DNA from: an uncultured Lachnospiraceae bacterium
GTDB lineage: Bacteria; Bacillota; Clostridia; Lachnospirales; Lachnospiraceae
Reading direction: 5' to 3'
Assembly: GCA_946405625.1 (NCBI GenBank)
Contig: CAMJHQ010000035.1
Span: 1-33,734 of the forward strand
Length of the DNA: 33,734 nt
Part shown: piece after piece, positions 1 through 33,734 of the stretch
How the letters are laid out: the number at the start of each line of letters is the position of its first letter
How positions within the stretch are numbered: the first letter of the stretch is position 1
Made by a program: the position numbers and the translations under genes
Notes under the pieces: model-generated
What the model was told of the DNA's origin: nothing
The model's input: the letters and a program-made list of their open reading frames with translations, nothing else
Database searches by the model: none

Positions 1-1
1 G

Positions 2-37
2 GATGAGGAGCATTATTTTTTGAGAGTCAAGAAATAA
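2..37 (+). CDS. C-terminal tail of an upstream gene (partial)
   Basis: An open frame enters from the left edge and ends at a TAA at 35-37, giving the last eleven residues DEEHYFLRVKK. It is too short to identify. The alternative is that it is chance, since no downstream terminator hairpin is obvious. Confidence 0.3.
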   Translation, partial: DEEHYFLRVKK

Positions 38-112
38 TACGCATTGTAAGTTATACCGGAAGATACATATATAGACTCGGAGATTCCACTCAGAAATTCA
101 TAAAACACAATC

Positions 113-162
113 TGAGACAAAAATGAGACAATATTGAGACGTTTTTTTACTGTTTGTGAGAC
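113..162. repeat. Helically phased TGAGAC direct repeats
   Basis: The hexamer TGAGAC occurs at 113, 124, 135 and 157, so the starts are spaced 11, 11 and 22 bp, which is about one, one and two DNA turns. Three of the four are followed by AA. The array lies about 95 bp upstream of the -35 box of the lipoprotein gene. Apart from this array and the promoter at 257-285, I see nothing in 38-328. Equally phased short repeats on one face of DNA usually mean cooperative protein binding; the binding protein is unknown. Confidence 0.5.
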
Positions 163-256
163 AAATAAAAGCTATCATAGAATGATGCGATCAAGTTTAA
201 AATGTACAAGTAAAGCTGCGGCAAAACCACGATAAAACCATATTGATAATAACACC

Positions 257-285
257 TTGACAAAAGTGAAAAATACAGTTAATAT
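257..285 (+). promoter_or_regulatory. Sigma-A-type promoter of the lipoprotein gene
   Basis: A consensus -35 box TTGACA (257-262) is separated by 17 bp from TAATAT (280-285). Transcription would start near 292, leaving a leader of about 37 nt before the ATG at 329. Confidence 0.7.
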
Positions 286-328
286 CATATTATCAAAGTG
301 ATTATATGTACATGGGTCGAGGTGGATT

Positions 329-739
329 ATGAGGAATAAAATAATATTTATATGCATGTGTATATGCTTAATCTCGTCATTAAGTGCATGCACTATTAAA
401 TCCGATAAGAAAATAAGCGATAAGAAGATAAATAGCCGGAAAACTGCCTATGAAGAATATCTGAAGGAAACCTATCCGGATGAAACATTTAAGGTTGAGG
501 TATGGCAGGAATATAAAAAAACAATAGGAGGTGCCGGACTTCCTGATTACGAGGGCTATGTATATAAATGGGTCATTACTGACAAGGATGGTAATAGATT
601 CAAAATCTGGGGAGACTCTAAAGATAGCTATTATGACGATTATCAGAAGGTTCTCGATGGAGAAATCTATTACAATGAGAATGGCGAACATGTATATTAT
701 GATGATAACGGAGATATTCTCTTCGTTTCGGATTATTGA
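329..739 (+). CDS. Small secreted lipoprotein, function unknown
   Basis: 136 aa. The N-terminus has a hydrophobic signal peptide (about residues 4-18) ending in a lipobox LSAC with the lipidated cysteine at position 21, so the mature protein should be anchored on the outer face of the membrane. After a Lys/Ser/Asp-rich linker, the rest is acidic and aromatic with several Tyr-Asp-Asp stretches near the C-terminus. No enzyme motif is visible. A GAGGTGG ribosome site sits just before the ATG. The next gene, at 815, also encodes a membrane-anchored extracellular protein, so the two may be co-expressed. Confidence 0.75.
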   Translation: MRNKIIFICMCICLISSLSACTIKSDKKISDKKINSRKTAYEEYLKETYPDETFKVEVWQEYKKTIGGAGLPDYEGYVYKWVITDKDGNRFKIWGDSKDSYYDDYQKVLDGEIYYNENGEHVYYDDNGDILFVSDY

Positions 740-814
740 TCCGCTTATGAAAAATACTTTGAATAATAAGAGAGAATGTGGGATGAATAAGATTAGTATC
801 GGAGAGGGAAGTAT

Positions 815-1753
815 ATGAAGAGAACCCCACATAAAAAGATGATTCTGGGTACAGCGATTGTTATAGCGATTTCTTTCTTATGTTGCGTCTTTTATCTGGG
901 GTTCAGAGCAAAGAGGATTCCTGAGCTGGAAAAGCTTGAAACCATATCAGAGAGCTTTTATGATATATATTTCGCGTCTTTTGATGGTGAGAAGTTTATA
1001 TTCTGGTATGATTCCATCTCATCGGAGGAAACGATAAAAAAATCTCAGCAGCTGCTGAAGGATATTGCTTCGGCGAAGGGCAGGGAGGCTACAGACTGGT
1101 CAAGCGATAAGGTTACGTATCCTGTATATTCTATTACAATCAATACCATATATCCTGTAGATAATTATTATGGAGAATCCGTAGTATGGAGCAACGGATA
1201 TATGATTCTTTCCTCTGGGAAGGTATATAAATGCGATTTTGATTTTTCAGATTATCTGGATGCGGGAGTAAATGTATATGATACTCAGGTTGAAGCTGAT
1301 GCGGATCTGTTTATTGGGAATAGATGGTTCAGGTCGTTGCAGCAGGCCGGCTTTGAATGGCATCCATCCTACATGAAAACATCGCCTTATAATGAATCTG
1401 ATATGAATTCAGGTGTTGAGGCTGAGGTTGTATCGGAAGAAGTGGATTCCGGATTCATATCGGTAAGGCTTCATATCACGAATAATACCGATAAATCATG
1501 GAATTATAATAAATATCCGGTATGCGAAGTTATGCTGGATGGAGCGGCATATGCAGTTCCATTTGAGCCGATTCTTTCAAGCTCGGATGGAATATATACT
1601 TTAAATGAGTCTGTCAGTCCGGGAAAAGATATCAAGTATTCTGTGAGGATTTCCAGAGAAGGAATGCTTCCGAAGGGAGAGTACAGGCTTATTATACATG
1701 GACAGATTGAAGGGGAGGACTGCTATGCAGTCGCAAAGTATGTTGTGGATTAG
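815..1753 (+). CDS. Membrane-anchored extracellular protein with C-terminal Ig-like domain
   Basis: 312 aa. A basic start is followed by one transmembrane helix (about residues 10-30), which suggests type II anchoring with the bulk outside. Residues about 35-170 form a mixed domain that I do not recognise. Residues about 200-312 contain alternating strands with a phrase like 'RLHITNNTDKSWNYNKYP' and the ending 'LPKGEYRLIIHG', which fits a bacterial Ig-like fold of the kind used as accessory surface domains. A GAGAGGGAAG ribosome site precedes the ATG. The fold assignment is inference from strand pattern, and no catalytic residues are apparent. Confidence 0.65.
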   Translation: MKRTPHKKMILGTAIVIAISFLCCVFYLGFRAKRIPELEKLETISESFYDIYFASFDGEKFIFWYDSISSEETIKKSQQLLKDIASAKGREATDWSSDKVTYPVYSITINTIYPVDNYYGESVVWSNGYMILSSGKVYKCDFDFSDYLDAGVNVYDTQVEADADLFIGNRWFRSLQQAGFEWHPSYMKTSPYNESDMNSGVEAEVVSEEVDSGFISVRLHITNNTDKSWNYNKYPVCEVMLDGAAYAVPFEPILSSSDGIYTLNESVSPGKDIKYSVRISREGMLPKGEYRLIIHGQIEGEDCYAVAKYVVD

Positions 1754-1755
1754 GA

Positions 1756-1878
1756 GATAGAGAAAACGAAGTTGAACCTAAACTATATGAATTCCTGAAG
1801 GGCCATCTTATGGACGGCTGGGGCGAAGGATATGAATATTATGATTATGTTGTATCATTTAAGGAATTGGATAGTTAG
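1756..1878 (+). pseudogene. Gene remnant, family unknown
   Basis: A 40-codon stop-free frame starts three bases after the preceding gene and ends in TAG at 1876-1878. It encodes EPKLYEFLKGHLMDGWGEGY followed by EYYDYVVSFKELDS, a protein-like composition with coherent hydrophobic and acidic pattern, but there is no start codon or ribosome site in a useful place. I read it as the C-terminal scrap of a deleted gene. It could be chance in AT-rich DNA, although the Gly/Trp content argues against that. Confidence 0.4.
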
Positions 1879-1889
1879 AGAGGCGAAAT

Positions 1890-2555
1890 ATGCCAAAATG
1901 GGATAAAAGAATCATAATAATAGATAGCTTGATCGTCATATGCGTAGCATATGGTACGTGGCTGATGTTCACCCGTGGCGGTGATGGTACAGGACTTATC
2001 TCTTCAGGTTTGGAGAATCTGAAGTATTACACTGTACTTTCTAACCTGTTCTGTGGAATAGTTGCCCTTGCGGAGCTGGTGGCGCATATAAGTCGAAAGA
2101 GTAAATTCGACTTTACCATGCTTAAGTTTATGGCAGCAACTGTGACCGGCCTCACAGCTGTTATTATTGCGGCATTTTTACAGCCGACCTATCCGAATCT
2201 GAATATGTATCAGGGATCAAATCTGTGGTTCCATCTTATAGTTCCGGTAATTGCGGTAGCTGAATGCGTATTTACGAGTGACGCAGCGTCTATGCTGTCC
2301 TTCGGTCGAACGATGCTTACGATGATCCCGAGTGCTGTATACGGGCTCTTCTATGCACTCAATATTCTTTTCAGAGGCATCGGAACCTGGCCGGATACCA
2401 ACGACTGGTACGGATTCCTTAACTGGGGATGGCCGATAGGAATAATAATCTTTTTAGTTATAATCATAGTTACATGGCTGGTTTCGTTAGCACTGTGGCT
2501 GCTGAATAAGTTATGGAGATTTATATTACTGGCAATAGGAATTATAAGCCTATAG
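1890..2555 (+). CDS. Pr6Pr family integral membrane protein
   Basis: 221 aa with about six transmembrane helices (roughly residues 8-28, 45-66, 80-98, 115-130, 142-160, 182-208). The phrases 'YYTVLSNLFCG' after helix one and 'NLWFHLIVPVIA' mid-protein, followed by the Trp-rich 'GTWPDTNDWYGFLNWGW' loop, match the Pr6Pr membrane family (bacterial relatives of FAR-17a/AIG1). Eukaryotic AIG1/ADTRP members are fatty-acid ester hydrolases that use a Thr and a His; the conserved TVLSN and FH segments here are the corresponding places. The biochemical role in bacteria is not established. It follows a gene remnant and precedes an acetyltransferase. Confidence 0.75.
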   Translation: MPKWDKRIIIIDSLIVICVAYGTWLMFTRGGDGTGLISSGLENLKYYTVLSNLFCGIVALAELVAHISRKSKFDFTMLKFMAATVTGLTAVIIAAFLQPTYPNLNMYQGSNLWFHLIVPVIAVAECVFTSDAASMLSFGRTMLTMIPSAVYGLFYALNILFRGIGTWPDTNDWYGFLNWGWPIGIIIFLVIIIVTWLVSLALWLLNKLWRFILLAIGIISL

Positions 2556-2599
2556 ATATATGGAAGCTCAAGGTGTATTAGTGGAAAGGTATATGTGCG

Positions 2600-3040
2600 A
2601 TGGAAGATTTAGAAGTGATGCGTGCCGAGGAGGAATGGCAGCGCGCGGGGGCTTATAGCGTAAGAATTCAGGGAATGAATCGGCAGTATCATATATCCCT
2701 GAGGGATGAGTTTGATGAGCATGACGGAGAAGGGACAAGGTATATAGTTCTTCTTAATCAGGTTTATCCCATTGCAACCTGCAGGTTTTATGAGATCGGC
2801 GGAAATGCGGTAACTATCGGAAGGGTTGTGGTTCTTCCTGAATATCGTGAGCAGCATTTGGGAGAGCGGGTGATCCGTGAGGCTGAAAGTTGGATTCGAG
2901 AACTAGGATATAAGGAGATCATCGTGGACAGCCGAACAGTAGCCATTGGTTTTTATGAGAAGCTCGGTTACGAAAAGACTAGTGAAGAAGTTTATATGAG
3001 CGGCGTGTTTGAGTGTGTGAAGATGAGAAAAACTCTATAG
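2600..3040 (+). CDS. GNAT family N-acetyltransferase
   Basis: 146 aa, the usual size for a single GNAT domain. The order of elements is visible: strand pair 'YPIATCRFYE', motif A strand 'VTIGRVVVLPEYR' followed by the acetyl-CoA pyrophosphate loop 'EQHLGERVI' and helix, then 'KEIIVDSRTVAIGFYEKLGY', the C-terminal strand-helix with the conserved FYEKLGY. The substrate is unknown; small amines or protein N-termini are typical. The ribosome site is weak (GGAAAGG, 2583-2589), so the start is reasonable but not certain. Confidence 0.88.
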   Translation: MEDLEVMRAEEEWQRAGAYSVRIQGMNRQYHISLRDEFDEHDGEGTRYIVLLNQVYPIATCRFYEIGGNAVTIGRVVVLPEYREQHLGERVIREAESWIRELGYKEIIVDSRTVAIGFYEKLGYEKTSEEVYMSGVFECVKMRKTL

Positions 3041-3128
3041 CGCTGTAAGTAAGATGACCAACATAGATTAGTAGTATTTGTAGAAGGTATAGAAAGAAGG
3101 TTAACAGAAAGAATAAGAGGGGGCGCGT

Positions 3129-3632
3129 ATGAGTTCAAAAGCAGAACGAAGAAGGGAAAAAGCAAGAGAGAAACGTAAGAATACCATAAAAAATGCGATA
3201 TTAGTCGCCTGTTTTGGTTTATTCTTTTTGGTAATGGGCATTCTTGGAATCGTGATAAGTAAATCAAAGTATAGTGATTACAAGAATTCAGATGATGTCC
3301 GTACTGTAGAAGCGAAGGTAGTAAACTCGGATATTCATTCAGAAAAGAGAAAGAACGAGAGACGAAGAGAATACTGGAAGGTAAAGCTCAGCTATGAAAT
3401 TGACGGAAAAGAGTATAGTGCCATAAAAGACTTTGATTACGAGCTCAAGAAGGGCGATACAGTAAAGCTCGAGGTTTATCATTCAAAGGACGGAAGCTAC
3501 AAAGCAGCAGTTACGACCTCAGACGCAGAATATCAGATTGATAACATTCTTTTCATTGCGTCTCTGGGTTTAGGAATTTTACTGATTATCGTTAGTATAG
3601 TCGCAGCGCTTCCTGACAAGAAGAAACAGTAA
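3129..3632 (+). CDS. DUF3592-type membrane protein
   Basis: 167 aa. The first 20 residues are strongly basic and alternating (KAERRREKAREKRKNT), followed by a transmembrane helix at about 23-45, a beta-rich domain at about 57-125 and a second helix at about 137-160. The middle domain, with 'VEAKVVNSDI', 'KVKLSYEIDGKEYSA' and 'KKGDTVKLEVYHSKD', has the strand layout of DUF3592, a small domain between two membrane helices whose function is unknown. Start supported by AGAGGGGG at 3116-3123. A terminator-like hairpin follows the stop. Confidence 0.75.
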   Translation: MSSKAERRREKAREKRKNTIKNAILVACFGLFFLVMGILGIVISKSKYSDYKNSDDVRTVEAKVVNSDIHSEKRKNERRREYWKVKLSYEIDGKEYSAIKDFDYELKKGDTVKLEVYHSKDGSYKAAVTTSDAEYQIDNILFIASLGLGILLIIVSIVAALPDKKKQ

Positions 3633-3642
3633 AACATTCCGG

Positions 3643-3710
3643 CCTCGTAAGGCAGAGCATATCGGATATATCATATCCAGGCTCGGCTTTATGAGGTCAT
3701 TTTTTGAATA
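3643..3710 (+). terminator. Probable Rho-independent terminator
   Basis: An imperfect long hairpin pairs CCTCGTAAGGCAGAGC-like sequence (about 3645-3660) with GCTCGGCTTTATGAGG (about 3681-3696), followed by TCATTTTTT. It lies just after the DUF3592 gene. The loop contains a smaller palindrome around ATATCGGATATATC. Confidence 0.6.
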
Positions 3711-3766
3711 GGGCAAAAAATAGGCAATTTATGATAATTATCGACTTTTGTTTTCGAGACATATAA

Positions 3767-3937
3767 TCTATCGCTGATCTGGAAAAAATAGTATTTGATG
3801 ATGTGCGAGAAGGCGATGAATGGAGAATACACCCAGGTCCGGATGTTATCTATCAGGAATATCTAGAAGAGCTTGCAAATCTGATTATGATATTAAGAGA
3901 TAAATATGGAGATTGGAATTGGGATAGGCTTGGTTAA
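3767..3937 (+). pseudogene. Gene remnant, family unknown
   Basis: A 56-codon stop-free stretch ends in TAA at 3935-3937 and encodes ADLEKIVFDDVREGDEWRIH, then PGPDVIYQEYLEELANLIMI and LRDKYGDWNWDRLG. It reads like the C-terminal part of a real soluble protein with a final amphipathic helix, but no start codon with a ribosome site exists. I interpret it as a decayed gene. Together with 4011-4040 (promoter) it accounts for most of the 450-nt space between the flanking genes. Confidence 0.45.
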
Positions 3938-4010
3938 ATGATTGGGTTAAATGATTGTTTAGTTTGTATTTTCAGCCCAATATTCAGATTACGAAACGTA
4001 ACATGCTGTA

Positions 4011-4040
4011 TTGAATTACAACATTCTGACCAAGTATAAT
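4011..4040 (+). promoter_or_regulatory. Promoter of the acidic membrane protein gene
   Basis: TTGAAT (4011-4016), an 18-bp spacer and a perfect TATAAT (4035-4040) precede the ATG at 4084. A ribosome site AGGAGGTGG lies at 4071-4079. Confidence 0.6.
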
Positions 4041-4083
4041 TTGAATCAGAAGCGATACAAAAATAAATGCAGGAGGTGGCCTT

Positions 4084-4539
4084 ATGGGATGGGATGATTT
4101 CAATTACGACGATGATGACCGTGTATTTGGCATGGACTACATAGATTACATGAATCATACCGGTATATTTGATGATTCAGATATCGAAGATGACCCTGAA
4201 GATGATCTCTATCTGTTCGGGCTTGATCCTGATGAACTGGATAGTATGGATGATGACGAAAGAAGGTCAGCGATAGAAGATGCAGGACTTGATCCTGATG
4301 ATTATGATTTCTCTTCGTTAAGATCAGTCGGCAAATATACACAGCCTACTACAGCAACAAAATCTACCAACAGATATACTCCGAGTAAACCTAATACAAG
4401 CGGAAAATGGAGCCGTATAGAGTTCATCATCATGATATCAATACTATGTATTATAGGATATACCATAGCTGCAATCGGCGGAGAGCTGCTTGCAACTATA
4501 ATTGTAATAATCATCGGAGTGATCGTTTGTAATAGTTAA
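4084..4539 (+). CDS. Acidic protein with C-terminal hydrophobic hairpin, unknown
   Basis: 151 aa in two contrasting parts. Residues 1-75 are extremely acidic and aromatic, with runs of Asp (for example DDDDR and DSDIEDDPEDD) and the repeated phrase GLDPDE/GLDPDD. A Thr/Ser/Pro linker (about 85-108) leads to two closely spaced hydrophobic segments (about 115-130 and 133-150) that would form a membrane hairpin at the C-terminus. The acidic half might bind divalent cations or a basic partner; this is speculation. It has a strong AGGAGGTGG ribosome site, and the phosphoesterase gene starts 15 nt after its stop. Confidence 0.7.
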   Translation: MGWDDFNYDDDDRVFGMDYIDYMNHTGIFDDSDIEDDPEDDLYLFGLDPDELDSMDDDERRSAIEDAGLDPDDYDFSSLRSVGKYTQPTTATKSTNRYTPSKPNTSGKWSRIEFIIMISILCIIGYTIAAIGGELLATIIVIIIGVIVCNS

Positions 4540-4554
4540 TGACGGAGGAAATAA

Positions 4555-5289
4555 ATGAGTACATATATAATGAGCGACATTCATGGAAGCTCCAAAAGAT
4601 TCTATGAAATGCTAAAGCTTATACAGATAGACTGGTCAAAGGATTATCTGTATATCAACGGTGACATAGTGGACAGAGGAAAAGATTCCCTAAAGCTATT
4701 CTATGAGATCCTTGAAATGAAGAAGAAGCACGGTGATCATATAGTGATCATAAAGGGTAATCATGAGCTATTTATAGATTATTATCTGTCGGGATATCTG
4801 CCGGAAAATCTATATTCTTCATTTGGCGGAAAGGATACTATCCGGGAGCTTACGGCACTGGATTATGCCAGAAAAAAGGAATTGATCGAAATAATAAGAA
4901 ATCTGCCTGTATATAAAGAAATCATATCCCCTGTTCGAGGGGATATGATTATTGTACATTCAGGGCTTCATGAAGATCATATAGTGAAAAATGTGGACGA
5001 TTCCATAAATGTGATCGAGTCTATAGAATCAGCTCTCAGACGTGATGAATATGAATATCTTATAAGCGGATATTTGCAGTATGATGCACCTGCATGGATT
5101 ACAAAAGGAATTGATAAGGTCATGTGTGTAGGCCATGTTCCGACAATGTATCTGCCTGATATTCAGGCTCCTGTCATATGCATGAAGAGCGGTGGAAAAG
5201 TCATAATGACAGACTGTGGAGCAGGCCATCCCGGTGGACGTTTGGGATGTATAAGATTAGAGGATGAGAAGCTCTTCTATGTGGAGTAA
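4555..5289 (+). CDS. PPP-type metallophosphoesterase (serine/threonine phosphatase-like)
   Basis: 244 aa. The metal-binding motifs of the calcineurin-like fold are in order: SDIHG (D8, H10), NGDIVDRG (D37, D40, R41), KGNHE (N69, H70), then VHSGLH and GHVP as the later histidine ligands. GDxVDRG and GNHE place it with PPP phosphatases such as PrpA/lambda phosphatase and ApaH relatives, so likely substrates are phosphoproteins or dinucleoside polyphosphates. It starts 15 nt after the acidic membrane protein, with GGAGGAA as ribosome site, so the two are probably one operon. The gene contains a perfect 13-bp inverted repeat (4920-4950), reported separately. Confidence 0.9.
   Translation: MSTYIMSDIHGSSKRFYEMLKLIQIDWSKDYLYINGDIVDRGKDSLKLFYEILEMKKKHGDHIVIIKGNHELFIDYYLSGYLPENLYSSFGGKDTIRELTALDYARKKELIEIIRNLPVYKEIISPVRGDMIIVHSGLHEDHIVKNVDDSINVIESIESALRRDEYEYLISGYLQYDAPAWITKGIDKVMCVGHVPTMYLPDIQAPVICMKSGGKVIMTDCGAGHPGGRLGCIRLEDEKLFYVE
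4920..4950. repeat. Perfect 13-bp inverted repeat inside the phosphoesterase gene
   Basis: Arms AATCATATCCCCT (4920-4932) and AGGGGATATGATT (4938-4950) flank a 5-nt loop GTTCG. The coded peptide (EIISPVRGDMIIVHSG) is still normal for the family, so the palindrome is accommodated by synonymous choice. Confidence 0.8.
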
Positions 5290-5328
5290 ATAATACAGAA
5301 TAATGCAAGAAATTCGAGCAATTCCAGG

Positions 5329-5356
5329 TGTCTCAATAAGGTATCAGTGGTATAAT
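5329..5356 (+). promoter_or_regulatory. Extended -10 promoter of sfsA
   Basis: TGGTATAAT (5348-5356) is an extended -10 element with a perfect TATAAT. TGTCTC occupies 5329-5334, 16 bp upstream, where a -35 box would lie. The ATG of sfsA is 57 nt downstream of the -10 box. Confidence 0.6.
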
Positions 5357-5412
5357 ATAAAAGTGGTCAGTTATTACAATATATATGTATTAAAAAACTT
5401 TGAGGCGATGAG

Positions 5413-6090
5413 ATGAATTATAAGAATGTAACAAAAGCAAAGTTCATAAAAAGGCCTAATCGTTTCATTGCTGAGGTTGAAATAGACGGAAAAACAGAGA
5501 TAGTTCATGTAAAGAATACCGGAAGATGTAAGGAACTGCTTATCCCCGGATGTGAGGTATGGCTTACGGCGCCGGGAACACCGGACAGAAAAACAAAGTA
5601 TGATCTTGTGGCAGTTAGGAAATCAAACGGTGTTCTTTTTAATATAGACAGCCAGGCTCCAAATAAGGTTGTAAAGGAATGGCTTGATAAGAAAGATTAC
5701 AGTAAGGTGATTCCGGAATATACATATGGAGATTCAAGAGTAGATTTCTATATGGAGAAAACCGGTAAGGATGGAAGTATAGAGAAATACCTGATGGAAG
5801 TTAAGGGATGTACTCTTGAATTTGACGGAATTGGTTATTTCCCGGATGCACCTACAGATAGAGGAGTAAAGCATATTCGAGAACTGATAAAGGCCAAGAA
5901 GGATGGCTATAATTCCGCAATAGCCTTTGTAATACAAATGGACGGAGTATCTGAAGTTCGTCCGTATAGAGAGATGCATCCGGAATTCGGAGAAGCTATG
6001 GATGATGCTAAGAAGGCAGGAGTGGAAATTTTATTCTTTCTTTGTCATGTTGAAAAAGACAGTTTGGAGATTATCAGAGAGGTTAAATGA
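5413..6090 (+). CDS. sfsA: DNA/RNA nuclease SfsA
   Basis: 225 aa, close to the usual ~230. It has the N-terminal OB-like segment followed by HVKNTGRCKELLIPG (family pattern H-x-x-N-T/S-G-R-x-x-E-L), the nuclease-core strand 'YLMEVKGCTLE' with E-x-K, and the signature 'FPDAPTDRGVKHIREL'. SfsA was named from sugar fermentation stimulation but its fold contains a PD-(D/E)XK-like nuclease core, and DNA binding and nuclease activity have been described in the family. The ATG follows GAGGCGATGAG. It seems to be transcribed from its own promoter. Confidence 0.93.
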   Translation: MNYKNVTKAKFIKRPNRFIAEVEIDGKTEIVHVKNTGRCKELLIPGCEVWLTAPGTPDRKTKYDLVAVRKSNGVLFNIDSQAPNKVVKEWLDKKDYSKVIPEYTYGDSRVDFYMEKTGKDGSIEKYLMEVKGCTLEFDGIGYFPDAPTDRGVKHIRELIKAKKDGYNSAIAFVIQMDGVSEVRPYREMHPEFGEAMDDAKKAGVEILFFLCHVEKDSLEIIREVK

Positions 6091-6141
6091 TAATATTGAT
6101 TGATACAGTACTTCGGGTGATGAAATGTTTTTGGGGGGATT

Positions 6142-6246
6142 ATGGGAATATTTGATTTTTTTAAGAAGAATAAGAACAGTGCTCCTATAGAAGTTGAAGA
6201 AAAAACAGTAGATATTGAAGAGAGCAAGATTATTGAAGAGAAGTGA
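6142..6246 (+). CDS. 34-residue peptide or truncated protein start
   Basis: ATG at 6142 is preceded by GGGGGG (6133-6138), and the frame runs 34 codons to TGA. The peptide begins MGIFDFFKKNKN, a start seen on many small bacterial proteins, and continues with an acidic amphipathic stretch (VEEKTVDIEESKIIEEK). A terminator follows 64 nt later. It is either a real microprotein with a membrane-binding N-terminal helix or the 5' stub of a longer gene. Confidence 0.45.
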   Translation: MGIFDFFKKNKNSAPIEVEEKTVDIEESKIIEEK

Positions 6247-6309
6247 GATATAAAATTAGTAAATGTATCATACAATGGAACAGATTGATACATACTATAA
6301 ATTATTTAC

Positions 6310-6349
6310 GGTCGGAACACATTTGTAAAATGAGTTCCGGCCTTTTTTT
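6310..6349 (+). terminator. Rho-independent terminator
   Basis: Stem GGTCGGAAC (6310-6318) with GTTCCGGCC (6334-6342; one G-T pair), loop of 15 nt, then seven T. It closes the sfsA/microprotein unit. Confidence 0.85.
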
Positions 6350-6479
6350 GTTATTAGCATGAAATCCGGTAGTTTAACGTATAAAAAAACTTCACGGAAC
6401 ACACATGTCCTAAAAATGTCTCATTTACCCGTATATGATAGCATTGTAAGATAATCGGATGTGTGACAGGAGGCAGAGC

Positions 6480-6971
6480 ATGAAACTGATCTTTTTAGAT
6501 ATTGATGGTGTATTAAATACCTGTGAAACAGCTGCCAGAACGCCGAGCGGAAATACAGGAATTGAGGATAAACTTGTACAAAAACTGGCACATATTGTTG
6601 GAGAAACGGATGCAAAGATCATTCTTACGAGTGATTGGAAGATTGAATGGGAGGAGTTCGAATTCTGCTGCTCTGAAGATGCAAAGTATCTTAATCGAAA
6701 ACTTAAAAAACAGGGAATCAAGATTACATCTAAAACCTATGATGAGCATGTATATGATACTTACTTTGAGGACAGGGGGAAGGGAATCCATAAGTTCCTG
6801 AACAAGATTCAGAATCTTGAAACTTATGTAGTTATAGATGACCATACATTTTCAGACTTTGATGAGGAAATCAGAGCACATCTGATCTTAACTGATTATA
6901 GTAAAGGTCTTACGGATGAAAATGCTGAAAAGGCAATAAGTCTGCTGAATACGAATGCGGGAGGTGAATGA
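6480..6971 (+). CDS. HAD-superfamily protein (Swiss Army Knife RNA-repair HAD type)
   Basis: 163 aa. The start at 6480 is chosen over an in-frame ATG 21 nt upstream because AGGAGG (6468-6473) is correctly spaced only for 6480. Motif I FLDIDGVLNT (nucleophile D7, D9), motif II 'IILTSDWK', and motif IV 'YVVIDDHTF' are all visible. The layout (DIDGVL, then S-D-W in place of S/T-W-R, and VIDD) resembles the HAD domain named from Swiss Army Knife RNA-repair proteins, where it is a predicted phosphatase, though other small HAD enzymes are possible. The stop is 1 nt before the start of the AAA ATPase gene, so they are very likely co-translated. Confidence 0.82.
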   Translation: MKLIFLDIDGVLNTCETAARTPSGNTGIEDKLVQKLAHIVGETDAKIILTSDWKIEWEEFEFCCSEDAKYLNRKLKKQGIKITSKTYDEHVYDTYFEDRGKGIHKFLNKIQNLETYVVIDDHTFSDFDEEIRAHLILTDYSKGLTDENAEKAISLLNTNAGGE

Positions 6972-6972
6972 T

Positions 6973-8997
6973 ATGTTATTAGTTAAATGTACAGGTGAAA
7001 TCTTAGATAAAGAGATTATGCAGAAGTTCGCGGAAACCGATCATAGAAAACAAAGAGAACTTGAGCGTAGTATTCAGAAAGTCACTAATATGCAAATCCC
7101 GGAAGGATTACCATTTTACTTTATCGCTGATGAAGATGAGGGAAGTGTAACTATTGGGGCGTTAGTTGACAGGCTTGAAGATCTAGAAAGCGGATTGAGG
7201 AGATTCTTATCATCTTTAAATATTTCTTTAAGCAATATTGAGTATGAAGAAGTAATAATCAGACAGTTCAGAGATATGCTGGATGATGCACATTCTAATC
7301 GTTTTGTTCAAAATGCGAGAAATATATGTAATGAGTATGGAATGGAAGAATTATATGATCTATGGGGCAATGATTATTATGAAAAAATATTAGAAGATGC
7401 AGAAGAAAGACATATTATTTCTAAGGCGGAAAAAATGTATATAGGGAACACACTCGTTCCGGAGATAAAACGTATATATGAAGGTAAGAAGATAAAGAAA
7501 GCGGAAGGGCATCCGGTACACTATATGATACAGGCCAATGATAATGAGTTAAAAGACGAGACAATAAATCTACTGTATCAGGCACTTTATGATAACAAAA
7601 GAATTAACAGTAAGAGAATGACTGTAGTTCATGTCGAGGAAAACAGGGGATTCAGAAGAGGAGATATGCGTTCGAAAATAGAATGCTTCTATAAAGCCGG
7701 GAAAGGTGGAGCTGTAGTTATAGATTACCATGGCGAAGAGGAAGCTGAAGGAGAATATGCAAGTACTCATAGAGATACAATAAAAATGTTATCAGAGATC
7801 ATGAATAAGTATAGTAACAATGTTCTTACAATTTATTGTTTTCCGAAGGAATGCACCAAGATCAAAGGATGGTATTACGAATATCTCGGTGATGTGAGCA
7901 TGGTCGAGTTGAAGGAAGAATTCGTATCCGGCACGGAAGCAAGGAATGTCCTGAGTAAAAAGGCTTCTGAACATCATGTAAGAACTGATAAGGAGCTTAT
8001 GGCACATATCTCGGACGATAATAAATATCTGTTAAGAGATCTGGATAAGGATTTTGATCTTTGGTACCGTAAAAAGCTTAAACGTACAGTGTATCCACAG
8101 TATCAATGTATAGAAACGGCATCGATGAAGAAAAGTACGGAAGCACCTAAGGGGACGGCATATGAAGAACTGAGTAAAATGATAGGTCTTACGAATGCAA
8201 AGAAAGTGATAAATCAGGCACTGGATTATTATAAAGCGCAGAAAGTGTTCAGAGACAGAGGTATAGATCAGGATCATCCATCGATGCATATGGTTTTTAC
8301 AGGAAACCCGGGTACTGCCAAGACGACTGTTGCAAGACTGTTTGCTGATATCATGAAAGATAATGGAATTCTATCTACGGGTAAGCTTGTTGAAGTAGGA
8401 CGAGGAGATCTGGTTGGAAAATATGTCGGTTGGACGGCAACCATAGTTAAAGATCGATTCAATGATGCTAAAGGTGGGGTACTGTTTGTAGATGAGGCGT
8501 ATTCTCTGGTCGATGACAGAAATGGAATGTTTGGTGATGAAGCAATAAACACCATTGTGCAGGAAATGGAAAATCATAGAGATGAGGTCGTGGTCATATT
8601 CGCCGGTTATCCGGATAAGATGGAAGAATTCTTGGATAAGAATCCGGGACTTCGCTCGAGAATAGCATTTCACGTTTCTTTTGATGATTATAATGTTGAG
8701 GAATTATGTGAAATATCGAAGATCTTTGCTGATAAGAAAGGAATGCATTTTACTGACGAAGCAATGGAAAGGCTGAAAGAAGTATTCTTAGTTGCTATAG
8801 AGCAGCCGGATTTCGGTAATGGCCGATATGTGAGAAATGTAATCGAGAAGGCGAGAATGGCACAGTCGACAAGGCTGTTATCTAAGAATATAGATGATAT
8901 AACCAAAGAAGATATCCTGACTTTCTCAGCTGAGGATATAGAGCTTCCGAAAGTGAAAGTAGAAAAGCATTTTAAAATGGGATTTGCTTGTGCGTAA
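6973..8997 (+). CDS. CbbX/SpoVK-type AAA+ ATPase with large N-terminal region
   Basis: 674 aa from the ATG at 6973, chosen because GGGAGGTGA (6959-6967) fits this start and not the ATG at 6955. Residues about 1-200 are helical and unrecognised. Residues about 210-330 contain 'GGAVVIDYHGEEE' and 'VLTIYCFPKEC', which look like Walker-B and sensor-1 strands of a degenerate AAA domain. The active AAA domain covers about 395-640: Walker A GNPGTAKTT, Walker B VLFVDEAYSL, sensor 'VVVIFAGYPDKM', 'NPGLRSRI' arginine finger and 'FGNGRYVRN' sensor 2, all typical of CbbX, SpoVK and EccA. Relatives are remodelling chaperones (Rubisco activase CbbX, sporulation SpoVK, type VII secretion EccA). The Walker A has Ala in place of the usual Gly before Lys. 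The client is unknown; the coupled HAD protein is the obvious candidate partner. Confidence 0.85.
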   Translation: MLLVKCTGEILDKEIMQKFAETDHRKQRELERSIQKVTNMQIPEGLPFYFIADEDEGSVTIGALVDRLEDLESGLRRFLSSLNISLSNIEYEEVIIRQFRDMLDDAHSNRFVQNARNICNEYGMEELYDLWGNDYYEKILEDAEERHIISKAEKMYIGNTLVPEIKRIYEGKKIKKAEGHPVHYMIQANDNELKDETINLLYQALYDNKRINSKRMTVVHVEENRGFRRGDMRSKIECFYKAGKGGAVVIDYHGEEEAEGEYASTHRDTIKMLSEIMNKYSNNVLTIYCFPKECTKIKGWYYEYLGDVSMVELKEEFVSGTEARNVLSKKASEHHVRTDKELMAHISDDNKYLLRDLDKDFDLWYRKKLKRTVYPQYQCIETASMKKSTEAPKGTAYEELSKMIGLTNAKKVINQALDYYKAQKVFRDRGIDQDHPSMHMVFTGNPGTAKTTVARLFADIMKDNGILSTGKLVEVGRGDLVGKYVGWTATIVKDRFNDAKGGVLFVDEAYSLVDDRNGMFGDEAINTIVQEMENHRDEVVVIFAGYPDKMEEFLDKNPGLRSRIAFHVSFDDYNVEELCEISKIFADKKGMHFTDEAMERLKEVFLVAIEQPDFGNGRYVRNVIEKARMAQSTRLLSKNIDDITKEDILTFSAEDIELPKVKVEKHFKMGFACA

Positions 8998-9088
8998 CGA
9001 ACGTTAATTGTATAATGTATATGTACCAAAAAAATCGCATGATGACTAGTAAGATATAATATATTTTCAGTGACATGAGGTATGTGGT

Positions 9089-10573
9089 ATGGGGAAGAAT
9101 CTTAGCAAATCTAAGTATTGTAAGGGGTTACAATGTCCGAAGATTCTCTGGCTGGATGAGCATCGACCTGAACTCGCATATGTATCCGATAATAAATCGG
9201 TACTTGAGGAAGGTAAAAGGGTCGGTGAACTTGCCAGAGAGTATTTCGGAAGCTGTTCGCTTGTCGAATTCAACTACGATCTTAATGTGATGGTAGAAGA
9301 TACATTTAAGCTGATGAACAGCGGATGCGAGTGCATAGCAGAAGCAAGCTTTCTCTATGACGGCTTGTTTTGTTCGGTTGACATTTTACGAAAATGCGAG
9401 TCTGATTATGATCTTATCGAAGTAAAGAGTTCAACGTCTGTTTCAGAAATTCATATAGAGGATGTAAGTTATCAGTATTATGTCCTTATCAATTCGGGAA
9501 TCCCGATAAATCACGTATATATAATGCATATAAACAATCAATATGTTCGGCAGGGCGAACTTGACTTGCAGAGCCTTTTTGTGATGGAAGAATGCACTGA
9601 TAAAGTGAAAATGAGGCAGGAAAAGATTGAAGATCGGATTGAACAGATAAGAACATTTATCGATACTGAGGATGAACCGGAGAGAGATATAAATATATAC
9701 TGCGAAAATCCTTATAAATGTGCTTATTACAGCTATTGCCACAGAGATATTCCGAAACAGTCTGTATTTGACATAAAAGATTTGAGATTTAAGAGGAAAT
9801 ATGAGCTATATCATCAAGGGATAGTTACATTTAAGGATATCATTGAGAAGCGGCCTAAAATGGGTGCAAAACAGATGGAACAGGTTGAAACAGCATATTA
9901 TCATAAACCGGATGTGATCAATAGAGAAGAAATCAGAGAGTTCATAAATACACTATATTATCCGGTATATCATTTGGATTTTGAAACATTTCAGATGGCA
10001 GTACCTGAATATAACGATTTAAAGCCTTATGAAAAGATTCCATTTCAATATTCACTTCATATAGAGAAGGAGGATGGAACCTTGGAGCATAGAGAGTTTC
10101 TTGGAGAAGAGGGTACGGATCCGCGGAGAAAATTGGCGGAGCAACTCGTAAATGATATCCCTGAAGATTCATGTATTCTTGCATTCAATATGTCTTTTGA
10201 AAAAGGAGTTATTGAAAGACTGGCTGAGATGTATGGCGATTTGGCCGAGCATCTGATGAATATTCATGATCATATATCGGATCTTATGATTCCATTTGAA
10301 AAGAAGAGTTATTATACAGCAGCTATGGAGGGGAGTTATTCCATCAAGTATGTGCTGCCTGCGCTATTTCCGGATGATCCGTCTCTTGATTATCACAACC
10401 TTGAAGGAATCCATCATGGAGGAGAGGCATCGGATGCATTTAAATATATGACAAGATTCACTCCGGAGGAAAGAGCAAAGACCAGAGAGAATCTACTGAA
10501 ATATTGCGGACTTGATACTTACGCAATGGTAAAGGTACTGGAGAAACTTAGGGAAGCAGCAAAGGAGAACTAG
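9089..10573 (+). CDS. DUF2779 nuclease: RecB-like plus DnaQ-like domains
   Basis: 494 aa. Residues about 1-220 look like a Cas4/RecB-type PD-(D/E)XK nuclease: D98 in 'CSVDIL', E111-V-K113 in 'LIEVKSS', and a following Gln/Tyr helix ('YQYYVL'). Cysteines C16, C205, C211 and C217 could hold an Fe-S cluster as in AddB and Cas4. Residues about 290-485 contain DFET (D297, E299) and 'KYCGLDTYAMVKVLEKL', a DnaQ-like exonuclease layout. This combination is the DUF2779 (PF11074) family. Role: processing or degradation of nucleic acid, not assigned to a pathway. The WYL regulator gene starts 3 nt after its stop. Confidence 0.83.
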   Translation: MGKNLSKSKYCKGLQCPKILWLDEHRPELAYVSDNKSVLEEGKRVGELAREYFGSCSLVEFNYDLNVMVEDTFKLMNSGCECIAEASFLYDGLFCSVDILRKCESDYDLIEVKSSTSVSEIHIEDVSYQYYVLINSGIPINHVYIMHINNQYVRQGELDLQSLFVMEECTDKVKMRQEKIEDRIEQIRTFIDTEDEPERDINIYCENPYKCAYYSYCHRDIPKQSVFDIKDLRFKRKYELYHQGIVTFKDIIEKRPKMGAKQMEQVETAYYHKPDVINREEIREFINTLYYPVYHLDFETFQMAVPEYNDLKPYEKIPFQYSLHIEKEDGTLEHREFLGEEGTDPRRKLAEQLVNDIPEDSCILAFNMSFEKGVIERLAEMYGDLAEHLMNIHDHISDLMIPFEKKSYYTAAMEGSYSIKYVLPALFPDDPSLDYHNLEGIHHGGEASDAFKYMTRFTPEERAKTRENLLKYCGLDTYAMVKVLEKLREAAKEN

Positions 10574-10576
10574 TAT

Positions 10577-11668
10577 ATGAGTGTAAGACCACCCAAAAAA
10601 CTTATGATGAATATTCTGGAAATATTGAGACAATATTCTGATGAAAATCATCGACTCAGTCAGAAAGAAATCACTGAGAAGCTTTCTAAAGAATATGATA
10701 TCAAAGCTAATAGAAAAAGTATCCGAAGAAATATAATTAATCTTATTGATTGTGGTTATGATATTGATTATAAGGAAACGATTCGTATGATGCCGGTAAA
10801 AGATAAATCCGGGAAAAATGTGATCGATCCTAAGACAGGAGAGAAAGTCATGGAAGAAAATATCATTTGGTCAGACTTTTATCTTGTGAGGGATTTTACA
10901 GACAATGAACTTCGTCTTTTGATAGATGGTCTGCTCTTTTCCAGGCATATTCCGTATAGCGAATGTAAAGAGCTCGTGGAGAAGATTGAAGGACTGTCCA
11001 GTGAATATTTCAGATCCAGGGTTAAGTACATTTCAACGCTGCCTAATGATAAATCTAATAACAAGGATTTATTTCTGAATATAGAGTTAATAGATGAAGC
11101 AATCAGCAAAAAGAAAAAGATCAGTTTTAAATATCTGGAATATGACACCGATAAGAAAATGCATGTAAAGAAGCGTGAAGACGGAAGTGAAAGGATATAT
11201 CTGGTTTCACCTTATCAAATGGCTGCAAGGGAGGGGAAATACTACCTCATATGTAATTATGACAAATACGATGATATCTCCAATTATCGTTTGGATCGCA
11301 TTACTGATATTGTGATTACTGATGAACCTATAAAGCCATTTAAGAAATTAAAATGGTCAAATAAAGCGGAACTTAATCTGGCAGACTATATGAAGAAGCA
11401 TCCATATATGTATTCAAGTGATGATGTGATGGTATCTTTCAGAGTAGTTCTTCCGATGATCGGTGATGTGATAGATATGTTCGGAACAGATGTCAGGTTC
11501 TCAGATAAAGATGAAACCGGGGTGACAGTATCAACTACCACAAATGAACGTGCCATGGAGCAGTTCGCACTGAACTTCGCACCGGATGTAATGGTACTCA
11601 GACCAGAAAGGCTTAGGAAAAAGATAGTGGAAAAATTGAGGAATGCCGTAGAGGCGTATGAGAAATAA
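10577..11668 (+). CDS. WYL-domain transcriptional regulator
   Basis: 363 aa. Residues about 8-65 form a winged helix ('LSQKEITEKLSKEYDIKANRKSIRRNI'). The WYL domain is at about 170-260, with 'KKISFKYLEYD', 'LVSPYQMAAREGKYYLIC' (the WYL signature position, here YQMAAREGKYYL) and 'SNYRLDRITDI'. The C-terminal WCX extension ends in 'NFAPDVMVLRPERLRKKIVEKL'. WYL proteins sense nucleic acid or nucleotide ligands and often control DNA repair or phage-defence genes. AAGGAG at the end of the DUF2779 gene serves as ribosome site, so nuclease and regulator are one operon. Confidence 0.9.
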   Translation: MSVRPPKKLMMNILEILRQYSDENHRLSQKEITEKLSKEYDIKANRKSIRRNIINLIDCGYDIDYKETIRMMPVKDKSGKNVIDPKTGEKVMEENIIWSDFYLVRDFTDNELRLLIDGLLFSRHIPYSECKELVEKIEGLSSEYFRSRVKYISTLPNDKSNNKDLFLNIELIDEAISKKKKISFKYLEYDTDKKMHVKKREDGSERIYLVSPYQMAAREGKYYLICNYDKYDDISNYRLDRITDIVITDEPIKPFKKLKWSNKAELNLADYMKKHPYMYSSDDVMVSFRVVLPMIGDVIDMFGTDVRFSDKDETGVTVSTTTNERAMEQFALNFAPDVMVLRPERLRKKIVEKLRNAVEAYEK

Positions 11669-11694
11669 AAAAGTTCTATACGAGGTAATAAGCG

Positions 11695-12426
11695 ATGGAT
11701 GTTAAGATATTTAATGAGCATAGAAATGAATTTGAAAAAGCATATTTTCGTGAAATAACAATTAAAGGCATTGAGATAAAGAATAATTTGAAAAGAGAGG
11801 ATGAAGATAAGATTATTAGGTATTTAAATAATGGTATTATTAATGATACTGTTGTTGCATGGAAGGCAGGTAGACTAATAAAGGAAGCTGATATTCTTAA
11901 ACCCAAAATGAAGGATGGAGATTACTTAAATGGATATGGTAAAAAAATCAAAAAGAATCATTTACTTGATTACTTAGATGAAGTAAGTAAGAATTGGAAA
12001 GAACATAATCTGGATAAAGAAGAGGAATTTGCAAAAATATACAATACAATCATAGATGCCGTTCAGGAAATTCCGGATAATTTTGGATGTGTCTATATAA
12101 TTAATCTTATTTTCTTTTTATCGAAAGGAAAATGGCCTATATATGATAAGTTTGCACATAAAGCAATAAAAGCTATTAAGATGAATAAACGGCCAAGTGA
12201 AATATATGTAGGAGAAGCTCCATCAAAGGCAATAGTAAAAGATAAATGCATAGAGGCAAATCCTGATGTTATAAATATGTACTCTGAATATATATGGCTT
12301 TTGAATGATGTTTTTAAAGAAGAGATACATAAAGATAAAAGTGTTATGTTTATTTCAAGGGAATTAGACCGAGCATTATGGGTATATGGACATGCTTCAG
12401 ACAAATATGATGAATATAAAATATGA
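11695..12426 (+). CDS. Unknown ~240-aa protein, copy A
   Basis: 243 aa, no recognised family. The start follows CGAGGTAATAAG, 26 nt after the WYL gene, so it may belong to that operon. Helix-rich, with a conserved C-terminal core also found in copy B (12991): 'FFLSKGKWPIYDKFAHKAIKAI', 'RPSEIYVGEAP' and 'SRELDRALWVYGH'. The phrase W/Y-PIYD followed by a helix recalls the catalytic-helix region of HhH-GPD-type DNA glycosylase relatives, but I see no helix-hairpin-helix and this is weak. Middle residues 'VVAWKAGRL' are also shared with copy B. Confidence 0.7.
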   Translation: MDVKIFNEHRNEFEKAYFREITIKGIEIKNNLKREDEDKIIRYLNNGIINDTVVAWKAGRLIKEADILKPKMKDGDYLNGYGKKIKKNHLLDYLDEVSKNWKEHNLDKEEEFAKIYNTIIDAVQEIPDNFGCVYIINLIFFLSKGKWPIYDKFAHKAIKAIKMNKRPSEIYVGEAPSKAIVKDKCIEANPDVINMYSEYIWLLNDVFKEEIHKDKSVMFISRELDRALWVYGHASDKYDEYKI

Positions 12427-12483
12427 GACGATTATTCTAACGAGATTCTGAAAATAATGCTTAAGTTTTGAGGAAGGTGGTAT

Positions 12484-12537
12484 TTGCAATGTTGGAGAAT
12501 ATATTACGATTATGATGACTATGGTTATGAAGACTGA
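12484..12537 (+). CDS. Possible 17-residue peptide
   Basis: A TTG at 12484 preceded by GGAAGGTGG (12472-12480) opens a 17-codon frame rich in Tyr and Asp (YYDYDDYGYED) ending in TGA. The good ribosome site with an AT-rich gap after copy A is the only reason for listing it; it may be a relic. Confidence 0.2.
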   Translation: MQCWRIYYDYDDYGYED

Positions 12538-12571
12538 TATCATCGGGAAATGAGTATATGAAAGGTGAGTT

Positions 12572-12931
12572 ATGTGGCCGTATAAAAAACATTCAGAAGA
12601 GGAATATAATAAGGTGATTGAATTTGTACAGGAATATGCTGTGTCTCTTGGGGCAGAGTATGTATGTTCAAAGACCGAGAAGTTTACTACATACTGGAGA
12701 GAAGACCATGTCATTCAGGAAAATGTTGAGATGAAGATATACAAGTTTGGCGAGGAGTATTTATGGGTAGAACATCACTATCTGCCGTCTGGTCCATTCA
12801 TAGTATTTTCATTCGGAGATTCAATAGAAACCATAGGCGATGACGCAGAGCCATTCCCATATAATTTGGATAAGGAAGAACTTGAGGCGGAAGTTAGATA
12901 TTCGCTGGGGATAGAGGAATATCCGGAGTAA
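12572..12931 (+). CDS. Small unknown acidic protein
   Basis: 119 aa, acidic, soluble, with alternating strands in the middle (MKIYKFGEEYLWVEHHYLPS) and a C-terminal acidic helix (DKEELEAEVRYSLGIEEYPE). No family recognised. It sits between the two paralogous 240-aa genes, a position typical of a cargo, antitoxin-like or immunity-like gene, but nothing in the protein itself shows this. Ribosome site AAAGGTGAG. Confidence 0.65.
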   Translation: MWPYKKHSEEEYNKVIEFVQEYAVSLGAEYVCSKTEKFTTYWREDHVIQENVEMKIYKFGEEYLWVEHHYLPSGPFIVFSFGDSIETIGDDAEPFPYNLDKEELEAEVRYSLGIEEYPE

Positions 12932-12990
12932 TGTAAATAATAAAATATTGACGATGATTATATGTTTTTTATTTGATTTAAACGATAAGG

Positions 12991-13713
12991 ATGAATATGG
13001 GAACTTTAGAAGTGTATAGTTTAACTAAAACTGAAAAGAAATCATTTATTGATACGTATGAGCAGTTTTACTTTAATAAAAGTGAATATACCGAAGATGA
13101 GAAAAATGTGTTGGGAATTATTTTGAAAAATAAGTCATCTGATGCTGTTGAGAAATATGCTGAAAATGTCTTGAATAATATAATTCCGCTGGATAAGAGG
13201 GTTTTTTTATGGAAGGCAGGAAGGCTGACTGAAGATGAAGCTGAGCTTATAGAAGCTAATAAAATCAGCCAAATTGAAGTTTTAAATGGAAGAGGCCATA
13301 AGATAGAAAATGCGGAGATATTTATAAATGAGATTAGAAATATGGCGTTAGTAAAGGGGGAAGATAGCTTTAAAGATAACTACAAGAAGTTGCTGGAAAT
13401 ATCAAAACAAGTTGATCTAAAGAATGTCGGAGCGGTCTATTTGATTACTATACTATTCTTTTTGAGCAATAAAGAATACCCTATTTATGATTACTTTGCT
13501 CATAAGGCAGTAAAGGCTTTGTACTTGGATAAGAAACCTAATGAGATTTTTGTAGGGGGAGCACCAGATAAGACGGAATTAGATAAGGTTATTGCCATGT
13601 ACGGAGAGTATGTGTATCTGCTTAATCAAGTATTTGGATATCATAATATAGAGAGAGAATTAGATAGATCATTATGGGTATATGGACATTATAAAAAAGA
13701 AGAATCTAAATAA
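12991..13713 (+). CDS. Unknown ~240-aa protein, copy B
   Basis: 240 aa, paralogue of the product at 11695. Shared in the same order: 'FLWKAGRLT' (copy A 'VAWKAGRLI'), 'LNGRGHKIE' (copy A 'LNGYGKKIK'), 'VYLITILFFLSN', 'YPIYDYFAHKAVKAL', 'KPNEIFVGGAPDK', 'ERELDRSLWVYGH'. The N-terminal 60 residues have diverged completely. Copy B lacks a roughly 15-residue insert that copy A has before the final motif. The leader contains a weak TTGACG-type -35 (12948-12953). The gene ends at a bidirectional terminator. Confidence 0.7.
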   Translation: MNMGTLEVYSLTKTEKKSFIDTYEQFYFNKSEYTEDEKNVLGIILKNKSSDAVEKYAENVLNNIIPLDKRVFLWKAGRLTEDEAELIEANKISQIEVLNGRGHKIENAEIFINEIRNMALVKGEDSFKDNYKKLLEISKQVDLKNVGAVYLITILFFLSNKEYPIYDYFAHKAVKALYLDKKPNEIFVGGAPDKTELDKVIAMYGEYVYLLNQVFGYHNIERELDRSLWVYGHYKKEESK

Positions 13714-13781
13714 TAAATGTTGATATGCAAATGAAAAATATGGACGCAATAAAAATTTAATATAACAATGGAAAATAAGAT

Positions 13782-13810
13782 AAAAGGCTGCGTTTCTGCA
13801 GCCTTTTATT
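13782..13810. terminator. Bidirectional terminator
   Basis: Perfect stem AAAAGGCTGC (13782-13791) and GCAGCCTTTT (13798-13807), 6-nt loop, followed by TATTTT on the right and preceded by A-rich sequence on the left. It separates convergent genes (12991 forward, 13811 reverse) and should work for both. Confidence 0.9.
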
Positions 13811-15325
13811 TTATTTATCTGATTTTTCTAACCCAGCCAGCTCTAATGCCTTAGCAGTAATATTCCAAGGACGGCTGTCTTTAGCGGCTTCTTCAAGCAG
13901 GATAAGGTGATAAGCGTTAAGCATGAGGGATATGTCGATTCGACCTTTCAAATAATTGCTTAAGGCAATAAGAATTCGCTGTTTTCCTGTCAAGGATTCA
14001 GGAGGGCAGTATTCGAAATCCATATAGTTATCATTAGATGTCTCGTTGTAGAGGCTTCCTGTATTGGAATCCTGAAAGTAGCCGTTCATCCACATATCAG
14101 AGAGATCGCGTCCTTTTCTGTCCTTTTTATTGTACCATTCCGGAGCTGAATGATTTAATACCATAGGTCCGCGACATATGCCGGGAGAAGTGTATTTTCC
14201 GGCTATAATATCACCCTTTTTGAATGGCGTCGGGAATGAGAACCACATGAACTCGAAGGAGGTTAGTGTAGTGATATCATTGTCAGGAATATTATAGGTT
14301 TCAATTTCTATGATTTTATATTTGTTATTCAGATATAGCTCCAGATGATTATCATGATCTAATGTCGATACGGAATCTATTTCATTTTTAATTATATGTA
14401 CAGTGAAATCTTTACAATCAGGGATATATTCTTTGCATTCATCTTTGACAGCTTCTAAACATTTGTCATATGTGGAGAAGCAACTGTTATTTGTCGATTT
14501 TTTTGTTTGATCATCAGCCTCAGTATATTCAACTTCATATTTATAAAATGAATTGTCCGGGTTCATGAAGATTTCAATGTATTTCATTTGCGCTTCCATA
14601 TATCGATTTAGGAATGAATGAAGACTGTCTTCCTTTGATTCAGATGTATCGAAGGCCATATCTTTTGTATTATCAATTAAGTATTTCCATTCTTTATGCT
14701 TTTCGTTCAGTGACAGACTCCGACATTGATATATCAGCCAAGAAACTTCAAGCGGAGTGAATTTGTAGGAGATTTCTCGTAAATAATTTCGTATATCCCT
14801 TGAATTAATAAAATAGGTGAACATTATATTATCTGCTTGATCATATAGTTCGCTGCAAAATGTATCAAAATCATATAGTTCTCCGTTTAGTTCAACCTTT
14901 CCATAGTTATTTGTAAGATACTTGGCTTCTTCTAATTCGTTATCAAATATGTGTCCGTTATTTCGAAAATACAGTAAACGGATATCTTTGTAGCATATAT
15001 TGATATAACAATTTTTTAAACCGTATCTATTCGGCTTAAAACCGTAATGGATCCATATATTAGTATCATCGGGATTATAATCCGGAGAATTGGTATTATC
15101 ATTATCTTTTTCTAAATGCAAATTTTTAAATAGCACATGATTAATGTAGTCAATATAATTATCGGCTTCATAGGAATACTTAAGAGGCAACTCGTTTTCA
15201 AGATATTTGTAATATTGCGGGTGATATATATCCTGATCGTCATTATCATAGTCGTTATATAGCGGATTCAGATATATCAAAAAGTCGAAGTTTAGATCCT
15301 CATAATTAGAACTGAATATATGCAT
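13811..15325 (-). CDS. Unknown 504-aa acidic protein, shares domain with the 19074 gene
   Basis: The only reverse-strand gene in the central region. 504 aa; N-terminal ~110 residues are rich in Asn, Asp and Tyr. Residues about 260-420 show an arrangement also seen in the 19074 product: a strand and helix 'CFSTYDKCLEAVKDECKEY', a strand 'FTVHIIK', a long strand before a Phe-rich 'FSFPTPFKKGDIIAG', then a Pro/Gly segment ('SPGICRGPMVL'). The C-terminus 'LKGRIDISLMLNAYHLILLEEAAKDS' is a helical bundle. Ribosome site GGGAGGG lies 7 nt before the ATG. No catalytic motif is recognised. It may be a fast-evolving effector or adaptor, but this is a guess. Confidence 0.7.
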   Translation of the reverse strand: MHIFSSNYEDLNFDFLIYLNPLYNDYDNDDQDIYHPQYYKYLENELPLKYSYEADNYIDYINHVLFKNLHLEKDNDNTNSPDYNPDDTNIWIHYGFKPNRYGLKNCYINICYKDIRLLYFRNNGHIFDNELEEAKYLTNNYGKVELNGELYDFDTFCSELYDQADNIMFTYFINSRDIRNYLREISYKFTPLEVSWLIYQCRSLSLNEKHKEWKYLIDNTKDMAFDTSESKEDSLHSFLNRYMEAQMKYIEIFMNPDNSFYKYEVEYTEADDQTKKSTNNSCFSTYDKCLEAVKDECKEYIPDCKDFTVHIIKNEIDSVSTLDHDNHLELYLNNKYKIIEIETYNIPDNDITTLTSFEFMWFSFPTPFKKGDIIAGKYTSPGICRGPMVLNHSAPEWYNKKDRKGRDLSDMWMNGYFQDSNTGSLYNETSNDNYMDFEYCPPESLTGKQRILIALSNYLKGRIDISLMLNAYHLILLEEAAKDSRPWNITAKALELAGLEKSDK

Positions 15326-15475
15326 TTAATAACCCTCCCAGATCCCAGATCACATCTTGAATAAATAATAAAATATTTGATGTGACATTTTTTGCTCATG
15401 CATCCGTATAGTATATGACTCAGAAACACGGAGATAACAAAAAGCAATGCTTCATTTCCCAAAGAAAAACTAGCC

Positions 15476-15556
15476 ATGGGAATTCCTGTGCTCTGGCTGT
15501 TAAATAACGAGGAAGTTGATCCACCTTGGGGAAAAGTGGCAAGGATAGTTGTGTGA
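15476..15556 (+). pseudogene. C-terminal remnant of a VWA-like (COG3864) protein
   Basis: A 26-codon frame from ATG at 15476 to TGA at 15554 encodes MGIPVLWLLNNEEVDPPWGK followed by VARIVV. This matches in my memory the last segment of VWA-like DUF2201 proteins (partner of MoxR-type ATPases), where a PVLW-x-(6-10)-PPWG-x-V ending is typical. No other part of such a gene is present. Its end lies 35 nt before the DnaB-like gene, so it may mark the junction where the DnaB/DnaA-like block was inserted or where a gene was deleted. Confidence 0.5.
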
Positions 15557-15590
15557 GGAATATAGGTATTTATGGAGGAGGATGTCGATA

Positions 15591-16487
15591 ATGACTAATA
15601 GTATTCAATGTGATGTATTGAGAACAAAGGAAACTTTGAAATTTATATTACGTGATCTGGATTGGAAAATGAATAACAAAGGAAAAATGAATGGTTTATC
15701 TACAGGATATACTGAATTGGATAGTATTCTTGGTGGTCTTCATGGTGGGAAACTATACTGCCTGGCGGCTCGTCCTGCGATGGGGAAAACTGCATTTGCG
15801 TTAAACATTTCTCTTCATTCTGCACTTAAATTGAAAAAAGAAACTTTGATTTTTTCTCTTGAAGAAAGTACTCAAATGATACTTGCCAGATTACTTTCGA
15901 TAGATACTATGATAGATTCTTGTGCATTTAAAACAGGAGAATTAACCGATTCTGATTTGGAGAAGGTGGAACATGCTGTTGGTACTATCAGTAGCGCACC
16001 GCTTGTAGTGGTTGATGATAGTTTTAACATAGACGATATAGAAGAAAAGAGTCAGGAGTATTTTAAATATAATAAAGAAGGGTTGATAGTAATAGATTAC
16101 CTTCAGCTTATTTCTGAAGGTAACAAGATTGGATCGGAAAATAGAAAACATATAGGATGTATAGTTCGTAGATTGAGTTTATTAGCTAAAAAGCTAAATA
16201 TTCCGATAATAGTTTTGTCACAAATTTCTCACGCTATGGAAAATCGTAAGAATAAACATCCATTACTATGTGATTTTAGAGAGCTGGATGTAGTTAAATT
16301 TTCAGATGTTGTTTTATTTATTTACAGAGAAGATTATTATAATCCGGATTCAGAGAAACTTGGAATAGCTGAAATAATAGTTGCGAAAAATAATGATGGG
16401 CCATGTGGACTTGTAGAACTTGCTTGGATAGGGAAATGTCAAAAATATGCAAATCTAGTATACAGGAGTCGAATAGAGAGAAAATGA
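15591..16487 (+). CDS. Minimal DnaB-like RecA-fold ATPase, no N-terminal domain
   Basis: 298 aa from ATG 15591, chosen because GGAGGAGG (15574-15581) is properly spaced for it; a typical DnaB is ~440 aa. Only a short N-terminal helix remains before the RecA-fold domain: linker-type 'GLSTGYTELDSILGGL', Walker A ARPAMGKTA (K66), E91 in SLEES, Walker B LIVIDYLQLI (D169), motif H4 'LSQISHAMENRKNKHP' and 'DVVLFIYREDYY'. Missing: the collar and primase-binding N-terminal domain; a shortened loop after 'CDFRE'; and the arginine-finger loop, where DnaB has KQRNGP and this has KNNDGP. ATP binding looks intact, but ring-helicase coupling does not. The stop overlaps the DnaA-like start (ATGA). Confidence 0.85.
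   Translation: MTNSIQCDVLRTKETLKFILRDLDWKMNNKGKMNGLSTGYTELDSILGGLHGGKLYCLAARPAMGKTAFALNISLHSALKLKKETLIFSLEESTQMILARLLSIDTMIDSCAFKTGELTDSDLEKVEHAVGTISSAPLVVVDDSFNIDDIEEKSQEYFKYNKEGLIVIDYLQLISEGNKIGSENRKHIGCIVRRLSLLAKKLNIPIIVLSQISHAMENRKNKHPLLCDFRELDVVKFSDVVLFIYREDYYNPDSEKLGIAEIIVAKNNDGPCGLVELAWIGKCQKYANLVYRSRIERK
16097..16123. repeat. Perfect 10-bp inverted repeat inside the DnaB-like gene
   Basis: TTACCTTCAG (16097-16106) and CTGAAGGTAA (16114-16123) flank a 7-nt loop at the Walker B codons. It could fold in mRNA or be a binding site. Confidence 0.75.
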
Positions 16488-17518
16488 ATAATCTAGATAC
16501 ACTAAATCCGTTATATACATTTGATAACTTTATAACCGGTGAGAATAATAAACAGGCTTACGAATATTGTGTTGCAGTAGCGGAACATCCTGGTCGGAAT
16601 GAATATAATCCAATATTTTTATACGGAGGAACCGGATTAGGAAAAACGCATCTTATGCAAGCAATCGCTCATCATATAAAGAAACATAATCCTGGAATGC
16701 CTTTTATATATATAACTTCAGAAATGTTTGTAAATCAGATGATAGATGCGATTAAAAATAATAAAGAACATGAATTTAAATCAAAATTCAAAAAAATTGA
16801 CCTGTTAATGATTGATGATATTCAGGATATAGTTGGAAGGCAAAGAACGCAGTATGAATTGTTACGTCTAGTAGATTATCTATATGACAATCAAATACAG
16901 ATGATATTTACTTCGGATAGACTTCCAAAAGAGTTCTTTATATTAGATGAATGTCTGAAATCGAGATTTATGTGGGGAATTCCGGTAAGAATTTCATTTC
17001 CGGATTATGATACTCGTTTGAGTATAATTCGAAAGAAAGCTGCGATAAAGGGGTTAGGTAATCTTCAAGATGATATTGTATCTTATTTGGCAGACAATTT
17101 TCCGTATGATATTAGATTGATAGAAGGCATGCTTAATAAAATAGAGTTTTATTGTGACGGAGAAAAGAATACGCTGACAATTGAACAAGTAAGAAGTCTT
17201 TTAGCAGACTTTGTTGTGGAACGACCAAGAATTACACTTGAAATGATAATGTGGGTAGTTTCGGAATACTATGATGTTTCAATTGAAGATATAAGGTCAA
17301 AAAAAAGAAAAGGAAATATAGATCAAGCACGATGCGTAATTATTTATCTTGGACATTTACTTACCAATAAAAGGATATTGGCGATAGGTTATTCCGTAGG
17401 TAGAAGAGATGAACAATTATTATGCAGGACAATTTCTATGCTTGATGAAAAGAGAAACAGTGATGTTAAGTTTAATAAACAACTTGAGGAGATTATTAGG
17501 ATTATCAAGGATAGATAG
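16484..17518 (+). CDS. DnaA-like protein with domains III and IV only
   Basis: 344 aa from ATG 16484 (AGGAG upstream; overlap with the DnaB-like stop). A usual DnaA is ~450 aa; here domains I-II are gone. AAA+ domain, residues about 8-220: Walker A GGTGLGKTH (48-56), Walker B LLMIDDIQD (107-115), sensor 1 TSDR (143-146), box VII 'LKSRFMWGIP' with R161, sensor 2 'DIRLIEGMLNKI' with R211. Domain IV, about 246-344: 'IRSKKRKGNIDQAR' aligns with the basic loop, but the signature that reads DnaA boxes (GRDHTTV) is GRRDEQLL (306-313). So nucleotide switch intact, DNA specificity altered. Domain I, where DnaB binds in E. coli, is absent, which fits a private DnaB-like partner. Could be called a DnaA/Hda relative, but Hda lacks domain IV. 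Confidence 0.88.
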   Translation: MNNLDTLNPLYTFDNFITGENNKQAYEYCVAVAEHPGRNEYNPIFLYGGTGLGKTHLMQAIAHHIKKHNPGMPFIYITSEMFVNQMIDAIKNNKEHEFKSKFKKIDLLMIDDIQDIVGRQRTQYELLRLVDYLYDNQIQMIFTSDRLPKEFFILDECLKSRFMWGIPVRISFPDYDTRLSIIRKKAAIKGLGNLQDDIVSYLADNFPYDIRLIEGMLNKIEFYCDGEKNTLTIEQVRSLLADFVVERPRITLEMIMWVVSEYYDVSIEDIRSKKRKGNIDQARCVIIYLGHLLTNKRILAIGYSVGRRDEQLLCRTISMLDEKRNSDVKFNKQLEEIIRIIKDR

Positions 17519-17548
17519 AATATATTAAAGATGACAGGAGGGAGTGGA

Positions 17549-18652
17549 ATGAATCAATATGGAGAAGCTTGGTTACTTGATAGATCTGGAAATTGCATTG
17601 AGGTGTATGCTCACCCATCAGAATCATTTGAGTTCGACAGTATCGTAGATATAGTTTCAAATTACAGTACCGGACCGGATAAATTCTATTGCAATGATTG
17701 GAAGGATACTAAATCGGAAGTTTCCAAAGAAGCAATACTTGATATATATAATCAAAACTGGTGTAGGGTAAGACTTTGGAAAGATAATAAACTGACATTC
17801 AGAAATGCTTCAACTGATTTTAATTGGCATGGAGCAATAGCTGATTTCTTACGCTCACATCCATATTTAAATACAGCGAAGATAACATTTTCTGATACAT
17901 CTGGAAAGGTTTATTTGAAAGATGTGTCATATAATAACTGCATTTCTTATTGTATGGAATTATTATCAAAGAAGTTTTTGGTTTGTTGTTATTTTGGACA
18001 ATCAGAGGATTTGATAAAAGCAGCAATTGATCGCGCTTATGTTGACATGGCTTCGCATACATTACAATACAATGGATTTAAGGATGATAAGGATGGGATT
18101 AAAGAAAAATGGTGCTGTAGATACAATGCATCTTGCGTGATAGGTGATGGTTTGAGAAATTATCCTTTGAATAATGACACCTTTGATAGCTGGCATAAAT
18201 ATATTATAGATAAAATGAAAAATGTTTACGGGAATCATAATTTGACAGAAGGACAAGCGCAAAAATGGCTTAATATGACAATTAAATATATTTTAGTTTT
18301 TTGTCATTTGTTTGGAAATGATTATGGAAGACTTGACGAAATAAATGTATTCCTGAATGATACCTCAGTTGATGATTATATATGTCCGATCGATTCATAT
18401 GTATTAAAAGGTGCAAATATAGATGATGTTGCTTGGAGTAAACTGGATTCAGGTAATTACGATAAAACATATAATGAAATAAAACAAAAAATTGGATGTC
18501 AGAATAGTTTCCTTTGGGAATTGGAAAACTGGGAAGAATTTGCGAAAAGGATTCAACCGGAAAAGAATAGTTATGCGGAATATTGTGATATTCGAGATAC
18601 ACTCGACAATGTTGTTGAAGAAATTGATAAATCAACTTCAGAGTATTGGTAA
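17549..18652 (+). CDS. Unknown 367-aa protein downstream of the DnaA-like gene
   Basis: Start at 17549 chosen over 17531 since CAGGAGGGA (17534-17542) fits it. Residues about 1-120 form a beta-rich domain with 'EAWLLDRSGNCIEVYAHP' and 'NQNWCRVRLWKDNKLTF', then a helical stretch 'GAIADFLRSHPYL'. The second half is helical with 'LTEGQAQKWLNMTIKYILVF' (about 230-249), a phrase I have seen in several uncharacterised bacterial proteins. No nuclease, ATPase or HTH motif is evident. It lies 30 nt after the DnaA-like stop on the same strand, so co-transcription is likely and it is a prime candidate partner. Confidence 0.72.
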   Translation: MNQYGEAWLLDRSGNCIEVYAHPSESFEFDSIVDIVSNYSTGPDKFYCNDWKDTKSEVSKEAILDIYNQNWCRVRLWKDNKLTFRNASTDFNWHGAIADFLRSHPYLNTAKITFSDTSGKVYLKDVSYNNCISYCMELLSKKFLVCCYFGQSEDLIKAAIDRAYVDMASHTLQYNGFKDDKDGIKEKWCCRYNASCVIGDGLRNYPLNNDTFDSWHKYIIDKMKNVYGNHNLTEGQAQKWLNMTIKYILVFCHLFGNDYGRLDEINVFLNDTSVDDYICPIDSYVLKGANIDDVAWSKLDSGNYDKTYNEIKQKIGCQNSFLWELENWEEFAKRIQPEKNSYAEYCDIRDTLDNVVEEIDKSTSEYW

Positions 18653-18698
18653 AAATATCTTTCATATTTTTGATAATTTTATTGCGGAGAAATAGGTT

Positions 18699-19016
18699 AT
18701 GTCTAAGGTTAAAGGTGAATTATATGATATTAATAAACGTAAACTGATGCATTGCCTCCGCCGAAAAGAAACATATAAGAAAAAAAGAAGACGCATTACC
18801 AAGTTTAGGAACTGTGAGTATCGTTTCTGCAGGGGATATTATTTAAAATATGATTATGATCGTGATATATATACAGAGAGATTGCATCGATTTAATACTA
18901 ATATCAAGAGATTTCGAAAGTTTGCGAAAAGAAAAGTAAGATATTCTTCAGTTGATGAACTATATCAAAGAAATGCGTATAAAAAATTATATGATATAGA
19001 TTGGACATACGGCTGA
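18699..19016 (+). CDS. Very basic 105-aa protein, unknown
   Basis: About one third of residues are Lys or Arg, with clusters RRKETYKKKRRRITKFR (about 22-38) and 'RFNTNIKRFRKFAKRKVR' (about 68-86), alternating with Tyr. No hydrophobic segment. The charge pattern suggests RNA, DNA or acidic-protein binding; ribosomal-protein-like behaviour cannot be excluded. It follows the 367-aa gene by 46 nt with a modest ribosome site (GGAGAAATAGG). Since the flanking products are acidic, it may bind them rather than nucleic acid. Confidence 0.6.
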   Translation: MSKVKGELYDINKRKLMHCLRRKETYKKKRRRITKFRNCEYRFCRGYYLKYDYDRDIYTERLHRFNTNIKRFRKFAKRKVRYSSVDELYQRNAYKKLYDIDWTYG

Positions 19017-19073
19017 TTTGATTATCATCATAATTTATCGTGGGGACGAGATAATTACAATATGGAGATATGT

Positions 19074-20174
19074 ATGAATACTATTTGTAATGAAGATATA
19101 TTTTTAAGCGATAAATATCGCAAGTTAATATTGAATGAATGTGGTTTGGCTGATGATATGGTAGAACACTTGATTTCACATGAATTCGTAGATGAAATAA
19201 ATACTTTATGTCAAGCTCCGATTTCACTTGAAAAGAAAGAAAACTTATTGAAATTGATTTTAGAAAAAAGGAATTATAAAGATGATATTATAAATGAAGA
19301 TATAGAAAGAAAATTCATAGATTCTATATGGTTCGATGTTGAGAATGCCAGATCAGATATAAAAGATGCGGTTTCTATTCTGCAATCATTGGATATTTCT
19401 CCTACATGTGGAGCTATAATATACTTATATAAAGAGAGGTACAATGAATATACGTTTCAAGAAGAAACATCAGGAATAGGCATTTTTAATTCCGTTAAAA
19501 ACGTCATGGAATATATAAAAAATGAAAGGAAAGATGATTCGGATAAATATTATTATAGACTTGAAGTTTGGGAGCCGAAAGAATTTGAAAGTCATGATTT
19601 TCAAATGATTCAAAAGTACGAGTATTATACTTATGGCGAAAACATCTGCTGGTTTAACAAAATAAAACAAGTTAAGAAGCAAAACGGCAATATTATAAAT
19701 GTAGCAGAAAGTGATGAATATACCGGTAATGGTTTAGAACTGGATTTCTCTACTCCGTATAAGAGCGGAGATATAGTCAATATTGATTGTACGCCTTTTG
19801 GTCCGGCATTTCATGCAATGATTTTGGAGATGCCAAATGGTTTTGGCAATCCATATATTGTTTTTAGAATACCTCATACAGAAGAGTGGAGACTTGCTGA
19901 ATTAAGGTACAAAAGATTTTATAAATCAGTCTATCCTGATTTATCATACTATCCGATGCTGTCACCTTTATACAGATTGAAGCTTGTAAATTATAATGAA
20001 ATGAAGGATGAAGATGATGAATTGCTACAACTAATCAAATTTGTTAAAGATGATAAATCAATAAATGCCAGAATATGGAATGACTGGCCGAATTTGGAAG
20101 AATGGAAAAGCTACCATAAAGATATTAGCTTTAATGAAGTAAAAGAATTATTTAAAAAGTTTCTGGATAGATGA
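19074..20174 (+). CDS. Unknown 366-aa protein sharing a domain with the 13811 gene
   Basis: Start 19074 preferred because GGAG (19064-19067) is well placed; an in-frame ATG at 19062 is possible. N-terminal ~100 residues are helical. Residues about 130-260 match the arrangement of the reverse-strand 504-aa protein: 'IFNSVKNVMEYIKNER', 'YYYRLEVWEP', then 'LDFSTPYKSGDIVNI' and a Pro-rich 'CTPFGPAFHAMIL'. The S/P-TP-(F/Y)-K-x-GDI element is the clearest shared motif. The C-terminus 'ARIWNDWPNLEEWKSYHKDI' is Trp-rich. Function unknown. A terminator follows, so this gene ends the forward unit that begins with the DnaB-like gene. Confidence 0.7.
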   Translation: MNTICNEDIFLSDKYRKLILNECGLADDMVEHLISHEFVDEINTLCQAPISLEKKENLLKLILEKRNYKDDIINEDIERKFIDSIWFDVENARSDIKDAVSILQSLDISPTCGAIIYLYKERYNEYTFQEETSGIGIFNSVKNVMEYIKNERKDDSDKYYYRLEVWEPKEFESHDFQMIQKYEYYTYGENICWFNKIKQVKKQNGNIINVAESDEYTGNGLELDFSTPYKSGDIVNIDCTPFGPAFHAMILEMPNGFGNPYIVFRIPHTEEWRLAELRYKRFYKSVYPDLSYYPMLSPLYRLKLVNYNEMKDEDDELLQLIKFVKDDKSINARIWNDWPNLEEWKSYHKDISFNEVKELFKKFLDR

Positions 20175-20195
20175 AGAGGATAAAATTCTTGATAA

Positions 20196-20230
20196 GGAGA
20201 AGCAATTTAATTGCTTCTTCTTATTTTTAT
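20196..20230 (+). terminator. Rho-independent terminator
   Basis: AGAAGCAA (199-206 of 20 kb) pairs with TTGCTTCT (20212-20219) and is followed by TCTTATTTTTAT. It closes the unit 15591-20174. Confidence 0.75.
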
Positions 20231-20327
20231 GGGACAAAAAGCGGACATTGCCCGGCATATAATAATCATAAAGTATGAATGCAATGAAATAATCTACGTT
20301 TTGTGAGTTGCATGAGAGGAATAGAGA

Positions 20328-21374
20328 ATGGCATTAATAGATAAAACATTGTATACAACATTGAAAAAATGGTGTGATCATCATGAAGCTGTCAGACCTA
20401 AAAATCAAAATATTATATTTGTAAACAGCCATGATCGAGAGCTTACAAATACAACAATTAGAAAATCAATGTTTGAATTAATGAAGGAAGACATTTATGG
20501 TGAGGTGTTTATTTCGATATATTCGGCTGATAATTTTTATAAGAATATGCATAAATACTTTTCTCATATTTCTGAACTATATATGAATCCGCCAAATGAC
20601 GGAGATTCTGTGATAGACATTATAAATAATTTACCACCTACCTGTGGATGGATAGTACTTGTCATAGAAGATATTGAAGCATTCTCTGGAGATTCTGGGG
20701 ACTTAAATGAAATGTATGAGGCGATTATAGCATTTGCTTCAAAAAAATCAGATATCATTTTTGTTGGAAAAGAAGATAATAAACAATTCTTTTCCGGATG
20801 TGAAATCGGACTATATAATCAGGAAGAATCTCCGAATAAAGAGAGTGTAATTTATGAAATAAAACAGAAAAAATGTGATGAACTAAATTTTTATTGGAAT
20901 CTTTTATATAAGCAGCTTGAAAACAACTATTTCGATTATTCGGGATTTAAGAATCTGTATAAAGAAACATTGGAGTATATCATTCCGCGAGTGACAAAAC
21001 AGAAGGTTTATCGTAGAGATATTACGCTTATAGAAAATATAGGTGCTATGCGTAATAAAAAACCTAAGGATATTGATGGGTGTAAGCCATGGGAGTTTGA
21101 TGCGGCCCGTCAATTTGCTAACGGACTACATCATTGTATAGAGTATAAAAGTGGTGATAAGGATGATATATCTGCAGAAAGGATAGGAATCGATGTAGTA
21201 GAAGAACATCGGAGAGAATATCATGGCTCGCCTTATATTAGTGAAGCATCTCATTATACTATAGAATTATCTATTGATACTGTATGTGCTGAAATGGATT
21301 TTTTTGCTGAAAGTATATTTAATCTTGCTTATGAAGGAAGAGAAATATACGAGGCATTGAAGAGAGTGAGGTAA
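20328..21374 (+). CDS. Unknown protein with a degenerate DnaA/AAA-like N-terminal half
   Basis: 348 aa. Residues about 25-160 follow the strand order of the DnaA ATPase domain: 'NIIFVNSHDRELTNTTIRKSMFELM' at the place of the P-loop but without GxxxxGK(T/S), 'EVFISIYSADNFYKNMHKYF' like DnaA 'FIYITSEMFVNQM', 'WIVLVIEDIEAFSG' like Walker B, and 'DIIFVGKED' at the sensor 1 position. Residues about 170-348 are a helical domain with 'RQFANGLHHCIEYKSGDKDD' and no recognised fold. So it may be an inactive paralogue of an initiator-type ATPase; this is inference. It follows the terminator at 20196 and has its own ribosome site (GAGAGGAA). Confidence 0.65.
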   Translation: MALIDKTLYTTLKKWCDHHEAVRPKNQNIIFVNSHDRELTNTTIRKSMFELMKEDIYGEVFISIYSADNFYKNMHKYFSHISELYMNPPNDGDSVIDIINNLPPTCGWIVLVIEDIEAFSGDSGDLNEMYEAIIAFASKKSDIIFVGKEDNKQFFSGCEIGLYNQEESPNKESVIYEIKQKKCDELNFYWNLLYKQLENNYFDYSGFKNLYKETLEYIIPRVTKQKVYRRDITLIENIGAMRNKKPKDIDGCKPWEFDAARQFANGLHHCIEYKSGDKDDISAERIGIDVVEEHRREYHGSPYISEASHYTIELSIDTVCAEMDFFAESIFNLAYEGREIYEALKRVR

Positions 21375-21381
21375 TACCTAT

Positions 21382-21474
21382 ATGAAGTTTTTTATAAGCG
21401 GCACAAAGTTTGTAACTAAATCTACAGATAAGAAGTTACTTCCTAAGCCTGTAATTGAAAAGATAGATGCGTGA
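21382..21474 (+). CDS. 30-residue peptide, possible truncated gene
   Basis: ATG at 21382 opens 30 codons (MKFFISGTKFVTKSTDKKLL, then PKPVIEKIDA) to TGA at 21472. It looks like the folded start of a longer protein cut off early. No clear ribosome site. The next gene starts 33 nt downstream. Confidence 0.3.
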   Translation: MKFFISGTKFVTKSTDKKLLPKPVIEKIDA

Positions 21475-21506
21475 TAATTTCTTTGATTTATGGTGGTGAA
21501 ATAGAT

Positions 21507-21920
21507 ATGTTTAAAGGAATCTTTTGGTGCTATGTTATCTGTTTTGATTTTGATATGTATACTCATAATCTGATAACCGTGAAAGTGCATTGTGATGGAG
21601 ATGGAAATCCTTTGGAGAAAGCCGATTTCAGCAGTAAATCAGGAGATAATTTTGTTCATAAAATTGAATGGGATAAGATATCAGAAAATAATAGAAATAA
21701 TCATCCATATAATTACTACCCAAGAGGAAGAGTTGAAATAAATAAAGGAAAGATAAAGATATATGCAAATCCCGTAATAATATGTGACGAAGAAGCCAAA
21801 GGAATGATTGTAAAAACGTTTGAATTGAAGGAACGGGAAAAAGAGATAAAGTGGATTGCAGACAATTCAAAGCATTATCAATATGATATAGACGCTATGA
21901 GTTTAATTAAAGAGGAATAA
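21507..21920 (+). CDS. Small conserved-looking protein (KGIFW type), unknown
   Basis: 137 aa from the ATG at 21507, chosen because GGTGGTGA lies 7 nt upstream; the frame remains open back to a GTG at 21471. It begins 'MFKGIFWCYV' and contains 'HNLITVKVHCDGDGNPLEKADFSSKSGDNFVHKIEW' (split here by context: strand, turn, FSSKSG) and 'YNYYPRGRVEINKGKIKIYANP'. I believe these phrases occur in a widespread uncharacterised family of small proteins in gut Firmicutes, but I cannot name it. It is soluble and beta-rich. Its stop is 3 nt before the RtcB start and its last codons carry that gene's ribosome site. Confidence 0.72.
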   Translation: MFKGIFWCYVICFDFDMYTHNLITVKVHCDGDGNPLEKADFSSKSGDNFVHKIEWDKISENNRNNHPYNYYPRGRVEINKGKIKIYANPVIICDEEAKGMIVKTFELKEREKEIKWIADNSKHYQYDIDAMSLIKEE

Positions 21921-21923
21921 CGT

Positions 21924-23135
21924 ATGGATAGATTTGAAATTAAAGGAAAAGTGAATACGGCTGTCTGCTATGCAAGGGTAGTTGAAAATGATGCAATCGA
22001 ACAGATCAGACGCATGTGTGACTACCCTATGTCTGAAGGGGCGAAGATTAGAATAATGCCCGACGTACATTATGGAAAGGGATGCACCATAGGGACAACG
22101 ATGACTATTACGGATAAGGTAGTTCCTAATATAGTAGGCGTGGATATAGGCTGCGGTATGTATACTGTGAATCTCGGAAAAGGTGATATTGATCTGGAGA
22201 AGGTTGATGAAGCAGCACATTTTATCCCAGCTGGAAGAAATTATTGGGATGGGATAAAAGAAAAGTTTAATATATCCGAACTGAAATGTTACAGGGATTT
22301 GAAGGAAACAAAGCGAATCGAAAAGTCTATGGGAACATTAGGCGGAGGTAATCATTTTATTGAAATTGATAAAGCTCAGGACGGGACGAACTATCTGGTG
22401 ATTCATTCAGGGTCAAGAAATCTGGGCAAGCAGGTTGCTGAATTATATCAAAGGCTTGCGATTAATCTAAACGTTGGGTTTGGAGACTATCTGGATAAAA
22501 AAGAAGAAATTATAAGAACGTATAAAGAACAGGGCAGAAAGGATGAAATAAAGCAAGCTATAGCAGAGCTTCATTTTCATAGACAAAAGGAAAATGATAT
22601 TCCGGATGACCTCTGCTTCCTGTCAGGAAAGTACATGGAAGACTATATACATGATATTAAGAAATGCCAGGCATTTGCGAGAAGGAACAGAGAGAAAATG
22701 GCAGAAATAATACTTGAGAGAACCGGACTTATCGGTGGTGACAGCTTTCATACAGTACATAATTATATTGATACCGAAGAGATGATACTTAGAAAAGGTG
22801 CTATAGCTGCGCATGCGGGAGAGAAGGTTTTGATTCCGATAAATATGAAGGATGGAAGTATTCTTGCTATGGGTAAAGGAAATCCTGAGTGGAACTATTC
22901 TGCACCGCATGGAGCCGGAAGGGTTATGTCCAGAAAGGATGCAAAGAATAACCTGGCGCTTGAGGATTTTCATGAAGCAATGCAAGGAATTTATACAACG
23001 TCTGTAAGCAGATCTACATTGGACGAAGCACCAATGGCTTATAAATCACTGGATGCTATTATTGATGTAATAAGGGAGTCAGTAGATATAATCGAAGTTT
23101 TAAAACCGATTTATAACTTCAAAGCAAGTGAATAG
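21924..23135 (+). CDS. rtcB: RtcB-family RNA ligase
   Basis: 403 aa, matching the shorter RtcB group rather than the ~480-aa archaeal form. Motifs: 'MPDVHYGKGCTIGTTM', 'VGVDIGCGM' with metal ligands D74 and C77, 'GTLGGGNHFIEI' with N143 and H144, 'IHSGSRNLGKQV' with H161, 'VHNYID', and 'APHGAGRVMSR' with H329 as the guanylated histidine. RtcB joins 3'-phosphate or 2',3'-cyclic phosphate ends to 5'-OH using GTP and manganese, repairing cleaved tRNA or rRNA. No RtcA or RtcR is nearby, so regulation is not of the E. coli kind. Co-translation with the KGIFW gene is likely (3-nt gap). Confidence 0.93.
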   Translation: MDRFEIKGKVNTAVCYARVVENDAIEQIRRMCDYPMSEGAKIRIMPDVHYGKGCTIGTTMTITDKVVPNIVGVDIGCGMYTVNLGKGDIDLEKVDEAAHFIPAGRNYWDGIKEKFNISELKCYRDLKETKRIEKSMGTLGGGNHFIEIDKAQDGTNYLVIHSGSRNLGKQVAELYQRLAINLNVGFGDYLDKKEEIIRTYKEQGRKDEIKQAIAELHFHRQKENDIPDDLCFLSGKYMEDYIHDIKKCQAFARRNREKMAEIILERTGLIGGDSFHTVHNYIDTEEMILRKGAIAAHAGEKVLIPINMKDGSILAMGKGNPEWNYSAPHGAGRVMSRKDAKNNLALEDFHEAMQGIYTTSVSRSTLDEAPMAYKSLDAIIDVIRESVDIIEVLKPIYNFKASE

Positions 23136-23249
23136 AGATGGCAACGGGGGCATGTGATAATTATGTCTCATATAGACGTATATAGTAATAGATGTAAGTA
23201 AAAACAGTTAACTTTGGTATTTAGTTAAGTAGTAGGAAGGAGAACGCTT

Positions 23250-23735
23250 ATGTCGAAGATTGATATTAAACATGCATGTACTTTCACCGGTCACAGACCA
23301 GAAAAAATGAATGCATCGGAAGTAGATGTGAAAACATGGTTGGAAAAAGAGATTAAAAATGCAATTGATGCCGGGTATACGGATTTTATTACCGGTATGC
23401 AGCGTGGTGTTGATCTTTGGGCTGCTGAAATATTGCTTCGCCTAAAAAAAGAAGGACAGAATGTCCGAATCATTGCTGCAGTAGCTTTTGAAGGTATGAA
23501 TAAGGGATGGGATGATTATTGGATGCAGTTATATCTCGAGACCAGAAGAACAGCGTTTGAAGATCATATTATTTCTAATTATCCGGGAAAGGCAGCTTTT
23601 ATTCAGAGAAATGAATGGATGGTCGATCATGCGAGCAGATTGATTGCTGTTTATACGGGAGCACCGGGCGGAACCAAGAAAACAATCGATTATGCCACCA
23701 AGAATGGACTTGAGGTGGTTTGTTATGGAAAGTGA
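23250..23735 (+). CDS. SLOG-family protein (YspA/DUF1273-like)
   Basis: 161 aa. The Rossmann-like SLOG nucleotide-binding elements are visible: 'CTFTGHRPEKM' near the start, 'DFITGMQRGVDLWAAEILLRL' and 'LIAVYTGAPGGTKKTIDYA'. SLOG proteins bind nucleotides or nucleotide-derived messengers; some serve in defence or DNA-uptake contexts (DprA relatives), while the YspA group has no established role. Ribosome site GGAAGGAG. It has its own leader of ~110 nt containing TGTCTCA and a TATAGT box at 23181, and a strong terminator follows. Confidence 0.87.
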   Translation: MSKIDIKHACTFTGHRPEKMNASEVDVKTWLEKEIKNAIDAGYTDFITGMQRGVDLWAAEILLRLKKEGQNVRIIAAVAFEGMNKGWDDYWMQLYLETRRTAFEDHIISNYPGKAAFIQRNEWMVDHASRLIAVYTGAPGGTKKTIDYATKNGLEVVCYGK

Positions 23736-23806
23736 TGTTGTTTTGAGAATACCGCCACATGATGAAGATGCAGAAAAACAAACTTGAAGAATTATAGATT
23801 CATAAG

Positions 23807-23841
23807 GCGTCTATGAGTAGAAGTACTTATAGGCGTTTTTT
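23807..23841 (+). terminator. Rho-independent terminator (shared stem type)
   Basis: GCGTCTATGAGTA (23807-23819 region) pairs with TACTTATAGGCG over a GAAG loop, followed by six T. The left arm also appears in the terminator at 33336. The stretch from 23842 to the nitroreductase remnant at 24024 shows nothing I can name. Confidence 0.85.
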
Positions 23842-24023
23842 CATCTATTCAGAATAATGTGTATATGATATATTGAAAAATGCAACGGAATGTATATGTC
23901 TGATGGATGATCTTACTTCAAGAAAATTTTAGATAATATGTATGATCTTTTGTGGATGCAAATAAACTTCCAAGATAATTTACGATGCCAAGTTATATCG
24001 AAAATCAATGGAGGATTACCCGG

Positions 24024-24173
24024 GTGAATGCAGTAGAAACAATAAATAAAAGGCACAGCTATAGAGGAAAGTATCTTTCAAAACAGGTTCCTAAAGAGGA
24101 TCTAATAAAAATACTGTAAGCAGGAATGGCTGCTCCATCGGGATGTAACAAGCAAACAACTAGTTTTATTGTA
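24024..24173 (+). pseudogene. Nitroreductase N-terminal remnant
   Basis: From GTG 24024 the frame gives AVETINKRHSYRGKYL, then SKQVPKEDLIKIL, a TAA stop at 24117-24119, and, in the same frame, AGMAAPSGCNKQTTSFIV. This is the start of the nitroreductase (FMN-dependent) fold: R-x-S-x-R-x-Y, V-P-x-E-D-L, and AAPSGxNxQ. One stop codon interrupts it, and similarity ends at about 24173, so roughly 70% of the gene is gone. A GGAGG ribosome site (24010-24014) precedes it. An unrelated intact gene begins 46 nt later. Confidence 0.8.
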
Positions 24174-24219
24174 AGGTTTCGCAGCTTTTACAATGTTATA
24201 AAGAAAAGGAAGAAGGATT

Positions 24220-24870
24220 ATGAGTATGATTAAAAGTGAACAAAAGGAAAAAATTGAGGTTTTTTTAAAGTATATATATCGTAATAATATTTCCATTACT
24301 GTTGACATGAATGTTGAAAATCAGAATAAGTCCATTTGTGAATTTATAAAGTTGTTGAAGGAAAAGGCAGGAGATGAATTATCATGTGTCTTTGATAAAA
24401 GAAATAATAAAATTCTTATTTTGGATGAGAATAATAAAAGCTATATAGGTTTTTTGTGGGGTATAGTTGATATAGCTTTTTCCAGAGGAGATGCAAGGAA
24501 TAGTCCATTATATATAAAATATGCTGTTATTAAATCTGAGGTTTATATAGGCGGTGAAAAAGTGGCATATATTGATTCGTCAGATCAGATTTATTATAGG
24601 GGCGATGAAGAAGGCATATATGTAATTGATAAGATAACCAAATCATTAATGAACTTCAAAGGAGATAGACAAATTTGGAAAACGGAAATTCCGGTAAATA
24701 TTACTCAATCCTATAAGATTTGTGAACAATTAAGTTATCCGACAGAGAAATATCCTAAAGGATTAATAGCATTATATAATGGTTATGATTTATTACATTT
24801 TTATCGTGTTAGTGGAGAGTATTTTGGACGAACTCTGGTAAAGTGGCGATTTGAAATAAGCCAGAAGTAA
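24220..24870 (+). CDS. Unknown 216-aa protein
   Basis: Soluble, mixed alpha/beta. N-terminal ~60 residues are helical; the middle is a run of strands ('ILILDENNKSYIGFLWGIVDIAF', 'KYAVIKSEVYIGGEKVAYID', 'DQIYYRGDEEGIYVIDKI'), and the C-terminus has 'YPKGLIALYNGYDLLHFYRV'. The beta-rich middle with Gly-Tyr turns looks like an immunity-type or SUKH-like protein in general character, but I cannot assign it. Ribosome site AGGAAGAAGGA precedes the ATG. It follows a decayed nitroreductase gene. Confidence 0.65.
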   Translation: MSMIKSEQKEKIEVFLKYIYRNNISITVDMNVENQNKSICEFIKLLKEKAGDELSCVFDKRNNKILILDENNKSYIGFLWGIVDIAFSRGDARNSPLYIKYAVIKSEVYIGGEKVAYIDSSDQIYYRGDEEGIYVIDKITKSLMNFKGDRQIWKTEIPVNITQSYKICEQLSYPTEKYPKGLIALYNGYDLLHFYRVSGEYFGRTLVKWRFEISQK

Positions 24871-24901
24871 TAGGCATGGAAATCTTTTGTAGAACTGAAG
24901 T

Positions 24902-24961
24902 ATGAGTAGATTAAAAGATCCAACAAAGCCGATAAAGGATAAAGAAAAGGCTAGGTACTAG
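24902..24961 (+). pseudogene. 19-residue gene scrap
   Basis: ATG at 24902 opens a Lys/Pro-rich 19-codon frame (MSRLKDPTKPIKDKEKARY) ending in TAG; after the stop, SLCEEFGMQ is readable in the same frame. It may be the last trace of a deleted gene. Confidence 0.2.
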
Positions 24962-25025
24962 AGCCTTTGTGAAGAGTTTGGAATGCAATAAACAAAAAAT
25001 AGATAAGGAACAGTAAGGTTAAGAC

Positions 25026-25922
25026 ATGAAAGTATATAGTGGTATTGACAATCTTCCAACAGGAAGAGCAAGTGAAGTGATTACAGAAGGATGCCTGGTA
25101 CTTGAGGGTGGTGGATGGAAAGGATTATACACTCTCGGAGTACTTGATGCATTTATGGAAAATGGAATAAATATGAGAAGCACAGTTGGGATATCAGCTG
25201 GAGCACTCTCGGCTATAGGTTATGTGTCAGGGCAGATTGGTTGGGGCGCAAGGATAGATCTGACCTATAGACATGATAAGGAGTACTGTGGAATTGGTGC
25301 AATTATAAAGGATCATGGTGTCACAGGTTTTTCTTATCTTTATAAGGATATAGTTGAAGGATTACCTCTGGATAAAAAGAAACTGATGGATCCTTCCAGA
25401 AATCTTGCTGTTGGAGTAACTAACATGCTGACTGGAGAAACTGAATATATGGAAAAAGGAAAATGCAATCTGTCAGCTGCAGTCAGAGCGTCAGCAACAG
25501 TCCCTTATGTGTCACGTCCAGTTGTAATAAAAGGCGTTCCATACCTTGACGGTGGATGCTCTACGAAGATTCCATATCCATATGCAGTTAGAGAAGGTGC
25601 GGATAAAATCGTTGTAATAAAAACCAGAGAATGGTCATATAGAAGAGATACCGCACCAAATAAAGTTGCTATGACAATGTATCGAAGATATCCTGAATTT
25701 GTGAAGAGCATAAATAGAGCAAATGATGACTTTAATAAAATGACAGATGATCTGTATAAGCTTCATAATGAAGGAAAGCTTTTCGTTATAGCTCCTTCAA
25801 AACCGGTAGAAGTAACAAGATTTGAGGGTGATATGGAAAAACTAGGGGGACTATACTGGTTAGGTTATAATGATGCAAATCAAAATATCGATAATATAAA
25901 AGAATATTTACAGCTTGTATAG
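25026..25922 (+). CDS. Patatin-like phospholipase
   Basis: 298 aa. The oxyanion loop LEGGGWKG (28-33 core), nucleophile elbow GISAG (S57) and catalytic DGG (D175) are all present, giving the Ser-Asp dyad of patatin-type lipid acyl hydrolases. 'AVRASATVPYVSRPVVIKGVPYLDGG' is the usual run between the two. There is no signal peptide, so it is intracellular. Members range from housekeeping esterases (YjjU/RssA group, of similar size) to defence effectors (CapV); without a cGAS-like cyclase gene nearby I favour housekeeping. Start supported weakly by AAGGTTAAG. Confidence 0.93.
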   Translation: MKVYSGIDNLPTGRASEVITEGCLVLEGGGWKGLYTLGVLDAFMENGINMRSTVGISAGALSAIGYVSGQIGWGARIDLTYRHDKEYCGIGAIIKDHGVTGFSYLYKDIVEGLPLDKKKLMDPSRNLAVGVTNMLTGETEYMEKGKCNLSAAVRASATVPYVSRPVVIKGVPYLDGGCSTKIPYPYAVREGADKIVVIKTREWSYRRDTAPNKVAMTMYRRYPEFVKSINRANDDFNKMTDDLYKLHNEGKLFVIAPSKPVEVTRFEGDMEKLGGLYWLGYNDANQNIDNIKEYLQLV

Positions 25923-26007
25923 AGGATTATTATGAAAAAAAGCTAAAGGATACATAGAAAAACTGTGCAAACTATGATTTATCCGAATATAAAAACCTAT
26001 TATAAAG

Positions 26008-26035
26008 AAGTCCGCCCAAGGGCGGATTTTCTTAT
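26008..26035 (+). terminator. Rho-independent terminator
   Basis: TCCGCC (26011-26016) pairs with GGCGGA (26021-26026), loop CAAG, extended by A-T pairs, then TTTTCTTATTTT. It ends the patatin gene. Confidence 0.85.
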
Positions 26036-26130
26036 TTTCAAAGTTTATAAAGAAAGAAATCAGAGAAAAGAGCGAAAGAGAGTTGGAGAATTGATGTCAG
26101 TTCTATTCCAGTTTAAACGAATACAACGAA

Positions 26131-26159
26131 TTGACATTCAAGAAAGAAATATGTAAGAT
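26131..26159 (+). promoter_or_regulatory. Probable promoter of the Fic gene
   Basis: TTGACA (26131-26136), 17-bp spacer, TAAGAT (26154-26159). The -10 box overlaps the first copy of a 12-bp tandem repeat. Confidence 0.5.
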
Positions 26160-26183
26160 AATAAGCAAGATAATAAGCAAGAT
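26155..26183. repeat. 12-bp tandem repeat in the Fic leader
   Basis: AAGATAATAAGC is present twice (26155-26166, 26167-26178) with a partial third copy AAGAT. It fills the space between the -10 box and the ribosome site, so copy-number change would alter leader length. Confidence 0.7.
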
Positions 26184-26203
26184 GAAATGGGGTGACCAAG
26201 CAT

Positions 26204-27196
26204 ATGGGGAATTATATTCCACCTTATACAATTTCAGAAAAAATGCTGGAGCAGGTATCTGCTATTTCTGAGAAAGTTGGAAAGATTACCGGTCATAGAG
26301 AGTTGGAATCTAAACCGCATCTTCGAAGAAACAACCGTATCCGCTCGATTCACTCATCACTAAAGATAGAAGCAAATTCGCTTTCTTTAAACGAGGTTAG
26401 GGATGTCATAAACGGTCATTTGGTTATAGGAGATCAGAAGGAGATTCAGGAGGTAAAGAATGCTTACGCAGCTTACGAAAAAATCTCTGAGATCGATCCT
26501 TCAAGCGCAAAACAATTGAAAGAGATCCATGGGATAATGACGCATCTGACTGTTGAAGAATCAGGTGTTTTCCGCAAAGGTGATGAGGGAGTATTCTCCG
26601 GAGATAAGTGCATATTTGTTGCTCCCCCACCAAATATGGTACCTGAACTTATGAAAAATTTACTTTCATGGGTGAAAAAATACGAAGGGAAAGTACACCC
26701 TCTTATAATGGCGGCGGTATTTCATTATGAGTTTGTGTTTATACATCCATTTGCTGATGGAAACGGGCGTATGGCAAGACTTTTGCATACGGTTTTGCTA
26801 TATCGTTGGAGAAGTGTATTTGAATATATTCCATTAGAAAGCCAAATAGAGCGATTTCAGAAACAATATTATGATGCAATTGCCAAGTGTAATACGTCAG
26901 GTAATTCCAACATCTTTATTGAATTTATGCTTGATATGATCAATCAGGTTTTAGATGACGTCATATTACAGGTTAATAAAGCAAATGCTGAAACCAGTGA
27001 ATATGTGAAAAAGATGCTTGATCTGATGGAATATGATATCCCGTACACATCAAATGATATTATGGCCGGACTTGGACTAAAGTCTAAAGAAACACTTCGA
27101 AAGAACTATATTAATCCCGCGATTGAATTAGGAATGATACGTATGACAATACCTGATAAACCTAATAGCAAAAATCAAAGATATGTTAAAGTGTAA
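26204..27196 (+). CDS. Fic-family AMP-transferase
   Basis: 330 aa from ATG 26204 (GGGGTGA upstream; a GTG at 26192 is less well placed). The catalytic motif HPFADGNGR (181-189) is complete, with the 'flap' region 'FVAPPPNMVPELM' before it. An N-terminal autoinhibitory helix SLKIEAN (S52-x3-E56) matches the (S/T)xxxE(G/N) pattern of class II Fic proteins. The C-terminus, about 265-330, is a winged helix ('YTSNDIMAGLGLKSKETLRKNYINPAIELGMI'). Such proteins attach AMP to target proteins and hold themselves in check; a separate antitoxin gene is not expected and not seen. Targets unknown. Confidence 0.92.
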   Translation: MGNYIPPYTISEKMLEQVSAISEKVGKITGHRELESKPHLRRNNRIRSIHSSLKIEANSLSLNEVRDVINGHLVIGDQKEIQEVKNAYAAYEKISEIDPSSAKQLKEIHGIMTHLTVEESGVFRKGDEGVFSGDKCIFVAPPPNMVPELMKNLLSWVKKYEGKVHPLIMAAVFHYEFVFIHPFADGNGRMARLLHTVLLYRWRSVFEYIPLESQIERFQKQYYDAIAKCNTSGNSNIFIEFMLDMINQVLDDVILQVNKANAETSEYVKKMLDLMEYDIPYTSNDIMAGLGLKSKETLRKNYINPAIELGMIRMTIPDKPNSKNQRYVKV

Positions 27197-27334
27197 GATT
27201 TTGTATTCCAGGATAAACGCTATAAGGAGACTAATTGAAATGCAATATAGAATATTTGAAAAATACATGCAATAGGTAGTTATGGATTAATGAAATTATG
27301 CTAATATGGAATAAGATGATTTTTGTAAGGAATC

Positions 27335-27371
27335 AAAGGAACTGTTTAAATAGGTATTAAACAGTTCCTTT
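27335..27371 (+). terminator. Rho-independent terminator
   Basis: AAAGGAACTGTTTA pairs with TAAACAGTTCCTTT around a short loop, followed by ATTTTAT. It ends the Fic unit; between 27197 and 27334 only a short frame MQYRIFEKYMQ at 27240 is visible. Confidence 0.8.
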
Positions 27372-27408
27372 ATTTTATATGGCATTACTACATTGATATT
27401 GAATTCAT

Positions 27409-27437
27409 TTGACATGAAAATAATAAAGTGCTAATCT
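27409..27437 (+). promoter_or_regulatory. Promoter of the marR-hydrolase operon
   Basis: TTGACA (27409-27414), 17 bp, TAATCT (27432-27437) with an extended -10 TG at 27429-27430. The start would lie near 27444, inside the inverted repeat at 27439-27457. Confidence 0.75.
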
Positions 27438-27438
27438 G

Positions 27439-27457
27439 TTGTTTAGCAACTAAACAA
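27439..27457. promoter_or_regulatory. Operator, perfect 8-bp inverted repeat
   Basis: TTGTTTAG (27439-27446), CAA, CTAAACAA (27450-27457). It covers the expected transcription start and lies 13 bp before the MarR start codon, the classic position for autorepression by a MarR dimer. Confidence 0.75.
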
Positions 27458-27469
27458 TAGGAGGCTGAA

Positions 27470-27916
27470 ATGAATAACGAATTTCTTCAAGAATTCTTAA
27501 AGATAATCAATAGGTATAATAACCTGGACAAAAAGGTAAGGCCATATGGAACAGACGAATTATTATATCCTTCGGAAATCCATGTGATTGATGGTATCGG
27601 TACGAGTAAGGATATGACAACTACGAAGCTTGCGACGAAACTGGGAATCACCAAAGGTGGAATATCTCAGATAACATCCAAACTTATAAAGAAGAATCTG
27701 ATCAGTAAAGAGGATGGAAATGGATTAAATGAAGTCTATCTGATCCTTACAGATAAGGGGATGACAGCGTATCAGGCACATATTAAACTTCATGAGCCTA
27801 TGGTGAATAAGGTGAATTCTTTGTTTGAAAAAATGGATGAATCATCGAAAAATTCAATTCTAAATCTGATAAATGAAATCAGCTCAGAACTGAGCAGACT
27901 GGAGGAATTAGAATGA
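27470..27916 (+). CDS. MarR-family transcriptional regulator
   Basis: 148 aa, typical size. The winged helix is at about 45-105: 'IHVIDGIGTSKDMTTTKLATKLGITKGGISQITSKLIKKNLISKE' spans the recognition helix, and 'LNEVYLILTDKGMTAYQAHIKLH' is the wing and following helix. N- and C-terminal helices make the dimer. GGAGG precedes the ATG. The operator overlapping its promoter suggests that it represses its own operon and is released by a small ligand, possibly a substrate or product of the coupled hydrolase. Its stop overlaps the hydrolase start (ATGA). Confidence 0.92.
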   Translation: MNNEFLQEFLKIINRYNNLDKKVRPYGTDELLYPSEIHVIDGIGTSKDMTTTKLATKLGITKGGISQITSKLIKKNLISKEDGNGLNEVYLILTDKGMTAYQAHIKLHEPMVNKVNSLFEKMDESSKNSILNLINEISSELSRLEELE

Positions 27917-28773
27917 TCATCCATACATCAGTTAGTTCAGAAGGCTTTGAAGGAATACTGTATCCCGGAAATGGGAGTAAGAAGAAGGTTGTTATTGTAA
28001 TGTCCGGCTCAAATGGAGGAATGCGGATTACCCAAAATGAAGCAATGTTTTATCATGATAACGGTATACCTGCACTGGCACTTGCACTATTTAAAACCAA
28101 GCAGACTTCATCAGATCTTGTAAGTGTTCCTGTTGAATATGTAGAAAAGGCAATCATTTACCTAAAAAGTTTGGGATATGAAAAAATAGGTATAGATGGG
28201 ACCTCAAAAGGAAGTGAGATGGCACTGCTTGCGGGAACTATGTTTCCGGAAATCACATGTGTTATAGCCAGAGTTCCGACATACTTTATAAGCGAAGGGT
28301 TATCCGGAAAAGGTAAGAATAGAGGACCGTCTGGAACTTCTTGCTGGAGCTATGGCGGCAGGGATATTCCATACGCTCCATATAAAACAAGAATAATAAA
28401 TATATTCAAAATATTGAAACACGAAAAAGAATTAAAACTACTGACGATAAACAGCGACAAAGATATAACACCGGAAACGATAATACCTGTTGAGAAGATA
28501 AATGGGCCGATACTGCTGATTTCTTCAAAACATGATGAAGTATGGCCATCATATGAGAGTGCATGTATTATCGAAGAAAAGCTGAGTGAATCGTCTTTCG
28601 GATTTAAGCATAAGCATATATCTTATGAAAATATGAGTCATGCGGCAATTACAAAAGTTTCATGGGGAATCAAGATGGTATTTAAATCCGAGAGGAAATA
28701 TCCTAAGGAATGCGTTGCAGATAGAGTTCAAATGAAGAAAGAATTAATATCATGGGTTAATGATATTTGGTAG
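27913..28773 (+). CDS. Alpha/beta hydrolase, BAAT C-terminal-like
   Basis: 286 aa. The nucleophile elbow GTSKGS (Ser in 'GIDGTSKGSEMALLAG'), acid 'PILLISSKHDEVWPS' and histidine 'MSHAAI' are in order. The pattern G-x-S-K-G with K and the 'SSKHDEVWPS' acid loop match the acyl-CoA thioesterase/bile acid-CoA:amino acid N-acyltransferase C-terminal family; many bacterial members are dienelactone-hydrolase-like. No signal peptide. Translationally coupled to MarR, so probably induced by the compound it acts upon. Substrate unknown. Confidence 0.87.
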   Translation: MIIHTSVSSEGFEGILYPGNGSKKKVVIVMSGSNGGMRITQNEAMFYHDNGIPALALALFKTKQTSSDLVSVPVEYVEKAIIYLKSLGYEKIGIDGTSKGSEMALLAGTMFPEITCVIARVPTYFISEGLSGKGKNRGPSGTSCWSYGGRDIPYAPYKTRIINIFKILKHEKELKLLTINSDKDITPETIIPVEKINGPILLISSKHDEVWPSYESACIIEEKLSESSFGFKHKHISYENMSHAAITKVSWGIKMVFKSERKYPKECVADRVQMKKELISWVNDIW

Positions 28774-28858
28774 AAAAAATTTTTCATATACCAGAGGTCT
28801 ACTATGATCAATAAAATTAGCGTGGTAAATTTGGCTGATCTTTATAGTTAATAATTCT

Positions 28859-28893
28859 ACCGTCTATTCAAGTAAATTGGATAGGCGGTTTTA
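28859..28893 (+). terminator. Rho-independent terminator
   Basis: ACCGTCTATTCAA (28859-28871) pairs with TTGGATAGGCGGT (28877-28889; with G-T pairs), then TTTT. It ends the marR-hydrolase operon. Confidence 0.8.
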
Positions 28894-28938
28894 TTATACA
28901 TGAGCAACTTAAATATCTATTCTGATGCTTAATTATTT

Positions 28939-28947
28939 TGCTATAAT
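28939..28947 (+). promoter_or_regulatory. Extended -10 promoter of the TPR-DUF6273 gene
   Basis: TGCTATAAT combines an extended -10 TG with a perfect TATAAT. No good -35 is seen. The ATG lies 44 nt downstream, preceded by AAGGAG. Confidence 0.6.
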
Positions 28948-28990
28948 AAGAACTGTATACGGATGTAAGACCATTTTTTAAGGAGTTAGT

Positions 28991-30271
28991 ATGTCGAATA
29001 ATGCAAAGCTGAAAAAGATAGGTATGATTGCGCTTGGAATCATATTGCTTGTGGGAATGGGTCTTTTGTTGTACCCTCACATTCGAAGTAAGATTGAGTT
29101 TAAAAAGCAGCTTGAACTTGGACATAAATGTCTTGCAGAGTCGGACTATGATCAGGCAATTGAAGCCTTCAGCGCGGCTGAGAAGATTGAACCGCACAAC
29201 GTGGATGCTCAAAACGGTCTGGCAGAGGCATACCTGGGAATTAAAGATTACGGGTCAGCTATATGGACATATAAGAATCTTAACGAGAAAGAAAAGGTTT
29301 TGAGTGTATATAATACATGGGTAGAAGATCTGCTTAGAGATGAGGATTATGACGAGGCAGTGGAGATCCTTTATGATGCCCGCTCGTATGCACACCAGTA
29401 TCTTAAGGATGAGGAAGCGAATATTGACTCGCGAATCGAAGAAGTCAAAGCCGAAAAAGAACGTAAAGCAGCTGAGAAAGCAGAGGCAGAACTTAATGCT
29501 GAAATAGAAGCACTCAGCGTTAACTGCGGGGAGAGTGAATCCATCGGGTACGCACCTGACGTACTTGCCAATGCTGAGGTTGGTGATCATGTCAGCTTCG
29601 GAAAATATGAGCAGGACAGTGACGATTTGAACGGCCCCGAAGAAATAGAGTGGATTGTCATAGATAAGAATGACGGGAAAGCACTGTTACTATCGCGATA
29701 TGCTTTGGATGCGAGAGCATACAATGATACATTTGTTCCGATCACCTGGGAGAACTGTACTTTGCGATCCTGGTTGAATAATGACTTCTGTAACAGTGCA
29801 TTCAGCACAGAAGAACAGGAGTTGATCTTTCAAAATGTTAATGAAAATGCGGATAGTTTTGACTTTTATCCACAGGAAGAAGATGAAGGAGGCGCAGAAG
29901 GCGGCAATGATACAGAGGACAGGGTGTTCCTCTTAAGCATACATGAAGTTCAACAATTCTTCGGAGCAACCCTGACTTACAGCACGAATAACAAGAATGA
30001 TTTATTGATCTGTTACCCGACCAAGCAGGCACTCATGAGTGGTGCAGGCGGCGTTTCTGTGGATGAATATAACCGTTACTGGAGAGGAGACGGATATTCG
30101 AAAAAAATCATAGGCGCAACCCTTTGGTGGCTTCGCTCGCCGGGGGGCGGTCAATATTACTCGACGCTTGTCTACAAGGATGGTAAGCTTGATGACTGGA
30201 GATTGAAACATGTGTTTGGTGATGATAGCAGTAATATCGCAATCCGTCCCGCAATATATTTAGAGTATTAA
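28991..30271 (+). CDS. Membrane-anchored TPR and DUF6273 protein
   Basis: 426 aa. A transmembrane helix (about 10-30) is followed by TPR-like repeats (about 36-115: 'LELGHKCLAESDYDQAIEAFSAAEKIEP', next repeat 'AQNGLAEAYLGIKDYGSAIWTYKNL'), a charged coiled coil (about 140-175) and DUF6273 at about 195-426. The latter shows 'GDHVSFGKYEQD', 'EEIEWIVIDKNDGKALLLSRYALDA', 'TLRSWLNNDF' and 'WWLRSPGGG' with 'IAIRPAIYLEY', as is usual for this domain, common in Lachnospiraceae and distantly like formylglycine-generating-enzyme/lectin-fold surface proteins. It probably acts outside the cell; ligand unknown. The insert 'EEDEGGAEGGNDTED' is a low-complexity acidic loop. Confidence 0.87.
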   Translation: MSNNAKLKKIGMIALGIILLVGMGLLLYPHIRSKIEFKKQLELGHKCLAESDYDQAIEAFSAAEKIEPHNVDAQNGLAEAYLGIKDYGSAIWTYKNLNEKEKVLSVYNTWVEDLLRDEDYDEAVEILYDARSYAHQYLKDEEANIDSRIEEVKAEKERKAAEKAEAELNAEIEALSVNCGESESIGYAPDVLANAEVGDHVSFGKYEQDSDDLNGPEEIEWIVIDKNDGKALLLSRYALDARAYNDTFVPITWENCTLRSWLNNDFCNSAFSTEEQELIFQNVNENADSFDFYPQEEDEGGAEGGNDTEDRVFLLSIHEVQQFFGATLTYSTNNKNDLLICYPTKQALMSGAGGVSVDEYNRYWRGDGYSKKIIGATLWWLRSPGGGQYYSTLVYKDGKLDDWRLKHVFGDDSSNIAIRPAIYLEY

Positions 30272-30330
30272 TAAAGAGCAGAATTATAGCTGATCAACGA
30301 TGTCAGCAGGCCGCTTAATGATATATAGGA

Positions 30331-32100
30331 TCAGTCAACCAGCTCATATGTTGTTGTATCATAGGAGCTGAGTCCTTTATGCGGATTAGCTATATAGAGA
30401 TAGTTTCCGATAACGATACCGCGCGATTTATAAACGTCATAAGCACGTGCATTCTTTCCGAGATTTGCATTCAGACGAAGCATAAACCCTAGTTCCTCAT
30501 CATAATCAAATACCATATAAGAATATAGTTTTTCGAGTGGAGCTGCATTTTCGGAAAGAACAGGTCCCGTATATTCATATTCTTCATCAGGTGCGATGTA
30601 TGGCTCAGTGATAAATGTTCCGAATCCGAAGGTTCCGTCTTTCGGATTATACATAAATGATTTTCTGTCGGATAACACTCCGGCCATTTGACATTCACGG
30701 AAGTTACAAGTGCATTCTTCCTTAATGTTAAATGGGTCTGTAGTATCAAACATGGTAAACTTAACATTCAGCATCATTCCTGTTGCTTCATCTGTGTTAT
30801 ATCCTATTCCGAGAAGCTTATTCTCTCTATACGGATGAAGATATCCTGAGAAGCCCGGAAGTTCCACATAATCCGTTATCTTCGGATTCTTGGGGTCTGA
30901 AAGATCTGCTGCGAAGAGCGGATCATAGAACTGCTCAACTACTTTATAGGTCACAAAGTAAGCAATATCACCCATGAATCTTGCAGATTTAACAGTTTCA
31001 TTTGGCGCAAGTTCCTTTATAACACTGACTTTTTCAAGATTCTCATCCAGCACATATAAGCTGTTTCTCAGTTCCCCACCGTCGTTTTGATATGTAGTAA
31101 CGAATCTTACATACCCATTATATTCATCTATACTGTAATCATTAAGGAGATTGCCTTTAAATGTACCATCACACTTAAACGCAAGATTTCCTTGTCCGAG
31201 TTCTATTTTTATAAGAATGGTATCATCGGTTTCTTTCCAGCGATTTATCTGTGTATATATAGCATTTTCACTTACGTAAGGTAAAGTAGAACCCCCCATC
31301 ACGGCTTTTTTGGATTCGAAAGTCTGCTCATCAGTATCAACTGAGGTGACGACCAGATATGATCCGATTGTATCTTCATATATTATAAGATCTTCCGGAT
31401 GAATGACCTCTCCATCAACTGAAGGAACATATGATCCGATATTGCTCTTGCTATAGTTATCCAGGTCAATTGTTTTATATGAAAATGTATAAAGCTTACT
31501 GCCGATTACTCGAGATGATGAGTAAAATCCATCCTGAAGTAATGTTTTCTCAAGTTTAGGATTTTCTTTATCACTGACATCATAGAATTTTATAAATGTT
31601 TCACTGGTTCTGTTAATGTTTCCGAGAACAATAAGCATATCTCCGGAGATATAGAGATCCTTGAAAGAATAATCTTTCTCAAGTATCTGATTATTACACA
31701 TGGATTTTATCTCACCATCTTTTACCTTATAGATGCTGAGGCGTGTTCCTTCGCTGTCTGTCATGTATATATATTCACCGTCTGTTTTTACAGCGTCAGG
31801 CTCGGAAACTCCTTCGGTACGGACATTTGTATCGGTAAAATCCGGCTGGCTGTTTGAGCTCGGAGATTCGGCTGTGTAATCAACAGCTTCATAGACAATC
31901 ATGGACATTTCTTTCACATGTTCTGCATAAGCGTCGATGTTTTTATACGCTTGTATATATTCTGTAGCATCAGCTGAAATCCCTATCTTTATTCCGTCCT
32001 TTTGTCCGGCGGACTTATACAGAAAAATGCCGAAAGGAATGCATACAGCAATGAGTACAGATATGGCAATGACGATGGATTTTTTATTTTTATTCATAGA
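30331..32100 (-). CDS. Secreted beta-propeller domain protein
   Basis: 589 aa from the ATG at 32100 (AAAGGGCGG upstream on the reverse strand). A signal-anchor helix at about 8-28 precedes a Ser/Asn/Thr linker. The region from about 90 onwards matches the beta-propeller family PF09826: 'VRTEGVSEPDAVKTDGEYIYM' near the first blade, repeated blades with 'GDMLIVLGNI', 'GDIAYFVTYKV', and a final 'NYLYIANPHKGLSSYD'. Members are found anchored or secreted in Firmicutes and archaea, function not known, possibly metal- or calcium-binding given Asp-rich loops. It converges with the TPR-DUF6273 gene without an obvious terminator between them. Confidence 0.9.
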   Translation of the reverse strand, partial: SMNKNKKSIVIAISVLIAVCIPFGIFLYKSAGQKDGIKIGISADATEYIQAYKNIDAYAEHVKEMSMIVYEAVDYTAESPSSNSQPDFTDTNVRTEGVSEPDAVKTDGEYIYMTDSEGTRLSIYKVKDGEIKSMCNNQILEKDYSFKDLYISGDMLIVLGNINRTSETFIKFYDVSDKENPKLEKTLLQDGFYSSSRVIGSKLYTFSYKTIDLDNYSKSNIGSYVPSVDGEVIHPEDLIIYEDTIGSYLVVTSVDTDEQTFESKKAVMGGSTLPYVSENAIYTQINRWKETDDTILIKIELGQGNLAFKCDGTFKGNLLNDYSIDEYNGYVRFVTTYQNDGGELRNSLYVLDENLEKVSVIKELAPNETVKSARFMGDIAYFVTYKVVEQFYDPLFAADLSDPKNPKITDYVELPGFSGYLHPYRENKLLGIGYNTDEATGMMLNVKFTMFDTTDPFNIKEECTCNFRECQMAGVLSDRKSFMYNPKDGTFGFGTFITEPYIAPDEEYEYTGPVLSENAAPLEKLYSYMVFDYDEELGFMLRLNANLGKNARAYDVYKSRGIVIGNYLYIANPHKGLSSYDTTTYELVD

Positions 32101-32120
32101 TTGTTCCCGCCCTTTCAATA

Positions 32121-32348
32121 ACGATATTAATAATACGATATAGAAGAGGAATTTTATGGGAGTTATATTGCATTTTTTGCATCGGTGTTCCGATCATCAT
32201 GGACACCATATGGATCAAAAGAGTAAAGAGCGGAAAGAGCAAGGTATTCGGGCCTCTCGGTATCATATCTATCATCGTTACTTTAGCCGGTCTCGTGAAT
32301 TTGCCTCAAGTATTCACTATGATAGGAGAATATTTCGGATGGTTCTGA
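32121..32348 (+). pseudogene. Remnant of a membrane protein (C-terminal part)
   Basis: A stop-free frame ending in TGA at 32346-32348 encodes two hydrophobic segments with a basic turn: 'CIFCIGVPIIMDTIW', 'IKRVKSGKSKVFGPLG', 'IISIIVTLAGLVNLPQVFTM', ending GEYFGWF. It has the pattern of a real membrane protein, but no usable start codon, so it is likely a truncated gene. The frame gives no family. From 32349 to 32585 I see nothing to annotate. Confidence 0.45.
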
Positions 32349-32585
32349 GATGGAGAAATGTATGGCCTGCTTTTATATATCAGATAGATCAGTGGCATAT
32401 GAAAAAATAGAATATGTTTTATCGTTGCATTGAAAGAATATAGTGGAATTTTCATTTTGCAACATTATAATATCTATTCGCGACAGGTTTCCTATATTAG
32501 TGTAAAGGTTGTTGTATCATTCGATTATCAGATAAAACAAAGAGAACAAATCGTGGAAATAGAAATCAATCATTGAGGAGTAAAC

Positions 32586-33230
32586 ATGGGAGATATCAAA
32601 TTAAATAATCTAAAGAAAAAAGAGCACAAGGATGCCAGGACTTGTCCTCATTGCGGGGCGAATGTTTTATCAGAAGTCTGTCAGTATTGTGGGACTTATA
32701 TTGGCGAAGTTGCTACAGCTGATCTATCAGCAGAATATCCGATGATCGAATGTAAGAGTGCGAGGATTGATACTTGGAGGGTCATATTACCTGCAATAAT
32801 TGCTGCATGTTGTATAGGAATTCCATTGTATAAAGCTTTACCTATTTTTACTTTAGATAAGGAATTAATGGGCATTGATGCTGAATTTTTTGGTCAAGTG
32901 AAAGCTTTTGAAATGAGTACTATAATCCCATTTTTGTTAATTGGCGCTATTGCATTTCTCATTATGTGTAAGGGTATATATCGGTGGCTTGCAGTCAGGA
33001 TATTCGGAGTTGAGCTTAGAGGTACTGTTTATGGATACATGGATGATAGAGTGGCGTACAACGGTGTGAATGGGCAGGTGATTAAAATTCTGGTTCAAAC
33101 TAAAGAAGGTAAGAGATTTGTTATGCTTCCCTTAGAAACAACAACGATGAAATATGTGATCAACAGTACAGTAAACGTAAAGATATATAAGAATTATGCA
33201 GCAATTGTTAAAGAAAAGGTAAATTGGTAA
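32586..33230 (+). CDS. Zinc-ribbon membrane protein
   Basis: 214 aa. A rubredoxin-like knuckle CPHCG-x8-CQYCG (about 20-37) would bind one zinc at the cytoplasmic N-terminus. Two hydrophobic helices follow (about 67-85 and 112-132), then a beta-rich soluble domain ('LRGTVYGYMDDRVAYNGVNG', 'VIKILVQTKEGKRFVMLPLETT') resembling DUF3592-type domains. The start follows GAGGAG. The likely role is membrane-associated and unknown. A lone similarity to the 3129 protein is the strand-rich domain next to two helices. Confidence 0.8.
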   Translation: MGDIKLNNLKKKEHKDARTCPHCGANVLSEVCQYCGTYIGEVATADLSAEYPMIECKSARIDTWRVILPAIIAACCIGIPLYKALPIFTLDKELMGIDAEFFGQVKAFEMSTIIPFLLIGAIAFLIMCKGIYRWLAVRIFGVELRGTVYGYMDDRVAYNGVNGQVIKILVQTKEGKRFVMLPLETTTMKYVINSTVNVKIYKNYAAIVKEKVNW

Positions 33231-33335
33231 TGGAAATGAGATGAAATTTTTTAAGGAAACATTTTCCGACACTTAAGACATAGATGAAGTAAGGACAGGA
33301 AAAACAGCATGTTTAAATAATTATATAGTGATAGG

Positions 33336-33370
33336 GCGTCTATGAGTATTCAAATCATGGACGCTTTTTT
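33336..33370 (+). terminator. Rho-independent terminator (shared stem type)
   Basis: GCGTCTATGA pairs with TCATGGACGC, 9-nt loop, followed by TTTTTT. The left arm is the same as in the terminator at 23807. Between 33241 and here, a short frame starting MKFFKETFSDT followed by a stop may be another gene scrap. Confidence 0.85.
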
Positions 33371-33454
33371 CTGTTCAGAGTATCAATAATATGTTATATT
33401 TGGAAAGTAGTACTATGCTGCATTAAATTTTTACATATTTGAAGGAGTACGAAC

Positions 33455-33734
33455 ATGGAAAACATTTCCGAAAGACCTATTCCGCCATGGGCAAAAGAAT
33501 TACCGGAAGGTGCTTTTGTATCCTATGATCCGACTTATCCCACAGGTAAATATTTTAGCAGATTTACTGAAGATAGCTATGAAGGAATGAAATATTATTT
33601 CTATGATCCGACAGCGCATGGCTATCCTGAAAAGAAAGGATATCCGCTGCTAATCTTTTTACATGGAACAAGTAATGCGCTGGTGGGAGAGCTATGCATC
33701 AATTATTCCGGTGCGGAAATGTTTTCTTCAGATG
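33455..33734 (+). CDS. Alpha/beta hydrolase or esterase, N-terminal part (cut by window end)
   Basis: ATG 33455 with GAAGGAG upstream opens a frame that runs off the right edge after 93 codons. 'YPLLIFLHGTSNALVG' is the oxyanion strand of an alpha/beta-hydrolase (HG motif), and the preceding 'YEGMKYYFYDPTAHGYPE' resembles the cap start of bacterial phospholipase/carboxylesterase or prolyl-oligopeptidase-like enzymes. The nucleophile region is outside the window. No signal peptide. Confidence 0.78.
   Translation, partial: MENISERPIPPWAKELPEGAFVSYDPTYPTGKYFSRFTEDSYEGMKYYFYDPTAHGYPEKKGYPLLIFLHGTSNALVGELCINYSGAEMFSSD

Follow-up and report, generated by a model that had tools for sequence, protein, structure and literature searches.

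Several described systems resemble parts of the locus analysed here. Hda is a DnaA-like AAA+ regulator that has no domain IV and carries an N-terminal clamp-binding motif. RNA-repair islands built around RtcB and HAD "Swiss Army Knife" (HAD-SAK) proteins were reportedly described in a survey of 2016. Plasmid pCY186 of Butyrivibrio proteoclasticus carries PolC, DnaB and an ATP-binding protein, families that also occur together in the islands discussed below, along with a replication initiation protein. In the replicative helicase DnaB, a Lys/Arg pair (K440/R442 in E. coli, K444/R446 in H. pylori) reaches the ATP site of the neighbouring subunit (excerpts of PMC6391071 and PMC8421360). In the initiator DnaA, the base-reading residues of domain IV are R399, D433, H434 and T435 in the E. 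coli protein (excerpt of PMC7561715). Here, we describe cut-down relatives of DnaB and DnaA that lie side by side in an RNA-repair island and that recur, with truncated PolC derivatives, in related islands.

Overview of the locus

The window, i.e., the whole stretch of 33,734 nucleotides that was analysed, is contig C35 of a draft genome of 3.3 Mb (completeness 97.8%, contamination 1.5%), labelled G000. The DnaB-like gene (15591..16487, forward strand) encodes a protein of 298 aa that consists of the DnaB C-terminal domain only (Pfam DnaB_C, E 7.2e-70). The DnaA-like gene (16484..17518, forward strand) encodes a protein of 344 aa with DnaA domains III and IV, counted from the ATG at 16484 (Bac_DnaA, E 4.1e-56; Bac_DnaA_C, E 1.8e-12). 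This ATG overlaps the stop codon of the DnaB-like gene (16485-16487) as ATGA, and the minimal pair proposed by a first-pass annotation of this DNA is thus seen in both the reading frames and the Pfam matches. The frame of the DnaB-like gene is longer (15549-16487, forward strand), beginning with TTG at 15549 and having ATG codons at 15582 and 15591, upstream of which the sequence reads GGAGGAGG. Similarly, the DnaA-like ORF extends back to an ATG at 16403. Both genes are copies additional to the chromosomal dnaB and dnaA: the genome's own DnaB is a 468 aa frame on contig C12 (44% identity to the DnaB-like protein) and its own DnaA a 502 aa frame on contig C9 (43% identity to the DnaA-like protein). 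A genome_contigs scan returned a single distant DnaA and was uninformative.

On the left side of the pair, all on the forward strand, are genes for a calcineurin-like phosphoesterase of which other islands have homologs (4555..5289, Pfam E 3.4e-15), a HAD_SAK_2 protein, named for the HAD domain in Swiss Army Knife RNA repair proteins (6459..6971, E 3.2e-26), an ATPase with AAA and AAA_lid_6 Pfam domains that serves as the island marker and is of the SpoVK/CbbX/EccA type by its island homologs and NCBIfam names (6955..8997), a DUF2779 protein with a Cas4-like nuclease region (9089..10573, E 2.9e-46 and 4.2e-6) and a WYL-domain regulator (10577..11668, E 6.5e-12). An orphan gene for a 504-aa protein (13811..15325, reverse strand) is divergent from the pair and is conserved upstream of the DnaB-like gene in the sister genome G011. 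Directly after the pair lies an orphan gene for a two-part protein (17549..18652, forward strand, ORF from 17531), the N-terminal part of which follows the DnaA-like gene in G029 and the DnaB-like gene in G011. Further on the forward strand are an orphan found in six island copies (20328..21374) that is probably, on weak evidence, a Walker-A-less pseudo-AAA+ protein of the initiator type, a small orphan (21471..21920), of whose family G439 has a member flanked by its two DnaA-like genes, the RNA ligase RtcB (21924..23135, E 5.4e-58) and a YpsA-type SLOG protein (23250..23735, E 6.8e-20). The window holds many orphans besides.

RtcB, HAD_SAK and a regulator are thus combined in one locus by Pfam, as in an RNA-repair island, and the set is conserved in sister genomes; KptA is present in sister islands. 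Neither an integrase nor a primase was among the Pfam families shown for the 30 of 35 listed window genes that were scanned, in agreement with the first-pass annotation, and a search of the window against Rfam gave no match at the gathering score. PADLOC names among 150 island ORFs were WYL (12), IetA (10), Cas4 (3), a PtuA-type ATPase (1) and an AriA-type ATPase (1). In the window, the AAA protein matched IetA and the DUF2779 protein matched Cas4, both weakly; the DnaB-like protein matched no model and the DnaA-like protein three, at E 1e-8 or worse. Judged by their gene content, the islands are defence-like.

Changes in the DnaB-like protein

The DnaB_C model is covered whole (positions 1-255 of 255), with the match beginning at residue 49 of the 312-aa frame, and no PF00772 match to the N-terminal DnaB domain was found in this protein by Pfam. 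Walker A and Walker B are intact, and the catalytic Glu of the H1a motif is kept. The Arg finger KxR reads KNN, the Lys being retained and the trans-acting Arg replaced by Asn, and motif H4 has changed from SGxIEQDAD to LDVVKF-SD, with one residue lost. The Arg is found in all 26 full-length DnaB rows of our alignment (21 chromosomal-type, 1 plasmid, 4 phage-labelled) and in 0/11 island DnaB_C-only rows, the column being unsure for the most diverged of these (G006, G389, G363, C19 and G163). Two island frames stand outside the 11 aligned rows: a 168-aa frame of G178 and the DnaB deletion derivative of G439, which retains the Arg finger (KQRNG). Among seven further divergent phage DnaB proteins, six have the Arg; the exception, from Staphylococcus phage 96, has Lys at this position, as does G188, so that loss of the Arg alone is no proof of inactivity. 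Walker A is intact in 5/11 and broken in 6/11 of the island rows; in the DnaB-like protein of G011 it is worn (GKI).

Changes in the DnaA-like protein

The DnaA-like protein starts at domain III. Domains I-II are absent, hence domain I, which recruits the helicase or DnaD, is missing. The AAA+ motifs are kept (Walker A/B, sensor 1, box VII Arg and sensor 2 Arg), while in the G029 relative the box VII Arg is lost. The domain IV signature GGKDHATV has become GRRDEQLL. With respect to the E. coli base-reading residues, R399 and D433 are kept, H434 is replaced by Glu and T435 by Gln. The DnaA-box His is found in 19/19 chromosomal DnaA rows, where the T435 position varies (A, S, T), and Glu occupies the H434 position in both island DnaA-like proteins that have domain IV. 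The exact DnaA box TTATNCACA occurs once in the window, at 29866, and no cluster of DnaA boxes was found there: 53 sites have at most one mismatch, and ten mononucleotide-shuffled versions average 56.2, a different box being possible.

The first-pass annotation had described both proteins as stripped to their core domains. The DnaB N-terminal domain and DnaA domains I-II are missing as stated, but the DnaA-like protein has domain IV. The two were also called replication-type ATPases with intact Walker motifs; the motifs are indeed intact in both, but the Arg finger, H4 and the DnaA-box signature are altered.

The two genes are separable and each shows purifying selection in one sequence pair

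Among 61 genomes of the genus, the window genome included, it alone carries both proteins. The DnaB-like protein is found in the window and in G011 (93% identity), the latter without the DnaA-like protein. The DnaA-like protein is found in the window and in G029 (58% identity), with an 80-aa scar in G013, and in G029 the DnaB-like gene is absent both near the DnaA-like gene and elsewhere in the genome. By blastn, the segment 16455..17545, which contains the DnaA-like gene, is absent from G011. There, the blocks corresponding to 15578-16454 and 17546-17973 adjoin (L098:8336-9212 and 9275-9702): the match, at 95% DNA identity, runs across the DnaB-like gene as far as 16454 and is picked up again at 17546, 62 bp replacing the DnaA-like gene. 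An obligate pair was rejected because sister genomes carry either partner alone.

For the DnaB-like protein of the window and that of G011, dN/dS is 0.22 (287 codons, Fisher p 3e-6), and for the DnaA-like protein of the window and that of G029, it is 0.32 (343 codons, Fisher p 4e-14). Each protein thus shows purifying selection in a single sequence pair. The 80-aa scar in G013 is indistinguishable from neutral (dN/dS 0.83, p 0.76). When the same two loci were compared, the synonymous divergence of the surrounding genes was 0.14-0.34 and that of RtcB 1.40; values so far below that of RtcB indicate that blocks of the island moved independently.

Cut-down replication proteins recur in related islands

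The island AAA protein was used as an anchor, with matches at E <= 1e-90 in 12/61 genomes of the genus and 16/397 genomes of the family. Some of these matches cover the ATPase domain only; loci around the long matches were taken and further ones were added. The PF03796 model was then searched in 19 island-bearing genomes; 18 of them have a long AAA match, and G011 entered through its DnaB-like gene. Each of the 19 has one full DnaB frame of 444-476 aa and one match limited to 63-98 positions of the DnaB_C model, in a frame of 453-495 aa that we infer to be RadA-like from its size and place.

In addition, 12 DnaB_C frames shorter than 320 aa were found in 10/19 genomes: G000 (two), G011, G188, G006, G389, G416, G099 (two), G163, G439 and G178. 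Without the four genomes that entered through a DnaA or DnaB match (G000, G011, G013 and G029), there are nine such frames in 8/15 genomes, and in seven of these eight the DnaB_C-only frame lies beside island genes. When the neighbourhoods were read by eye, 11 of the 12 frames were among AAA_lid_6, WYL, RtcB or other island genes; the G163 frame adjoins a Macro-like ORF (by eye). For the G439 frame, the nearest island gene is a member of the 21471 family, with RtcB and AAA some 15-20 kb away. Five DnaB_C frames are directly beside an AAA ATPase (G188, contig C19 of the window genome itself, two loci of G099, and G178). Several genera have DnaB_C-only frames, 230-312 aa long, that are cut at nearly the same domain border. 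A further weak DnaB_C frame was found in G363 (local profile, E 7e-4), and other DnaB_C matches, outside the 12, are in frames of 330-652 aa (four in G178, one in G439, one in G213).

Extra DnaA-type frames (PF00308) were identified in G000, in G029 and twice in G439. Matches to the DnaA model in frames of 258-353 aa were taken, by size only, for helicase loaders or IstB-like proteins. G439 also has a 529-aa frame that matches the DnaA model. With PF00308, no full-length chromosomal DnaA was found in G011, G188 and G424, all less than 90% complete.

In G439, which belongs to a different genus, a stretch of about 6 kb (L185:13903-19907) brings together a pair of PolC-like genes that are truncated, a pair of DnaA AAA+ genes lacking domain IV, a gene for a UPF0227 hydrolase and a DnaB derivative. 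The latter, of 121 aa, fuses the beginning of the N-terminal to the last part of the C-terminal domain, with most of both missing, and has no Walker A. Truncated PolC-like genes were found in five genomes (G050, G416, G439, G006 and G099), that of G099 being a fragment (316 aa) at a distance of about 14 kb from the AAA gene of this genome. The catalytic Asp motifs are kept in G050 and G416; the others appear to have lost the motifs or to lack the region. L099 has, where it is cut off, a PolC match of 506 aa that was taken for a chromosomal polymerase. L118 contains a 224-aa match to the exonuclease region. UPF0227-type hydrolases are near derivatives in G011, G363 and G439, and those of G011 and G363 show a weak match to the DnaA Walker B-sensor 1 region, below the Pfam cut-off.

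A Pfam census covered 150 of the 155 listed island ORFs at 16 loci, five ORFs being dropped as likely spurious. The counts were DnaB_C 9, DNA_pol3_alpha 4, Bac_DnaA 3, WYL 12, RtcB 5 and KptA 4, with 5/16 loci (L036, L098, L185, L186 and L187) having been chosen for containing such matches. Other core replication, transcription or translation families were absent from the 25 families listed out of 45. No derivative was seen in G292 (a 6 kb contig), G244, G356 and G424, and G213 had none besides its 330-aa DnaB_C frame. Strict family-wide scans (397 genomes each) returned no copy besides that of the window, at E limits that miss diverged ones such as those of G439, G188 and G416, three genomes of the same family set. 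Truncated DnaB, DnaA and PolC derivatives are a recurring theme of the related islands. The first-pass annotation had named random variation of the neighbouring genes between genomes as a point against a functional cluster; this is half true, since the islands share a conserved gene set, but differ in gene order and in which members they have.

Origins of the derivatives

In the DnaA tree, the DnaA-like proteins of the window and G029 group with the DnaA of their own genus (support 99, starred), and the G439 proteins are outside; the starred branches imply at least two origins of the DnaA-like proteins. A single clade for the four DnaA-like rows was not rejected (AU p 0.21). In the DnaB trees, which have long branches, the island rows fall to the same side of a branch supported at 94 in a quick tree and at 76 after removal of five long rows (both unstarred). 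In the analysis from which the five long rows were removed, a grouping of the window and G011 DnaB-like proteins with the DnaB of the genus was not rejected (p 0.72).

Possible roles of the pair

Our preferred reading, in which our confidence falls just short of even, is that the two proteins are derived paralogs of DnaB and DnaA, carried as exchangeable cargo of an island of WYL, RtcB, HAD-SAK and SpoVK-type AAA genes, and that they are putative replication mimics. The observations suggest that the cut-down island copies have been recruited as mimics or regulators and make up no working replication system. The DnaB-like protein has neither collar nor Arg finger and the DnaA-like protein neither recruiting domain nor box reading, as expected of decoys or dominant-negative subunits, which is what their sequences probably make them. 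A DnaB C-terminal domain freed of its N-terminal domain could present loader- or subunit-binding faces and would not fire neighbouring subunits, and a DnaA protein made of domains III and IV could enter DnaA filaments or cap them, and the helicase would not be recruited from these. On activation of the island by RNA damage or infection, the pair would serve as a brake on replication or as bait for phage factors by which replication is hijacked or blocked. The term "repurposed", used in the first-pass annotation, is supported: residues for firing of subunits and for box reading are changed, no box cluster and no close copy in a phage or plasmid were found, and derivatives recur in related islands.

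A wider proposal, somewhat unlikely in our judgement, is that replisome mimics have been repeatedly recruited and exchanged among the RNA-repair/defence islands of the family and would bait or poison replication machinery needed by phages, as a decoy anti-phage layer or as a stress brake coupled to RNA repair. The arsenal of mimics would then comprise N-terminal-domain-less DnaB, mostly without the Arg finger, origin-blind DnaA and truncated PolC. If true, the sensing of RNA damage would be linked to the control or protection of DNA replication, and the islands would offer a bacterial case of mimics of self proteins that were recruited repeatedly, perhaps for conflict. They would also provide a candidate set across several genera with a search signature, the DnaB C-terminal domain without the Arg finger.

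The main rivals of the mimic reading are an ATPase partnership with the AAA protein and plain decay. Under the former, the proteins would be neofunctionalised ATPases acting off the replisome: the DnaB_C-only protein would be a RecA/KaiC-type partner of the AAA_lid_6 machine or a sensor of RNA or nucleotides, and the DnaA-like protein a similar regulatory AAA+. This is unlikely, although the DnaB_C-only frame adjoins an AAA_lid_6-type ATPase in G188, C19, both G099 loci and G178, the branches are long and Walker A is intact in 5/11 rows. In the window, however, the DnaB-like gene is about 6.6 kb from the AAA gene, Walker A is broken in the other six rows, and the occurrence of DnaA and PolC derivatives in such islands suggests a replisome theme.

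A less probable alternative is that the islands, being prone to recombination, pick up fragments of replication genes from the host, plasmids or phages, and that these fragments then decay without a role. The scars and partial genes of G013 and G439, leftover WYL and DUF2779 fragments and the broken Walker A of G011 would be in keeping with such debris. Against it are the dN/dS values of the pair (0.22 and 0.32, from one comparison each), the 230-312 aa frames that are similarly truncated in several genera and the census, in which no other core family was prominent.

It is very improbable that the pair is a functional replicon of minimal size, or an initiator-loader module, belonging to a plasmid, phage or integrated element. 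The two genes are adjacent, and pCY186 groups PolC, DnaB, an ATPase and a replication initiation protein; but the Arg finger and the DnaA-box residues are changed, boxes are not clustered and the partners are separable. Pattern scans of viral contigs with the DnaB-like protein, the DnaA-like protein, the 20328 family and the AAA protein gave no relative, the single-protein scans reaching close relatives only, and all phage and plasmid matches are below 60% identity. An ordinary replicon, having no box cluster, altered residues and no close mobile relative found, and a copy of a phage module, given the viral pattern scans with their close-relative reach, were rejected; a copy of a known phage or plasmid module was what the first-pass annotation had named as refuting its proposal. 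The episomal role that it had considered is not supported by the neighbours, which are RNA-repair and defence-type genes.

Finally, its central idea, a coupled initiator-loader switch in which the DnaA-like protein senses and loads the DnaB-like one, can be given hardly any credence: the ATGA coupling in the window and the renewed proximity of DnaA-like genes and a DnaB derivative in G439 speak for it, but the partners occur singly in G011 and G029, the DnaA-like protein has no domain I, the DnaB-like protein has neither N-terminal domain nor Arg finger, and the G439 derivative has no Walker A. Overall, that earlier interpretation is partly supported.

Comparison with known systems

The window DnaB-like protein shares with the DnaB replicative helicase (DnaB_C, NCBIfam TIGR00665) the RecA-type C-terminal domain, Walker A/B and the H1a Glu, and differs from it by the missing N-terminal domain, the KNN Arg finger and the rebuilt H4. 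The DnaA-like protein has in common with the chromosomal initiator the domain III motifs and a recognisable domain IV. Unlike the initiator, it lacks domains I-II, has Glu for the box-reading His and is found in a window without a DnaA-box cluster. In contrast to Hda, it has domain IV, and its N-terminus, MNNLDTLNPLYTFDNF, shows by eye no clamp-binding motif. Like Hda and the DnaA-targeting inhibitors SirA and prophage YfdR, it would act on initiation through DnaA; the source excerpts do not present SirA and YfdR as DnaA derivatives, unlike the window protein. Plasmid pCY186 differs in that its PolC (1490 aa) and DnaB (449 aa) have intact catalytic motifs.

Among the literature matches listed, a set that includes an excerpt of PMC9503650 and excludes the 2016 survey, no description of DnaB or DnaA derivatives in RNA-repair islands was found. 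With the RtcB/HAD "Swiss Army Knife" RNA-repair islands, so called after the Pfam family name, our locus shares RtcB, HAD_SAK_2, WYL, SLOG and the phosphoesterase, and it differs from them, as far as the listed literature goes, in having recurring truncated DnaB, DnaA and PolC derivatives as cargo.

Second island copy and recurrent orphan genes

The genome itself carries a second copy of the island, on contig C19 (L048:13223-14527 and the loci L048/L049), and a nearby ORF resembles a tyrosine recombinase and is putatively assigned as such. The DnaB_C protein of this copy (L049:9507-10265; Pfam E 4.6e-9), encoded next to the AAA gene that marks the island, is degenerate and has lost its Walker A motif. 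Repeated orphan genes are present in two or more copies per island, either as separate genes or as fusions, in the window (11695-12426, 12991-13713 and 17531-18652), on C19 (L049) and in the related loci L038, L036 and L098. Several of them share motifs close to QKWINMT.KY and PIDSYIL; none of the three in the window matches a Pfam family above its curated threshold.

Accessory genes of the islands

Islands also hold truncated PolC-like polymerases (L050:4438-8385, L186:5887-9036 and L106:1980-3734); the gene adjoins the AAA gene in genome G050 and lies near a DnaB_C-only gene in G416. In three genomes a UPF0227/YqiA-type hydrolase is encoded near genes derived from DnaB or DnaA (L098:5877-7196 in G011, L109:2664-3986 in G363 and L185:16088-16714 in G439, a different genus). 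Two of these hydrolases are long, and their C-terminal part includes a stretch that weakly matches DnaA from Walker B to sensor 1. A KptA/Tpt1-type gene of the G011 island is broken across two frames (L098:3466-4033), and G363 has an uninterrupted one (L109:643-1176). The patatin-like phospholipase, Fic protein, MarR regulator and BAAT-type hydrolase genes in the right half of the contig (25026-28773) had no tblastn match in eight sister-island stretches.

Plasmid and phage matches, and gene junctions

Raw match counts in the plasmid and phage collections are misleading, because some "plasmid" records among matches H2, H5 and H12 are as large as chromosomes (2.6-4.8 Mb) and have dnaA matches, and several unannotated "Bacteriophage sp." faecal scaffolds among phage hits H21-H25 also match dnaA. 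Gene junctions in sister islands hold short remnants of WYL and DUF2779 genes (L038:520-425, L036:10473-10669 and L098:1605-1742), which look as if recombination between island genes had shuffled and trimmed the cassettes.
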